64,000 nt of DNA from the NCBI RefSeq assembly GCF_900100715.1, contig NZ_FNCA01000005.1:1-64000 (forward strand), given 5' to 3'. Positions 1-64,000 of the stretch are shown here, one piece after another. Numbering within the stretch: position 1 is the first letter of the stretch; every line of letters starts with the position of its first letter. Below the pieces are notes generated by a model that worked only from the letters and a program-made list of their open reading frames with translations, ran no database searches and was not told the DNA's origin. The DNA comes from Methanolobus vulcani. Lineage in GTDB: Archaea; Halobacteriota; Methanosarcinia; Methanosarcinales; Methanosarcinaceae. Both the position numbers and the translations under genes were made by a program.

Positions 1-312
1 ATAAGTGTGCATCTCATCTAATTCCACAATATCTATCTGGTTTTCGCTTTTTAGATCCTCTAATTCCTGGCCAAATTTCTTAATCCATTTATATACTGAA
101 ACATGGCTTACTCCTAAAACTCTTCCGATAGAACGAAAACCTAATCCCTCAAGATAAAGTTGTAATGCCTGCCTTTTAACAGAAGTGGAACTAGCAGTTG
201 ATTTTATCTCGACAGTATAATTATAGCCGCAATCATGGCATTTGTAGCGTTGACGTCCACCAACTTTTCCATTCTTCTTGTGATTGGAACTCTTACATTT
301 TGGACAGTTCAT
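1..312 (-). mobile_element. IS1-family transposase, N-terminal part, runs off left edge
   Basis: The reverse strand reads from an ATG at 312 to the edge of the window, 104 codons without a stop. The N-terminus carries an InsA-like zinc ribbon (CPKC near residue 3 and CHDCG near residue 25), then a helix-turn-helix (residues about 48-80, GLGFRSIGRVLGVSHVSVYK). It ends at VELDEMHTY, which looks like the start of the InsB-type DDE catalytic domain. InsA and InsB parts appear fused in one frame, as in many archaeal IS1 elements (family knowledge). The catalytic part is outside the window, so intactness cannot be judged. Confidence 0.85.
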
Positions 313-341
313 ATTTAAGTATAAGAATTCAATATATATAA

Positions 342-383
342 CTATGTTTAGATAACAAAGCCCTATGTTTAGATAACAAAGCC
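342..383. repeat. Tandem 21-bp direct repeat at the IS end
   Basis: Two perfect adjacent copies of a 21-bp unit beginning ctatgtttagataacaaagc occupy 342-362 and 363-383, just upstream of the transposase start. On the other strand the unit begins GGCTTTGTTATC, which looks like an IS terminal inverted repeat. One copy is probably the element's end; the second is an extra end, left by another insertion or by a tandem event. No target-site duplication can be judged without the other end. Confidence 0.7.
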
Positions 384-471
384 GAATTATTGTAATATTG
401 AATCAGCAGAGTGAAATGGAAAAAAAGGAAAGAAGAAAAGTAAAAGAAAAAGAGAATGAATACTTCAGTAC

Positions 472-1734
472 TCACTCAAAATCTGCAAGCCCTTCAAGAT
501 CAAGGGTTGCAAAATAATCTTCTATTGTCTCGGCTCTTCTGATCTGCACAAAACTACCATCAGGCCTCAGAAGGAACTCAGCTGACCTGAGCTTACCGTT
601 GTAGTTAAAGCCCATGGCATGTCCGTGTGCTCCTGCATCGTGGATGACAAGAATATCGCCTCTCTCTATTTCCGGGAGAAGTCTGTCGATAGCGAACTTG
701 TCGTTGTTCTCACACAGGGAACCTGTGACATCATAAAGCATCCCATGATTTTCATGTTCTTTTCCAAGAACAGTAATGTGATGATACGCTCCATAGAGTG
801 CAGGACGCATGAGGTTTGCCATACAAGCATCAAGACCAACATAGTCCTTGTAGATGTGCTTCATGTGGCGAACACTTGTAACAAGATAACCGTATGGTCC
901 TGTGATCACCCTGCCACATTCCAGGAAGATCTTCAGTGGGTGAAGGTCGTTTGCCCTGATTATCTCATCATACGCTTCTGTAACACCCTTTGCAATAACA
1001 TCGTATGGAACCTGTTCCTGTTCTGGTCTGTAAGGAATACCGATCCCACCGCCAAGGTTCACGAATTCGAACTTGATGTCAAGCTCCTTTGAAAGCTCAG
1101 CAATAAGCTCAAAGAGTATCTTTGCAGTCTCAATGAAATAAGAAGGATCAAGTTCATTTGATGCAACCATTGTATGCAGACCGAACCTTTTCACACCTTT
1201 TTCCTTCATCATGCGATATCCGGTGAAAAGCTGCTCTCTGGTAAATCCGTATTTTGCTTCCTCCGGATTACCGATAATAGTATTTCCTTCCTTCAAAGGT
1301 CCAGGATTGTAGCGGCAGCAGACAATTTCAGGTAATCCGGCAGACTCTTCCAGAAACTCGATGTGGCTCAGGTCATCCAGATTGATTATAGCTCCAAGCT
1401 CCTTTGCCTTAATGAATTCCTCTGTAGGTGTGTCATTGGAACTGAACATGATGTTTTCGCCTATAATTCCTGTCTTTTCAGAAAGCAGAAGTTCAGGAAG
1501 GGAACTGCAATCTGAACCAAAACCTTCTGCCTTAAGAAGCTTCATGATATATGGATTTGGAAGTGCTTTCACTGCAAAATATTCCTTGAAACCATTAACA
1601 ACACTGAACGCCTTTTTGAGTTTCTTGGCATTCTCTATGATAGCCTTCTCATCATACACATGAAAAGGTGTCGGATACTGTTCAATTAACTCTGTAATTT
1701 CTTCCTTTGTGAATGGAACTTGTTTTGACACCAT
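472..1734 (-). CDS. lysA: Diaminopimelate decarboxylase (Orn/DAP/Arg decarboxylase fold III family)
   Basis: PLP-dependent decarboxylase of the alanine-racemase-barrel family, 420 residues, a normal LysA length. Visible motifs: the PLP lysine in FAVKALPNP (about K56), HTMVAS near 190, the phosphate-binding GGGIGIPY near 228, ECGR near 272 and the C-terminal catalytic-cysteine region TGSLCENNDKF. Family knowledge: converts meso-diaminopimelate to lysine in the cytosol. The sequence is somewhat divergent from classical LysA, so another diamino-acid substrate in this family is possible. It is monocistronic, starts with ATG and has a TATA-like stretch upstream (about 1870-1885). Confidence 0.8.
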   Translation of the reverse strand: MVSKQVPFTKEEITELIEQYPTPFHVYDEKAIIENAKKLKKAFSVVNGFKEYFAVKALPNPYIMKLLKAEGFGSDCSSLPELLLSEKTGIIGENIMFSSNDTPTEEFIKAKELGAIINLDDLSHIEFLEESAGLPEIVCCRYNPGPLKEGNTIIGNPEEAKYGFTREQLFTGYRMMKEKGVKRFGLHTMVASNELDPSYFIETAKILFELIAELSKELDIKFEFVNLGGGIGIPYRPEQEQVPYDVIAKGVTEAYDEIIRANDLHPLKIFLECGRVITGPYGYLVTSVRHMKHIYKDYVGLDACMANLMRPALYGAYHHITVLGKEHENHGMLYDVTGSLCENNDKFAIDRLLPEIERGDILVIHDAGAHGHAMGFNYNGKLRSAEFLLRPDGSFVQIRRAETIEDYFATLDLEGLADFE

Positions 1735-1994
1735 AAAATTTCCTCTTTAATCTCTGATTCCTTAAATCTCGGTACAAAGATAAATAGTTGATTGGAAAAA
1801 CTGTAAAACACGAATAAAACAGGAAGATGGAACATACTATTATTTTTCAGGCTGCCAGATTCTGAACGTAGAATATATATACAACTTGTTCGCATAAATA
1901 AGAACAATTGAGGTTGCATCAGGCAGTAAAAACAGTAGAATGTTACCTTTGAACAGTCCGTAATGAAACCCGTTTCAGAAAAAGAGGAATAGGA

Positions 1995-2504
1995 ATGAAT
2001 GATAAAGATCATTACTCCGGTGATGACGAAGCGCCTGACAGAATAACAAGCATCGATGAACTGATAGAGCACATTATGAAAATGTTCTCCGGCAGCATCA
2101 CAGAAGAAGACGGAAAAACTGTGATACGAGGTTTTACCATCATCGGGCAGCCAGGTAAAAAGCCTACTGTATTCGGGTTCAATGGACAGCATGAATATGA
2201 TGATCTTGATTACGAAGAAGACGATGAAAGAGAGGGTGACTTCTATATCTTCAAACAGGAGCCTTTCATAGACATCTTTGAAACCGATGACAAGCTAGTT
2301 CTTCTTGCAGACCTTGGCGTTGAGGAAGAGAATGTGGAATATTTCCCATATTGCTCCCACGTTGAGATAAATGTCATTACCAATAACACCGGTTATTCAA
2401 GGGTCATTGACATTCCATGTGGCGTAGACCCGCAAACCATGGTCGCAAGTTATAAGAACGGCGTATTGGAACTCACGTTTGACCGTGCCGCTGATGAAGA
2501 ATAG
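1995..2504 (+). CDS. Hsp20/alpha-crystallin-like protein
   Basis: Acidic protein of 169 residues. The C-terminal half (about 85-169) resembles an alpha-crystallin domain: FIDIFETDDKLVLLADLGV, then the strand signature YKNGVLELTF close to the end. The N-terminal half is Asp/Glu-rich and not recognised. It probably binds non-native proteins or acts as a GvpH-like small chaperone (inference). The start at 1995 is preceded by a purine-rich gaggaatagga. An unusual oligo-T terminator follows. Confidence 0.65.
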   Translation: MNDKDHYSGDDEAPDRITSIDELIEHIMKMFSGSITEEDGKTVIRGFTIIGQPGKKPTVFGFNGQHEYDDLDYEEDDEREGDFYIFKQEPFIDIFETDDKLVLLADLGVEEENVEYFPYCSHVEINVITNNTGYSRVIDIPCGVDPQTMVASYKNGVLELTFDRAADEE

Positions 2505-2512
2505 GCGGCATT

Positions 2513-2570
2513 TTAGTTATTTTTCTTTTTTGTTAGTTATTTTTTTAGTTATTTTTTTAGTTATTTTTTA
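2513..2570 (+). terminator. Repeated oligo-T terminator
   Basis: Right after the Hsp20-like gene, the unit ttagttattttt recurs at 2513, 2533, 2545 and 2557, the last three in perfect 12-bp register, giving four closely spaced T-runs. Archaeal RNA polymerase terminates at T-runs without a hairpin, so this is probably a reinforced terminator. Confidence 0.65.
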
Positions 2571-2671
2571 AACCAGCTCTATTTTTATAAGATTTTCCAC
2601 AAATAGCACCTGCTTCACAGTCAAATACTTAAACACCAATGTCAAATTATCCAAAAAAACAGGAAGATAAT

Positions 2672-3373
2672 ATGATAAAGGTAGTTAGAGCAGATGAAAG
2701 ACATTTCGTCGAAAACGATGCAATTAATGGTTACTGGATCTTCTCATATTCAGACTATCTGGATATGAAAAACACACACTTCGGAGACCTGAAGGTATTC
2801 AATGATGAGCTTTTAAAGGCAGGCAAGTTCTACAAACCAGAATCTGTGAACGATAAGGAGATCGTCACCATTGTCCTTGAAGGTGAACTCAACCACGAGG
2901 ACAGTACCGGATGCAAGGAAACATTGAAGGCCGGTGACGTGCAGGTACTTTCAAGCGGAAGCGGAGTTACTTTCACAGACATGAATATGTCAGGCAAGGA
3001 TACACATCTTTTACGTATGTGGATCGATCCTCTTATGCAGAACATGAAGCCTGCATGCAGAATGGAAAATTTTGATATTGAAAACCGTAAGAATGAGCTT
3101 GTTCCGGTAGCTGGTCAGGGTTATCCTGGTGCAGTAAAACTCAGGGCAAACACAACAGTCCATATGTCAAAACTTGATTCCGGAAAAACTATAGACTTAC
3201 TTACTGATGTTTCCAGATATGTGTTCATCTACGTACTGGATGGAGAGATCACAACCTGTGGTGAAAAACTCGGAATGAATGACCAGATCCGCATTAATCA
3301 GAACGATACAATAATCATTGAAGCAAAAACAGATGCCTTTTTCATTCTGGTTGATGCAACCGGAAATTATTGA
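2672..3373 (+). CDS. Pirin-family bicupin protein lacking the usual metal histidines
   Basis: Cupin-superfamily protein of the pirin (YhhW/quercetinase-like) family, about 233 residues. The typical opening MIKVVRA and EIVTIVLEGELNHEDSTG match the family. I chose the ATG at 2672 because it gives the canonical N-terminus and has aggaaga upstream; an in-frame ATG at 2639 has no ribosome-binding site. In most pirins the segment before EIV is HPHxxM and holds two metal ligands. Here it reads KPESVNDKEIV, so those histidines are missing, while a later histidine (DTHLLRMW) remains. Catalytic metal binding is therefore doubtful. Function unknown. Confidence 0.7.
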   Translation: MIKVVRADERHFVENDAINGYWIFSYSDYLDMKNTHFGDLKVFNDELLKAGKFYKPESVNDKEIVTIVLEGELNHEDSTGCKETLKAGDVQVLSSGSGVTFTDMNMSGKDTHLLRMWIDPLMQNMKPACRMENFDIENRKNELVPVAGQGYPGAVKLRANTTVHMSKLDSGKTIDLLTDVSRYVFIYVLDGEITTCGEKLGMNDQIRINQNDTIIIEAKTDAFFILVDATGNY

Positions 3374-3411
3374 AGTACAAAATAAAAAAGGATATCAAAA
3401 GGAAAAGCACA

Positions 3412-3666
3412 ATGGGAGAACTTTCACAGCTTCCAAATATAGGCAAAAAGCTTGAAGAACTCCTTGAACAGGCCGGGATAAACAACCCGGCTGAACTTCA
3501 GGAACTTGGAAGCAAAGAAGCCTTTGAGAGACTATTGCTCATCGATGAAGATGCATGTCTAAACAAGCTCTTTGCTCTGGAAGGTGCTATACAGGGGATT
3601 CGCTGGCATGGACTTTCAGAAGATGACAAAAAAGTCCTGAAGGACTTCTATCAATCATTGAAATAA
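3412..3666 (+). CDS. TfoX C-terminal-domain-like small protein
   Basis: Small helical protein of about 84 residues with a helix-hairpin-helix-like opening, LSQLPNIGKKLEELLEQAGI, matching the C-terminal domain of TfoX/Sxy. Only this domain is present. The frame opens at a TTG at 3370 that overlaps the pirin stop, but the ATG at 3412 with aaaggaaaagcac upstream gives the family's N-terminus. It is probably cotranscribed with the pirin gene (38 bp apart). Its end overlaps the convergent sir2 gene by 16 bp. Its role in archaea is not known. Confidence 0.7.
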   Translation: MGELSQLPNIGKKLEELLEQAGINNPAELQELGSKEAFERLLLIDEDACLNKLFALEGAIQGIRWHGLSEDDKKVLKDFYQSLK

Positions 3667-4382
3667 GATGAAAGTTGATTGAAAAAGTTACCAAGCTCAT
3701 CATATTTCAGGTGTGCATATCCGTCAAGCGGAGTTGCCATATTATTGACGATGACAAGCTTTCCTCCTCTTTTTAGTGAATACAAAGGAAGACTGGCTGC
3801 CGGCTGGACCACAAGGGATGAGCCTATTACCACAAAAAGATCTGCTTTTGAACTTACTGTTATTGCGTTTGTAATTGCGGTCTCATCCAGCATTTCTCCG
3901 AAGAATGTTATATCCGGTTTAATGAGACCATTACATTTAGTGCAATGTGGAACTATCTCTTTTTCCAGAAGCTCACGAACATCGACGTAAGAATAATTCT
4001 CTCCACATAAAAGGCACCTATGATTTGCAGGTGAACCGTGGATCTCTATTACATTCGTTGACCCTGCTTTCTGATGTAGCAGATCGATATTCTGGGTAAT
4101 AATAGAACTCAAGTTACCTCTTTTTTCCATCGTTGCCAGAGTCCTGTGAATTACATTCGGTTCCTTGGTATCCAGGTCATAAATGAATTCCCTGGCATGA
4201 GTATAGAAATATGAAGGGTCTTTGTGGAAATATGCCAGATCAAATATCTTATTGGCATCATACTTTGCATAGAGACCATTACTGCCCCGGAAATCAGGAA
4301 TCCCGGAAAAAGTGGAAATTCCGGCTCCACTTAGAAAAACACAATTCTCCGATTGTTCCAGTAGGTTGAGAAATCTTTGCAT
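3651..4382 (-). CDS. Sir2-family NAD-dependent protein deacylase
   Basis: A sirtuin of 243 residues, full length for the prokaryotic CobB/Sir2 class. Motifs in order: GAGISTFSGIPDFRG (NAD binding), TQNIDLLHQKAG, the catalytic histidine in EIHGS, a zinc ribbon of CLLC and CTKC, then KPDITFFGE and VIGSSLVVQPA. It removes acyl groups from lysines using NAD (family knowledge); in archaea Alba is a known target of some members. It is convergent with the TfoX-C-like gene, with ends overlapping at 3651-3666. Confidence 0.88.
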   Translation of the reverse strand: MQRFLNLLEQSENCVFLSGAGISTFSGIPDFRGSNGLYAKYDANKIFDLAYFHKDPSYFYTHAREFIYDLDTKEPNVIHRTLATMEKRGNLSSIITQNIDLLHQKAGSTNVIEIHGSPANHRCLLCGENYSYVDVRELLEKEIVPHCTKCNGLIKPDITFFGEMLDETAITNAITVSSKADLFVVIGSSLVVQPAASLPLYSLKRGGKLVIVNNMATPLDGYAHLKYDELGNFFNQLSSYFND

Positions 4383-4700
4383 AAAAGTAGTTTAATCCAT
4401 GAAGATATAACAGTTTTCTTCGATCGGCAAATCTTGGTTTTCTAATAGATCATAACCACAGACAATATTAAATAAATATACATGTGCAAATGTGTACGTA
4501 TATAAATATAACGTTTATGATGATAAATTATCCACATACCAAACATTAATGGAAGAGACTTAATGCGAATTCCATAAAAGGAAATATTTTTATTAACCAT
4601 AATTAAATAAATTTATATACTAAAAGGATAAAGCAATGTAATAAAATCATTAGAATGTTGTAGCAGCAATCACATTTATGTGATAAAATAGTTGATCAGA
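4383..4700. promoter_or_regulatory. AT-rich divergent promoter region, no gene seen
   Basis: About 320 bp between the divergent sir2 gene and a histidine kinase. It is very AT-rich with several TATA-like stretches (for example tatataaatataacg at 4499-4513 and aaatttatatac at 4609-4620). I see no credible ORF, repeat or structured RNA. Confidence 0.4.
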
Positions 4701-7490
4701 ATGAAAAATATAGCCAGAAACAAGTTATTATTAATGATCTTGTCTTTTTTAGTGCTTTTGGCAACTGCCCTTTTCCATGTTTATATTCTGGAAGGGGAAC
4801 AGAAACTTATCTGGATGATATTTCTGGCAATACTCATCTGTTTTGTAATAGCTCACAATCTCAAAGTCGCAACATTGAAAAAAGATCTTGAAGCGGAAGT
4901 ACAAAAGAACAGGGATGCTCACGACAGGCTCATGATAAAATACCAGATAGAGAGCACACTATCCAAAATATCTTCTAAACTTTCCTTTGCAGATAACCTG
5001 GATGAAAAAATTGAAGAGTCACTTGGAATGCTTGGTGAACTTTGCAATGCAGATCGCGCATATGTTTTCAGAGTTACAGATGGTGAAGATACTGTTAGCA
5101 ATACACATGAATGGTGTGCAAAAGATGTAGAACCTCAAAAAGACATGCTTCAGAACTTATCTGCCTCTGATTATCACTGGTGGCTTGAAAAACTTACAAG
5201 TGAAGGAGCAGTCCATATAAAAGATATTGAAGAACTTCCTCCTGAAGCTAAAGCTGAAAAAGATCTGCTCACAAGTCAGGATATCAAATCGCTTATTGCA
5301 CTTCCATTCTTTATAGAAAATGATATTGCAGGTTTTATAGGTTTTGATAATATCAGAGAGACCAATGAATGGACAAAACAGGATATTGAGGCTCTTAATA
5401 CATATTCCAATTTGCTTGCCATGGCATTCAGGAAAAATTCCATTTCTGAGGAATTGAATCTGGAAAGACGACAATTGTTGTCAATATTTGACAGCATGGA
5501 GGAGCCAGTCTATGTATCTGATCCTTCTACACATGAAATATTATATGTCAACAAGTTCCTGAAACAAATAATAGAAGAGAATCCTATTGGCAAAAAATGT
5601 TATCATGTACTTCAGGGATTAAATGAACCATGTGATTTCTGCACTAATCCTATTATACTCAAAAATAAGAACCAGACGTACAAATGGGAATACCATAATC
5701 CGCTGACTGAAAGGGATTATCTTGTTATGGACAGGATAATAAAATGGATAGATGGCAATGATGTCCGTCTTGAAATGGCGCATGACATCACTGAAATTAA
5801 ACAGGCTGAAAAAGCTATAAAGCAAAATGAAGAGAATTTCATAAAAATAATCGACAATTCTCCGCTTCCCATAGCAATCATGAATTCTCTTGGCGAGTTT
5901 AAATATACAAACCACAAGCTAAGTGAAATGATCGGTTATACGATTGAAGATATACCAACAATAAGCAAATGGTGGAATACAGTTTACCCGGATCCCGAAT
6001 ATCGAAGGAAAGTGCAGCAAAACTGGAATGAGGTGTCTAAAGAGAAAGAGTCTGGTTTCAGTGGAGAATGGATCATAAGATGCCTGGATGGAACCGAAAG
6101 ACAGGTTGTTGTCTACTTTGCAAAAACAAACGATAATACAGTATTCATAATTAATGACCTTACAGAACTCAAAAATACCCAAAGTGCTTTGATGGTAGAT
6201 GAATCATGCCTTGAAACACTTCATGAATTAAGTTACATGAATGGACTTTCCATAGATAATATCCGCAATTTCGCATTGACAGAAGGAATTAAACTTACAG
6301 GAAGTGAAGCCGGAGTTCTTGGGTTCTTTGACGAAAACAAATACTTGTCATCTGTTATTACTCAGCCTGAGAACATATTGAAAATATATGGTTTTACTGA
6401 CAATGACCTGATATCAGGACTGCAAAGTTGTTACAGATGGACAGAATTGCTGGAGAATAAAAAACCCCTTATAATGAATGAACCAAACGAAATAGAACTG
6501 GCAAGATGTCCTGATATTTTCAAGAGAATGAATATCCTTTCATACCTTGCAGCACCAATAATCTATGAGAATGATGTTGTGGGTTTTCTGGCAGTAGCAA
6601 ATAAGAAAGACGATTACACTAAAAATGATGCCAGACAGCTTTCACTTATAACCCAGATGATGGGTGATATGATCCTGCTCAAGAGATCGGAGGATGAACT
6701 GAAAGATTATAACAGTAAGCTGGAAGAAATCAACAATGAACTCAGGAAAGTCAATGATGAACTTCATTCTCTTGATGAAATGAAGAGCAATTTTCTGGCA
6801 ACAATGAGCCATGAATTAAAAACCCCTCTTATCTCTATCATGGGATTTGGTGAGCTGGTTGGAGATGAGACACTTGGTCCGCTGAACAAGGAACAGAAAA
6901 GAGCAATGAAAGTTGTGAACAGCAACTCCGGTCAGTTAAAGCGTCTGATAGAATCTTTGCTTTTCATGAGTTCCCTGCAAGCCAAAAACTATCAGTATGA
7001 ATACTCAGAGCTAAGACTTTCACAGATCATAGACAAAGCACTTTCAATTATTTCAATGGAAAACACAGATAAGCAACTTACAGTAGAGAATACGATCTCT
7101 GATTCACTTCCATTTGTAAGCGGTGACTCAAATTACCTCAGTGAAGTTTTCATACATCTGATAGATAATGCTTTCAAATTCACACCATCCGGCGGAAGCA
7201 TCTCAATTTCAGGAAAACATGAAGAAACTGGAATACACATAGTCATTGAAGATACAGGCATAGGAATACCTGATACAAAGATCATGAAGACGTTTGACAG
7301 TTTCTATCAGCTTGACGGTTCACTGACACGCAGATACGGTGGTGCAGGAATTGGCCTGAACATCTGTAAAAGGATCACTGAAGATCACGGTGGCAAACTC
7401 TGGCTGGAAAGCGTGGAAGGTATGGGGACAAAGGTCCATGTGATCCTTCCGGCAATGAACACTGTTCTCAGTCCTTCAATATCATCATAG
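4701..7490 (+). CDS. Membrane sensor histidine kinase, GAF-PAS-PAS-GAF-HisKA-HATPase
   Basis: About 929 residues. Order: two N-terminal membrane helices (about 9-30 and 35-52), GAF (about 80-245), a PAS with a cysteine cluster (CYHVLQGLNEPCDFC), a second PAS (about 380-500), a second GAF (about 505-665), a coiled coil, HisKA with the phospho-acceptor in FLATMSHELKTPL, and an ATPase domain with N box LIDNAFKFTP, G1 DTGIGIP and G2 GGAGIGLNICKRI. No response regulator is adjacent. The ATG at 4701 is preferred over an in-frame TTG at 4692. GAF1 closely resembles the GAF of the kinase at 24459. The 3' end overlaps the convergent gene by 23 bp. Confidence 0.88.
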   Translation: MKNIARNKLLLMILSFLVLLATALFHVYILEGEQKLIWMIFLAILICFVIAHNLKVATLKKDLEAEVQKNRDAHDRLMIKYQIESTLSKISSKLSFADNLDEKIEESLGMLGELCNADRAYVFRVTDGEDTVSNTHEWCAKDVEPQKDMLQNLSASDYHWWLEKLTSEGAVHIKDIEELPPEAKAEKDLLTSQDIKSLIALPFFIENDIAGFIGFDNIRETNEWTKQDIEALNTYSNLLAMAFRKNSISEELNLERRQLLSIFDSMEEPVYVSDPSTHEILYVNKFLKQIIEENPIGKKCYHVLQGLNEPCDFCTNPIILKNKNQTYKWEYHNPLTERDYLVMDRIIKWIDGNDVRLEMAHDITEIKQAEKAIKQNEENFIKIIDNSPLPIAIMNSLGEFKYTNHKLSEMIGYTIEDIPTISKWWNTVYPDPEYRRKVQQNWNEVSKEKESGFSGEWIIRCLDGTERQVVVYFAKTNDNTVFIINDLTELKNTQSALMVDESCLETLHELSYMNGLSIDNIRNFALTEGIKLTGSEAGVLGFFDENKYLSSVITQPENILKIYGFTDNDLISGLQSCYRWTELLENKKPLIMNEPNEIELARCPDIFKRMNILSYLAAPIIYENDVVGFLAVANKKDDYTKNDARQLSLITQMMGDMILLKRSEDELKDYNSKLEEINNELRKVNDELHSLDEMKSNFLATMSHELKTPLISIMGFGELVGDETLGPLNKEQKRAMKVVNSNSGQLKRLIESLLFMSSLQAKNYQYEYSELRLSQIIDKALSIISMENTDKQLTVENTISDSLPFVSGDSNYLSEVFIHLIDNAFKFTPSGGSISISGKHEETGIHIVIEDTGIGIPDTKIMKTFDSFYQLDGSLTRRYGGAGIGLNICKRITEDHGGKLWLESVEGMGTKVHVILPAMNTVLSPSISS

Positions 7491-9402
7491 GATTTCCAAT
7501 TCCGACAACTATTACCCTGGTCTCCAGTGGCGGATGTGACCAGTTATCCGGTGAAACTGTTTTCCTTGAAACTGTTATTTTAGTGTCCTGCTCTAAGATG
7601 CCACAGCGCATTTCATAATCAAGAACAAGTTCTTTGCCTGTATTTGTTGCAAATTCCACAGCATCCCCATAATTTTTAAAGCGTCCCCTTCCAACAGGAG
7701 AGAACACAAGGAAATCCTCATCGGGGTTTTCCAGCGATGCAGGAGTGATCATGATCTCAACTCTCTTGACACCTTTACCTGCAAGTGCTCCAACTGCATT
7801 TCCAACATCTGAAAATTCAGGAACTATGACTTCTGCATCGATCAGAGAACTAAGTTCACTTTCATAAGCCCTGGATGGACCGCCCAATAAAACTACAGGG
7901 ATCTGAACCTTGAATTTTGCAGGATATTTATCGTTAAGCAGATCAGCTATCATGCCTGCCGGATGATGCGGCAGGATATAGGACATGAGATCTGCAGCCA
8001 TATTCTTTGCCACAAGTTCTCTTACATGCATGCAAAAATCATATTTTCCTTTTGTAGTATAACGCGCAAGATTGACAGCACCAAGCTCTGAAGCCTGAGA
8101 GCCCCATTTTGTATAAATGCCAAGAACATGCAAAGCATCTGTGGGTGTAAAACCAATTCCCTGCACAAGCCTTTTTCGTGTAAGAGAATCAAGGACTCCC
8201 GGGGGAATATTTTTCCTGAGGTCCGAAGTTACATCGCTAAACGAAACCGGTTCAGCACCTATCATTGACAGAACTTCGGATTCATCATCAGTAAGATCAA
8301 AAGCCTCATAGGCTGTCCTGACAAAGAACTTTGTTGGCTGGAGGTTCTCATCCATACGGTTTCTTGGCACAACCCTGCTTCTTTTAAGTTTGTTCAAAAG
8401 ATCAGGATACATTGTAGAAGCAACACACAAAGGTAGTACCCTTTTTGGTCCCACTTGAACTCTTAAATCCTGAACCCATATGTGACTATCTCCACCTGTG
8501 GCCGAAGTTTCCATTTTCATTGCCCTTACACGGGTTTTCCAGCCACCTACAACAGCACCGGAACTGCTTATCTCAGGAACACCATCAAGGAGCATTGAAA
8601 CATCGGTACTGGTTCCCCCTATATCGATAACTGCACAGGTTTCCATTTTTGACAGATATGATGCACCCAGAAGACTTGCAGCAGGACCTGAGAATATAGT
8701 TTCTATGGGTTTTTCCAGTGCATCCTCTATATTATAGACCGAACCGTCACATTTCAGCATTAGAAGACGTGCATCAATTCCACGTCCTCGGACATCTTTA
8801 ACAACTGAATTTACAAACTGATAAGTGATAGGGATAAGTTGTGCATTAAGAACAGCAGTAACAGCCCTTTCATAAGCACCAAGTTCCTGTGACAGTTCAT
8901 GACCACATACAACTGGCATTCCGGTCATTTTTGTTATCAGTTCTTTTACCTGGATCTCATGTTCCGGATTGCGTGCACCAAAATAACCTGATATTGCATA
9001 AGCAGATACTTTTGCTTTTGTACTCAGGACAAAACTCTCAACTGCAGCCACATCCAATTCACAGGCCTCATCACCCCGAGTATCATGTCCACCTTTTACA
9101 CACATTACAAATTCAGCCGGAAATTCTGTCTGAGCCGGTTTTTCGCCTATAATCAGAAGAGCAACTGAAGTTCCAGTGCCTTCTAGCAGTGAATTTGTAG
9201 AAAGGGTCGTGGAAACTGATACAAGATTCACGTTTTTCAGAAGTTCCTGATCCAGTGAATCCAGCACGTTCTTTATACCTGTCTGAAGATCAGGATAAGT
9301 AGTAAAGGCCTTTTTTGAATCAACTATCGCACCGTCAGAGCCTCTTATGAGCACTGCATCCGTATATGTTCCACCGGCATCAATCCCAAGACCGAAATGC
9401 AT
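7468..9402 (-). CDS. Hydantoinase/oxoprolinase (HyuA-like) family protein
   Basis: A protein of 644 residues with an N-terminal actin-like ATPase opening (GLGIDAGGTYTDAVL), STTLSTNSLLEG near 63 and CAVIDIGGTSTDVSML near 255, the hallmarks of the HyuA/5-oxoprolinase A family. These hydrolyse or carboxylate cyclic amides or ketones using ATP, normally with a HyuB partner. No hyuB is next to it, so the substrate is unknown. Archaeal single-subunit members often have uncertain function. The start is supported by aaaaaaggtgataagag just upstream of the ATG at 9402. Confidence 0.8.
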   Translation of the reverse strand: MHFGLGIDAGGTYTDAVLIRGSDGAIVDSKKAFTTYPDLQTGIKNVLDSLDQELLKNVNLVSVSTTLSTNSLLEGTGTSVALLIIGEKPAQTEFPAEFVMCVKGGHDTRGDEACELDVAAVESFVLSTKAKVSAYAISGYFGARNPEHEIQVKELITKMTGMPVVCGHELSQELGAYERAVTAVLNAQLIPITYQFVNSVVKDVRGRGIDARLLMLKCDGSVYNIEDALEKPIETIFSGPAASLLGASYLSKMETCAVIDIGGTSTDVSMLLDGVPEISSSGAVVGGWKTRVRAMKMETSATGGDSHIWVQDLRVQVGPKRVLPLCVASTMYPDLLNKLKRSRVVPRNRMDENLQPTKFFVRTAYEAFDLTDDESEVLSMIGAEPVSFSDVTSDLRKNIPPGVLDSLTRKRLVQGIGFTPTDALHVLGIYTKWGSQASELGAVNLARYTTKGKYDFCMHVRELVAKNMAADLMSYILPHHPAGMIADLLNDKYPAKFKVQIPVVLLGGPSRAYESELSSLIDAEVIVPEFSDVGNAVGALAGKGVKRVEIMITPASLENPDEDFLVFSPVGRGRFKNYGDAVEFATNTGKELVLDYEMRCGILEQDTKITVSRKTVSPDNWSHPPLETRVIVVGIGNPMMILKD

Positions 9403-9538
9403 CTCTTATCACCTTTTTTAAAAATAAAATGAAGTTCTAATTTATAGATTGTTGCGTGGATATTTAAGTGTATGTGTTTCAAAAGATTTTTAAATACCAT
9501 ATATCATTTGTAATTGGAACTAAAATAAGGAGAGAGAA

Positions 9539-9835
9539 ATGAGGATACAAAGTATAGAAAAAGTTCTGCCATGTATTGCAGATCCATGGAAACTAAGGAT
9601 CATCGCACATCTTGATGAGACACCTGACTTAGTCCTGATATCCAAATATCTCAATGGGAAGTACTCGGAAGAACTTGGAATGGTGGCACTGCGATTTGAA
9701 GAAAAAGAACTTAACTTTTTCAGGAATGCTCAGGTGACCATCAGAATGGTTGATTCTGAAGAAGAAGCTACTGAGCTTGTTAATAAAATACTGGTTACTG
9801 CATATCATAAAGCAATGATATCCGGTGATCTGTGA
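9539..9835 (+). CDS. Conserved-looking small hypothetical protein
   Basis: A 98-residue protein that I do not recognise. It is preceded by a TATA-like ttaaataccatatatc (about 9490-9505) and an excellent ribosome-binding site (aaggagagagaa), so expression is likely. Sequence features: a Cys at residue 12 (VLPCIADPW), a predicted beta-strand-rich middle (VALRFEEKELNFFRNAQVTI) and a helical C-terminus. No membrane segment or signal peptide. It is divergent from the HyuA-like gene. Confidence 0.6.
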   Translation: MRIQSIEKVLPCIADPWKLRIIAHLDETPDLVLISKYLNGKYSEELGMVALRFEEKELNFFRNAQVTIRMVDSEEEATELVNKILVTAYHKAMISGDL

Positions 9836-10009
9836 TATTGATGATGCACAGTATCCTTTAATACCTTTCAAATATCCCCATGAATTTACACCTGGTCTGA
9901 TCTGAAAATTGGGCCTCATGTTAAATGTTAATGATAAATCAATACTTTTTTAACTGAGCATACCGTAAGCCTAAGAACACGTTTTGAGATAAAAACAGAG
10001 GACTTTACG

Positions 10010-10585
10010 ATGGCAGATAAGAATATACTAGGTGGTAAAATACGTCAGATACGTGAAATGCAGAACATGTCCGTGGAAGATCTGGCAAATAACAGTAATA
10101 CAAGCGTAGAACTGATAAGTAAACTTGAAGACGGAGCACTTGTTCCTTCACTTACTCCGCTCATGCAGATCGCAAGAGCACTTGGAGTTCGTCTTGGAAC
10201 CTTCCTGGACGATGCACCACATACCGGACCGGTAGTTGTCAAAAACGGTGTGTCTGATAATGTTGTAAGATTCTCCGGCAACTGCGACACATGCGAGAAC
10301 AGCACACTTGATTTCTTCTCACTTGCTAAAGACAAAGCTGACAGGCACATGGAACCTTTCATTATAGATGTTCACCCAATATCAGGTGAAGCAAATCCAT
10401 CATCTCATGAAGGAGAGGAATTCATTTACGTGCTTAGCGGCCAGATAGAGATACTTTACGGAAAGGATAGCTTCACACTTTCAATGGGGGACAGCATTTA
10501 TTATGATTCCGTTGTACCTCACCATGTGCATGCAGCAGGTACTGAAGACGCAAAGATACTGGCAGTCGTATATGCACCTTATTAA
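10010..10585 (+). CDS. XRE-family transcriptional regulator with C-terminal cupin
   Basis: A 191-residue regulator: an XRE helix-turn-helix (residues about 8-62, [21 protein letters not shown]) and a cupin_2 domain (about 110-190, [19 protein letters not shown] and [16 protein letters not shown]). The cupin probably senses a small ligand. It is followed after 22 bp by a thioesterase and then an acyl-CoA synthetase, so it likely controls this operon. The same regulator type precedes another acyl-CoA synthetase at 22550-20264. Confidence 0.85.
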
Positions 10586-10607
10586 TCAAGACCAGAAGTA
10601 GATAAAA

Positions 10608-11024
10608 ATGTTCAAAACAACTGTTACTCCACGATTTGGCGACATAGACGGACTGAAACACGCCAACAACATTGCCATTGCCATATGGTTCGAACAGGCC
10701 AGAAACCCGGTTTTCAGGTTGTTCACACCTGACCTTGACCTGAGCTATGAGAACTGGAAACTCATCATGGCAAGGACAGAGTATGATTATGTAGGAGAGA
10801 TGTTCTACGGATACGACGTTGATATTATCAGCTACATATCAAGGATAGGTAACTCTTCTTTTGTAGTTACACAGGAAGCATGGCAAAACGGAACAAAGGG
10901 AGCTATTGGCAGGTCAACGATCGTGCACTATGACTTTATGAACAAGAAGTCAGTGCCAATTCCTGATGATATCAGGAAAGAGCTTGAAAAGCACCTGCAG
11001 GACGAAGATAACAGTTGCAAATAA
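10608..11024 (+). CDS. 4-hydroxybenzoyl-CoA thioesterase-type acyl-CoA thioesterase
   Basis: A hot-dog-fold protein of 138 residues. FGDIDGLKHANNIAIAIWFEQAR matches the catalytic region of the 4HBT/YbgC family, with the acidic residue and the HxNN segment. It hydrolyses an acyl-CoA to acid and CoA (family knowledge). It is the middle gene of the regulator-thioesterase-synthetase operon: 22 bp after the regulator and 28 bp before the synthetase. A thioesterase paired with a ligase suggests control of an acyl-CoA pool. Confidence 0.8.
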   Translation: MFKTTVTPRFGDIDGLKHANNIAIAIWFEQARNPVFRLFTPDLDLSYENWKLIMARTEYDYVGEMFYGYDVDIISYISRIGNSSFVVTQEAWQNGTKGAIGRSTIVHYDFMNKKSVPIPDDIRKELEKHLQDEDNSCK

Positions 11025-11052
11025 GTTGTAAATAAATCCTGGAGATTTAATC

Positions 11053-12699
11053 ATGCCTTTTACAAATGATACAATAGGTGACTTTTTCGAGAAAACTGCC
11101 ATGAATGACCCCGACAGGGAATTCATGATATACCCTGACAGGGATCTGAGGTTCACCTATAAAGAATTTGATGAACGAGTTAATATGCTGGCTAAAGGCC
11201 TGCTGGAACTTGGTATAGAAAAGGGGGATCATGTTGGTATATGGGCTACCAATGTACCTGACTGGCTTACTTTCCTGTTTGCCACAGCAAAAATAGGAGT
11301 TGTTCTGGTCACTGTGAACACCTCATACAAGATACATGAGGTCGAGTATGTGATGAAACAAGCAGACTTGAAAGCCATTGCTATTATTGATGGTTTCAGG
11401 GACGTAAGTTACATTGAGACGATCTATGAACTTGTTCCTGAACTTAAAAACCAGAGCCGCGGAAATCTTAGAAGTGAAAAATTCCCACACCTGAAGAATG
11501 TTATTTTCATAGGACAGGAAAAGCACCGTGGAATGTACAGCACCAGAGAACTGTTCCTTCTGGGACAGCATGGCACTGATGAAGCGATCCGCAACATCAT
11601 GAGGACACTGGACAAAGATGATGTCATCAACATGCAGTACACTTCCGGTACAACCGGTTTCCCCAAAGGTGTTATGCTGACACACTACAATATTCTTAAT
11701 AATGGTTACTACATTGGTGACCGGCAGAAATTCACAGAAGAGGACAGGCTATGTCTTCCGGTACCACTCTTCCACTGTTTCGGAATAGTGCTTGGTGTAC
11801 TTGCAACACTGACCCACGGTGGTACACTTGTCATGCTTGAGCTCTTCGATCCGCTTATGGTACTGGCTGCGGTACAGAAAGAGAAATGTACAGCTCTCTA
11901 TGGTGTTCCGACAATGTTCATTGCAGAGTTCAGCCACCCAATGTTCAAGATGTTCGACCTTACATCACTCAGAACCGGTATTATGGCAGGTTCACCATGT
12001 CCGATCGAGGCTATGAAGCGTGTTATCAATGAGATGCACTGTAAGGATATCACAATTGCCTACGGGCTCACCGAAGCATCACCGGTATTCACACAGACAA
12101 GTACTGATGATACAATTGACCGTCGTGTAAGTACAGTGGGAACATCCATGCCTGAGATCGAGGTTAAGATCGTTGACCCGGAAACCGGCGAGACTGTCGG
12201 GCCGAACGTGCAGGGAGAAATATGCTGTCGTGGTTACAATGTCATGAAAGGATACTACAAGATGCCTGAGATGACAGAAATTGCCATTGATAAGGACGGA
12301 TGGCTCCATAGTGGTGATCTTGCAACTGTTGATGAAGATGGTTATTATAAGATAACAGGCCGTATAAAGGACATGATCATCCGTGGCGGAGAGAATATCT
12401 ACCCAAGAGAGATCGAAGAATTCCTTTTCACCATGCCAGGTATCAAGAATGCACAGGTTGTCGGTATACCTGATGAGAAATATGGTGAGATAGTTGGCGC
12501 ATTTATAGTTAAAGCTGAGGATTCTGACATTACAGAAGAGGATGTCAGGGACTTTGGTCTTGCAAGAATTGCACGCTATAAGGTTCCAAAACATGTATTC
12601 TTCGTTGAAGACTACCCACTAACTGCAAGCGGAAAGATACAAAAGTTCAAACTCAGGGATCTTGCTGTGGAACTCCTTAAAGAGAAAAACGACCAGTGA
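11053..12699 (+). CDS. AMP-forming acyl-CoA synthetase (FadD/AMP-binding family)
   Basis: An adenylate-forming ligase of 548 residues, full length. Motifs: P-loop [17 protein letters not shown] (about 195), YGLTEASP, the hinge region [34 protein letters not shown], and the C-terminal catalytic lysine in TASGKIQK. It activates a carboxylic acid to acyl-AMP and then acyl-CoA. The ribosome-binding site ctggag precedes the ATG. It is the last gene of the operon, followed by a hairpin-type terminator. The substrate cannot be read from the sequence; medium-chain or branched acids are plausible. Confidence 0.85.
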
Positions 12700-12755
12700 A
12701 CAAATACTCTGAGATTTTTAAATTAAACCAGATTAACTACAAAATAAAAAGGAAA

Positions 12756-12783
12756 TGATGTGTAATCACATCACTTTTCTTTT
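12756..12783 (+). terminator. Hairpin plus T-rich tail after the acyl-CoA synthetase operon
   Basis: Perfect 7-bp stem tgatgtg/cacatca with loop taat (12756-12773), then cttttctttt on the plus strand. It sits between the convergent synthetase and DUF2341 genes and covers the stop of the latter. Confidence 0.55.
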
Positions 12784-14756
12784 GATCTTCTTTTTTGAAT
12801 TAAGGAAATTGCTATTACTCCTGCAAGCCCTGCTATTGCCGACAATCCGGTGAATCCAGGAATACCGCTACTTCCACTGTTATTGTCTTCTACCGGTGCT
12901 GCTGCAACACTGGCATAAGCCTCGTAGTCCTCATAAACAGCAATGGATGTTCCCATGAATGCACTGTCATCTGCATAATAGTCTTCGATCTCAGAAAGAA
13001 GACTCTGCACATTAGCATCAGTCTGGAAATCCTTATTTACTGAAATGCCTATTAGCGCTTTTCCTCCTGATGCCCTTATCTCACCCATTCTGGAAGCCAC
13101 AGAATCAATGATATCTGACTTTGTCTCAGGATTTGTTTCTCCCAGTTCATATGTCTGAAGGATTATCAGATCAGCTGTTTCTGAAACTCCTGAAATGTCA
13201 GATAGCGTGTAAGATGCCGGGATATCAACAGCAATCGCAAGTTCATTACCTGCAATTTGCCTGACATCCTCAAGCAGAAGCAGGTTCAGAGCACATGCAT
13301 TGTCCAGATCGCCGGTACATGGATCAAGAGCGATGTCAACACCGTCAAATGCTGAGAGTGACTTGCTGTTATAGTCGATTATCTCTTGAAGCACGTTCTT
13401 TACAAAAATAGAATTATCCTCATTGGTAGCACTATTTGGATCATTGAAGATCATTGCATAGACCTGCATGTCATTGTCATGTGCCGTCTTGACGAATCTC
13501 TCAAGGTTCCAGATATTGTCTTCGTTGGTCAGAACCATGATAGTGTTCAGTCCGCTGTTCTTCAGTTCAATAATAGCATTCTCGTCATAATCAGTTGTAT
13601 TAAAAATGCTTATTGCTGTCATAATACCACTGGCAGGTGTTATGTTTATTCTTGCCGGGGTTTCCACAGTGGCTGCTTCATTGTTTTCCTGCATTGAACC
13701 TTTCATTGTTACAGTAGGTTCATCTGGAACAAAATTACGTACATAGGCATAGTCAATGGATACATAACCTGTATTATCGGAAACATCCGAGTATGAATTT
13801 GCAGATATGTACACCATCATATCTCCGACCGGGACATAATTGTTTTCCTCGGTAGATGCAAGATCCATTTTGCTGTCCCTTACACCGTCCTTATACATGG
13901 CTATCTTTCCAAGTTTGTCCTCCATGTACCAGGCAACTCCGATAGTATACCAGTCACCTTCCACCACATTGATATCTGTCAGATCTGAAGGATAATATCT
14001 CACATCCGCCTTATCATTTATAAGTGTCCAGCTAATCTTTGTTTCATTCTGGAGCTCGGATACGGCCAGTATCTGATTCTTTGTTTCTTTCTGAGGATCA
14101 ACAAATCCCTGTGATATCACAGGACCCCTGCTGTCAGTACCTGTAGTTGTTTTTGATCTCCTGACCACGAACATGGAATTTATAGGGAACTCGTCCTTGG
14201 ATTTTATGCTCGAAACATCTTCGGGATGGAACTTTGGCACAATGAGTTTGCACACACCGCTGCCTACTTTCTGCTCCCCACCGCCGGTAGTGAATGATTC
14301 CCAATTGCTGAAAACACTGGTACCACTGAAAGAATCAAAGAACTCAAAGGTTGTGACACCATTTGAAAGGTCGCTTGCTTCAGGATTACCATAATACATA
14401 GTAATCGTAGTACTGCTTGCGGCAGGAATTGAAGGCACCTTTACCCATATGGTTGCTTCCTCCTTATTGGCATCCCATTCTTCTATCCAGTATTTAAGCT
14501 GTGTATCACCTGCTGTAAAACGTATGTCTTCACCCGCAGACTGGGCAAGGGAAAAATCAAAATTAGAGCTGTTCAGGATAATAGGAACCTGATAATTTGT
14601 CAGGCTGCTACCTGAATTCTCATTAATGATTATATCTTCTGAATAATTCCACTCCCCTCCACCTGAATATGCAAGTGTTGCTGCTGCGCATGTTTGCACA
14701 AATATCAAACTAACGACTAACAGTAATGTAGTACCAATAAAACTCCTAAATGACAT
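12771..14756 (-). CDS. Secreted surface protein: signal peptide, DUF2341, TIM-barrel-like region, PGF-CTERM-like anchor
   Basis: A 661-residue exported protein. The signal peptide is at about 1-26 (LLLVVSLIFVQTCAAA). Next is a DUF2341 domain (about 30-130; NSSNFDFSLAQSAGEDIRFT and TITMYYGN) running into a concanavalin-like lectin region to about 350. Residues about 365-615 resemble a glycosidase-like TIM barrel (FDGVDIALDP, ALIGISV). The end is Ser/Gly-rich, then GIPGFTGLSAIAGLAGVIAI and RRSKEK, an archaeosortase-type C-terminal signal. It probably binds or cleaves cell-surface polysaccharide (inference). It is monocistronic. Confidence 0.75.
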   Translation of the reverse strand: MSFRSFIGTTLLLVVSLIFVQTCAAATLAYSGGGEWNYSEDIIINENSGSSLTNYQVPIILNSSNFDFSLAQSAGEDIRFTAGDTQLKYWIEEWDANKEEATIWVKVPSIPAASSTTITMYYGNPEASDLSNGVTTFEFFDSFSGTSVFSNWESFTTGGGEQKVGSGVCKLIVPKFHPEDVSSIKSKDEFPINSMFVVRRSKTTTGTDSRGPVISQGFVDPQKETKNQILAVSELQNETKISWTLINDKADVRYYPSDLTDINVVEGDWYTIGVAWYMEDKLGKIAMYKDGVRDSKMDLASTEENNYVPVGDMMVYISANSYSDVSDNTGYVSIDYAYVRNFVPDEPTVTMKGSMQENNEAATVETPARINITPASGIMTAISIFNTTDYDENAIIELKNSGLNTIMVLTNEDNIWNLERFVKTAHDNDMQVYAMIFNDPNSATNEDNSIFVKNVLQEIIDYNSKSLSAFDGVDIALDPCTGDLDNACALNLLLLEDVRQIAGNELAIAVDIPASYTLSDISGVSETADLIILQTYELGETNPETKSDIIDSVASRMGEIRASGGKALIGISVNKDFQTDANVQSLLSEIEDYYADDSAFMGTSIAVYEDYEAYASVAAAPVEDNNSGSSGIPGFTGLSAIAGLAGVIAISLIQKRRSKEK

Positions 14757-14885
14757 TCTAACGCCGTCCTTATGTTTTTCTGCTAAGTTTGAGAAATAAA
14801 GTCTAAAGTATAATTTGTTGTGCGACTGTATAAATCTTGTGCATTTAAATATGACAAGTAATTGATAGAAATGAAAATAAAGACT

Positions 14886-15791
14886 TCAGGAATGACGATC
14901 AATAAAATGCCTGATCAATTGTCCTGATATACTTGTAGTTCCGGGAACATGGGGAATCTCATCTATCCTGTACCAACCTGCATCTTCGATCTCAAAGCCA
15001 TCGATCTGTATGTCACCTTCTGCATGCTCAGCAGTAAAACCTATCATGAGTGAATCCGGGAAAGGCCAGGGCTGGCTTCCAAAATACCTTATGTTTTTAA
15101 TTTTGATGCCTACTTCTTCCATTACTTCTCTGACAACAGCCTGCTCAATTGACTCACCTGGTTCAACAAAACCTGCAATGATACTGTATCTGCCCGGTGG
15201 GAAATGAGGAGAACGTGCCAGCAGGAGTTTATCCTCTTTTTCGATCATGACAATTATTGCAGGTGATATTTTTGGGAAAGATGTGAAACCACATTCAGGA
15301 CATTGTTTTGCTCTTTCTTTCTCTTTGAGTGACGTTCCATTTCCACACCTGCCACAATAAAGAGTATTTTTGTCCCACTCCATAATATGGACACCTTTTC
15401 CTGCAAGTGCAGTTAGCGTTTCTTCAAGAATGCCATTAAGTTCCCTGAGTCCCACAAAACACGTCTTTTCACTGAGTTCACAGACATCTGTCAGAGATGG
15501 ATCTTTGAAAGGGCCTTCAGATACTAATTCTCCTGTATCTTTTGAACCGTCAAGTTCCATGGAATAACATGATATCTCTTTGAGTTCCCCAAGATACTGG
15601 ACTCTTATCCCTGTGAAATTAAGATTCTCCATCTCTTTCATCAAAGGTAATCTGTAATTTCCTTCCTCACCTATAAGCAATAGCTCACGGTTCTTGAATG
15701 CAAAACAAAGGCTACCACTGTTGTCATCTTTTAGGGGTGGCCGGACCAGTGGCAGGAAATCCGGAGTTTGAATAGTGTCCTCTGAGCTCAT
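14886..15791 (-). CDS. nudC: NAD(+)/NADH pyrophosphatase NudC
   Basis: A 301-residue Nudix hydrolase with the NudC layout: an N-terminal domain, a four-cysteine zinc ribbon (YCGRCGN and QCPECGF, about 145-170), the Nudix box GFVEPGESIEQAVVREVMEEVG, and the downstream SQPWPFPDSLM signature (about 235-245) that distinguishes NudC from other Nudix enzymes. It hydrolyses NADH/NAD to NMN(H) and AMP, and in bacteria also decaps NAD-RNA. It is divergent from the phosphoglycerate mutase gene, with a 110-bp spacer. Confidence 0.9.
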   Translation of the reverse strand: MSSEDTIQTPDFLPLVRPPLKDDNSGSLCFAFKNRELLLIGEEGNYRLPLMKEMENLNFTGIRVQYLGELKEISCYSMELDGSKDTGELVSEGPFKDPSLTDVCELSEKTCFVGLRELNGILEETLTALAGKGVHIMEWDKNTLYCGRCGNGTSLKEKERAKQCPECGFTSFPKISPAIIVMIEKEDKLLLARSPHFPPGRYSIIAGFVEPGESIEQAVVREVMEEVGIKIKNIRYFGSQPWPFPDSLMIGFTAEHAEGDIQIDGFEIEDAGWYRIDEIPHVPGTTSISGQLIRHFIDRHS

Positions 15792-15901
15792 AACTGGATG
15801 AATAGATGTTCGGGATATTTATCAATGTTACCTTAAACCTTAAACTATTAATATACAACATACGAAATACTATAGAGTTAACGGGAATAAATGGGAATGA
15901 T

Positions 15902-16582
15902 ATGATGAATTATCTGATACTGGTAAGACACGGACAGTCCAGGTGGAATCTTGAGAACAGGTTCACAGGATGGGTTGATGTACCACTTAGTGAAAAAGGA
16001 ATAAAAGAAGCAATGGACTGCGCTGTTGAACTTGAGAATGTGGAAATAGATGTTGCATTTACGTCTAAACTCATAAGGGCGCATGAGACTCTTTTTCTTA
16101 TACTGGCAAAGCAGAAGAAAAGTGGTATTTTCCTTCATGAAAGCACTAAAAGAGATGAATGGTCACATCATCCTTCCAGATTTGAAGAAAGTGAAATCCC
16201 GATTTTTTCAAGCGATGCCCTGAATGAAAGATTCTATGGAGACCTGCAGGGACAGAATAAACAGGAAGCAAAAGAAAAGTTTGGCGAGGAACAGGTATTC
16301 ATCTGGAGAAGAAGCTATGATGTGCAACCACCCGGAGGAGAAAGTCTCAAGGACACATATGAGCGCACGATTCCCTACTTCAAAGAAGAAATTATTCCTC
16401 AACTGGAAAATGGGAAAACCGTCATTGTTTCAGCACATGGTAACAGCCTGCGCTCTGTGATAAAATACATTGAGAACATCAGTGATGAGGATATACCAAA
16501 ACTTGAACTTGCAACAGGTAAGCCAATATATTACCGGTTTGAAAATGGTGAATTTAGGAAAGAAGAAGAAATGAAAGAATAA
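15902..16582 (+). CDS. gpmA: 2,3-bisphosphoglycerate-dependent phosphoglycerate mutase
   Basis: A histidine phosphatase superfamily protein of about 226 residues. LVRHGQSRWNLENRFTGW is the phospho-histidine signature of the cofactor-dependent mutase; NERFYGDLQG, RRSYDVQPPGGES and VSAHGNSLRSV follow in the expected order. It interconverts 3- and 2-phosphoglycerate. The open frame extends upstream to 15806, but the ATG at 15902 (or 15905) matches the family start and has gggaatgat before it. Cofactor-dependent PGM is uncommon in archaea, so bacterial origin is plausible (inference). Confidence 0.85.
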   Translation: MMNYLILVRHGQSRWNLENRFTGWVDVPLSEKGIKEAMDCAVELENVEIDVAFTSKLIRAHETLFLILAKQKKSGIFLHESTKRDEWSHHPSRFEESEIPIFSSDALNERFYGDLQGQNKQEAKEKFGEEQVFIWRRSYDVQPPGGESLKDTYERTIPYFKEEIIPQLENGKTVIVSAHGNSLRSVIKYIENISDEDIPKLELATGKPIYYRFENGEFRKEEEMKE

Positions 16583-16654
16583 TGGTTTTGTAGAAATCTT
16601 TGCGTTTATGTTAGTTCACCAAATCAGTTGACAATTAAAGAACAATGTAATCAC

Positions 16655-16818
16655 CCGCCGAAGGCGGCACATTCCGATGCCGTAATATAAAAAAATCAAA
16701 TGAATTAGTGCAGTTATACTATAAATTCTACAGAAGTCCTGGAAGAAAGTATAAGATATTAGGCAAATTATTTTGCTTCGTCTTGTCGGAAAACGCCGGC
16801 TTCGCCGGACCCTTCGGG
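16655..16818. repeat. Three GC-rich mini-hairpins in an AT-rich spacer
   Basis: The 315-bp spacer 16583-16897 holds no gene. It contains three perfect short palindromes, each with a 3-nt GAA/TTC loop: ccgcc-gaa-ggcgg (16655-16667), ccggc-ttc-gccgg (16796-16808) and ccc-ttc-ggg (16810-16818). Their base composition is unlike the surroundings. They look like REP-type or mobile repeat units; function unknown. Confidence 0.5.
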
Positions 16819-16897
16819 ATCATTTAAGCTATTCACAATCTAAGATTTATCTATGATTTATCATAATAGCAGGATTTCTACAGAGCCAGAAGACGTT

Positions 16898-17290
16898 TCA
16901 CTCATATGGAGACACTTCATCTGGCATCGGGGATGTGTGCAGCACGCATTCATCACCATGTTTAATGAGTTCTTCGATGGACTGGCGGAGTATTGAAGGA
17001 TAAACAAGACCCACCTGTTCTTTGATAGCACGTCCTTTGCAGAAGAACTTAAAAGTTGGTGTTCCGCGAACTCCATATTTTCTTGCAGTCATTGGACTGT
17101 CAAGTCCGTTCATCATTACAAAAGTGCATGATTCATGAAACTCAATTGAATAGTCCCTGAAATATGGCTCTATCTCCTTGCAATGGACACAAGTTGGCAG
17201 ATAGAACATGACAACCATTGGTTTTTCCTGATTCTCAATAAGTTCTGCCCAGTTGGAATCATTAGCTTCTAAAATATTATTTTCAGCCAT
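16898..17290 (-). CDS. Thioredoxin-fold protein with CVHC active site
   Basis: A 130-residue thioredoxin-like protein: WAELIENQEKPMVVMFYLPT, then the dithiol CVHC (about residues 34-37, with C-terminal KEIEPYF), and the cis-proline strand RGTPTFKFFCKGR. CVHC differs from the usual CGPC, suggesting a different redox potential or a glutaredoxin-like role. It lies directly downstream of the vor operon but beyond its terminator, and uses its own ribosome-binding site (gggagaggat). Confidence 0.8.
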   Translation of the reverse strand: MAENNILEANDSNWAELIENQEKPMVVMFYLPTCVHCKEIEPYFRDYSIEFHESCTFVMMNGLDSPMTARKYGVRGTPTFKFFCKGRAIKEQVGLVYPSILRQSIEELIKHGDECVLHTSPMPDEVSPYE

Positions 17291-17342
17291 TTTTATCCTC
17301 TCCCATAATAGAGGCTACTTAAAGATATTAAAATGTTATCTT

Positions 17343-17378
17343 CAAAAAAGAAATATAACAGGCATGAACACATGCCTG
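17343..17378 (-). terminator. Terminator of the vor operon
   Basis: Perfect 8-bp stem caggcatg/catgcctg with a 4-nt loop (17359-17378), followed on the minus strand by ttatatttcttttttg. It lies 28 bp beyond the vorA stop. Confidence 0.7.
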
Positions 17379-17405
17379 AATTAAAGATTTACTTTATTAA
17401 CGAGT

Positions 17406-18827
17406 TCAGATATTCTCTTTTGCCCACACAGCTGCTGCTTCCAGAACTGCATGGTTAAGTGGAATAAGCTTTGGTTTCTTGGCAAAGGTCTCAGCAAGAG
17501 CTGCCTTGAAATGTTTCTCTTCAAGTCCTGTGATTCCAAGAGCCATGATAACTCCAAGCATTACAGTGTTTGCAGCCTTCTCTGAACCCGCGTCACCTGC
17601 GATCTTAACAGCAGGAACAGCTATGCCTTTTACACCTTCAGGAATATCGCATTCTCCAATCGTTGAGTCATAGAGAATGTACCCTCCTTCTCTTACATCA
17701 GCAGTGAACTTTTCCAGTGAAGGACGGTTCATTGCCACAAGTACATCAGGTGTGTAGACCACAGGAGACCCAATGGATTCACCTGAAACTACAACTGAAC
17801 AATTGGAAGTTCCACCACGCTGCTCAGGACCGTATGACGGGTACCATGAAACAAAGCGCTGTGCATCGCAACCTGCATGTGCAAGGGTCAGACCCATACT
17901 CAATACTCCCTGACCACCGAAACCTGCTGCCTTTATCTGTACCTCAGGGAATGAAGGATCAAGTTTTGCATCAGGTGATGATTCGGTCTCAAGGTTGAAA
18001 AGGTCATCAATCGACTTCTTCTCAAATACACTGTCGCCTCTGCAAAGTGATTCAGTCTCATCGGTAAGGTCTCTGAAATTACCAAGAGGGAATTCCTTTT
18101 CCATCTGCTCATTTACAAAAGCAGTGCTCTGTTCGGAATTCTGTCTCAGGTTGGTTGGACATGTGGAAAGGATCTCCACAAATGCATACCCTTTACCGTC
18201 ACGCTGAATTTCAAGTGCTTTACGGATAGCTTTGCGTGCCTTTCTTATGTGGGATATATCGGAAACTGAAACTCTTTCTATGAAAACAGGAGCCTTCAGG
18301 TTGTTGAGAAGCTCGCACATATGCAGCGGATAACCTGCAAATCTTGGGTCTCTTCCATCAGGACAGGTTACGGTCTTCTCTCCAATAAGGGTTGTAGGAG
18401 CCATCTGGCCACCTGTCATTCCGTAAACAGTATTGTTTACAAAGAATACTGCCATCTTCTCACCACGGTTGGCTGCCTGCATTGTCTCATTAAGACCAAT
18501 TGATGCAAGATCACCGTCTCCCTGGTAAGCAATAACTACAGAATTATCCTGTGCCCTTGAAACACCTGTTCCCACAGCAGGAGCACGTCCGTGTGCTACC
18601 TGGATGTTTCCGCAGTCAAAGTAGTAGTAAGCAAAAACTGCACAACCAACAGGACTTATCATGACACTGCGGTCCTGTATTTCCAGATCATGCATTGCCT
18701 CACCAATAAGCTTGTGAATTACACCATGCCCGCATCCCGGACAATAGTGAGTTGCAGTTGGAGCTGCACCGCCCTTACGTGTATATTCAGAGTACAGACC
18801 AGCACTCTTAATGACTTTTTCTGCCAT
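17406..18827 (-). CDS. vorA: Ketoisovalerate ferredoxin oxidoreductase subunit VorA (TPP and gamma domains fused)
   Basis: 473 residues, close to the VorA length described in Methanothermobacter. Residues about 20-250 form the TPP-binding beta part ([14 protein letters not shown], then the TPP motif [20 protein letters not shown]). Residues about 295-470 form the gamma part ([17 protein letters not shown]). It oxidatively decarboxylates branched 2-oxoacids to acyl-CoA, reducing ferredoxin, or runs in reverse. vorB ends 2 bp upstream, and its last codons provide the ribosome-binding site ggggaggag. Related Kor or Ior enzymes have separate beta and gamma subunits, which favours Vor. Confidence 0.82.
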
Positions 18828-18829
18828 TT

Positions 18830-19888
18830 TTACTCCTCCCCTGCGATCTTTCTGATACTGTCAAGGACCTGGTCCATTGTTATCAGATTTCCACCCATGC
18901 GGTATACAAGATCAGTTGGCCTGCTGCATTCGATTGCCAGTTTAATATCTTCGAGCATCTGTCCGTTACTCATCTCAACTGAGACAAAAGTACATTCCCT
19001 TGAATCTGCAATTGCTTTCAGTTCTTCTTTTGGGAACGGGAATAAAGTCTTTGGCCTGAAAAGACCTACTTTGATTCCTTCTTTTCTAGCCTGGTCAACA
19101 GCGGATCTGCATATACGACTGCTGATACCATATGAAACAAGAATGATATTTGCATCCTTTGTCATGTAGTCCTCGTAATCGACTTCCTGCTCCTCGATAG
19201 TAGCATACTTCTCCTGGATCTCGTAGTTGAACTCTTCAAGCTGGTTGAAATCAAGGAAAATGGAAGTTACAAGGTTCTCTCTGGTTTCTTCTGTGCCGCT
19301 TACAGCCCATTCATTGTCAATTTCAGGTTTTACTGAAACTTCAGGGAACTGCAGGGACTCGACCATCTGTCCGAGGACACCGTCAGCCAGTACAACAACA
19401 GGATTGCGGTACTTGAAAGCGAGTTCAAATCCCTTGATAACAAAGTCACACATTTCCTGCACGGAGTTTGGAGCCAGTACTATGTTCTTGTAGTTTCCGT
19501 GTCCTCCACCCTTTACAACCTGATTGTAATCTCCCTGCTCAGGTCCGATATTTCCAAGACCAGGACCTGCTCTCATAATATCGACTATGACACATGGGAG
19601 TTCAGCTCCTGCAATATAGGAAACTCCTTCCTGTTTCAGGCTGATTCCCGGACCGGATGATGCGGTCATGACCCTGTGACCTGTGGATGCTGCACCGTAG
19701 ACCATATTGATTGCAGCTTCTTCTGATTCTGCCTGTACAAATTTCCTTCCAAGCTTAGGGAAATACTTGGAAGCTTCCTGCAATATCTCACTTGCAGGGG
19801 TGATAGGATAACCGAAATAACAGTCACAGCCAGCGTATAGTGCACCTATAACAGCCGCTGTATTACCTTTTACTAATTGTGTTGCCAT
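18830..19888 (-). CDS. vorB: Ketoisovalerate ferredoxin oxidoreductase subunit VorB (alpha)
   Basis: 352 residues, the usual VorB length. The alpha/pyrimidine-domain signature is clear: [29 protein letters not shown] near 27 and [13 protein letters not shown] near 75, and the CoA-interacting C-terminal region [10 protein letters not shown]. It forms the complex with VorA and VorC. It lies 15 bp downstream of vorC and 2 bp before vorA, so the three genes are one transcript. Confidence 0.85.
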
Positions 19889-19903
19889 GTTCTCACCTTA
19901 AGT

Positions 19904-20137
19904 TCAATCGTCCTTAAGCGGAATGTGTATCTCTATGGCAAGCGGCTCAGGACAGGTATAATAACAGTTAGAACAACCTGTGCAGCCCTCACCTGCATAT
20001 TCTATGTAATGGTATCCTCTCTCGTTGAGATCGTCACTCATTTTCAGGACACCCTTGGGACATGCTACAATACAACGTCCGCAGGCTTTACACTCTATGA
20101 TATTGATAACCGGGTATGGTTCTTTTTTGCCTGACAT
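19904..20137 (-). CDS. vorC: Ketoisovalerate oxidoreductase ferredoxin subunit VorC (2x[4Fe-4S])
   Basis: 77-residue ferredoxin with two CxxCxxCxxxCP clusters: [12 protein letters not shown] (about 17-28) and [12 protein letters not shown] (about 53-64). It carries electrons between the TPP site of VorA and soluble ferredoxin. First of the three vor genes; the acyl-CoA synthetase gene ends 126 bp upstream on the same strand. Confidence 0.85.
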
Positions 20138-20263
20138 AATTCAAAGCCTCATTTTTGAATGAATAAAAATAATATCCCGGATACAGGAATATTCCCTAAA
20201 GCAATTGAATACCTATTTACTTTATGGTCCGGAATTTAAATGAAAAATGAATGAAAAGGAAAG

Positions 20264-21937
20264 TTACTGACCTTCCTTGTCATGATCACGAATCTCAACA
20301 CGCCTTATCTTTCCACTGATAGTCTTTGGAAGTTCAGGTACAAATTCCACTACACGTGGATACTTGTAAGGTGCTGTGACCCTCTTTACGTGATCCTGGA
20401 GTTCTTTCTTAAGCTCATCACCTGCTGTGTAGTCCTTTGTGAGAACTATGGTTGCCTTGATGACCTGTCCTCTGACAGGATCGGGAACACCGGTAATCGC
20501 ACATTCAAGAACTGCAGGGTGCTCAATAAGTGCACTCTCAACCTCAAAAGGTCCAACACGGTAACCTGATGTCTTTATGATATCATCGGCACGTCCAACA
20601 AACCAGTAGTAACCGTCCTCATCTTTCCATGCCATATCACCTGTGTGGTAATATCCGTCATGCCAGACCCTTGCGGTAAGCGTTTCATCTGAACGGTATC
20701 CGGTAAAGATACCAGGTGGATTTCCGAAACTTGTGTCAATGCAGATCTCACCTTCTTCACCTGCTTCACATGGCTTGCCTTCGCCATTAAGAAGAATGAT
20801 ATCGTACTCAGGTGATGGTTTTCCCATTGAACCTGGTTTTGGCTCAAGCCATGGGAACGTAGCTACAGAAACAACAGTCTCGGTCTGACCGAATCCTTCC
20901 ATGAGTTTCATACCTGTGATCTTGTAGAACTGCTCATAAACCTCAGGGTTGAGTGGCTCACCTGCTGTAACACAGTATTTCAGGCAGCTGAAGTCATAGT
21001 TACTCAGGTCTTCCCTTATAAGGAACCTGTAGATAGTTGGTGGTGCACAGTATGTTGTTACACCGTACTTGATGGCGTTCTCAAGCATCTTGTCTGCACT
21101 GAACCTTTCATAGTCATAAACAAAGACAGCACTGCCTGATATCCACTGACCGTATATCTTACCCCATACGCATTTTGCCCATCCGGAGTCAGCAACGGTG
21201 TAGTGAAGACCATCATCTGTTACATTCTGCCAGTACTTTGCAGTTATAATATGAGCAAGAGGATAGGTGAAACTGTGCTGTACCATTTTCGGGAAACCGG
21301 TTGTTCCTGATGAGAAATAATTCAACAGGACATCATCATTGCATGTTGCCTCTTCGCCTGTTGGACGCTCAAAGTCCTCGGATGCCTTTTCCATTTCCTC
21401 GGTAAAACCAAGCCAGCCTTCTCTTTCAAGACCAATAACAAGGCGGTTTTTAAGAATACTGCTTACCTCATCATATGCTTCGTCAACATAATCAAGGACA
21501 CCCTCATCAGGTGCACAGATCACGGTATTGATAATTGCACGCTCTACCCTGTAGACAATATCCTTCTTTGTGAGCATGTGGGTTGCTGGAACTGCAATTG
21601 CACCAATTCTATGAAGAGCAAGTATGCAGAACCAGAACTCATACCGGCTCTTGAGCATGAGCATTACGTTGTCGCCTTTTCTTACTCCAAGGCTTTTGAG
21701 CATATTTGCAGTCTTGTTACTATAATACTGAAGATCCTTGAAACTGAAGATCTTTTCTTCACCATTATCATCACACCACACGAGAGCCTTTTTGTCAGGC
21801 TGCTCTGCTGCATATACATCTACAACATCATAGGCAAAGTTGAAGTTATCAGGAATATTTATTTTGAAATTTGCTTTGAAGTCCTCATAGGACTCGAATT
21901 CCACGCGTGAAACATATTTCTCAAGTAATGAAGTCAT
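20264..21937 (-). CDS. AMP-forming medium/branched-chain acyl-CoA synthetase (MACS family)
   Basis: 557 residues from the ATG at 21937, which has a strong ggaggt 7 bp upstream; the frame continues further upstream only through repeat DNA. Motifs: [16 protein letters not shown] (P-loop), [44 protein letters not shown] and [12 protein letters not shown] with the catalytic lysine. It resembles the Methanosarcina MACS enzyme known to prefer 2-methylbutyrate (family knowledge). Next to vorCBA it could convert branched acids to acyl-CoA or the reverse. Confidence 0.85.
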
Positions 21938-21950
21938 ACTACCTCCGAAT

Positions 21951-21998
21951 AAGCATAAATCTAAACATAAGTCCAAACATAAATTCAAACATAAATTA
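21951..21998. repeat. Four imperfect 12-bp tandem repeats
   Basis: Units aagcataaatct, aaacataagtcc, aaacataaattc and aaacataaatta occupy 21951-21998 head to tail. They fill the gap between the regulator and synthetase genes; the last unit includes the regulator's TAA stop. Read in the synthetase's frame they encode a repeated LCLD, which explains the spurious N-terminal extension. Possibly slippage-derived spacing DNA or a binding array. Confidence 0.7.
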
Positions 21999-22550
21999 CA
22001 ATATCAAAGCCAGGAACTTTGCAGGTTTGCCTCCCAGTGCCTGCATTCCATGGGCATAGTTAGAATCAAAGAATATGGAATCTCCTTCTTCAAGGACGAT
22101 CTCATTGTTATGGATAACCACTTTAAGAGTTCCTTCAAGGACATAATCGAATTCCTGACCTGGATGACTGTTGGTTGAAATTGGTGTGCCTTCGGGTTTC
22201 GGGTCAACCCTTACAACGAAAGGTTCAGCCTTCTTGTGAGCGAAGTTTGCAGCAATGTTCTGATACTTGTAATCCTTGCGACGTTCTGCACTTACACCTT
22301 TATCCTTGCGGGTAACTGAAAAAACGTGCATTCTGGGGACTTCACCTGTAAGAAGCACTGACATATCTACATTCAGATTCTGGGCGATCTCAAGAAGAAC
22401 GCTTGCAGGTATGTCCTCTTCTCCGGCCTCATACTTAGAATAAGTGTCAACGGACAATGCCAGCTTTCCGGCCATTTCCTCAATGGAAATATCGGAAATA
22501 TCACGTAGTTCCCTTACACGGGCTGCAATTTCTTTGATCTTTTCCTGCAT
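21996..22550 (-). CDS. XRE-family transcriptional regulator with C-terminal cupin
   Basis: 184 residues. XRE HTH at about 8-62 ([21 protein letters not shown]) and a cupin_2 at about 110-182 ([20 protein letters not shown], then [19 protein letters not shown]). It is the paralogue of the regulator at 10010. It starts with an ATG behind aggaaggtg. Being the first gene before the acyl-CoA synthetase and vorCBA, it probably regulates them and itself; a 10-bp inverted repeat lies upstream. Confidence 0.85.
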
Positions 22551-22590
22551 AGAAACACCTTCCTAAATGGCCATATGAATACAATACGGG

Positions 22591-22628
22591 AAAAATAGCA
22601 GATTGCCATTGCAAAAAGTGCTATTTTT
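22591..22628. promoter_or_regulatory. Candidate operator: 10-bp inverted repeat upstream of the XRE-cupin gene
   Basis: Arms aaaaatagca (22591-22600) and tgctattttt (22619-22628) are perfect reverse complements separated by 18 bp, 41-78 bp upstream of the regulator's ATG. An autoregulatory operator is plausible. The remaining part of the 355-bp spacer 22551-22906 is AT-rich with no gene seen. Confidence 0.4.
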
Positions 22629-22906
22629 TCTCAAAAAGGGATTCTACTCCCCGGTATTCTCCAGCTAGGTCTGTGAGTTTAAGGGTTACTATTATTTTAA
22701 TATATTCGTTTTAAATGTGTCATGTACTAACATAGCACAATGCTACAGCAATTGTTTTTCTAAAAATAATGATATGAAAACCAAAGAAAAAACAGGAAAA
22801 TATATTAATATTATAATAATGGAATAATCATTATCAATATATAGCTTAAAAATTATCTGAAATAAAAACAAACCATAAATCATTATGCAAAAAAACAGCG
22901 ATCCAT

Positions 22907-24334
22907 ATGGCCGGCATTCCTAATATATTTGAGAACATGGAACATGAATACAGAAGGCAGTTACTTCATGCTGCTTTCGGATTCCTGATACTGCTATTTC
23001 CCTTTATCGGACCTGAGATACTGCTTGTCCTTAGTTTTCTTATGATATTCGGACTTACGTTCCTGCCTGAAGACTGGCCTCTTAACCGTTATCTGTACAA
23101 AAAACCACTTCCTGGCGCAAGGGACATGCTTACGGATAAAATAAACGAGGGTCTTAAAAGTGCAAAGTACCTTGCAATTTCCGTATTCGTCCTAATGTTG
23201 ATAAGTGCATTACTGGAATTTACACCTTACAGGCTTCCCTTATATGTAATAGCAGGTGCAATTGCAATATCCACTTTTGGAACAAGTTCTGCAAACTTCA
23301 TACGACATCGAAAGCAACTTCAACTCCTGCGTTGCAGATCAAATGCTGAAGAAGCAGAATGCTGTCTTCTGCCTTCAAGTATCGTGCTTCTTGGTGTGGG
23401 CATATTGACAGCCTATCTAGCCGGGCTCTGGCTTATGCACTGGCAGGATCTTAACATAGATCTGAATATGCTTTTTTTCATTGCAGTGATAGGTTCCATA
23501 ACAGGAGCTCTTTTTGAATCGATCCCCTCAAATATAGATAATAATCTGTCCGTTCCACTTGGTTCTGGAATGTCAATGTGGCTTTTCAGCTCTTTCGGGT
23601 ACTCCGTACCCCCACAGCAGATGTTCTTTGCACTGATGTTCTCCCTCGTATTGGGTTATCTTGCATACAAAACAAGAATAGCTGATCTGTCTGCTCTTTT
23701 TGGCGCTGCCCTTCTGGGAGTTCTGATAATTGTATTTAGTGAACTGTTCTGGTTCGTTCTTCTGTTAACATTTTTCATACTTGGAGGGGCCTTCACCAAG
23801 TACAAGTACAGATATAAAGAATCCATAGGACTGGCACAATCCAAAGGTGGTGTCAGAAGCTATGAGAATGTATTCAGTAACAGCACAGCAGCTCTTGTTC
23901 TTGCGATATGTTACGGGATATATCCGCAGTATGCCGACCTGATAATTTTTGCATACCTTGGAACCGTGGCTACTGCAACTGGAGATACCCTTGCAAGTGA
24001 AATAGGAACAACCGCACATTCCCAACCTATTATGATAACCACGCTTAAACCAACGCGTGCTGGGGTTGACGGAGCAGTCACCGTACTTGGTGAAGTAGCA
24101 GCCCTTCTGGGTTCCATGGTAATTGGTCTGCTCCCTGTTCTTTTTGGAAGGGTGGAAGATGCAACTATGGCAATAGCCATTACAACAGCCGGAGGTTTCC
24201 TTGGAACAAATATCGACAGTCTCCTGGGTGCAACACTTCAAAAACATGGAATACTTTCAAACAGTGGTGTCAACTTTGTTGCTACATTTGCAGGCGCTTT
24301 AGTATCCGGAATACTCTATTTCCTTTTAAACTGA
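22907..24334 (+). CDS. DUF92 (TMEM19/VTE6-like) membrane protein with dolichol-kinase-like N-terminal half
   Basis: 475 residues with about 11-12 membrane helices. The C-terminal half (about 215-475) is a DUF92/TIGR00297 protein (GGVRSYENVFSNSTAALV, ATATGDTLASEIG, KPTRAGVDGAVT), the family of plant VTE6 phytyl-phosphate kinase. The N-terminal half opens with EYRRQLLHAAFGFLIL, like the start of dolichol/phytol kinases (VTE5 family). The protein may therefore phosphorylate an isoprenoid alcohol twice, as part of isoprenoid salvage or archaeal lipid synthesis. The fusion reading is inference. ATG at 22907; no strong ribosome-binding site. Confidence 0.75.
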   Translation: MAGIPNIFENMEHEYRRQLLHAAFGFLILLFPFIGPEILLVLSFLMIFGLTFLPEDWPLNRYLYKKPLPGARDMLTDKINEGLKSAKYLAISVFVLMLISALLEFTPYRLPLYVIAGAIAISTFGTSSANFIRHRKQLQLLRCRSNAEEAECCLLPSSIVLLGVGILTAYLAGLWLMHWQDLNIDLNMLFFIAVIGSITGALFESIPSNIDNNLSVPLGSGMSMWLFSSFGYSVPPQQMFFALMFSLVLGYLAYKTRIADLSALFGAALLGVLIIVFSELFWFVLLLTFFILGGAFTKYKYRYKESIGLAQSKGGVRSYENVFSNSTAALVLAICYGIYPQYADLIIFAYLGTVATATGDTLASEIGTTAHSQPIMITTLKPTRAGVDGAVTVLGEVAALLGSMVIGLLPVLFGRVEDATMAIAITTAGGFLGTNIDSLLGATLQKHGILSNSGVNFVATFAGALVSGILYFLLN

Positions 24335-24458
24335 ATGAAACTCTTTTCTATTTTTAATTAGACTAATATTCCAAATATTAATATAAGAGAGATATGTATA
24401 AAATAAGATAAAAGTAGTAATATTCCTGAATATTGCAGGGTGTTAAGTGTGAGGAGAA

Positions 24459-26261
24459 ATGCATTGCCAGGGAAAAGATACAATAGTAACAAAAAGTTCT
24501 CTAGATGTTGAAAATAGGAATCTTTTTGTATGTGATCCTGAGAGTATCAAAATATACAAAGAACTCCCCATAGGAGTTTTACTGACAGACAAGCTGCGAT
24601 ATATCCAATATTGTAATCCTGCATTCACAAGGATTACGGGATTTACAATAGAAGATATCCATGGGTCATTTATGGATGATGTTTTTTGCTGTGACCCTCA
24701 CAATGAGAATACTGATCCAGATGCAAAAGTTCATGCAATAGAAAATGATCAGATATTTACCTGCAAATGGAACACAAAACTGAATATTGAAAAAGATATT
24801 CGATGCAAAAAAGTTGATGTACAACTGAGTGGTTCTAATCAGAATTTAGTGGCATGGTATGTTGAAGATATTAGTTTTTCCTTTGAAAACAAAGAAGATT
24901 TCAGCGTTGATACTGATGAAAATAATTCAAACATTATATTACACAGGAAACTGGAGATCGAACGAGTAATATCGTTTATTTCCTCCGCCCTTGTTGCACC
25001 TGAAAATCTTGATGATCTGATAGTTGAATCTCTAGGAAAAACCGGCAATTTATGCGGAGCCTGTCGTGCTTACCTGTTCCGCGTGGACGATAAGAATGTT
25101 AACATGAGCAACACACACGAATGGTGTGAAGAAGGTGTTGAATCTCAAAAGGATAATCTTCAGGATCTGCCACAGGATATGTTCCCCTGGTGGATGGGGA
25201 AGATTGAAAGAGGGGAAATTATTCACATAAAAGAAGTGGCAAAAATGCCCCCTGAAGCATCTGCAGAAAAAGAGATACTGGAGATGCAGGATATTACTTC
25301 TCTTCTTGTGCTTCCTGTTTATGTTAATGGTACTGTGAACGGATTTATTGGTCTTGATAATGTTAATGCCACAGGAAAATGGAGCATGGAAGATGTAACT
25401 GTTCTTGGAGCAGTGGCAAATATCATTGGCAGTGCCATCGGACAGAAAGAGGTTCAGGATAAATTGAATGAACGCAATAGAAAACTCATCAAAGCCTATG
25501 AAGAACTGAAGTCCATGGAGATAATGAAATATGAGTTCATATCGAACCTCAGCCATGAACTGAGAACTCCACTTAATTCGATCCTCGGATACAGTGAGAT
25601 CCTTGTTGATGAACAATTCGGATCATTAAATCAAAAACAAAAAAAATCAGTCAATTCTATCTTTAATAGTTCCAGAAAACTGGGAACACTTATCGATTCA
25701 TTACTTTATATGGCAAGCGTTCTTGCTGGCAAGACATGTTATCAATTTGATCCTGTACAGATGGAGAATATTATCGATAATGCACTTAATCACCATGAAT
25801 TTGAAGCAACAAAAAGAAAAATAAGTCTATTGAAAAAAATAAACGGACATCTCCCGATAATATATGGTGATGTCTATTTCCTTCCACAATTAATGTACAA
25901 ATTGGTAGATAATGCTTTAAAATTCACACCCGAAAACGGCAGTGTTGAAATCCTTGCCAATGAAGTTGATGATGGAGTTCATATTGAAATAAAAGATACC
26001 GGAATTGGAATTCCACTCTGTGAATTGGAGAAAATCTTTGATGCATTCTACCAAATTGATGGATCATCTACACGCAGATATGGAGGAAATGGTCTTGGGC
26101 TCCATATTGCTAAAAAAGTTGTCGATGCCCATAATGGCAGAATATGGATAGAGTCAACTGAAGGAAAGGGAAGCAGTGTTCACATATTTCTTCCAACTGA
26201 CCCAAAAGGCAGGAGATCAAAAGAGAGATCTTGCTACTCCATTCCTGACGGCCTCGTTTGA
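24459..26261 (+). CDS. Sensor histidine kinase, PAS-GAF-HisKA-HATPase
   Basis: 600 residues without membrane helices, so cytoplasmic. PAS at about 25-140 (PIGVLLTDKLRYIQYCNPAF), GAF at about 175-330 (SNTHEWCEEGVESQKDNLQ), HisKA with FISNLSHELRTPLNSILGYS, and an ATPase domain with LVDNALKFTP, DTGIGIP and GGNGLGLHIAKK. The GAF closely matches GAF1 of the kinase at 4701, including NTHEWC, so the two probably share a signal. Its end overlaps the convergent malic-enzyme gene by 45 bp. No adjacent response regulator. Confidence 0.87.
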   Translation: MHCQGKDTIVTKSSLDVENRNLFVCDPESIKIYKELPIGVLLTDKLRYIQYCNPAFTRITGFTIEDIHGSFMDDVFCCDPHNENTDPDAKVHAIENDQIFTCKWNTKLNIEKDIRCKKVDVQLSGSNQNLVAWYVEDISFSFENKEDFSVDTDENNSNIILHRKLEIERVISFISSALVAPENLDDLIVESLGKTGNLCGACRAYLFRVDDKNVNMSNTHEWCEEGVESQKDNLQDLPQDMFPWWMGKIERGEIIHIKEVAKMPPEASAEKEILEMQDITSLLVLPVYVNGTVNGFIGLDNVNATGKWSMEDVTVLGAVANIIGSAIGQKEVQDKLNERNRKLIKAYEELKSMEIMKYEFISNLSHELRTPLNSILGYSEILVDEQFGSLNQKQKKSVNSIFNSSRKLGTLIDSLLYMASVLAGKTCYQFDPVQMENIIDNALNHHEFEATKRKISLLKKINGHLPIIYGDVYFLPQLMYKLVDNALKFTPENGSVEILANEVDDGVHIEIKDTGIGIPLCELEKIFDAFYQIDGSSTRRYGGNGLGLHIAKKVVDAHNGRIWIESTEGKGSSVHIFLPTDPKGRRSKERSCYSIPDGLV

Positions 26262-27446
26262 GACTGCTTCTGAAACTGCTTTTACAACTTTTCTGTCAAG
26301 TGGACCGGGAATTATGTAATTCTCATTCAGTTCCTTATCTTTCACACTATCAGCAAGTGCGTATACAGCAGCCATTTCCATCTCAGGTGTAATGTCACTT
26401 GCACAAACGTCAAGGGCACCACGGAACAGACCTGGAAAACCAAGACAATTATTGATCTGGTTCGGACAATCCGAACGTCCGGTGGCAACAATCCTTGCAC
26501 CTGCTTTTTTTGCTTCAGATGGCATTATTTCAGGAACCGGGTTTGCCATGGCAAAGACTATTGGATCTGAAGCCATGGATGCAACCATTTCTCTACTAAC
26601 AATACCTGGTGCGGAAACACCTATAAATACGTCAGCATCCTGCATTGCATCTGCAAGAGTGCCTTTAATTGCGTGTTCGTTAGTTAATTCTGCAAGTTCC
26701 TCTTTTTCAGGATTCATGCCTTCCTTTCGACCTTTGTGGATAATTCCATGGCTATCACAGATAAGCAATTTTCCGGGATTGACACCTGCACGTATAAGTT
26801 TTAAAGATATTGCTTTTCCTGCAGCACCTGCACCTGATACCACTGTTTTTATGTCACCCATCTTTTTGCCGGTTATTTTCAGGGCGTTCAGAAGACCGGC
26901 AATTACCACCACAGCGGTTCCATGCTGGTCATCATGAAATACCGGAATAGGAAGTTCCCTGCGCAACCTTTTCTCTATAGTGAAACAGCGCGGAGCACTG
27001 ATGTCTTCCAGATTAATGCCGCCAAATACAGGTGCAATGTTTTTTATCGTCCTGATCAGTTCTTCAGTATCATTAGTATCAATGCAGATCGGGATGGCAT
27101 CGATTCCAGCAAGCTCTTTAAATATCAATGCCTTGCCTTCCATAACAGGAAGTGCAGCATGTGCACCTATATTTCCAAGACCCAGAACCGCGGAGCCATC
27201 ACTTATAACTGCAACAGAATTGCGTTTCATTGTATATTTGTAGACATCATCCGGTCTTTTTGCAATTTTTCTGCATGGTTCTGCTACTCCGGGAGTATAC
27301 GCAAGGCTCAGGTCTTCAATATTATTAAGAGGAACTTTTCCGCATGTACCTATAACTCCACCGGCATTTTCGTGTAGTTCAAGTGAACGTTCTCCCAGGG
27401 TGTTATCACCTTCCCTGCATAGTGTTATTTTGGGTTCTTCCTCCAT
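26217..27446 (-). CDS. Malic enzyme (oxaloacetate-decarboxylating malate dehydrogenase)
   Basis: 409 residues, the short prokaryotic NAD(P)-malic enzyme type without a phosphotransacetylase tail. Motifs: the N-terminal SLAYTPGVAEPC, MKRNSVAVISDGSAVLGLGN, FHDDQHGTAVV (metal binding), VVSGAGAAGKAI (nucleotide binding) and FAMANPVPEI. It converts malate to pyruvate and CO2 in the cytosol. The 3' end overlaps the histidine-kinase gene on the other strand; it is divergent from the JAMM gene. Confidence 0.9.
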   Translation of the reverse strand: MEEEPKITLCREGDNTLGERSLELHENAGGVIGTCGKVPLNNIEDLSLAYTPGVAEPCRKIAKRPDDVYKYTMKRNSVAVISDGSAVLGLGNIGAHAALPVMEGKALIFKELAGIDAIPICIDTNDTEELIRTIKNIAPVFGGINLEDISAPRCFTIEKRLRRELPIPVFHDDQHGTAVVVIAGLLNALKITGKKMGDIKTVVSGAGAAGKAISLKLIRAGVNPGKLLICDSHGIIHKGRKEGMNPEKEELAELTNEHAIKGTLADAMQDADVFIGVSAPGIVSREMVASMASDPIVFAMANPVPEIMPSEAKKAGARIVATGRSDCPNQINNCLGFPGLFRGALDVCASDITPEMEMAAVYALADSVKDKELNENYIIPGPLDRKVVKAVSEAVSNEAVRNGVARSLF

Positions 27447-27514
27447 TGTTGATCATCCCTGAAGAATCACATGTATTTCTTCAATCCCATCATAATAGTA
27501 GTGTTCTCAAAAAA

Positions 27515-27545
27515 TTTATATGTTCTCCATGTATAGATTTAAAGA
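27515..27545 (+). promoter_or_regulatory. Promoter of a leaderless transcript (JAMM gene)
   Basis: A TATA-like tttatatg at 27515-27522 lies about 27 bp before the ATG at 27545, the normal TATA-to-start-site distance in archaea. There is no ribosome-binding site, so the mRNA probably begins at or near the ATG. Confidence 0.5.
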
Positions 27546-27946
27546 TGAGCGAAACAATAAAGGGAATTGCCAAAGAAACTCTGGACTTTATTATGGAAGT
27601 CAGTAAATCAACCTATCCAAATGAATTTGCCGGCCTTCTGGAAACAAAAGATGGTATCATTACGGACGTACTTATCCTGCCTGGAACTGAATCCAGCGAG
27701 ATAAATGCAGTTCTTAAACTCTTCATGATGCCAAATATCTCTGCAGTTGGCTCTGTACATAGCCATCCCAGCTCCATCATAATACCTTCAAAGGCTGATC
27801 TAAGACTGTTCAGCAAAACAGGAAATCATCATATAATAGTTGGTCACCCCTTTGGGCCTGATAACTGGAAGTGTTTTAACGGAAGCGGAGAAGAGATAAG
27901 ACTGGAAGTGCTTGATGTAGAGATCGAGGAAGATGAACTCCTATGA
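27545..27946 (+). CDS. JAMM/MPN-domain (Mov34) metalloprotease-like protein
   Basis: 133 residues consisting of one JAB domain. The metal-site motif is complete: a Glu in NEFAGLLE (about 28), HSHP (about 79) and Ser-x-x-Asp in PSKADL. Archaeal stand-alone JAMM proteins remove ubiquitin-like SAMP modifiers (HvJAMM1) or act in sulfur transfer (family knowledge). The open frame extends upstream to 27383, but the ATG at 27545 fits the family and the promoter. An acidic tail EIEEDELL ends the protein. Confidence 0.82.
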   Translation: MSETIKGIAKETLDFIMEVSKSTYPNEFAGLLETKDGIITDVLILPGTESSEINAVLKLFMMPNISAVGSVHSHPSSIIIPSKADLRLFSKTGNHHIIVGHPFGPDNWKCFNGSGEEIRLEVLDVEIEEDELL

Positions 27947-27965
27947 TAACGAAAAAGGTATATTA

Positions 27966-29648
27966 TTAATATTTCGTACTATTGCATATATCGCCAAGTA
28001 TACCGGAGGTTTCTGAGGAAGGCAGTGGCAATATAACTTCAAATGTGCTTCCTTCACCAGGTTTACTCTCAAGAGATATGCTGCCACCCTGAACTTCGAC
28101 AAATTTCTTTACAATACTCAGGCCAAGTCCTGATCCTTCAAATTTCCGATTAAGAGACCAGTCAAGCTGTACGAAAGCATTGTACAGTAGCTTCTGATCC
28201 TCTTCTGATATGCCGATTCCACTATCGGCCACAGTCAGATGCAATTCATTGTTCTTACTCTTTCTGATATTGACCAAAACGCTTCCTCCTGAAGGAGTGA
28301 ACTTTATTCCGTTACTGATCAGATGATGCAAGATCGTTTTTATCTTGGATTTGTCAGCATATACAACCGTAACAGAAGGATCAATTTCAAACTCAAGATT
28401 TACACCTTTTTTGAGTGCATGAGAACTCAGCATTCTCTGGACATCTGACATAAGATTAGGCAGGGAGAACATATCAACATCAAGTTCCATTTTTCCTTCC
28501 TCGATCTCGGCAATGTAGATCAGAGAGTCAACTAAGTCAAGGAATCTTGATCCTGCGAACTTGATTATCTCAGCAAAATGTTTCTGTTCTTCATTAAGTT
28601 CTCCGGTCTCTTCTGCCAGAAGAAGATCAGCGTATCCAAGTATCAGATTCAGGGGAGTTCGGAGTTCATGATTCATATTACAGAGGAACTCGCTCTTTGT
28701 TCGTGAAGTATTCTCAGCCAGCATTTTTGCATCAAGCACTGCTTGCTCAGCCTGTTTAGATATACTTGTGTCCTGAAGTGTTTCAATTGCTCCTATGATA
28801 TCATTGTTATGATCCCTTATTGGAGCAGCAGTGAAAAGTATCCATTTATCAATTGCTTCAAAATAATCTTCCGCCTGGTAACCACCTTCTACAAAAGAAG
28901 GCTGCAGCTTTTTATTACCGTATGCTTTTTCTATATCAGTAAGGCAATTGTCAACTATCAGGTCTGCAAGTACGGGTCTTTTTTGATTATAGAAAGCCAT
29001 CCACGAATTTCCGGTTCCTATTATGTCTTTAGCCTTAATACCTGTTGTATTTTCACAGGCTTTGTTCCAGTATATGATGTCATGATTTTTGTTGATCACA
29101 AAAGCCGGAATCGGACTTCCATTAACTATCTGGAACAATTCATTTTTCTTTTCCTGTAACTCGATCTCTGCATGTTTACGCTCAGTTATATCACGACCGA
29201 CACCCACCACACCGATGAGTTCATGATCCTCTGTGAAAAGAGGAGTTTTAAAAGTTTCAAGAAGTACTTTTTTTCCATCTGCATGATCAATCCATTCTAC
29301 ACTTTTATAAGAATGACCGGATTGTAGTACTCTTTTATCATTAGAGCGGAAAAAATCAGCTCTGTTCCTGTCAAAAAGATCATGACTGGTCTTTCCTACT
29401 ATCTCACTTACTGGTTTACCCACATATCTGCAAAACATTTCATTGCATGAAAGAAAAACACCATCTGTATCCTTAAAAAAAACAAGATCGGGAACGGAAC
29501 GGAGCAAGCCTGAAAGAAGAGCTGTTTTTTGAAATAGTTCCCTTTTTACAGAGTCGGGTATATCCATAGATTCAAAACTTGCAACATCACTAAAGTTATC
29601 ATTACCTAACACACCTATTACCCCTACTCTAATTGCAATTTCAAGCAA
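27966..29648 (-). CDS. Sensor histidine kinase, PAS-PAS-HisKA-HATPase
   Basis: Up to 560 residues, cytoplasmic. PAS1 at about 45-155 (LLRSVPDLVFFKDTDGVFLSC), PAS2 at about 165-300 (NGSPIPAFVINKNHDIIYWN), HisKA with FLCNMNHELRTPLNLILGYA, an ATPase domain with LISNGIKFTP, DSGIGIS and EGSGLGLSIVKKF. The phospho-acceptor motif reads NHE where SHE is usual; the histidine is kept. The start is uncertain: the given end uses a TTG, and the first in-frame ATG is at 29567. No response regulator nearby. Confidence 0.82.
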   Translation of the reverse strand: MLEIAIRVGVIGVLGNDNFSDVASFESMDIPDSVKRELFQKTALLSGLLRSVPDLVFFKDTDGVFLSCNEMFCRYVGKPVSEIVGKTSHDLFDRNRADFFRSNDKRVLQSGHSYKSVEWIDHADGKKVLLETFKTPLFTEDHELIGVVGVGRDITERKHAEIELQEKKNELFQIVNGSPIPAFVINKNHDIIYWNKACENTTGIKAKDIIGTGNSWMAFYNQKRPVLADLIVDNCLTDIEKAYGNKKLQPSFVEGGYQAEDYFEAIDKWILFTAAPIRDHNNDIIGAIETLQDTSISKQAEQAVLDAKMLAENTSRTKSEFLCNMNHELRTPLNLILGYADLLLAEETGELNEEQKHFAEIIKFAGSRFLDLVDSLIYIAEIEEGKMELDVDMFSLPNLMSDVQRMLSSHALKKGVNLEFEIDPSVTVVYADKSKIKTILHHLISNGIKFTPSGGSVLVNIRKSKNNELHLTVADSGIGISEEDQKLLYNAFVQLDWSLNRKFEGSGLGLSIVKKFVEVQGGSISLESKPGEGSTFEVILPLPSSETSGILGDICNSTKY

Positions 29649-29981
29649 ATGAATGAAAAGCAGTTCGATGATCTACCATTTTACTTGCCTGAAAATTCCA
29701 ATCTATTTTTTCTATGAAGTAAAGCAATTACCTCGGTGAATATAAATATTTTGCAAAATTGTCTAAAAATTAGAGACTTTATATTTATATACAAATATAC
29801 AATGGGGGTTTGATATTATTCTTTCAAAAAATAGATTAGAAACTAAATAAACGATCAAAAGCACCTAAAAACTTATATAGGACTATATGATCCAATCCTG
29901 GATTTGAAAAATTCATGAAAATATAAGAAAAATGCAAAGAATAAGTAAAATTATTATTTTCAGGATCTTGTTCTCACATGA

Positions 29982-30015
29982 AGGGAAAAGAGAAAATGGA
30001 TCGCAGCATCCATTT
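29982..30015 (-). terminator. Hairpin and T-rich tail downstream of the 37-codon gene
   Basis: Perfect 8-bp stem aaatggat/atccattt with loop cgcagc (29994-30015), followed on the minus strand by ttctcttttccc. It lies 57 bp after the stop of the small gene at 30072. Confidence 0.5.
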
Positions 30016-30071
30016 GTACTCTTTTCTACACTAGTCCCCCAAATAGACCCAATCCTTCTTTGTGGTACAAA

Positions 30072-30185
30072 TTAGACTACACCGTGGTAGCTGAGGAATG
30101 AGTAGTATGTGATAAGTGCAATCATAAGTGAAAGGAAGAATGTTCCAAAACTGTATGGATTATGATTAACTGCATATTCTGTCAT
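30072..30185 (-). CDS. Putative 37-residue single-span membrane peptide
   Basis: ATG at 30185 to TAA at 30072. The peptide begins MTEYAVNHNPYSFGTF and continues with one hydrophobic helix (residues about 14-32, rich in F, L, I and Y), ending SYHGVV. A TATA-like tatatactataac lies about 30 bp upstream on this strand, consistent with a nearly leaderless mRNA, and a terminator follows. There is no clear ribosome-binding site. I do not recognise the peptide. The rest of the spacer 29649-30339 is AT-rich with no further gene. Confidence 0.45.
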   Translation of the reverse strand: MTEYAVNHNPYSFGTFFLSLMIALITYYSFLSYHGVV

Positions 30186-30339
30186 GTTTTATCATGATAA
30201 ACTATTACGTTATAGTATATATAGTTACCTCTCATTTATCACGATTAATCATTTTATTTGCTATATTACGAACAATTACAGGAATGATCAACAACTAGTA
30301 TAAGTATCAGGAAAACAAACTGAGAGAATCATTACTTAA

Positions 30340-30768
30340 ATGAGGTTTTACATGGAAAATATGGATGATATCCAGAGATATTTTTCTCAGGAATGTTTCG
30401 CATCAAATTCCGGCATGAAAATAACAGAAGTCTCAGAAGGCTATGCTAAAGCCGAGATGAAGATTGAAAAAAGGCATCACAACATTCTGGGAACGGTTCA
30501 CGGAGGAGCTATTTTCACACTTGCAGACATGGCATTTGCCGCAGCTTCAAATTCATATGGAACAGTTGCTGTTGCCATCAACGCAGACATATCTTTTGTA
30601 AAAGCCGCCATAGAAGGCACTCTTTATGCAGAAGCAAAAGAAACCTCCATAAACCCTAAAATATCAACCTACGTTGTTAACATAACTGATGACCAGGGAG
30701 ACATTGTTGCGATATTTAACGGAATGACATACAGGAAGAAAAATAAAATTGTAATTCCTGAAAAATAA
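30340..30768 (+). CDS. PaaI-family acyl-CoA thioesterase
   Basis: 142 residues, hot-dog fold. The signature HHNILGTVHGGAIFTLADMAF contains the catalytic HGG-x-x-x-x-LAD of the PaaI/YdiI family. It hydrolyses (aryl)acyl-CoA thioesters. It is convergent with a phenylacetate-CoA ligase / marker-8 operon, so a shared arylacetyl-CoA pool is conceivable (inference). The N-terminus MRFYMENMDDIQRYF may start at the second Met (30352). Confidence 0.85.
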   Translation: MRFYMENMDDIQRYFSQECFASNSGMKITEVSEGYAKAEMKIEKRHHNILGTVHGGAIFTLADMAFAAASNSYGTVAVAINADISFVKAAIEGTLYAEAKETSINPKISTYVVNITDDQGDIVAIFNGMTYRKKNKIVIPEK

Positions 30769-30826
30769 AATAAAAAAAATGTTAGATGACTTGAATTCAA
30801 GTAAATTCAAAAAAGGAACCGGTTGA

Positions 30827-31675
30827 TCAAACCAGTTCTTTTGGCTGTTTTTCTTCAGGTAAGGAAGGAAGTTTTGAGGAACTGACAAAAAGTGGTGAAT
30901 CCACTTCTTTTGCTCTTTCCAGAAGTAATTCCTTTCCACGCTGTGTAAGTCCAAAAAGAGGAACTGCACTGCCAACCTGAACCAGTGGTTTTACAAGTTC
31001 ACGTACGTGCTTTGAAGCACAACTTGTCAAAATATCAGTATTATCAATCATACCCTGTGCTGTCTGCTTATTGATACCTGTTACGTGGGCACCTATGATC
31101 ACGAGCTCAATATCAAGTTCTTTCTCAACATCACGAAGCTCTTTTGCAGTTTCCGGGAAAACAACAGTTACAGCTATTTTCCTGTAACCATGCTGTGCTG
31201 CTTTTCTAACTCCTGCCACGGGGTCGATCCTGGCAGTTGAAGGATCTAAGACAATTCCACCACGTTCATTAATTCCATTAATGGTCTCATCTATAGGTTC
31301 TGTTTCAACAAGACCTGAGATACGTGCACCCATACCCTGAACAAGATTTGGATTATTTGAAATAACAGTTCCTGCACCATCGCATGCAGTAACAGTTGTG
31401 TCCAGCAGACCACGGTTAAGACCTGTCATCATTGTCTCGGATGCACCAAAACCTACAAAAATATCCATATCAAGTTGGCGTTTGTTTGTGAAAAGACCAA
31501 AATCCTTTATGCGAAACTCCATATTTTTCCTGATCTCTTCCTTTGTGATCTCAGTTATACCACGAGTTTTGTCAAAGATGGGACACCAACCGATCAAGGG
31601 TTCCCCAACTTCAATGACCTCTCCATTTTCTACAACAACTCTGGCCTTTCCAAGAATTTCCATTACATGTGGCAT
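30827..31675 (-). CDS. Methanogenesis marker protein 8 (DUF2099)
   Basis: About 282 residues from the ATG at 31675, which has aaggtgaa upstream. The pattern matches the DUF2099 family (marker 8) found in methanogens: VMEILGKARVVVENGEVIEV, IGWCPIFDKTRGI, FRIKDFGLFT, VGFGASETMMTG and CDGAGTVISNNP. Its biochemical role is unknown. It lies 40 bp downstream of the phenylacetate-CoA ligase family gene on the same strand, a probable operon. Confidence 0.8.
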   Translation of the reverse strand: MPHVMEILGKARVVVENGEVIEVGEPLIGWCPIFDKTRGITEITKEEIRKNMEFRIKDFGLFTNKRQLDMDIFVGFGASETMMTGLNRGLLDTTVTACDGAGTVISNNPNLVQGMGARISGLVETEPIDETINGINERGGIVLDPSTARIDPVAGVRKAAQHGYRKIAVTVVFPETAKELRDVEKELDIELVIIGAHVTGINKQTAQGMIDNTDILTSCASKHVRELVKPLVQVGSAVPLFGLTQRGKELLLERAKEVDSPLFVSSSKLPSLPEEKQPKELV

Positions 31676-31714
31676 ATTTTCACCTTGATTAATGATATAA
31701 AAGTTAACAAGCAA

Positions 31715-33016
31715 TCAGATGGCATTTCGTCTGTCAACAACTTTCTGTGACTTTCCTGCTGTTCTTGGGATAGAACCTTTCTCTACAAGATCGACATTTG
31801 TCCGTATATTGAGCACACTCTTTAGTTCATTCTCTACATGCCTGCGGACAGCTGCAAGGTCTTTAAGCTCACCTGTAAAAGCGTTTTCCTCAAGTTCCAC
31901 CCTGACAGTGATCTCATCCAGCATCTTTGTATTCCTGTCAAGAAGTACCTGGAAATGTTCTGTAACTTCAGGAATGTCCACAATGACATCCTCTATCTGT
32001 GATGGGAATACATTTATACCTCTTACAATGAGCATGTCGTCTGCCCTTCCAAGAAGCCTTGAGATACGTGGTGTTGTACGACCACATGAACATTCGCTCT
32101 CAAGAAGGCGTGTAATATCCCCGGTCCTGTATCTGATAATTGGAAGTGCTTCCTTTGTCAGGGATGTGAGCACAAGTTCTCCTTTTTCACCTTCTGCTAC
32201 CTGCTCACCATTCTCATCAAGGACCTCAACATAGAAATGATCACTCCATATATGAAGGCCATCCTGTTCCTCACATTCAAAAGCAACACCCGGACCCATG
32301 AGCTCTGAAAGACCATAGGAATCATATGCTTTAATATTCAAAGAGTTTTCAAGCTGTTTTCTGGTATTTGCAGACCATGGCTCAGCACCAAAACAACCAA
32401 CTCTTAAGGAAAGCTTGTCCACAATATCCAATTCCCTGGCGGTTTCTGCCAGGTAAAGTGCATAAGAAGGAGTGCAGTGAACTGCAGTAACACCGAAGTC
32501 TATCATCATCTCAAGCTGCCTGGCTGTATTTCCAGTTCCACTTGGAACGGTCATGGCACCCATTCTTTCAGCGCCATAATGGAAACCAAGACCACCTGTA
32601 AAAAGTCCGTAGTTCACAGCATTCTGGAAAACATCACTGCTGTCAAGACCTGCCATTGTGAGATTTCGTGCCATGAGATCTGACCAGTTCTCGATGTCAT
32701 TCTTAGTATAACCAACAACTGTTGGTTTTCCGCTTGTACCTGAGGATGCGTGAATCCTTACTATTTCCTCTTTTGGTACTGCAAAAAGATTGAATGGATA
32801 ATTGTCTCTGAGATCAGTCTTCCTTGTTGTTGGTAATTTGCTGATATCATCAAGTGACTTTATATCATCAGGAGTTATTCCAAGTTGCCTGAACTTCTCC
32901 CTGTAGAATGGAACGTTATTATAGACTGCCGCAGCCGTCTTTTTCAAGCGTTTTAGTTGCAGTTCTGCACGTTCGTCTTTTTTCATAGTCTCGTATTTTG
33001 GCTGCCAGTATCTCAT
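31715..33016 (-). CDS. Phenylacetate-CoA ligase family protein
   Basis: 433 residues from the ATG at 33016 (ggagatg upstream); the frame extends further upstream without support. PaaK-type adenylate-forming motifs: HASSGTSGKPTVVGYT, YDSYGLSELMGPGVAFECE, IRYRTGDITRLL, GRTTPRISRLLGRADDM and the C-terminal TAGKSQKV. It activates an arylacetic or similar acid to its CoA thioester. In methanogens such ligases allow use of exogenous aryl acids for aromatic amino-acid synthesis via reverse oxidoreductases (family knowledge). Operon with marker 8. Confidence 0.85.
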   Translation of the reverse strand: MRYWQPKYETMKKDERAELQLKRLKKTAAAVYNNVPFYREKFRQLGITPDDIKSLDDISKLPTTRKTDLRDNYPFNLFAVPKEEIVRIHASSGTSGKPTVVGYTKNDIENWSDLMARNLTMAGLDSSDVFQNAVNYGLFTGGLGFHYGAERMGAMTVPSGTGNTARQLEMMIDFGVTAVHCTPSYALYLAETARELDIVDKLSLRVGCFGAEPWSANTRKQLENSLNIKAYDSYGLSELMGPGVAFECEEQDGLHIWSDHFYVEVLDENGEQVAEGEKGELVLTSLTKEALPIIRYRTGDITRLLESECSCGRTTPRISRLLGRADDMLIVRGINVFPSQIEDVIVDIPEVTEHFQVLLDRNTKMLDEITVRVELEENAFTGELKDLAAVRRHVENELKSVLNIRTNVDLVEKGSIPRTAGKSQKVVDRRNAI

Positions 33017-33486
33017 GGAAACATCTCCGCAAAATGTCCTTTCATAGGAGTACATCTTTAAGTGTTTAAATCTTTTGTAAATACATATCACTTTTTCGTC
33101 ATGCAGAGGACGCAATTTAACTCCACAGAAAGGGTAATGTGAATAATTAATGTGTATACTAAGGTATGCGTCAACATGACATGATACTACATGAATATAA
33201 TGGTTAGCATGAACTTCTATAATCAATATAGATTCGTCCATATCAGTGGCGATATGAGATTAGCATCGTAGAAAAATGGAACAAGATAGCTCAAATTAAA
33301 ACTAATAGTCCATTACTTTGGAAAATAGATCAAGTTTATACTTGTTGTAAAAACAAGGAATTCTACAAAACCAACATTAGGAAAGTTGACAGTCGATAAA
33401 ATGGCTCTGTCCTTAGATAAACATCTTTATGATTTACAAATCCAGCTCTGACACGGTGACTAATCGATTAGGAAAAAGTGATTGGC

Positions 33487-33509
33487 CCGATATCTATAGT
33501 TAATATCGG
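33487..33509 (-). terminator. Hairpin after the 39-codon gene
   Basis: Perfect 7-bp stem ccgatat/atatcgg (33487-33493 and 33503-33509). On the minus strand a T6 run (33519-33524) lies between the stop at 33530 and the hairpin, and another short T-run follows. Fits transcription ending here. Confidence 0.4.
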
Positions 33510-33529
33510 TACAACACAAAAAATAACTA

Positions 33530-33649
33530 TTAATCTGCAATGTATGTTTGCACTTTCTTTTCGCTTTTTCCTTCACTTAATCTTACTCCGTGCAATACAG
33601 GTGGTAATGGTGAACTAGAGAAAATCCGTTCTTCTTTTGTATCGGACAT
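33530..33649 (-). CDS. Putative 39-residue soluble peptide
   Basis: ATG at 33649, TAA at 33530. A good ribosome-binding site (aaaaggagt) lies about 9 bp upstream and a terminator-like hairpin follows. The peptide starts MSDTKEERIFSSSPLPPVLH and ends in a lysine-rich stretch and QTYIAD; no membrane segment. I do not recognise it. It may be a genuine small protein or the remnant of a longer gene. The rest of 33017-34177 is AT-rich and shows no other supported gene. Confidence 0.45.
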   Translation of the reverse strand: MSDTKEERIFSSSPLPPVLHGVRLSEGKSEKKVQTYIAD

Positions 33650-34098
33650 AGCTTTTTTACTCCTTTTAATCATGCTTTTTTAGTTTTTTACCGTTCTTCA
33701 ATAATGAATCGGCAATTGTATACTGACTATATAGTATAAAAAATTATGCATTTGTTTAAACATAATCTGCTTTCTCAGAAGATAAAATAATCATTCAACA
33801 AAAATCGACATTTATAATCCTTGAAATCAGACAAGTCAGATTAGATGGTTTTTTGTGAGTAACTTTAGTGCTTTATGCTTTTGTCTCTGAAACATCTTGT
33901 AATCCCAAAATAAACCACTATACCGCCTGTTTGTATTGCAAACCAATGACCACATTTTAGGCTTTAAAACAACATTTATTTCAATTGAAGATTAATCTAT
34001 AATACTCAAATAAGAACCCAAAAAGAAACGAAATGATAAATAAGACTCATAAATTACAAAAATTAAGAATGATCAAAAAATAGAAACAACTTGTATTG

Positions 34099-34170
34099 AA
34101 AAAAAGATAAAAAACAGTTCTCCGGGTAAAAAGATGATGACTACTCATACGAAGGACTTGACCCGGAGAA
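34099..34170 (-). terminator. Terminator of the methylamine operon
   Basis: 10-bp perfect stem ttctccgggt (34118-34127) / acccggagaa (34161-34170) starting 8 bp after the mtbA stop, then on the minus strand two long T-runs (T6 and T7) down to 34099. Confidence 0.7.
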
Positions 34171-34177
34171 ACTTAAA

Positions 34178-35197
34178 TCAGTATTTATGATTTCTTGCCA
34201 CTTCTATCATTGCCTGGAGATTTACAGTAGGTGTCTTGCTTACAATACCACATCCCGGTGCAAGCAGGCCTACACCTGCATCAATTATCTTTTGTGACTG
34301 CTCTCTAATCTTTTCAGGTGTCTGATTCCAGAGCATATTTACAGGATCAAGATTTCCTACAATAATAGCTTTTTTAACTTTGGATACAGCAGTTTCAACG
34401 TCAACATTTTGGTCAATACTTATTGCATCTACACCGGATGATTCCATCAGAGCAAGACCCTGGGTGGTGTCACCACAGATGTGTAATACTACAGGTACGT
34501 TAAGTTCATGCATTACATCACAAATTATCTTATGATAAGGAACGACGAACTTCTCGTAAAACTCAGCACCGATGAGCTGAGCACTTGCTGTCGGGTCAAT
34601 GATGACCATTGTATCGGCACCATTCTCTACCATCTTCTTTGCGTATGCAACATTGAACTCGGTTGTAAACTCCATGAGTGCAAGACCGAAAGACTCGTCT
34701 GTGAAAATAGCCATGAACCAGTCATCACCATTGATGTGCTGTGCCAGTGAGAAAGGACCTATCATGCTTCCCATTATAGGTAGTTTATCGCCATACTTGT
34801 CTGCCAGTAGTTTGATTGCCTCACAAACAACTCCAATCCTGCCGTAATCAAGGTTGTAACCCTTGAGTTTTTCAATATCTTCAACTGATTTTACAACATG
34901 GCCAACAACAGATGGTTGTTGCTCTTTTGTACCCTCTTTTATCTCACATCCAAAGAACTCAGCTTCTGCGGTTATATCAAAAGGTACACGCACAGCCTCA
35001 AATCCGACTACTGTGTGACCGGCTTCAGCAAGTGCTGCCATCTTTTTCGCATCATTATTAGCCTCAGGCCAGAAAGCACCGCAGGCTTCCATCTGCTCGA
35101 CGGTTCCGGTCTGGGTGACGGATATAGCTGGCATTCTATCAATTTGTTCGCCTCTGAGAGCGCGTGCTAATCTTTCTTTTGGTACATATTCTGTCAT
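34178..35197 (-). CDS. mtbA: Methylcobamide:coenzyme M methyltransferase MtbA (methylamine-specific)
   Basis: 339 residues, uroporphyrinogen-decarboxylase fold. Zinc ligands that activate CoM are present: H239 and C241 in VVLHICGD and C316 in LLAPGCGI. It moves the methyl group from methylated MtmC (or related corrinoid proteins) to coenzyme M. The methanol paralogue MtaA is similar; assignment to MtbA rests on overall resemblance and on the position at the end of the mtmCB operon. ATG preceded by caggagc. In Methanosarcina mtbA usually lies apart from mtmCB, so this linkage is notable. Confidence 0.85.
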
Positions 35198-35226
35198 AAA
35201 TGTAAGCTCCTGTAATTGAAATCAAG

Positions 35227-35709
35227 TTACAAATGAGGACCCCAAGTACATTTTTTTCCTGCTTTAACTATGGGAGAGATAATCTCAATACCTTTCGAAT
35301 ATTCCCACAATCCATGAATACTGCAACTTTCAACTGCTCTGAGATTTACAATTGCTGATCTGGTACCGCAAGTACCACATACACCAAAGCCATGAATTGT
35401 GCAATTTATAATCTCTCTCACAGAAATCATCTCTTCAGTACCCACTGCTTTAAAGACCGCTTCAGCTTTTTCATCAGAGACCTGTAGTTCCTCCTTTCCT
35501 ACAAGGTCACCGTTCAAGTACAGTTCTATCCATTGTATGTAATGTCCTTCTTCCATTACGTGAGGAACACTTCCCACAGTAACCTTTACATCAAAAGGTT
35601 CACCCGCTATCACCTCAGAAGGAGCCTCAATAAAAGGGACATGCTTTTTTTCCATCTCGGTAAGGTTATCATGATCCTTTGCTGTTTGAATATTGATATC
35701 TGAACTCAT
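35227..35709 (-). CDS. Superoxide-reductase (neelaredoxin/desulfoferrodoxin)-like protein with extra Cys/His motif
   Basis: 160 residues with an SOR domain. The iron-site ligands line up: H23 (EKKHVP), H50 and H56 (VPHVMEEGHYIQW), C129 and H132 (CSIHGLW). It lacks the N-terminal desulforedoxin domain. Unusually a second CxxH (C103, H106 in NCTIHG) and CGTCG (C111, C114) precede the canonical pair, as if the ligand strand were duplicated. It may detoxify superoxide or serve another redox role for the methyltransferase system, whose Co(I) corrinoid is oxygen-sensitive (inference). The ribosome-binding site is aaggtga. Confidence 0.75.
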   Translation of the reverse strand: MSSDINIQTAKDHDNLTEMEKKHVPFIEAPSEVIAGEPFDVKVTVGSVPHVMEEGHYIQWIELYLNGDLVGKEELQVSDEKAEAVFKAVGTEEMISVREIINCTIHGFGVCGTCGTRSAIVNLRAVESCSIHGLWEYSKGIEIISPIVKAGKKCTWGPHL

Positions 35710-35786
35710 AATTTCACCTTATTTATTCATTAATCACTAAATTAAACGTAAAATTCAAAAGAAATGTCAGTTAAGCTGACATTTCT

Positions 35787-36032
35787 TCAGTATTTGTAAT
35801 GGCTTACAGAATGGTATAACATAATCACAAAAAATGCGATTATGACTCCCAGTAAACTGAAAAAGCCCACAGGGTCCCATACGAACTGGATTGCCCCTGT
35901 CTCCGACCATCCAACAAGTACTGAACCCTGTATCTGTGTTGGTACGACCAGACAGATGAAAGCAAGCACAAAGATGAAAATGATGTCAAATGCCTCCATC
36001 ATCCAGTTTTTCTTTTCAGCGTCTTCACTCAT
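35787..36032 (-). CDS. Small membrane protein of the methylamine operon (two helices)
   Basis: 81 residues from the ATG at 36032 (aggtgaat upstream); an earlier in-frame start overlaps the preceding gene. After a charged start (MSEDAEKKNW) come two membrane helices: about 14-32 (IIFIFVLAFICLVVPTQIQG) and about 52-72 (VGFFSLLGVIIAFFVIML), ending HSVSHYKY. Unknown family. Its place between the permease and mtbA suggests an accessory subunit of transport or of a membrane complex. Confidence 0.65.
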   Translation of the reverse strand: MSEDAEKKNWMMEAFDIIFIFVLAFICLVVPTQIQGSVLVGWSETGAIQFVWDPVGFFSLLGVIIAFFVIMLYHSVSHYKY

Positions 36033-36042
36033 ATTATTCACC

Positions 36043-36306
36043 TCAATCATAATACTTGAAATCAAACATATGCTGTTTAATTGACTTTCGAACCTGCAGG
36101 TAACCTATAGTTTCAATACCCACTACCAATCCGAAGAAAAGGATGTATATTCCCCTAATTGCAGGTGCAACAGCTGAACCAGCCTCAGCTAGTATGGTAA
36201 AGACCACATAACCTTCAACAACGATCAGCAGTGCAATCGCCCCTAGTATCAGGAAAGTATCTTTCGCAAATGCACTATTGTATTTTGCTTCATTGATTCC
36301 ATCCAT
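36043..36306 (-). CDS. Small membrane protein of the methylamine operon
   Basis: 87 residues from the ATG at 36306; the ribosome-binding site gaggag overlaps the last codons of the permease gene, so translation is coupled. Two membrane helices: about 15-40 (TFLILGAIALLIVVEGYVVF) and about 48-68 (IRGIYILFFGLVVGIETIG), then a basic tail with KSIKQHMF. Not recognised. Cotranscribed with the permease and the next small membrane protein. Confidence 0.65.
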   Translation of the reverse strand: MDGINEAKYNSAFAKDTFLILGAIALLIVVEGYVVFTILAEAGSAVAPAIRGIYILFFGLVVGIETIGYLQVRKSIKQHMFDFKYYD

Positions 36307-36311
36307 TACTA

Positions 36312-37703
36312 TCACTCCTCAACATTGTGATGACTGGGCCTTGGCCAGCCCATTTCCCGTCCCCAATCAAATTGTTTCTGATGCTTCTTATGCTTCTTAT
36401 GGAAGTAGAAGTACGCTATCAAATAGAAAAGCAGAGCGAAAATAAGGTTGTATCTGTAACCCCAGAAAAGGGTGGACATGATTGTTATTGCAATTGCAAT
36501 TGCAAAGTAAGAGATCCATGGCTGAAGTGGGCTTACAAATGGACGCACCTTGTTAATGTGTGTTGGGAACATCTTTCTGAAACGTATCAGAGAGAATGGT
36601 ATCAGAACGTAACAAAGCAAACCTGATACAATAGAGAAAGTTATGACCTGGTCAAGATAACCGCTGAACGCAAAGGCTATTGCTATAGGCATGGTAAAAA
36701 TAACCGCTTTGTAAGGTGTCTGGTATCCAGGATGAACGGAAGCGAACCAATTTGATACGAAGTGATCCCTTGAAAGTGCAAACCATGACCTGGAAGAATC
36801 ACAGACACATCCGTTTGCACTGGAAAGACATGTCAGCAATGTTCCAAGAGCTAGAAGTGCAATGAGTACCGATACGCCGCTTACCTGTGCAGCCTCAAAG
36901 AGAGGATACACGGAAACTCCAAGACCTTCGGCAGGTATGTCAGATGGAAGTAGGCTTGCACATATAAAAAGTGTCATTGCAGCTCCGACCAGCAATGTAA
37001 TCATTCCTGCCTGTTGTCCCAAAGGCACTGCCCTTGATGGAGACTTACATTCCTCTGCGCACATTGCCGCTCCTTCAATGCCCAGGAAGAACCAGGGACC
37101 GAACTGCAAAGCAGCAAACAGACCTATCATGCCATTTGGCATTGCACCCTGGAAAAGATTCTCCGGATGAAGTTCAAAGACGCCGAATGTTCCTGAGAAG
37201 AAGAACAATATTATGGCGAGGAAAGCTATGGCGGTCATGAAGAAGTTAAGTGTGAGTGCAGCCACAACACCTCTATAATTAATGAATGTCAGAGTGGCAA
37301 TTACCAATAATGTAACGGGGAAAACCTGCAACTGCGGAAAAATTTCCTGCGCAATAAAAGCAACAACTATAGCATCAGCAGCCTCTAGGGCTATAAATTC
37401 CATATAAACCGCTAGCCCAACACTAGCTGCTGCACCGGGTCCTACAAACAACCTTGCCCAATCATAAGGTCCTCCTGCCAGTTTAGTGGCGGATCCCAGT
37501 TCACTTGCACACAGAGAAATCATAACGTACATTGTCCCCGCTACAAGCATTGCCAACAGGGCACCAAGAATTCCTCCTTTTGCAACGGTGAAGTTCCACC
37601 CCATGAACTCACCAACAAGAACTATTCCCACTCCCAATGCCCAGACGTGGTAAGGTCTTAGGGTCTTGACAAGTCCGGGTGATTCTGTAACTTCATTGGT
37701 CAC
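36312..37703 (-). CDS. mtmP: APC-family amine permease, probable monomethylamine transporter
   Basis: 463 residues with about 12 membrane helices of the amino acid-polyamine-organocation superfamily (GIVLVGEFMGWNFTVAKGGI; PYDWARLFVGPGAAASVG; LEAADAIVVAF). In Methanosarcina a homologous permease, MtmP, follows mtmCB, which fits this context. The start is a GTG at 37703 with gaggtgat upstream, 4 bp after the stop of a 36-codon gene. The C-terminus is basic (HKKHKKHQKQ). Substrate assignment is from context. Confidence 0.75.
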   Translation of the reverse strand: MTNEVTESPGLVKTLRPYHVWALGVGIVLVGEFMGWNFTVAKGGILGALLAMLVAGTMYVMISLCASELGSATKLAGGPYDWARLFVGPGAAASVGLAVYMEFIALEAADAIVVAFIAQEIFPQLQVFPVTLLVIATLTFINYRGVVAALTLNFFMTAIAFLAIILFFFSGTFGVFELHPENLFQGAMPNGMIGLFAALQFGPWFFLGIEGAAMCAEECKSPSRAVPLGQQAGMITLLVGAAMTLFICASLLPSDIPAEGLGVSVYPLFEAAQVSGVSVLIALLALGTLLTCLSSANGCVCDSSRSWFALSRDHFVSNWFASVHPGYQTPYKAVIFTMPIAIAFAFSGYLDQVITFSIVSGLLCYVLIPFSLIRFRKMFPTHINKVRPFVSPLQPWISYFAIAIAITIMSTLFWGYRYNLIFALLFYLIAYFYFHKKHKKHQKQFDWGREMGWPRPSHHNVEE

Positions 37704-37707
37704 ATAA

Positions 37708-37818
37708 TCACCTCTTCAATTTCTTGGATGTTTTGCTCGCATCAAGCAAGACCCACCCAATCAATGCAAAAGCCAGCAAGTATATTATTCCATTAATGAT
37801 AGTCCAATATCCGTCCAT
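37708..37818 (-). CDS. Putative 36-residue membrane peptide in the methylamine operon
   Basis: ATG at 37818 and TGA at 37708, too short for usual gene calling. A near-perfect ribosome-binding site (aaaggaggt) lies 8 bp upstream. It begins MDGYWTIINGIIYLLAFALI, forms a single membrane helix (residues about 6-25) and ends in a basic tail (DASKTSKKLKR), so N-out/C-in topology is expected. It lies between the mtmB terminator and the permease, 4 bp before the permease GTG. It may be a small regulatory or structural subunit of the permease. Confidence 0.65.
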   Translation of the reverse strand: MDGYWTIINGIIYLLAFALIGWVLLDASKTSKKLKR

Positions 37819-37869
37819 CACAAAACCTCCTTTTAATGATCTTAAACGGTTTTCCATTCCCTTCCCTGG

Positions 37870-37899
37870 AAAAAAATGCCAGCGAAATTGATCGCTGGC
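37870..37899 (-). terminator. Intra-operon hairpin terminator after mtmB
   Basis: 8-bp perfect stem gccagcga/tcgctggc with 6-nt loop (37878-37899), followed on the minus strand by a T7 run (37876-37870). It starts 17 bp after the mtmB stop and probably lets only part of transcription continue into the permease-mtbA genes. Confidence 0.7.
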
Positions 37900-37916
37900 G
37901 TATTATTCCGGAGGCA

Positions 37917-39293
37917 TTAGAAAGTAAGACCGAACTCCTCTAGCTTCTTGCGTGCGCCGTCGTAGACCTTCATGTACTCATCAGTTGGTGTTACGGTAGC
38001 TACATCGTAACATTCCTGGAAGGTCTTGCCTGCTGGTGCATTCGCATAGTTGGCCTCGTAGGAGCTTACAAGAAGATCAAGGACCTTATTTACATCTGCA
38101 ATGTCCATTCCTGCTGTTGCCCTTGCAACCTCTCCCATCATCCTTGCTTCCATACCGGTTGTCTTATCCTGAACGACACCCTTTGCAGCTGCAACACCGG
38201 AGAGGATCTCACGGCCGGATGCTGTATCAGTGATAGACTGAGCGGATGCTTCAAGCAAGCACATCTCAGTACATGGACCTGCACATGGATAGTACTGGTT
38301 ACCCGAGAGCATGTCAGTGAACTCAGAGATGGTTGCACATGTCCATCCAGCGATCATAAGGGTCTCACGAGTATTGGTTGAGCCCCAGCGGATATGGACT
38401 GGACCGTCAAGATGCCAGCTTGCATTGCTCATTACAAATGCATTGATGTGGGTTGCGATATCAACGATAGCTGTCTCTTCTATGCCACCGGCATAGCCAC
38501 CAAATATAGGCATCTGTTCATCCATGATGATGTCACTATTACCCTGATAGTGTGCCATGACACTGATAGCATCAAGGTCGATCTTAAGCTCATTGAGCTG
38601 GGATACTTCATGACTATCACTGCAGGCCATACCACCGGCACAGTCAGCAGAAATATTTCCCTGAGCGGACAGGGAAGTCTCTGGTCCCTATATACCTATG
38701 CCTGGCCTTCCAGCCATTGCTGCTGCTGTTTTAATTAACCTGGTCTCGGTCTTTGCTGCAAGCACCTCGTATGGGCTCTTTGGAATTGGTGGTTTGCCAC
38801 GGACTGTCATCATGACACCGTTGACAATTGTGTCAACTTCCTTCTCAAGAGCATAGCTCATGTGAACCGGCATGAACATATCCTCGGAAATTGGTGAACC
38901 GGTAGGACCACCCTGAACTATTGGCTTTCTCTTATCCCCAACATTTCTTTTCTGGACCCTGACAGCATCCCTGCCGGTACCGAGCACGAATTCTCTCTGA
39001 ACGTTGTTGATAGCATCCCAGATCTCATCCTCGGTGTACTTTACCACACGGCCTGTATCTGTACAGAAAATACCACAGTCAAGGAGCATCTCGAAACCTG
39101 CCTTGAAGAGGTTTTCCATCATGTCTTTATCAGTTGGTACGAACTCACCCTTAAAGTCAAGGTTGTATTTCTGCTTGAGCTCCATTGCCTTCATCGGGAT
39201 GGTCATAAGGTCCCAGTCATCCTGGGTCATTTTCTGACCTTTCTTTGCACGCTCATAGAATTCAAAACAATCTAATGATCTTGAAAATGTCAT
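37917..39293 (-). CDS. mtmB: Monomethylamine:corrinoid methyltransferase MtmB, with in-frame UAG pyrrolysine codon
   Basis: 458 codons, the same length as characterised MtmB. Codons 1-201 (MTFSRSLDCFEFYERAKKGQ ... AAAMAGRPGIGI) are followed by TAG at 38690-38688, then the frame continues GPETSLSAQGNISADC and on to KKLEEFGLTF. Codon 202 is exactly the known pyrrolysine site; Pyl forms the adduct that presents methylamine to Co(I) MtmC. Conventional annotation would split this into two genes. The start is the ATG at 39293 with agagggtga upstream, 16 bp after mtmC. A hairpin follows the UAG, and a terminator follows the stop. Confidence 0.96.
38657..38676 (-). promoter_or_regulatory. PYLIS-like stem downstream of the pyrrolysine UAG
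   Basis: Perfect 7-bp stem ttccctg/cagggaa with a 6-nt loop, beginning 11 nt downstream of the UAG in the mtmB mRNA. A PYLIS stem-loop at this site has been described in Methanosarcina mtmB; its requirement for UAG readthrough in archaea is debated. Confidence 0.6.
38688..38690 (-). other. In-frame UAG encoding pyrrolysine (codon 202 of mtmB)
   Basis: Plus-strand cta reads TAG on the coding strand. There are 201 sense codons before it and 256 after it to the TAA at 37919-37917, all matching MtmB. Confidence 0.95.
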
Positions 39294-39308
39294 TCTTTTC
39301 ACCCTCTA

Positions 39309-39959
39309 TTACTTCATAAGACTGAGTGCCACACGGGCTGCATCTGCTGCATTCTCTGCGGTTGCATCTGCTCCGATCTCTGCGATCCATCCGTCTGAAA
39401 CTGGTGCTCCACCGAACATGATCTTAACAGAGTCTCTAAGACCTTCTTCCTCAATGGCAAGTACTGTGTCCTTCTGCCCAAGCATGGATGTTGTCATAAG
39501 AGCAGAACCTGCAAGGAGTATCTTGCCACCCTTGAGTTTTTTGATTTCATCAACAATGGTGTCATTTGGAACGTCCACACCGAGATCCACTATCTTGAAA
39601 CCATTTGCACCGAGCATGGTTGATACCAGACGATGTCCGATGTCATGGATGTCCCCTTCCTGTACGAAAGTAATGGCTGTTCCAACACCTTCATCGGTCT
39701 GTTCCTTCTCGAGCTCAGGTGTCAGGATTTCCATTGCTGCATTCATCGCCTTTGCAGACATCATGATCTGTGGCAGATAGATCTCTGCTGCCTCGAACTT
39801 GTCTCCGACTATTTTCATGCCTACTGAGAGGCCACCATCTATTGCTTCAACAGCGCTGATGCCTGCATCTAGTGCTTCTTTGGCAGCTTCGGCACAGCCG
39901 TTTATGTTCTGAGTGACAATTGTGTCTTTGAGTTTGTTTAAGATGTCTTGTTTTCCCAT
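39309..39959 (-). CDS. mtmC: Monomethylamine corrinoid protein MtmC
   Basis: 216 residues from the ATG at 39959 (aaggtga upstream). The N-terminal four-helix cap is at about 1-88, then the B12-binding Rossmann domain with DIHDIG (D103, H105, G108), where the histidine is the lower cobalt ligand, followed by SALMTTSML and the nucleotide-loop region MFGGAPVS. It accepts methyl from MtmB and passes it to MtbA. First gene of the operon; the intergenic region upstream is 470 bp, with a probable long leader. Confidence 0.93.
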   Translation of the reverse strand: MGKQDILNKLKDTIVTQNINGCAEAAKEALDAGISAVEAIDGGLSVGMKIVGDKFEAAEIYLPQIMMSAKAMNAAMEILTPELEKEQTDEGVGTAITFVQEGDIHDIGHRLVSTMLGANGFKIVDLGVDVPNDTIVDEIKKLKGGKILLAGSALMTTSMLGQKDTVLAIEEEGLRDSVKIMFGGAPVSDGWIAEIGADATAENAADAARVALSLMK

Positions 39960-40430
39960 AGATTCACCTTTGATATTGTTGTACAATTGGTTTTACAGCA
40001 TTGCAACTATCCGATGCAAATACTATTGAAATAACCATTTGGTGAGGAGCTATCCGAAAGGATAACTTCTACAAAAGCATGAATTACCTTGCAACATATA
40101 GCATAATCCATACCGATTTCCCAACAATTACGACACATATCCCCTCAATCAGTAATTCAACAGGGACAACGATATTTCATTTTGGAACAGGTTTCTAAAA
40201 GAGGTATGTGCTCTGCAGAAGATATGTGAATTGTCACATGCCTTGTGAATTGTAAATATCAATGTGATTTGGCATATAAATTAAGTTAATATAATGGCAG
40301 ATCAAAAAGTTATTAGTAATACATAACGGGCACTAGAATTACTGAACGATATTTTTGACCAATGGATTTAAAGTAACCGAGAATCAAAACTTTCCCAAAT
40401 ACAGGGATATTACAGCAGAAGTGGTATACT
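39960..40430. promoter_or_regulatory. Divergent regulatory region between mtmC and the first Msr-like regulator
   Basis: 470 bp without a supported gene. For mtmC, the TATA-like aatttatatg on the minus strand (about 40272-40282) would give a leader of roughly 290 nt, as known for methanogen methyltransferase operons. The same AT box can be read as catataaat toward the regulator. Three direct repeats lie beside it. Confidence 0.5.
40225..40272. repeat. Three direct repeats at 19-bp spacing (candidate operator)
   Basis: tgtgaattgt at 40225-40234 and 40244-40253 and the variant tgtgatttgg at 40263-40272 recur with an exact 19-bp period, about two helical turns, next to the TATA-like box. A likely site for an Msr-type winged-helix regulator. 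Confidence 0.5.
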
Positions 40431-41234
40431 ATGGGTATGAAAACGTCATTGACAAATACTATTTGGTTTTCGGAAAAGAGGAAGAATCTTTTGTTACTAT
40501 TAAATGAAGGTGAGAGAGATATTGAGCAAATAAAAAAATCACTTAATGTCACAACCCGGTCAATTATGCCTCAGATAAAGATACTAAAACATGAAAAACT
40601 CATAAAACAGGAACAAGAAAATTTCAGCCTGACGACAATAGGAGAAATAATCGTTAACAATATGCTGCCATTTCTTGACACATCACGAATTGTTGAGGAA
40701 AATAAGGATTTCTGGACAAGCAGAAATTTTGATGCGATACCAGCACACCTTTTTAGCAGGATAAGGGATCTTGGACACTATTATCTTATAGAACCCGATA
40801 TTAATCATATGTTTGAACTTCCCAGGGAATTTGTAGATAACATACCTAAATCAAAAAAGATCATGACCTTTGTCTCATATCTTCATCCTTCATTTCTTAC
40901 TCTGTATCTTAAAACAGCCCTTACAGGAGCGGAAATTTCACTTTTTCTTTCAGAAGCGGCTCTGAACAAAATACGAAAAGAGTATCTCGAACAATTCAAC
41001 GAATTGATTGGCATGGACAATACAGCTATCTTTCTTTGTGAAGAAAACCCCAGGATACCAATGATAACGGTAACTGACTGGTTTTGCTACATCTGTCTCT
41101 TTAATGAAGAAGTGCGGTATGATCATAGGGACATCATAAGCTTTGATGAAAGCTCACTTGAATGGTGTCATGAATTGTTTGAGTATTACAGATGTAATTC
41201 AAAAGAGCTCTGTGAAATTACAAATAACGTTTAG
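40431..41234 (+). CDS. Msr-like winged-helix regulator with FilR1 (DUF1724) domain, first copy
   Basis: 267 residues. A winged helix-turn-helix at about 8-85 (SEKRKNLLLLLNEGERDIEQ and a following wing) and a FilR1_middle/DUF1724 region at about 130-250, closing DHRDIISFDESSLEWCHELF. Msr proteins of this architecture control methanol, methylamine or methylsulfide methyltransferase genes in Methanosarcina (family knowledge). Divergent from mtmC and followed by a paralogue, so it probably controls the mtm operon. Confidence 0.8.
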   Translation: MGMKTSLTNTIWFSEKRKNLLLLLNEGERDIEQIKKSLNVTTRSIMPQIKILKHEKLIKQEQENFSLTTIGEIIVNNMLPFLDTSRIVEENKDFWTSRNFDAIPAHLFSRIRDLGHYYLIEPDINHMFELPREFVDNIPKSKKIMTFVSYLHPSFLTLYLKTALTGAEISLFLSEAALNKIRKEYLEQFNELIGMDNTAIFLCEENPRIPMITVTDWFCYICLFNEEVRYDHRDIISFDESSLEWCHELFEYYRCNSKELCEITNNV

Positions 41235-41261
41235 TATACCAAATAGTTGGGGATAAGGAAC

Positions 41262-42038
41262 ATGGGATCATCATTAACCGAAACAATCTGGTTCTCTGAA
41301 AAAAGAAGGAAAATACTCCTGCTATTACTAGACGGTCCAAAAAAACCTGAAGAAATGAAGAAAGCTTTCGGCGTCGCATGGCGTTCATTAATACTGCCTC
41401 TTAAGGAATTGAAAGAGGCGGAACTTGTTTGCAATCCTGGGGAAACATATGAACTATCTTACATTGGAAAGCTTATAGCAGAAACAGTAAAGCCGATTAA
41501 TAGTATCTTAAAACTCTTTGAAAAGGATATTGACTACTGGGCTAAAAGAGATCTGGATGTAATACCAAATTACCTTCTGGACAGGATAGGAGAAATTGAA
41601 GATTATATAATTGCAGAACCTGATCTGAATGATATGTTCGAGCCGCCTGAGCAGTTTACAGAACGACTTCTACATTCAAAGTACGTGCATTCCGTATTCT
41701 CTATCTATCATCCTCTATATCCACCACTTTATAGTGAGCTCTCAGAGAAAGGGGCCGAAGTATCAATTATTCTTACGCAATCTGTGATGCAAAGAATGCT
41801 TGAAGATAAACATGAAGAACTGGATAAAATGAAAGTTTCAAAGAATACGAAATTATTCCTGTACGAAGAAGATTTATGTCCACCCTCAATTGTGATTGCT
41901 GATAACTTGTTTTCGGCGAGCTTTTTCAATATCAGTGGAATCTATGACCACAGGGACATAATGGCTTTTTCTCAAAGCTCATTGAAGTGGGGAGAAGAAA
42001 TGTATGAACATTACAAAAAGATGGCAACTGAAATATAA
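41262..42038 (+). CDS. Msr-like winged-helix regulator with FilR1 (DUF1724) domain, second copy
   Basis: 258 residues from the ATG at 41262 (ggggataaggaac upstream); an in-frame TTG at 41247 is less likely. Winged helix at about 1-80 (TETIWFSEKRRKILLLLLDG), FilR1 region at about 120-245, ending DHRDIMAFSQSSLKWGEEMY. Clearly a tandem duplicate of the preceding gene, 27 bp downstream, so the two form an operon. Paired Msr regulators acting together on one methyltransferase operon are known in Methanosarcina (MsrD and MsrE). Confidence 0.8.
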   Translation: MGSSLTETIWFSEKRRKILLLLLDGPKKPEEMKKAFGVAWRSLILPLKELKEAELVCNPGETYELSYIGKLIAETVKPINSILKLFEKDIDYWAKRDLDVIPNYLLDRIGEIEDYIIAEPDLNDMFEPPEQFTERLLHSKYVHSVFSIYHPLYPPLYSELSEKGAEVSIILTQSVMQRMLEDKHEELDKMKVSKNTKLFLYEEDLCPPSIVIADNLFSASFFNISGIYDHRDIMAFSQSSLKWGEEMYEHYKKMATEI

Positions 42039-42095
42039 AGTTCAATATGGCAAGACATTGTGTGTCGTATGAAAGGGACTGGAAGGTGCATGTGA

Positions 42096-44954
42096 TTGAA
42101 AAAGAATGAGATGACAATAAAAACCAAACTGATTCTGTATATAGTTGTCAGTGTTTTTCTTGTACTCATCGTTTCAACTGCAGTCAGCATCGAAACTGTA
42201 ACAGAACAACAAAAAGAACTTGCATATCTTCAATCCGTAGAAATGGCAAGGGACTATGCAAATCAGTTCGATGGTGACATGCAGGCAAATATGGCTATTG
42301 CACAAACCATTGCCAAAACAATGGAAATGTATACTGCTGCTGACAGAAACGAAGTGAATAATATTCTCAAAAATGTTCTTGAAACTGATCCTTCTCTAAC
42401 AGGAGTGTATGTAGGATATGAACCCAATGCTTTTGACGGGAAGGACAACGAATATATCAATGCTCAATACCATGATTCTACCGGGAGATTCATACCCTAC
42501 TGGAATACTATCCAGGGAAAAATAAGAGTCGAACCTCTGGTGAACTATGACATCCAAGATTACTATCAACTTCCAAAGATAACACACGAAAACACTGTTA
42601 CTGAACCTTATTATTACCAGGGCATCTTCATGGTAAGCTATGACGTGCCTATTTTTAAAGATGGTGAATTCGTAGGTATTGCAGGTGTTGATGTATCACT
42701 AGATTACATCGGTGATGTTGTTAGTGACATAAAAGCCTTTGAAACAGGATATGCATTTGTAACAGGAAACACCGGTATTCTGGTATCTCACCCTGAATAC
42801 AAAGAAGGAATTGGAACACATACTCTTTATGATTTTGGAAATCCTGAAATATCAAAATCAGCCGACGATATCAAAAAAGGAAGAGGAGGAAGTGTTGAAA
42901 CTATCGATCCTGTAACAGGTGAAGAAGTAATAATGTTCTACGAACCCGTGAAAACAGGTAATTACTCTTTTGTGTTAGTGGTTCCAAAAGAAGAGATGTT
43001 TGCCGGAGTCACCAAACTCAGAAATACTCTGGTTATTATTTCTACTATTTCAATATGTTTTATGGGCATTGTCTCTTACCTGATAGCAACATCGATAACT
43101 TCTCCTATAGATGAGATAGTTGAGAACTTTAGAAATATTGCCCAAGATGCTGTTGATGGTAAATTGGATACAAGAGCAAAAACAGATGTAGAAAGAGATT
43201 TCAAAGAAATTCCAATCGGACTTAATATGATACTTGATGCTGTGATAGCACCTATACGGGAATCTATCAGAGTTACAAATGCACTTGCAAAAGGAGAGCT
43301 TGGAGCCCGTACCGAATTGGAACTGAAAGGGGAATTCAAGCATCTTGGAGATACATTAGATGATTTTGCAGATTCTTTGAACAATATTATTGCAGATTCC
43401 AATAACGTACTTACTGCCATACAGAACAATGATTTTTCCCGTAATGTTCGAGTACATGGAATGGGAGATTTTAATATCCTCACTGAAGGGATTGAAGAAA
43501 CAAGAAACTCATTGGATCTGGCTATTCATGAACAAAAAAAAGCAGAGAAGGCTCTAAGAGATTCTGAAAGAAAATTCAGGACTTTGTTTGAAAGTCTTAA
43601 TGATGTAATATATCTTACAGATTTAGAAGGGAATATTCTGGAAGTTAATGAAATCGCATGTAAAAGAATGGGATATAGCCATGATGAATTCCTTTCTTTG
43701 ACTTATATGGACATAGATGCTTCAAATCGTGGCAAAGATTTTCTCACAGTACTCAAAAAACTGTGTAAAATGAAGAGTAATCTTCTGGAAACAATTCACA
43801 TGAGAAAAGATGGTACTGTCTTTCCAGTAGAATTAAGCAGTCGTATGATAGGGTTCGATGGACATAAAGCAATCATTACTATTGCAAGAGACATTAGTAA
43901 AAGAAAACAAACCGAGGAAGAACTCAAAAAATATGCTGACGAACTTAAGCATTCCAACGAACTTAAGGAAGAAATGGAGAGTATAATCAATAACAGTCCT
44001 GTAATAGCATTCAAATGGAAGACAGAAACTGATTGGCCAGTGGAGTTCGTTTCAGAGAATATCACAAAACTTGGCTATACTGTAGAAGATTTCACATCTA
44101 ACCGCCTTAAGTATGCTGACATTATACACCCTGATGATAGTGAAAGAACTCACTTGCACATCTCCAACTATTATATGAAAAAAGAGGCTGAACTAAACTA
44201 CGAATACAGAATATACACCAAATCAGGTGATATAAAATGGGTAGATGAAAGAACGTTTACAAGACGTGATAATTACGGCAGGATTACATTGCAGGGAATA
44301 ATTCTGGACATCACCGAACGTAAAAAGGTAGAGGAAGCACTTATTCAGGCAGAGAACATACGCAAGAAAGAGATACATCACCGTGTAAAGAACAATTTAC
44401 AGGTAATTTCAAGTTTGCTCTATCTTGCATCTGATAATTTTGAGGAACAGGACGTAATTGAGGCCTTTTTGGATAGCCGTAACCGTGTGCGTTCGATGGC
44501 TCTGATACATGAAGAACTATATCAATCCAATGATATGACAAGTGTTGATTTTTCTGATTACACAGAGAAATTGATGACTTATCTATCCAGATCATGCAAA
44601 AATGGAAAGAAAGATATTAAGCTTGTTTCTAAAATAGAGGATGTCTTTCTGAATGTTGATACAGCTGTTCCTCTTGGCATGATAATCAATGAACTTGTTT
44701 CAAACTCACTGAAACATGCTTTCCCCGAAATGGAAGAAGGGGAGATAAGTGTGGAACTCAAAGTCCTGAAAAATAATTTTTTATTGAAAATAAAAGATAA
44801 TGGAATTGGTATTTCTCAGGATATAGATTTCAGAAATACGGAATCTCTAGGTTTACAGCTTGTGACAACGTTGGTTGACCAGATCGATGGCACTATCGAG
44901 CTGAACTCAATTCACGGAACAGAATTCATCATAAATTTTTCAGAGAGGAACTAA
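42096..44954 (+). CDS. Membrane sensor histidine kinase, Cache-HAMP-PAS-PAS-HisKA_2-HATPase
   Basis: 952 residues. TM1 at about 10-32, an extracellular double-Cache domain (about 35-300; YFQ-rich, VSYDVPIFKDGEFVGIAGVD), TM2 at about 308-330, HAMP and a HAMP-like region (about 332-480), PAS (about 490-610), PAS (about 625-740), then the HisKA_2 phospho-acceptor EIHHRVKNNLQVISSLLYLA and an ATPase domain (ELVSNSLKHAFPE, DNGIGIS). I favour the TTG at 42096 because ggaaggtg lies 8 bp upstream; the next in-frame ATG is 42111. The response-regulator gene starts 1 bp after its stop. Confidence 0.87.
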   Translation: MKKNEMTIKTKLILYIVVSVFLVLIVSTAVSIETVTEQQKELAYLQSVEMARDYANQFDGDMQANMAIAQTIAKTMEMYTAADRNEVNNILKNVLETDPSLTGVYVGYEPNAFDGKDNEYINAQYHDSTGRFIPYWNTIQGKIRVEPLVNYDIQDYYQLPKITHENTVTEPYYYQGIFMVSYDVPIFKDGEFVGIAGVDVSLDYIGDVVSDIKAFETGYAFVTGNTGILVSHPEYKEGIGTHTLYDFGNPEISKSADDIKKGRGGSVETIDPVTGEEVIMFYEPVKTGNYSFVLVVPKEEMFAGVTKLRNTLVIISTISICFMGIVSYLIATSITSPIDEIVENFRNIAQDAVDGKLDTRAKTDVERDFKEIPIGLNMILDAVIAPIRESIRVTNALAKGELGARTELELKGEFKHLGDTLDDFADSLNNIIADSNNVLTAIQNNDFSRNVRVHGMGDFNILTEGIEETRNSLDLAIHEQKKAEKALRDSERKFRTLFESLNDVIYLTDLEGNILEVNEIACKRMGYSHDEFLSLTYMDIDASNRGKDFLTVLKKLCKMKSNLLETIHMRKDGTVFPVELSSRMIGFDGHKAIITIARDISKRKQTEEELKKYADELKHSNELKEEMESIINNSPVIAFKWKTETDWPVEFVSENITKLGYTVEDFTSNRLKYADIIHPDDSERTHLHISNYYMKKEAELNYEYRIYTKSGDIKWVDERTFTRRDNYGRITLQGIILDITERKKVEEALIQAENIRKKEIHHRVKNNLQVISSLLYLASDNFEEQDVIEAFLDSRNRVRSMALIHEELYQSNDMTSVDFSDYTEKLMTYLSRSCKNGKKDIKLVSKIEDVFLNVDTAVPLGMIINELVSNSLKHAFPEMEEGEISVELKVLKNNFLLKIKDNGIGISQDIDFRNTESLGLQLVTTLVDQIDGTIELNSIHGTEFIINFSERN

Positions 44955-44955
44955 A

Positions 44956-45363
44956 ATGGAAGAAATTGAGATTGCTCCCAAAATACTTGTAGTTGAAGAT
45001 GAAAATATCGTTGCTCTGGAACTAAAGAAAAGGCTGAAAAAGCTTGGGTATCAGGTTCCAAGTGTTGCAGCGTCCGGGATAGAAGCAATTAACAAAGCTG
45101 AAGGGTTCCTTCCAGATCTTGTGATTATGGATATCAGACTAAAAGGAGATATGGATGGAATTCAAACAGCACAGATTATTCATGAAAGGTTCAATATACC
45201 AGTAATATATCTTACTGCTCATTCTGACGATGAAACCCTCAAAAGGGCAAAGAAGACAGAACCGTACGGATACATTTTAAAACCTTTCGAAGAGGATGAA
45301 CTTCGAACAGCAATTGAAATAGCAGTATATAAACACCAGATGGAAATGAGTTCCAAAAAATAG
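44956..45363 (+). CDS. Single-domain response regulator
   Basis: 135 residues, only a receiver domain. Acidic pocket E14/D15 (VVEDEN), phosphorylated D59 (VIMDIRLKG), the Thr in YLTAHS and the Lys in YGYILKPF are all present. It has no output domain, so it must act by protein contact or as a phosphate relay. It directly follows the Cache kinase and is the only response regulator in the window. Confidence 0.9.
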   Translation: MEEIEIAPKILVVEDENIVALELKKRLKKLGYQVPSVAASGIEAINKAEGFLPDLVIMDIRLKGDMDGIQTAQIIHERFNIPVIYLTAHSDDETLKRAKKTEPYGYILKPFEEDELRTAIEIAVYKHQMEMSSKK

Positions 45364-45410
45364 ATTGATTTTGTGCTAGAATTTATAAGGTTATCTTAGA
45401 TAGCTATATT

Positions 45411-45431
45411 TTACCGCTTTTTTTACTTTTT
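45411..45431 (+). terminator. Oligo-T terminator after the kinase-response regulator pair
   Basis: T7 (45418-45424) and T5 (45427-45431) runs about 55 bp after the response-regulator stop, with no ORF continuing; typical of archaeal factor-independent termination. Confidence 0.5.
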
Positions 45432-45612
45432 AGTCTTAGGCAAGTATATACTAAAGATGCAGTGTTTTGAAGATTCATCAGAGTATTAAGCATTATCACA
45501 CCCTTTGACAATTCACACATCATTGTCAGAATAGTACAGAATTATGCTATATAGAATTCGTTCTTAGTAATTTTTAGTCCTGATTTCAAGGGTCTATATC
45601 TATAATTTGTAG

Positions 45613-45697
45613 GGAGGCTGAACAACCTCCTTTTCACTTCCCAAAGCTTAGGTGTCATCTGCTTAAAATGCATCTCCACGTAACAGATGACACCTAA
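45613..45697. repeat. Hairpin pair including a 14-bp perfect inverted repeat
   Basis: ttaggtgtcatctg (45648-45661) is repeated in perfect inversion at 45684-45697 with a 22-nt loop. Just before it is a smaller hairpin ggagg/cctcc (45613-45630). Neither sits at a gene end: the nearest genes are the response regulator (ends 45363) and pylB (starts 45855). It could be the remnant of an insertion element or a structured RNA. No tRNA-Pyl gene is seen in this spacer (45364-45854). Confidence 0.45.
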
Positions 45698-45854
45698 CAA
45701 AATACAAACTATGCAAAGATGCGTGTGAAATGTGTCGAATATTCCTTGAGCTTTATATTGACTATACAAATCATCGATGAATTTTACACAACTACCAACA
45801 CAGGAAGCAGAATCATACTACAAAGGAATAAGCATTAACCTGTGAGGTGGAACC

Positions 45855-46946
45855 ATGATAAAGGGTATTAATTACTGGGATCCTGACATTATTGCTGAAA
45901 ATATAATAAACGGACAGAAGCTCACCGACAACAACCTTAGAGAGCTCCTTTACCTGACAGAAGAGGAAGATATAGAGAAGCTGCAATATGTTGCAAGAAA
46001 AGTGAGAGATCACTATTTCGGGAACAAGGTCTTCCTCTACAGCTTCGTTTACTTCTCAACCCACTGCAAGAACAACTGTGCTTTCTGCTATTACAATAAG
46101 TGTAACAACATACAGCGCTATCGCCTTAATCTTGAGGAGATACGCAGCATAGCAAGGACGATCAAGAATGAGAACATCCACATGGTAGATCTTACCATGG
46201 GAGAGGATCCTTATTTCCACAATAATCCTGAAAAGTTCGTTGATGTCGTAAGGGCAGTAAAGGAAGAAACAGGACTTCCTATTATGATCTCTCCTGGAGT
46301 CATAGATGACAGGACTCTCAGCAGACTCCACGAGAGTGGAGCCAATTTCCTCGCCCTCTATCAGGAAACACATGACGAAGATCTCTACCGGAAACTGAGG
46401 GTCGGACAATCCTTCGATGAAAGGAATCATGCCAGGGAATTTGCCAGAACCAACGGTTACTGCGTTGAAGATGGAATTCTTACAGGTGTTGGAAACGATA
46501 TTGAATCAACCATAATCTCACTTCGCGGAATGCAAAAGGGGCAGCCTGACATGGTCCGTGTCATGACCTTTGTTCCACAGGAAGGAACTCCTCTTGAACT
46601 TGTGTCACAGGAATCCAGCCTTTCCGAACTGAAGATAATCTCAGTTCTCAGACTGATGTTCCCTGACAAACTCATACCAGCATCCCTTGACCTTGAAGGA
46701 ATCGATGGCATGGTCCACCGCCTGAATGCAGGTGCGAATGTTGTCACTTCCATAATATCCGCAGATTCCTCACTTGAAGGCGTTGTCAACTATGACAGGG
46801 AACTTGAGGAAAGGGACAGGGACTCAAAGAGCGTCATCAAGCGCCTGAGGTCCATGGGCATGGAACCTGCAAGCCAGGATGAGTTTAACAGGATCATCGA
46901 AAAGCAGCAGGTAGCTCCAGTAAGAATCCCGGTGGCTGCAATATGA
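45855..46946 (+). CDS. pylB: Methylornithine synthase PylB (radical SAM)
   Basis: 363 residues, full PylB length. The [4Fe-4S]/SAM motif is C71-x3-C75-x2-C78 (HCKNNCAFCYY). Other PylB segments: VDLTMGEDPYFHNNP, LPIMISPGVIDD, LALYQETHDEDLYRKLRVGQ, EDGILTGVGNDIESTI and RLIPASLDLEGIDGMV-like ASLDLEGIDGMVHRLNAGA. It isomerises lysine to 3-methylornithine, the first step to pyrrolysine. The ribosome-binding site is gaggtgg. pylT and pylS, which normally precede it, are absent here. Confidence 0.93.
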   Translation: MIKGINYWDPDIIAENIINGQKLTDNNLRELLYLTEEEDIEKLQYVARKVRDHYFGNKVFLYSFVYFSTHCKNNCAFCYYNKCNNIQRYRLNLEEIRSIARTIKNENIHMVDLTMGEDPYFHNNPEKFVDVVRAVKEETGLPIMISPGVIDDRTLSRLHESGANFLALYQETHDEDLYRKLRVGQSFDERNHAREFARTNGYCVEDGILTGVGNDIESTIISLRGMQKGQPDMVRVMTFVPQEGTPLELVSQESSLSELKIISVLRLMFPDKLIPASLDLEGIDGMVHRLNAGANVVTSIISADSSLEGVVNYDRELEERDRDSKSVIKRLRSMGMEPASQDEFNRIIEKQQVAPVRIPVAAI

Positions 46947-47236
46947 CAACAATAGGTATAATCGGTGGCAAACTCCATGGTTTTGAGGTCACTTACCTTG
47001 CACACAAGGCAGGCATGAATGTAGTGCTCGTGGACCGCAGGGAAAAGCCCCTGATACGCAAGGTTGTTGATGCTTTTCACTGCTTTGATGTTGTCAGGGA
47101 ACCTGAAAAGCTCATCCAACTCTCAGAAAATGTGGATGCTATAATCCCTGTGAACGAGAACCTACCCAATAACAAGACAACAGATGCTTGCACATTAACA
47201 TACATGATAAATAGATTCCTGCACATAAATTTATAA
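46943..47236 (+). pseudogene. pylC: Truncated pylC (N-terminal fragment of 3-methylornithine-lysine ligase)
   Basis: 97 codons overlapping pylB by ATGA. The first 75 or so match the PylC N-terminal domain (TTIGIIGGKLHGFEVTYLAH, VLVDRREKPLIRKVVDAF, AIIPVNENL). After PVNENL similarity stops and an unrelated tail of about 22 residues leads to a stop. The ATP-grasp catalytic domain (about 280 residues) is missing from the window, so no ligase activity is possible. A complete copy must exist elsewhere if the UAG in mtmB is read. Confidence 0.85.
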
Positions 47237-47352
47237 TTTAGACTGAATTATTATAATTCCATGTACAAAGAACAGATTTTCATGTACATAATTTAATTTT
47301 TGATGTCATAACGGTTTAAACAGTGTACATCCAGTCTTGCACTTAGATAGTG

Positions 47353-48642
47353 ATGAGATCTTCTAAAAAACGTCAGATACTTGCAGGAACTACACTTATT
47401 CTGATGCTCCTGTTTACTATTAACATAAGTTCAGCGACGAGTGGTGATATATTCACCGATATAAACTCGAATTATGAACTTATTCCTGAGCAAGGAATAG
47501 TAAAAGTATCAAAGGAGATCACATTCCACAACAACAATTCTGAGACAAAGTACTGGAGAGGATACTACTCCAATTACAATTCCTATCTTCCTGACGGAGC
47601 GCTCAACATCAAGGTTTTTGATGAAGAGAACAACATGGCATTCAGAAAATCAGAAGATGGATATTATGTCTTTTACTTCAACAACAAGGTCTGGTATGAA
47701 GAAAGCTACACATTCCATGTAGATTATGAAATAAAAGTCAATGAGAACACAGCTGTATTCTCATTGAATGAATACGGTGACAATGTTGAAGTAACCCTGG
47801 AAGTACCAGATGATTATGATACACACCTGAGCAGAGATGACTACAGAGTAGAAGAGAAATTGTATTCCAGTGTCTACATTTTCGAAAAGGGGCAAAGCTG
47901 GGATAAAGCATGTAAAGTAAATTCCGTAAGATCTTCACCACGTATTACACTAAAAGAGACAGCTCACCTTTCAGAACGCGATGTAGACATCGAAGTCAGA
48001 TACTGGGAAGGCGAAGAGCAGTGGGCACAGGACACAATGGAAACAACAATTGAAAGCCTTAAACTGCTTGAAGATAATTGGGGAATTGAATATCCTCCTG
48101 AGTACAACATTACTATAACGCAGGCAAATCTGACAGAGACCGGTGGTTATGGTGGATATAACCAGGGCAGGAACGGGATCTGGCTGCTTTATACATCCAA
48201 TCATGGAATACTTATACACGAGCTTTCACATTACTGGACACGTGCCTGCAACTTTGATCAGTTGTGGATGGATGAAGGCTATGCGGACCTGTACACATAC
48301 ATAGTACTCAGCAAAATGGAACCTGATGAAGCTGAGGCAAGACGTGACCGTTTCCTCAGGAAATACGAAGATCTTCATGATGAGAATGACTTCCCACTTT
48401 CGGACTGGAGTACACCGCAAACCCTCAACAGCGACACTGAAGAGCGTGTGGATTATGGATACAAGAAAGCATTTTCCCTGACATACACACTATATGAGAC
48501 TATAGGAGTGGAGTCACTTCAGCAGGCAAACAGGGAGTTTGCAGAAAATTCCGGAGGAATTGACAATACTGATTTTCTTGAGATCATCGATTCTGTTTCA
48601 TCTTCAGACACAGAATTTGTAGAAGACTATCTGTATAACTAA
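47353..48642 (+). CDS. Secreted gluzincin-type metalloprotease-like protein
   Basis: About 429 residues. Signal peptide at about 1-28 (ILAGTTLILMLLFTINISSA), a beta-rich N-terminal domain (about 30-200) and a protease domain with the zinc motif HELSH and the downstream glutamate in LWMDEGYADLY. The spacing from the second His to this Glu is 14 residues, shorter than the 18 typical of M1 peptidases, so it is a divergent M1/M61-like family. No C-terminal anchor; probably exported. Start at the ATG 47353 or the GTG 47350. Confidence 0.7.
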   Translation: MRSSKKRQILAGTTLILMLLFTINISSATSGDIFTDINSNYELIPEQGIVKVSKEITFHNNNSETKYWRGYYSNYNSYLPDGALNIKVFDEENNMAFRKSEDGYYVFYFNNKVWYEESYTFHVDYEIKVNENTAVFSLNEYGDNVEVTLEVPDDYDTHLSRDDYRVEEKLYSSVYIFEKGQSWDKACKVNSVRSSPRITLKETAHLSERDVDIEVRYWEGEEQWAQDTMETTIESLKLLEDNWGIEYPPEYNITITQANLTETGGYGGYNQGRNGIWLLYTSNHGILIHELSHYWTRACNFDQLWMDEGYADLYTYIVLSKMEPDEAEARRDRFLRKYEDLHDENDFPLSDWSTPQTLNSDTEERVDYGYKKAFSLTYTLYETIGVESLQQANREFAENSGGIDNTDFLEIIDSVSSSDTEFVEDYLYN

Positions 48643-48892
48643 AAAATGAGATGGTCGAACTATAATTATTTAATATTAACCTGCAATTAGTAATTTTTAA
48701 TGTTAATTTTGTTTTTTAGCGAGAAAATTATATTAAGTTACAAATAAAGTTAAATATATTTATAAAAATACTTTTAGTAGATATATTTATAAATTAAAGA
48801 AGCATAGAATAAGTAGGTTAGTGTGGAGATTTACGACCGTACGGATTTAGCGTATGCACCAGCCATTTATTTGCTCATGGGGAAAATGGGAG

Positions 48893-51478
48893 ATGAATGG
48901 ATACTCAAAAAGAAATGAAAACGTTATTAGTGACGTTACGGATGTCTTTGGCATTTTGCTGAACGAACCATCAATAGAGAGATCCTTAGAGTTACTCGTA
49001 GACAGAGTCACAACTTTTTTTGAAGAATCTGAACTGGTTTCCATAAAGATAGGATTGTTTGGAAAGGAATGCCAGAATTTAGATTGTAATGACTATGATA
49101 TGACCCTTGTTAATGAAATAGTAATTAACGGGAAGAATGAGGGTTTTATAGAACTCAACATTAAGGGACTTCATCCTGAAGTGGAAGAGAACAGGAGCAG
49201 GATACAAGAATATAAAAAACAGCTTGATATGCTCACAAGGATAGTAACACTTGCTTTTGAAAAAAGGAAGGAGATCGCACAACTCAAGTCCATTGAAAGA
49301 GAAATGAGGAACTGCTATAACAAACTTGATGATTATATTTTCATACTTGATTCGAAAGCCAATATAATTGATTCTAATAGTAATTTTCAAAACTGCACCG
49401 GACTTTCAGCTAATGAGCTTCACCAGATGAATATATCTGAGCTTATAAAACAATGCTCTGTAACTGAAGAGATACCACCTATAATAGAAAAAGCAACGGA
49501 ATACGGACGCTTTAGTTTTGAATGCGAACACCTTTGCAAGAATGATGAACAGGTTCCCATGAGCATAACCTGCAAACCTATGAATGATGAAAAGGGATTA
49601 TTCATCTGTGTGGGCAAGGACATTTCTGAAACAAGGAATGCTGAACAGGAACTCCATGAGTCAGAAAAAAAATACTCGACTATTGTTGAAAAAGGAAATG
49701 ATGCAATTCTTATCATACAGAATGAAATTATTAAATTCGCAAATCCCATGATAACTGAACTCACAGGTTATGAACATGATGAGATTATCAATGAAAGCTA
49801 CATGAAGTTCAGTCCTGTAAATGATGAGCATAGCGCATCAGAGTGGCTCAAATTGTGCAGCAATAAAATTGCTGATAAAGGGATATTCGACATCAATATT
49901 TCGACCAGAAATAATGATAATATCCCTGTTGAGATAAATGGTTCAATCATTGAGTATGAGGGTAAGATGGCAGAACTTCTTATCATAAGGGATATCAGTG
50001 AAAGAAAACGAACAGAAGATCTTCTCAAAAGAGAAAGGGATAAACTGTACAACTATCTTGATGTTGCAGGTTCCATTATTGGAATCGTAAATACAGATCT
50101 TAATGTTATTTTTGTTAATAACAAAGGAGCTGAAGTTCTCGGGTATGATAAAAAGGATATAATCGGAAAGAACTGGTTTGATAGTTTCCTGCCTGAAAGT
50201 GTCAGGGAACTGACCAGAACTAATTTTGTCAAAGTTATTAACCACGAACTGGATCCTCCTACCTATTTTGAAAATTATATTGTAACAAAGGAAGGGGAAG
50301 AAAGGCTGATATTCTGGCATGATGTACCGGTAGAAGATGAGAATGGCAAACGTATAGGTGTTATAAGTTCAGGAGAGGATATCACCGAAAGCAGAAGAAT
50401 GGAAGCTATGCTGGTTGAGTCTGAAAAGAACCTTAAGACCATATTCAACCACGTAGACGATCTTATATACATTTGCAGACCATACGGAAGTTTCATTGAT
50501 GTTAACAGGGCCATGGTATCTTCAACAGGTTATACAAAAGAGCAGATGCTTGAAATGTCCCCTGTAGATATTGTGAAACCAGAAATGAAACAATTAATGG
50601 ATAGCTACACTGAACGCATTATCAAGGAAAAAAGTGTCATTTTTGAAATTTCTTTTGTGCTTAAAGATGGAACCCTGCTACCACTTGAACTCAATTCCAG
50701 GCTGATAGAATATAAAGGCGAACAGGCTATTCTTTCTGTTGCCAGGAACATAACAGAGAGGAAAAAGGCAGAGGAGAGACTTAAAAGATATGCAGGTGAA
50801 CTAAAGAAATCAAATGATCTCAAAGACCTGTTCACAGATATCATACGTCATGACCTGCTAACACCTGCAAGTGTCATCAAAGGTTACACTGAAGAACTGC
50901 TTGATACAATTAATGATGAACAGGCAAGGAAGCTGGCAGAGAAGATTAAAAGCAATAATGACAGGTTAATAGAAATGCTTGAAACCGCCACCACTCTTGC
51001 GAAACTCCAGAAACAGGATGACATTGACTTTGAAGTCATTGACCTTGTACCTGTGTTTAAAATGGTCATCGATGGTTTCAGAGATCAAATAGAAGCAAGT
51101 CAGCAGATTGTGAATGTTTACGGAGAAACTTGCTGTCCTGCAGTTGCAAACCCTGTTGTAGAAGAGATTTTTACTAATCTATTATCAAATGCTATTAAAT
51201 ATAGCCCTGTAAACAGTACTATAGATGTGACATTCAGTGGAGAAGCAAACATGTGGAAGGTGGCTGTTACTGACCGTGGCGCAGGAATTCCTGACCCTGA
51301 TAAAAAGTTGCTCTTCAATAGGTTCCAGCGTGCAGATAAAAGAGGGATTAAAGGTACAGGACTTGGTCTTGCAATTGTAAAACGTATAAGTGAATTGCAT
51401 GATGGAGCATATGGTGTGGAGAATAATCCTGAAGGGCAGGGAAGTATATTCTGGATCACATTAAAAAAGGCCTTCTAA
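48893..51478 (+). CDS. Cytoplasmic sensor histidine kinase with four PAS domains
   Basis: About 861 residues from the ATG at 48893, which has a ggggaaaatgggag stretch upstream; an in-frame ATG at 48854 lacks one. An N-terminal region of about 130 residues (GAF-like), then four PAS/PAC units (about 150-265, 270-390, 400-520, 525-645), HisKA with TDIIRHDLLTPASVIKGYTE, and an ATPase domain (NLLSNAIKYSPVNS, DRGAGIPDPDK, GTGLGLAIVKRI). The phospho-acceptor motif RHDLLTP differs from the SHELRTP of its neighbours. TATA-like atatatttataaat at 48781-48794. Confidence 0.87.
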   Translation: MNGYSKRNENVISDVTDVFGILLNEPSIERSLELLVDRVTTFFEESELVSIKIGLFGKECQNLDCNDYDMTLVNEIVINGKNEGFIELNIKGLHPEVEENRSRIQEYKKQLDMLTRIVTLAFEKRKEIAQLKSIEREMRNCYNKLDDYIFILDSKANIIDSNSNFQNCTGLSANELHQMNISELIKQCSVTEEIPPIIEKATEYGRFSFECEHLCKNDEQVPMSITCKPMNDEKGLFICVGKDISETRNAEQELHESEKKYSTIVEKGNDAILIIQNEIIKFANPMITELTGYEHDEIINESYMKFSPVNDEHSASEWLKLCSNKIADKGIFDINISTRNNDNIPVEINGSIIEYEGKMAELLIIRDISERKRTEDLLKRERDKLYNYLDVAGSIIGIVNTDLNVIFVNNKGAEVLGYDKKDIIGKNWFDSFLPESVRELTRTNFVKVINHELDPPTYFENYIVTKEGEERLIFWHDVPVEDENGKRIGVISSGEDITESRRMEAMLVESEKNLKTIFNHVDDLIYICRPYGSFIDVNRAMVSSTGYTKEQMLEMSPVDIVKPEMKQLMDSYTERIIKEKSVIFEISFVLKDGTLLPLELNSRLIEYKGEQAILSVARNITERKKAEERLKRYAGELKKSNDLKDLFTDIIRHDLLTPASVIKGYTEELLDTINDEQARKLAEKIKSNNDRLIEMLETATTLAKLQKQDDIDFEVIDLVPVFKMVIDGFRDQIEASQQIVNVYGETCCPAVANPVVEEIFTNLLSNAIKYSPVNSTIDVTFSGEANMWKVAVTDRGAGIPDPDKKLLFNRFQRADKRGIKGTGLGLAIVKRISELHDGAYGVENNPEGQGSIFWITLKKAF

Positions 51479-51675
51479 GATTTAGAATTTAAAACTTTTT
51501 TACTATATCGCCATTAATAGGTGCTCAACTAGCAGAATCAAACCCTTCATCTTTAAATAATAGTGATTTAATAGTAATTATTTGCAGGGTTGATTGCATC
51601 AATTGAAGATAGGGATTGCTTTTGAAAATATTGGGATTTTAAATAATTGGTCCTTGGCATCTTGTCTGATATACG

Positions 51676-53670
51676 ATGCCTGATGTCTTTACAGGTGGCA
51701 CATCTGAATTAATAGATAGGGTAGATGATTCTATGGAAAAAAAAGTTCATCATTGGGAGCGGGCAGAAGATGATTTGTCTTTTCTGCACAAAGAAGAAAC
51801 ATTGATCGACTATTTTCTAAAAAATGAAGACACTTACAGAGACCTTTTTCATAATGAAAAAACTGTCGTAATGCTAATTGATCAGAGTAACTGTAAGATA
51901 CTTGATGCTAATAATGCTGCTTCTGAATTTTATGGATGGGCACTTGAAGAACTAAAAGCCATTGATATTAGTAATATAGATGTATGTATAATGGAATCAA
52001 GGAAAGGAAAAGAAAAAGATCATCCAATTGAATGCAAGATTGCCGGTGATAAGAATTACTTTTTTTCGAAACACAGGCTTGCAAACGGTGACGTTCGTGA
52101 TGTGAAGATCTACAGAAGTGCCCCACTAGCCGAAAAAAAAGACTTGCACTATGTAGTTATTCGGGATGTAACTGAACAGAAAAAAGCTGAAGAAGATTTA
52201 AAACTTGCCTTTTTTTCACTTGAAAACTTTAGTGATGCAATTTTCTGGACACGGGAAAACGGAGAATTCTTCTTTGTCAATAAAACTGCCTGTAACATGC
52301 TGGGATATTCTGAAAAAGAACTATTATCGATGAAAGTACCCGATATTGATCCGGCTTTTCCAGAGAACATATGGAAAGAACACTGGGAACAGATCAAAGA
52401 GGAAAAAGGTTTCACATTCTATTCCATGCATTTGGCAAAAAATAAGGAAATGATCCCTGTTGAGATCACTGTAAATCATATGGTCTATGGAGAAAAAGAA
52501 TATAATTGTGCCATCATCAAAGACATTTCAAAAAGGCTGAAATCTGAGAATGCACTTGCTGAAGAAGTCCACTGGCGCCGTCTTCTCATGGAGCAATCCA
52601 GGGATGGGATGGTCATACTGGAAACAGATGGAAGTGTCTTTGAGACTAATCCCGCTTTTGCTGAAATGCTTGGATATACTACCGAGGAAATAAAGAAATT
52701 GCATGTGTGGGACTGGGATGCTAATTTTGATCGCGAGCACCTGCTCAACATGATTAAATGCTCTGATTTGAGAGGATTACTGTTTGAAACTAAACAGAAA
52801 TGTAAAGATGGAACTATTCTCAATGTAGAAATAAATTCAAATCTCATGGCATATAGCGGAAAAAAACTCGTGTTTTGTGTCTGCAGGGATATAACGGAAA
52901 AGAAAAGATATGCAGATGAATTACTGAAAGCAAAGATAACTGCTGAGGAAGCAAGTCTGACCAAAAATGAATTCCTGGCAACAATGAGCCATGAACTAAG
53001 AACACCCCTGAACTCAATCATTGGTTTTTCAGAAATTCTAAAGGGAGAAGATTTCGGAGAAGTGAACAAAGAACAAGCCGAGTATATAGATTTTATCTCA
53101 AAGAGTGGAAAGCACCTCTTAAATGTGATAAATGATATTCTGGATCTTTCAAAGATAGAAGCTGGAAGAATGGAACTGAACTACGAAAAATTCTACCTTT
53201 TTGACAGCATCAATGAAGTAAAGATGGCAGTGACACCTTTAGCCATGAAAAAGGGATTGGACCTTGAACTTAAATTTGATTCATTAACAGAGATGATAGT
53301 TGCTGATAAGACAAAATTCCAGGAAATAATCTATAATCTCACAAATAATGCAATAAAGTTCACTCCAAAGGATGGAAAGGTTACAATTGAAGCCGGCACA
53401 GTTGAAAGTTCAATATGCATTAGCATACGGGATACAGGCATTGGTATTTCCATGGCTGACAGGGATAAGCTTTTCCAGCCTTTTAAACAAATAAAACCTT
53501 ATATGAATCATGAACTTGAAGGAACCGGTCTTGGATTGGCTATTGCAAAAAAATTCATAGAAATGCATGGAGGCAGGATCAGTGTTCAAAGCAAGCCTGG
53601 TGAAGGGAGCAGTTTTACTTTCACAATACCAAATGAACCGGAATACGACAAGATAAATGTCAATATATAA
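51676..53670 (+). CDS. Cytoplasmic sensor histidine kinase, PAS-PAS-PAS-HisKA-HATPase
   Basis: 664 residues. PAS1 at about 55-165 (DQSNCKILDANNAASEFYGW), PAS2 at about 180-290, PAS3 at about 300-415 (VWDWDANFDREHLL), HisKA with FLATMSHELRTPLNSIIGFS and an ATPase domain (NLTNNAIKFTP, DTGIGIS, GTGLGLAIAKKF). No membrane segment or response regulator. PAS1 resembles the first PAS of the kinase at 61090, and PAS3 resembles units in the kinases at 53793 and 61090, indicating a recent paralogue family. Confidence 0.88.
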   Translation: MPDVFTGGTSELIDRVDDSMEKKVHHWERAEDDLSFLHKEETLIDYFLKNEDTYRDLFHNEKTVVMLIDQSNCKILDANNAASEFYGWALEELKAIDISNIDVCIMESRKGKEKDHPIECKIAGDKNYFFSKHRLANGDVRDVKIYRSAPLAEKKDLHYVVIRDVTEQKKAEEDLKLAFFSLENFSDAIFWTRENGEFFFVNKTACNMLGYSEKELLSMKVPDIDPAFPENIWKEHWEQIKEEKGFTFYSMHLAKNKEMIPVEITVNHMVYGEKEYNCAIIKDISKRLKSENALAEEVHWRRLLMEQSRDGMVILETDGSVFETNPAFAEMLGYTTEEIKKLHVWDWDANFDREHLLNMIKCSDLRGLLFETKQKCKDGTILNVEINSNLMAYSGKKLVFCVCRDITEKKRYADELLKAKITAEEASLTKNEFLATMSHELRTPLNSIIGFSEILKGEDFGEVNKEQAEYIDFISKSGKHLLNVINDILDLSKIEAGRMELNYEKFYLFDSINEVKMAVTPLAMKKGLDLELKFDSLTEMIVADKTKFQEIIYNLTNNAIKFTPKDGKVTIEAGTVESSICISIRDTGIGISMADRDKLFQPFKQIKPYMNHELEGTGLGLAIAKKFIEMHGGRISVQSKPGEGSSFTFTIPNEPEYDKINVNI

Positions 53671-53792
53671 ATGCAAACTAAAGGACTGGCAAGGAATAGT
53701 GTTGAATAATGATGCTATTTTGATGAACTTTTTAACAAAAAATATAAATAAGTAGTTCTATAAAAAAGGCATAGTAAAATGGTGTCCATATA

Positions 53793-55688
53793 ATGCCTGT
53801 AAAAAATTACAAAATACCAAATTTTATTCTCGATACAAAATCACTAGACCTCTGGGATGATGGAGTTATCGTACTGTCATCAGAAGGAAATATCTCTTTT
53901 ACCAACAAAGCCTGGAAAGATTTTTCCCGGAAATATGAGCCTGGCAATAAGTGTACAGAAGGTTCTGACTATTTTAGGTTTTGCAGTGAAAATGCTAATA
54001 TTAACAGCATTGAAACTGTCAGGATTATAGAAAACGGTATTAAAGAGGTTATCAATGGTAAGAAAAACTCTTTCAAAACAGAATATTCCTATAAATACAA
54101 TGGCATCTGTGGATGGTTCCTGCTAAAAGTTCATCCACTTTCAAGTGAAAAACCAACAAGTGTCCTTTTACAGCATATCGATATTACAGGAACAAAGAAC
54201 AAACTTATAGAAAATGAAGAACTTCTGAGCGATGTATGTCAAATTACCAGAATAGGTGGATGGGAATTTGATGTAAGATCAGGCAAAGGTACCTGGACAC
54301 CGGAAGTTGCCAGAATATACGAGATTGATCCACAAATTCCACCAGACCCTGATTTTGGATTGAGTTTCTATCTTCCTGATTCAAGAGAAATTATTAAAGA
54401 TGCGGTAAATAATGTTGTAGATAAAGGTCGGCCTTATGACCTTGAACTTGAACTTATATCCGCAAAAGGTAACCATAAATGGGTGAGAGCCCGTGGCCAT
54501 GCTAAAATGAGTGAAGGAAAAGTTGTGAAGGTAACCGGTTCACTTCAGGATATAACAGAACGTAAACTTGCTGAGAATGCACTTGAAATGGAGTCCATGA
54601 AAAGGCGTATTCTGATCGAACAGTCTGCAGATGGGATAGTTATTATTGATCAGAATGGAAAGGTTTTCGAAGCGAACAAAAAATTCGCAACTATGCTAGG
54701 ATACACAGAAGAAGAGGTCAGTTCACTATACATGTGGGACTGGGATACCCATTATACCCGTGAGCAATTATTAGAAATGGTGCGTCTTGCTGATGAGGTG
54801 GGTGTGGTACATGAAACAAAACAAAGACGCAAAGATGGAACTCTTATTGATGTGGAAGTGAGTGGAAATGGTGCAATTTTCGGAAAAGAAAAATTAATTT
54901 TCTGCGTGTGCAGGGACATTACTGACAGAAAAAATGCAGAAGAAGCCCTGATTCATGCAAAGCAAATGGCTGAAGATGCAAGCAACAGCAAAAGTGAATT
55001 CCTGGCAACAATGAGCCATGAACTTAGGACACCTCTTAATTCGATCATAGGATTTTCTGATATCCTATCAAAACAAATTGCAGGTAACCTGAATGATAAA
55101 CAATCAGAGTACATTGAACACATTGCAAATAGTGGTAAACACTTGCTGGGGCTTATCAATTCAATCCTTGATTTCTCAAAGATAGAAGCTGGCAAAATGG
55201 AGATCTGCTGTTGTCCTTTCTGTGTAGGTGACGTAGTTGAAGAAGTAAGAGCTACAACAGTACCTATTGCAGAAGGTAAGAACATAAATATCAATGTAAG
55301 TGTTGAACCTGATCTTATATTGAATGCAGACAGGACAAAGTTCAAACAGATACTTTACAATCTGGTAAGCAATGCTATCAAGTTCACTGAAAAAGGAGGA
55401 ACTGTAAGTATCTATGTCAAACAGGTTGATGACATGATCCATACAAGTGTTAAGGACAATGGAATTGGAATTTCCGGTGAGAATACGGCCCGACTATTTG
55501 AGCCATTCAAACAACTAAGTAAGTACAGCACCAGAGAACAGGGTGGAACCGGACTTGGTCTTACAATTGTTAAAAAGTACGTGGAAATGCATAAAGGCAA
55601 CATCTGGGTACAGAGTAAACCAGGGAAAGGCAGCACCTTTGCATTTGTGATTCCTGTTGAATCAAAAATCGAAGGTTTGAATCTCTGA
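53793..55688 (+). CDS. Cytoplasmic sensor histidine kinase, PAS-PAS-PAS-HisKA-HATPase
   Basis: 631 residues. PAS1 at about 18-135 (DDGVIVLSSEGNISFTNKAW, with GNKCTEGSDYFRFC), PAS2 at about 145-255 (ITRIGGWEFDVRSGKGTWTP), PAS3 at about 265-380 (WDWDTHYTREQLLEM), HisKA with FLATMSHELRTPLNSIIGFS, and an ATPase domain (NLVSNAIKFTEKG, DNGIGIS, GTGLGLTIVKKY). Cytoplasmic, with no partner response regulator. It is 122 bp after the preceding paralogue and may have its own promoter (aaatataaataag, 53739-53751). Confidence 0.88.
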   Translation: MPVKNYKIPNFILDTKSLDLWDDGVIVLSSEGNISFTNKAWKDFSRKYEPGNKCTEGSDYFRFCSENANINSIETVRIIENGIKEVINGKKNSFKTEYSYKYNGICGWFLLKVHPLSSEKPTSVLLQHIDITGTKNKLIENEELLSDVCQITRIGGWEFDVRSGKGTWTPEVARIYEIDPQIPPDPDFGLSFYLPDSREIIKDAVNNVVDKGRPYDLELELISAKGNHKWVRARGHAKMSEGKVVKVTGSLQDITERKLAENALEMESMKRRILIEQSADGIVIIDQNGKVFEANKKFATMLGYTEEEVSSLYMWDWDTHYTREQLLEMVRLADEVGVVHETKQRRKDGTLIDVEVSGNGAIFGKEKLIFCVCRDITDRKNAEEALIHAKQMAEDASNSKSEFLATMSHELRTPLNSIIGFSDILSKQIAGNLNDKQSEYIEHIANSGKHLLGLINSILDFSKIEAGKMEICCCPFCVGDVVEEVRATTVPIAEGKNININVSVEPDLILNADRTKFKQILYNLVSNAIKFTEKGGTVSIYVKQVDDMIHTSVKDNGIGISGENTARLFEPFKQLSKYSTREQGGTGLGLTIVKKYVEMHKGNIWVQSKPGKGSTFAFVIPVESKIEGLNL

Positions 55689-55706
55689 TCTTTCCCGGGT
55701 CAGAGA

Positions 55707-57011
55707 TCAGAAGGAATGGATCTTCTTTATTTTCCTGCCAGTATATTCTCTATAGAGATACTCAACTGCAAATGCAAGGAACACCATGACTATTAGTACG
55801 TAGATATCTGCAGGAGAGTTTGTCAGTACGTACCAGATGAGTGTCATTAAAGCCACAACACATGCAACAATACCTGTTATTGATATCCATTTTTTGCTTT
55901 TTGTCCTCTTATGAAGACGGACATTTGCAGCATTCACTGCTCCAAATATCAGGAGGAAACCTGCACTACCCATTATTGAAATGCTTGACAGATCAAAGAG
56001 ATTTGCCACAAACAAGGTCATAATGGAGGTCAATAGCAGCCCTTCAACAGGTCGGTTCCATATTTTCTTATCTAATATTTCCGGCAGTTCACCGTCTTTT
56101 GCAATTATATAGCTCACACGTGAAGCACCATATAACGTGGCATTGATAGCCGATGTTGTGGATAAAAGAGCTGCAACCGAAATCAGATTGAAACCAAAAG
56201 TTCCAAGGAATGGTTTGGCAGCAACTGCAAGTGCATAATCCTGTGCCTGTACAATAGTATCAGTTGAAACACTTGAAACGGTTACATACGCTATCAGGAC
56301 ATAGAGCAGGATTACAAAAAGAACTGCAGTATAATAAGCGCGTGGCAGAATCTTTTCAGGGCTCTTTATATCATTTGCAGTATTGGCTATGAGTTCAAAT
56401 CCCTCGTATGCCAGGAAGATGATCATTCCACCAGCCACGAGTTGAATTGGACCAGACCCTAAAGTGATCTGAACAGGTTGCGACCTTATACTCCAAAGTC
56501 CTCCTCCTATGAAAATGGTGAGAATTGCAACTTTGAATGCTACGATCCATTCTTCTGATCTGCCAACAACTTTGGAACCAATTACATTGATCGCAGTCAT
56601 CAATATAACAATCCCACTAATGAGAATGTGACGTGAAACAGACTGCATGGAAGCAGGGAAAAATGTTGAGCCATAGCTGCCAAAAGCATAGGCATAAAGT
56701 GAAAGCATGACAACATAACTTAACCAGAGCAGCACATTAAGTCCACCGGTTATCATACCGGAACCAAACGCCTGGTTAAGGAATTCAACAGTTCCACCTT
56801 CTGAAGGATAGCGAACAGAGAGTTTTGCATAGGAATAAGAGGTAACCAATGCCACCAGACCTGCTAGTGCAAAAGCAATAGGTGTTCCGCCTCCTCCAAG
56901 TTTAACGGCAAGTCCGAGAACTGCAAATATTCCTCCGCCAACCATGCCACCGACTCCTATTGAAACTGCGGAAAGGTAGCCTATTGAACCTTCTGAAGAT
57001 GGATCGGTCAT
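55707..57011 (-). CDS. APC-family amino acid permease, second of a tandem pair
   Basis: 434 residues, about 12 membrane helices. The N-terminus LSAVSIGVGGMVGGGIFAVL is the substrate-binding unwound-helix motif of APC transporters, followed by GGTVEFLNQAFG and YEGFELIANTANDIKSPEKI. It is a paralogue of the gene just upstream at 57015-58313, with 3 bp between them, and the two share GASRVSYIIAKDGELPE-type segments. Substrate unknown; amino acids or amines. Confidence 0.85.
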   Translation of the reverse strand: MTDPSSEGSIGYLSAVSIGVGGMVGGGIFAVLGLAVKLGGGGTPIAFALAGLVALVTSYSYAKLSVRYPSEGGTVEFLNQAFGSGMITGGLNVLLWLSYVVMLSLYAYAFGSYGSTFFPASMQSVSRHILISGIVILMTAINVIGSKVVGRSEEWIVAFKVAILTIFIGGGLWSIRSQPVQITLGSGPIQLVAGGMIIFLAYEGFELIANTANDIKSPEKILPRAYYTAVLFVILLYVLIAYVTVSSVSTDTIVQAQDYALAVAAKPFLGTFGFNLISVAALLSTTSAINATLYGASRVSYIIAKDGELPEILDKKIWNRPVEGLLLTSIMTLFVANLFDLSSISIMGSAGFLLIFGAVNAANVRLHKRTKSKKWISITGIVACVVALMTLIWYVLTNSPADIYVLIVMVFLAFAVEYLYREYTGRKIKKIHSF

Positions 57012-57014
57012 ATT

Positions 57015-58313
57015 TTAATCTCCATTTGTTCTGGCCTTCAGTATTCTTCTGGAGTAGGCCCTGTAGATCAATTCTGTAAAGAAGCACAATATGAGGACCG
57101 CTGTAAATACTACAAGGGTCAGCACAGAATTTTGTATCTCATAGTATACAAGGATAGCGAAAAACACTATACTGCTAATAAGAGATGCCCATATAAGATA
57201 GCGTTTGGCACCGGTTTCACCGACCAGTCGAAGATGAGCGGCATTAACAGCTACATATATAACCAGCAATGAAGCGCTTGCCATCATGCCAATACCTTCA
57301 AGATTGAGCATATTGGTACATATTATAACAAGACCCGATGTGATGAATAAACCCTCTGTACTTCGGTTCCATACCTTTCTTTCGAAGAATTCAGGCAATT
57401 CTCCTTCTTTTGCTATCAGGTAACTTACATTTGCACCTCCGTAAAGAGAGGCATTAATGGCTGAAGCTGTTGAGAAAAGTGCAGCTATTGCCATTATGGT
57501 GAATCCTGCACTACCCAGGAAAGGCTTAGCTGCGGCAGCCAGAGCATAATCCTTGGCTGTGGATATGTCTGACATAGAGAGATTTCCTATTACTGCAAGG
57601 CTTACCAGAACATAAATGACTATTACGATCAGAACACTCAGGTACAATGCTTTTGGTAGTGTTTTTTCGGGATCTTCCATGTCTTCTGCTGCATTTGTGA
57701 TAAGTCCGAAACCCTGATAGGCAAGGAAAACAATTCCGGCTCCGAACAGGATGTTAGAATTTGTAGGGAATTGTGCAACTGAAAGGTTTGCTGTATTAAT
57801 GAAGAAAAGTCCTGAGATTGCAAAGAGGAGGAGAATTCCTACTTTTACTGATACAATGAAAAGCTCTGATTTACCCACAGCTTTTGCGCCGATAAAATTG
57901 ACAGCTGTAAAAACTATGATTATTGCAGTTGCAAATATATTGGACCAGATAGCAGCTGAACCTGAAGGCATAAATGTCATTGCATAAAGTGAAAAGCCCT
58001 TTGCATAAAGGGCAAGTCCGAATACATAACCACTCCACAAAAGCAGATTCAGACCACCGCTTAAAAGTCCATCACCAAAACCCTGAATGAGAAATTCAAC
58101 CGGGCCGCCTGCTGACGGATATCTGACTCCGAGCTTCGCATAAGAATAAGTGCTTAACAGTGCTATTGCCCCGGCAATTATGAAAGATACGTAGACTGCA
58201 TTACCGGATATCTGGGTCGCTGTTCCAAAAATTGAGAATATTCCTGCACCTACCATGGCGCCGACACCAATCGATGTGGCGGACCATAGTCCCATTGATT
58301 TGCTTTCAGTCAT
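57015..58313 (-). CDS. APC-family amino acid permease, first of a tandem pair
   Basis: 432 residues from the ATG at 58313 (aaagggat upstream), about 12 helices. LWSATSIGVGAMVGAGIFSI is the APC N-terminal motif, with GGPVEFLIQGFGDG and YQGFGLITNAAEDMEDPEKT further on. It is cotranscribed with its paralogue downstream. Upstream lie a minus-strand TATA box and an inverted repeat that could be an operator. Confidence 0.85.
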   Translation of the reverse strand: MTESKSMGLWSATSIGVGAMVGAGIFSIFGTATQISGNAVYVSFIIAGAIALLSTYSYAKLGVRYPSAGGPVEFLIQGFGDGLLSGGLNLLLWSGYVFGLALYAKGFSLYAMTFMPSGSAAIWSNIFATAIIIVFTAVNFIGAKAVGKSELFIVSVKVGILLLFAISGLFFINTANLSVAQFPTNSNILFGAGIVFLAYQGFGLITNAAEDMEDPEKTLPKALYLSVLIVIVIYVLVSLAVIGNLSMSDISTAKDYALAAAAKPFLGSAGFTIMAIAALFSTASAINASLYGGANVSYLIAKEGELPEFFERKVWNRSTEGLFITSGLVIICTNMLNLEGIGMMASASLLVIYVAVNAAHLRLVGETGAKRYLIWASLISSIVFFAILVYYEIQNSVLTLVVFTAVLILCFFTELIYRAYSRRILKARTNGD

Positions 58314-58475
58314 CTGAATCCCTTTGTTTTCTTGATGGACTTGTATAAAAGTTAAACCCTTGGTCATTAATTTCTTCTAATTTACAATTTAACACTGTAA
58401 ATAAAAGCAATAGTTAATAAACAGAAAAACAAGTATCATGGCATCAATAATAAGAAAAGGTAAAAACACTATTTG

Positions 58476-58507
58476 ACAATGTCCAATCATTGTGTTGCTT
58501 TATAAAT
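58476..58507 (-). promoter_or_regulatory. Promoter and candidate operator for the tandem permeases
   Basis: Minus-strand TATA-like atttataaag (58498-58507) is followed by the inverted repeat acaatg/cattgt (58476-58493), which would cover the expected transcription start. Leader about 160 nt. The rest of 58314-58639 shows no gene. Confidence 0.4.
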
Positions 58508-58639
58508 CCTTATGTTATCGAGAATATTGATACGGATATGCTACTTCTAACTTTATGAATAGAGCCCTGAAGATCTCAAGGGAAAGAAAAAATCGTATAT
58601 AATTCAATGCCTGAAGATGAGATATCCGCAGTATCAAAA

Positions 58640-60043
58640 TTATGAAGGAAAATCAAGAGGAATATTAAAACCGAAAATACTGTACTTACCATATTCACTT
58701 TTTACCCAGACCTCACCATTATGAAGTTCCACCATTTCTTTAACAAGAGACAAGCCCAGACCTGTGCCTTTATGCTTATTCACGGAAAGTTCACCAACCT
58801 GGGAAAATGGTTTGAATAATTTCCCTATTTCCTGCTCTCTTATTCCTATACCATCATCTTCAACTTCAAAATGCATCATTTTGTCATCCACATAGCATCT
58901 GACAATGATATTACCTCCATCGTGAGAAAATTTAGCCGCATTTCCTACCAGATTGTAAAGTATCTGCTTCAATTTTCCCGGATCGGCTTCCACTATAGAT
59001 ACATTCTGCCCTATATCGGTATGTAGTGATATGTTTCGGATAGATGTTGAAGGTCGCATAGCTTCAACCACCTCATTAACTATAGAAGGAATCAAGACAT
59101 GCTCATACCGAAGTTCCATTTTTCCGGCCTCTGCTTTGGATATATCCAGTACATCGTTTATGATACTAAGTAAATGTTGTCCGCTTGTTGATATATTCTG
59201 TGCATATTTCTTATGAGTATCACTAAGAGAATCTGACAGGTCATTTACAAGGATATCAGAAAATCCGATGATTGAATTAAGCGGAGTCCTTATTTCATGG
59301 CTCATACTTGCCAGGAACTTGCTCTTGGCATTACTGGAAGATTCTGCTATAATCTTAGCTTCCTTCAAATCCTGCTCCATCCTCTTCCTGTCAGTGAGGT
59401 CTATCTCCATAGAAAATATCTCAAGCGGAGTATCCGAAGCAGGAACAGATGAGTAGCTTGAGAATACCGGCAGCTTTCGCCCATCTTTTGTTATGAACGT
59501 GGACTCATATGCCTGTTTATAGTCCTTATCACTGCGCATTGAAGAAATGATATCATCAAAATCATCTTTACGTTCATCCGGAAATATCAGGTCAAACATA
59601 TTTTGCCCCATGGTCTCTTCCTTTGTATAACCATACATCTTCTCACTTGCAAGATTCCAGTAATGTACCGTACCATCCAGATCGAAACCCTGGACAGCAA
59701 CATCAGGAACATTATCAATGAAATTCTGGAACTTCATTTCACACATAATAAGTTGTTTTTCCTGTTCTTCCACTGTTCTTGAAAGAGCAACCTGCCTGCT
59801 GAGGATCATATAAATGATGTTGGTCATCATAAGTATCAGAATAAATGTAAGTGTCTTGATGAATGTAACATCACCCGGAACGAGACCATTTACAAGAATA
59901 CCATCCAGCCATTTTCCAACATATAGCCACGAATTATACAGTATACCAAAAAATATCAGAATTGTAGTGATAGTTACTGAATATGGTCTTTTGAACCATT
60001 CTCTTATCTGAAAAGGATCCATGTCCTCATTATCAGTTTTCAT
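58640..60043 (-). CDS. Membrane sensor histidine kinase, 2TM-PAS-HisKA-HATPase
   Basis: 467 residues from the ATG at 60043. Two membrane helices near the N-terminus (about 25-45, TTILIFFGILYNSW, and about 60-82, TFILILMMTNIIYMIL), one PAS (about 105-220, DNVPDVAVQGFDLDGTVHYW), HisKA with FLASMSHEIRTPLNSIIGFS, and an ATPase domain (NLVGNAAKFSHDG, DDGIGIR, GTGLGLSLVKEM). The short extracytoplasmic loop leaves the PAS as the likely sensor. Divergent from a lone MASE1-like protein. Confidence 0.87.
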   Translation of the reverse strand: MKTDNEDMDPFQIREWFKRPYSVTITTILIFFGILYNSWLYVGKWLDGILVNGLVPGDVTFIKTLTFILILMMTNIIYMILSRQVALSRTVEEQEKQLIMCEMKFQNFIDNVPDVAVQGFDLDGTVHYWNLASEKMYGYTKEETMGQNMFDLIFPDERKDDFDDIISSMRSDKDYKQAYESTFITKDGRKLPVFSSYSSVPASDTPLEIFSMEIDLTDRKRMEQDLKEAKIIAESSSNAKSKFLASMSHEIRTPLNSIIGFSDILVNDLSDSLSDTHKKYAQNISTSGQHLLSIINDVLDISKAEAGKMELRYEHVLIPSIVNEVVEAMRPSTSIRNISLHTDIGQNVSIVEADPGKLKQILYNLVGNAAKFSHDGGNIIVRCYVDDKMMHFEVEDDGIGIREQEIGKLFKPFSQVGELSVNKHKGTGLGLSLVKEMVELHNGEVWVKSEYGKYSIFGFNIPLDFPS

Positions 60044-60240
60044 CTTAAGTACCACTTGAAGTAATGAATGGTTTTATCAATTGATAGCTGGATAAGAACC
60101 TATTTCATTATTATAATGAAAGTATTAATAACGATTCCATTATATAAAATGACTGATATAACTAGAGTGCATTCATAGCAATAAATAAAAAATAAACACA
60201 TATTATCCTTTTCAAGCTCAAAAAACAGTTGAGGAGATCA

Positions 60241-60822
60241 ATGTCTGATATAGAGTCCTATTCCACATACGTGAATATCTTTCTGTTCCTTATACTGTCA
60301 AACTCACTTCTGTCAAGGTTTGCAGTGATAAATTCTCCTGTGTCACTGGCACCTGGTGTTTCCGGAATGTACTTTGCAGTGGCATTTATGATTGTGTTCA
60401 CACTCTGGTATGGAATATGGGGAGCTTTTTCAGCGTACCTGGGCTGCATGATAGGGGCCGGGATACTTGCAGATATGCCTCTTTCACTGAATGTGATATG
60501 GTCCCTTGCAGACCTGTGCCAGGTGCTTATACCACTGGCTGCTTTTTCATATTTCAAAGTTAACATCAGACTAAGAACGAAAAAAGATGGTATTATATTC
60601 ATTCTCTTTGCCTGTATTATCAACAATCTGACAGGTGCTTTCTGGGGATCATTGTTACTGGTACTCACTGGAGAAACGGAATGGAATATGTTCAGCATGA
60701 CGTTACAGGGATGGTTCTTTGGCAATCTTATAACCTCATTGTTGATCGTACCATTATTACTTCGGTATGTAACTCCTTATATCCAACAGACAGAATCATA
60801 TGTTAAAGGATACTGGATCTGA
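60241..60822 (+). CDS. MASE1-like integral membrane sensor domain without output domain
   Basis: 193 residues from the ATG at 60241 with gaggagatc just upstream. Six or so membrane helices (for example IFLFLILSNSLLSRF, LWYGIWGAFSAYLGCMIGAG, IIFILFACIINNLTGAFWGS). The arrangement and the GWFFGNLITSLLIVPLLL end resemble MASE1 sensor domains, which are normally fused to kinases or cyclases. Here the frame ends at residue 193 with a TGA, so it stands alone. It is divergent from the kinase at 58640. Confidence 0.65.
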   Translation: MSDIESYSTYVNIFLFLILSNSLLSRFAVINSPVSLAPGVSGMYFAVAFMIVFTLWYGIWGAFSAYLGCMIGAGILADMPLSLNVIWSLADLCQVLIPLAAFSYFKVNIRLRTKKDGIIFILFACIINNLTGAFWGSLLLVLTGETEWNMFSMTLQGWFFGNLITSLLIVPLLLRYVTPYIQQTESYVKGYWI

Positions 60823-61089
60823 GAATTCAAAACAATAGTATCTTAACACAATTTTGTGTGCTTTTATGATTGGGATTCATTATCCTGATTTTGTTCATTA
60901 GTAATTTCTTCATTTGATGGTGAAATGAATAAAACTCTTTAATAACGTATAGAATATATAATATTATAGAGATATTTACCTGAGGATTGAACAGTTGATA
61001 TACCCACCTATAGTTCATGTGAAGAGACAGATGTCTCCTTTATTGCAAAACTGGATATATTAAGGCAAATACATCAATGAGGGATAATT

Positions 61090-64000
61090 GTGGGAATAAA
61101 AAAAGCAGGGTACAATGCATTATTTGACAATGCACATGTCATTATGCTACTTATAGACCCTGATAGCCTTGATATCGTTGATGCAAATCATGCTGCATGT
61201 AACTTTTATGGATGGAACTTTGAGGAACTTACTGGTAAGAAAATATCCCATATTAATTCACTGCCCGAAGAAGAAACATCGACACTGGTCCAAATGGCAA
61301 TGGATGAAAAACAGAATCATTTTTTCTTTAAGCATCGAATTGCCAGCGGTGAAATGCGAGATGTGGAAGTAAATACTTTTCCAACAAGCATTGAAGATAA
61401 AACCCTTCTATTTTCTATTATTCGTAATGTTACAGGTACAAAAGAATTTGAAGAAAAATATGAGGTGAAACTTCAAAATAGTGAAGAACAGTACAGGAGT
61501 CTCTTAACAGAAATACCAATTTCTATAATGATACATGACAAGGACAGTGGAGAGATAATCGACGCTAATCCTGCAGCTTACACTTCTTTTGAATATTCTT
61601 CACTTCAGGAATTGCAGGAGAGTGATATCTGGTATGAACCACCATATTCACTAATTGAAGCACGGGAACTGGTACATAAAGCTTTTTCTAAAGGATCATA
61701 TGAATTTGAATGGCTTCATAAAAAGAAAAACGGCGAATTCATGTGGCTGTATGTCAGGCTGAGTCCTGTTGTGATAAATGGTATTCAAAGAGTAATGTCT
61801 GCATCCATCAATATAAGTGAACACAAGAACGCAGAACTAGCACTGATGACTAGTGAAGGCCAGCTGCGTACACTGATAGATACCATTCCGGACCTTATAT
61901 GGTTGAAAAATGCTGAAGGAGTTTACCTTAAATGCAATAGCAAATTTGAACGTTTTTTTGGTGCAAAAGAAGCGGAAATTATTGGAAAGACCGATCACGA
62001 TTTCGTTGATAAAGAACTTGCAGACTTTTTCAGGCAAAAAGATATTGCTGCGTTAGAAGCCGGTAAGCCTTCAATGAATGAGGAACTTATCACCTATGCT
62101 GCTGATGGGCATGAAGAATATCTGGAAACCATTAAAAGCCCTATGTATGACTCCAGTGGAAAACTCATTGGTGTATTGGGTGTTGGCAGGAATATATCAG
62201 AAAGAGAACAAGCAGAAAAAGAACTGCTTGAAGAAAGCAAGCGTCTTGCGAACATCATTGAAGGTACAAATGTCGGAACATGGGAATGGAATGTAAAGAC
62301 TGGTAAAACTTCATTCAATGAACGTTGGGCAGAGATAGTAGGATATACACTGGATGAACTAAAACCTCTCAATTTCAATACATGGAAAAGGCTTGTGCAT
62401 CCTGAAGACATAGAAAAAGCAGAGTTACTTCTTAAAAAACACTTTATAGGGGAATTGAACCAGTATGAATGTGAAATACGTATGCTGCACAAAAATGGAG
62501 AATGGGTGTGGGTACTTGCTCGTGGTAAAGTAATAGAATGGGATGAAGACGATAAACCACTTCTCATGTATGGAACTCATGCCGATATAACTGAACGTAA
62601 AAAATCGGAACTGGAATTGTTAAGGAAAGAAATGCAACTGCGTACAGCACAAAGTGTTGGAAATGTAGGAAGCTGGGAAATTGACCTGAATTCACGAAAA
62701 GTCGATGCATCTGATGAAGCAAGAAAAATCTACGGGCTTGAAGATGACAAAGAATATGTTATTGAGGATATCCAGGAAATGCCGTTACCTGAATATCGTC
62801 CAATACTTGATGAAACGATGACAAATCTTCTTCAGAAAAATCTACCTTATGATGTTGAATTTAAGATAAAAAGAAAAAATGACGGACAAATTCGTGATAT
62901 ACATTCTGCTGCCGAATATTTTGTAGAAAGAAATGTTATCGTTGGAATGATACAGGATATTACAGAGAGAAAAGAGGTAGAGAGAAGAATTATAGAAGAA
63001 GTTACACGAAGACGCCTGCTTATTGAAAATTCCAGTGATGGCATCGTTATTCTCAATCAGAATGGCAAAATACTGGAAGCTAATAAAAAGTATGCTGAGA
63101 TGGCAGGATACACTCCGGATGAGCTTCTAGAGATGCACATATGGGAACTGGACGCAAAATGGACACAAGAAGAAATGATTTTTCATTTTAAGAATTTCAA
63201 AGAAAGACCACAATACATAGAGACAACAATCCTCCGAAAAGATGGTAGTTTGATAGATGTAGAGATTAGTTCCAGCATGGCAACCTTAAATGAAGAGTCA
63301 CTTATTTTCTCCGTATGCAGGGACATCACTGAACGTAAGAATACTGAAATGGCTCTTCTTAGGGCCAAAGCCCTTGCTGAAGAATCAAACAAAATAAAAT
63401 CGGAGTTCATTGCTAACATGAGCCATGAACTTCGCACACCGCTTAATTCTGTTATTGGTTTTTCCCAGGTATTAAATGATAAGATATTTGGGGATCTGAA
63501 TGAAAAACAAAGCCACTACGTATCCAACATATTGAAAAGCGGCAATCACCTGCTAAAACTTATCAATGATATACTTGATGTTTCTAAAATAGAGTCAGGA
63601 AACATGTTATACGAACCTGAACCAATTAGTATATCTGAAGTTCTGGAAGAAAGTATAACTTTAATGGAACCCCTGATCAAAGAGAAACATATCGATTTTA
63701 AGATCAATATTGAATTAGATGGTCTTAAAGTAAATGCTGACAAGACAAAAATCAAACAAATATTGTACAACCTGCTGAGTAATGCAATCAAATTCACATA
63801 TAAATATGGTAAAGTCTGGGTTGATTGTGAAGTGGAAAATGACAACATCCTGATTTCTGTATCTGACAACGGTATTGGTATTGCTACTGAACAACAAAAA
63901 GCTATTTTTGATCCATTCAAGCAAGTAAGTTCATCAAATAACCGCACCCATGGTGGAACGGGACTTGGACTTGCAATTGTTAAATATTATGTTGAGATGC
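61090..64000 (+). CDS. Multi-PAS sensor histidine kinase, cut by the right edge
   Basis: Starts at GTG 61090 (gagg upstream, in-frame TGA at 61078) and stays open for 970 codons to the edge. Six PAS units can be followed: about 10-120 (DSLDIVDANHAACNFYGW), 130-250, 255-375, 385-505 (TWKRLVHPEDIEKA), 510-625 and 635-755 (HIWELDAKWTQEEMI). HisKA has FIANMSHELRTPLNSVIGFS near 780, and the ATPase domain has NLLSNAIKFTYKYG, DNGIGIA and GTGLGLAIVKYY at the edge. Only the last part is missing. Its modules are paralogous to the kinases at 51676 and 53793. Confidence 0.88.
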   Translation, partial: MGIKKAGYNALFDNAHVIMLLIDPDSLDIVDANHAACNFYGWNFEELTGKKISHINSLPEEETSTLVQMAMDEKQNHFFFKHRIASGEMRDVEVNTFPTSIEDKTLLFSIIRNVTGTKEFEEKYEVKLQNSEEQYRSLLTEIPISIMIHDKDSGEIIDANPAAYTSFEYSSLQELQESDIWYEPPYSLIEARELVHKAFSKGSYEFEWLHKKKNGEFMWLYVRLSPVVINGIQRVMSASINISEHKNAELALMTSEGQLRTLIDTIPDLIWLKNAEGVYLKCNSKFERFFGAKEAEIIGKTDHDFVDKELADFFRQKDIAALEAGKPSMNEELITYAADGHEEYLETIKSPMYDSSGKLIGVLGVGRNISEREQAEKELLEESKRLANIIEGTNVGTWEWNVKTGKTSFNERWAEIVGYTLDELKPLNFNTWKRLVHPEDIEKAELLLKKHFIGELNQYECEIRMLHKNGEWVWVLARGKVIEWDEDDKPLLMYGTHADITERKKSELELLRKEMQLRTAQSVGNVGSWEIDLNSRKVDASDEARKIYGLEDDKEYVIEDIQEMPLPEYRPILDETMTNLLQKNLPYDVEFKIKRKNDGQIRDIHSAAEYFVERNVIVGMIQDITERKEVERRIIEEVTRRRLLIENSSDGIVILNQNGKILEANKKYAEMAGYTPDELLEMHIWELDAKWTQEEMIFHFKNFKERPQYIETTILRKDGSLIDVEISSSMATLNEESLIFSVCRDITERKNTEMALLRAKALAEESNKIKSEFIANMSHELRTPLNSVIGFSQVLNDKIFGDLNEKQSHYVSNILKSGNHLLKLINDILDVSKIESGNMLYEPEPISISEVLEESITLMEPLIKEKHIDFKINIELDGLKVNADKTKIKQILYNLLSNAIKFTYKYGKVWVDCEVENDNILISVSDNGIGIATEQQKAIFDPFKQVSSSNNRTHGGTGLGLAIVKYYVEM

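Follow-up and report, generated by a model that had tools for sequence, protein, structure and literature searches.

The isolated pylB and broken pylC genes of this Methanolobus genome very likely result from a fairly recent rearrangement, in which a block of methylamine genes and the start of a pyl operon would have been copied or moved together. The genome probably carries three pyl copies, of which this fragment would be a redundant one, because other pylSBCD-ramA clusters presumably supply pyrrolysine. It represents no new kind of system and is the outcome of an ordinary genome rearrangement. The window, i.e. the whole stretch of 64,000 nucleotides that was analysed, is part of contig C9 (237 kb) of the studied genome (G000), a draft of 2.95 Mb in 20 contigs with a completeness estimate of 99.98%. 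It was compared with 24 other Methanolobus genomes (25 with G000), among them Methanolobus vulcani B1d (G023; locus L041), which is the nearest named relative among the loci compared and has a PylB 93% identical to that of the window.

The pylB gene (45855-46946, plus strand) had been described in a first-pass annotation as looking intact. It is indeed a complete open reading frame of 363 amino acids without internal stops, and its product matched positions 7-347 of the methylornithine synthase profile NCBIfam TIGR03910 with 549.7 bits (cut-off 348.2 bits). Residues 10-347 aligned with the solved methylornithine synthase PylB (PDB 3t7v), of which the window protein is a full-length homologue that differs by ordinary divergence only. 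The radical SAM motif CxxxCxxC is present as CKNNCAFC, and a Pfam Radical_SAM match was obtained as well. The annotated ATGA overlap with pylC was also found, pylC beginning at 46943 and pylB ending at 46946. However, this pylC (46943-47163, plus strand) is a 5' fragment of about 74 codons, the rest of which, including the ATP-grasp part, is missing. Only positions 1-77 of the 374 of the PylC profile TIGR03909 were matched (104 bits, below the cut-off of 248 bits), so that the ATP-grasp part lies outside the match and the product does not qualify as a PylC family member. Likewise, its likeness to the solved PylC (PDB 4ffl) covers residues 1-75 of 363, and everything after residue 75 is absent.

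DNA homology to pylC of M. vulcani B1d stops at 47163. From 47158 rightward the sequence corresponds to the intergenic region by an M1-family peptidase gene, which is a different locus in other Methanolobus. The breakpoint therefore falls in a 6-bp overlap, GAACCT (47158-47163), that is common to pylC and the peptidase leader. The remaining tail of the pylC reading frame (47164-47236, plus strand) is unrelated to PylC and homologous to the non-coding stretch that separates a ligase gene from the peptidase gene in G005 and G023; judging from this homology, the extra residues are read from former intergenic DNA. Thus the first-pass annotation was correct in stating that PylC has lost its ATP-grasp domain and gained an unrelated tail, and the comparison with relatives that it proposed identified the site near 47160 as a rearrangement breakpoint at which pylC is joined to the M1-peptidase leader. 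A frameshift or assembly slip at about 47160, which it had considered as a way of restoring pylC, was rejected, since relatives carry the DNA beyond 47158 at another locus and no single frameshift restores the gene.

In G005 and G023 a gene for a PaaK-like phenylacetate-CoA ligase (31715-33055 in the window, minus strand; named from its sequence, no family search) is directly adjacent to the M1-peptidase gene (47350-48642, plus strand; Pfam Peptidase_M1), whereas about 14 kb separates the two in G000. Similarity to the relatives extends to 33067 on the ligase-gene side and resumes at 47158 on the peptidase side. As the two flank matches lie 24 bp apart in G005, this comparison indicates that about 14 kb is inserted between the genes in G000. 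The inserted block (33068-47163, about 14.1 kb) has an uncertain left end, between 33068 and about 33565, the latter being where similarity to the M. vulcani B1d region downstream of mtbA starts. Among the reading frames and repeats listed, a mobile element was not recognised at either block end, nor was a mobile element or long repeat found that would explain the move.

Most of the block consists of methylamine genes and regulators. On the minus strand lie an mtbA-like methylcobamide:CoM methyltransferase gene of the URO-D family (34178-35197; Pfam URO-D, 268.7 bits), which occupies the same position relative to mtmB in G023 and G020, followed by genes for a desulfoferrodoxin-domain protein (35227-35709; Pfam Desulfoferrodox) and an amino-acid/amine permease (36312-37703; Pfam AA_permease), the monomethylamine methyltransferase gene mtmB (37917-39302) and the corrinoid protein gene mtmC (39309-39986; 86% to M. 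vulcani B1d, in syntenic position). With one in-frame TAG at codon 205 of mtmB and an Rfam PYLIS_1 match at 38591-38690, the UAG-dependent operon that had been reported close to pylB is real. On the plus strand, 40431-45363 encodes two HTH regulators, of which the first is FilR1-like, together with a sensor kinase of 952 aa and a response regulator, all named by synteny and Pfam. The order in M. vulcani B1d is mtbA, desulfoferrodoxin gene, permease, mtmB, mtmC, HTH, HTH, 947-aa kinase, regulator and pylS, and from there pylB, pylC, pylD, ramA, polD small subunit, signal peptidase, cdc6 and mfnA. Its segment just upstream of pylS is 87.6% identical over 4920 bp to 40431-45346 of the window, and 45808-47163 (end of pylS to start of pylC) shows 89.8% DNA identity. 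The mtbA-to-regulator block directly precedes pylS in G002, G004, G007, G009, G015, G020 and G023 and is absent from this place in G001, G005, L042 and L043. The window thus resembles the Methanolobus pylSBCD-ramA cluster in the order pylS end, pylB, pylC start and in the upstream regulators and mtmBC. It differs in that only the last codons of pylS remain, pylC is cut, pylD and ramA are missing and the right neighbour is new. From the cassette of pylT, S, B, C and D, only pylB is whole at this locus. Anatomy, junctions and syntenic source were in this way all seen directly.

The first-pass annotation had reported both pylS and pylT as missing upstream. For pylS this holds for the body of the gene, but its last approximately 11 codons and stop persist (45808-45845, plus strand). 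In the 46 nt leading up to the pylB ATG, which cover ...ESYYKGISINL-stop, 41 positions are identical to M. vulcani B1d, and identity drops to 10/46 in the preceding 46 nt. The suggestion that a corrected assembly might place pylS directly upstream was not borne out, the rest of the gene being gone. No pylT is present at the locus either, but this is the normal state in the genus and not a sign of decay. Across the Methanolobus genomes checked, the distance between pylT and pylB is at least about 8 kb, the two are often on different contigs, and pylT is never found beside pylS, so its absence carries no weight. G000 has a single pylT (C19:2927-2951). In Methanosarcina and Methanococcoides loci, unlike in Methanolobus, pylT precedes pylB by about 1.5-2 kb.

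A pylS-leader region with a TATA-like box (45410-45650, plus strand) has been retained. It is 79.6% identical over 235 bp to the sequence upstream of pylS in M. bombayensis and now lies 0.2-0.45 kb upstream of pylB. Within the gap between response regulator and pylS, the TATA-like box is conserved together with a small stem-loop (GGGAGG...CCTCC) at 45540-45650, with counterparts at L043 8154-8382 and L041 about 8000-8140. This segment, kept though pylS is gone, perhaps represents an independent small transcript or a terminator. The edge of the pylS deletion is marked by a perfect 14-bp inverted repeat with a 22-nt gap (45648-45697; TTAGGTGTCATCTG/CAGATGACACCTAA), of which no further copy was found in the genome. 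With this repeat being single-copy and no recognisable transposase among the ORFs listed from the sequence at the left junction and the pylS deletion, a mobile element was rejected as the vehicle.

Because the 20-contig draft demonstrably breaks at pyl repeats, C9 might be suspected of being chimeric at 47160, with the true pylC continuing elsewhere. Such an artefact would require a false join on each side of the block and, in addition, the pylS deletion. Moreover, C9 runs through the joins for 237 kb, far from contig ends, and another pylS of this genome, on contig C16, lacks the block that usually stands in front of the gene. A chimeric contig is thus improbable.

Two further pylS genes were seen directly, at the ends of contigs C16 (L015 1-1430) and C4 (L016 1-1424). 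They are identical for 818 bp inward from the contig ends and both stop at the same base. Contigs C18 and C20 each end in a 3' part of ramA; the two parts are identical over 512 bp and again stop at one and the same base. In M. vulcani B1d the stretch between these two bases measures 4.1 kb and contains pylB, pylC, pylD and the 5' part of ramA. That these four contig ends fall on just two positions indicates that two further pylSBCD-ramA clusters probably exist, whose shared core of about 4.1 kb is missing from the draft; this would explain why no pylD was found. In the search for a complete pylTSBCD cluster that had been proposed, pylT and the two additional pylS were recovered, but profile searches of the G000 assembly found no full pylC or pylD, both of which would fall in the unassembled repeat. 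No other PylB above the cut-off was obtained from the assembly. It is highly improbable that the window pylB is for this reason the only one of the cell and cooperates in trans with pylC and pylD at other sites: the assembly lacks these two genes as well, and in M. vulcani B1d the missing stretch carries pylB together with them. The window pylB, the only one assembled, is probably a third copy.

The pylS gene on C16 directly follows its other flank (mtm, a second kinase and permeases) without the block, as in G001 and G005. Two pylS hits were obtained in G000 only, and in none of the other 24 genomes of the genus. The N-terminal parts of the C16 and C4 genes differ strongly (dN 0.22, dS 0.62) and their C-terminal parts are identical, a pattern that points to gene conversion or to an origin by recombination. 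The C4 pylS branches outside the group of M. vulcani and its closest relatives. As only one pylT was found, the two synthetases may share one tRNA.

Does the fragment still have a function? Judged from its reading frame, the pylB may still make methylornithine synthase and might, as suggested in the first-pass annotation, raise the methylornithine supply; it could have been kept because an extra synthase raises the pyrrolysine supply, the pylC stub being a passenger. The frame is intact, with a single private change (L10P) at 218 columns that are invariant in 13 other PylB, the TATA-like leader segment still lies upstream, and dN/dS on the window branch is about 0.08-0.11. The step catalysed by PylB has moreover been described as rate-limiting (PMC8225853), which makes a dosage role possible. 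However, the dN/dS of the branch is elevated about twofold over most sister branches and that of the dead pylC stub is similarly low, so that these figures cannot prove present function; selection was rejected as such a proof. Retention for function seems unlikely. The further proposal of three pyl loci in one methanogen, with a solo pylB retained to boost the dosage of the rate-limiting step beside a relocated UAG-dependent mtm operon and sensor kinase, is decidedly doubtful. None of the papers searched mentions both Methanolobus and pylB. The clean PylB frame and the low dN/dS of both pylB and the dead stub point to a recent break.

Synonymous divergence of the window pylB is 0.39 to G005 and 0.47 to M. 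vulcani B1d, and that of the kinase gene 0.42 to M. vulcani B1d. The corresponding values for native genes on C18 are 0.50 and 0.67 (polD small subunit) and 0.36 and 0.56 (cdc6), so that the fragment lies near the native range (0.36-0.67), in it or slightly below. In favour of a horizontal acquisition of the block from another Methanolobus lineage, the trees unite the native C18 genes with G005 (support 99), whereas the window pylB falls outside, its position having weak support (34-49). The divergence near the native range speaks against such an import, which appears rather unlikely, and together with the weakly supported pylB tree it favours movement within the genome over import from a near relative.

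The break would then have arisen as follows. The block of about 14 kb upstream of pylS (mtbA to response regulator), along with the beginning of the pyl operon, would have been copied or transferred into the gap between the PaaK-like ligase and M1-peptidase genes. Its right end would have been cut inside pylC, probably in an end-joining type of event at the 6-bp shared sequence, and pylS would have been deleted except for its last approximately 11 codons, then or simultaneously. If the other clusters are complete and presumably supply pyrrolysine, the fragment, with a dead pylC stub and an intact pylB frame, would be redundant, and its pylB is predicted to be lost eventually. The annotation had offered a duplicated, decaying cluster or a rearrangement breakpoint as alternatives. 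Both appear to apply together, the junction near 47160 being a breakpoint, but the copy number is probable only.

In G000, pyl genes appear to have undergone duplication, relocation and breakage along with the amine genes dependent on them. Each of the other Methanolobus genomes examined has a single pyl cluster; the unusual feature of G000 is probably its three-fold pyl content. Because pylBCD can be concealed in collapsed repeats of a draft assembly, care is needed when genes of the pyrrolysine pathway are scored as absent. Finally, an amine-type permease on C16 is immediately preceded by a short ORF (L015 about 2004-2151) that contains an in-frame TAG, MSKETTIKEFMDHEVHENCLVNGI-TAG-VENGNPMGMPLFCKTSLKYCGVSA, and possibly encodes a small pyrrolysine-containing peptide or leader.
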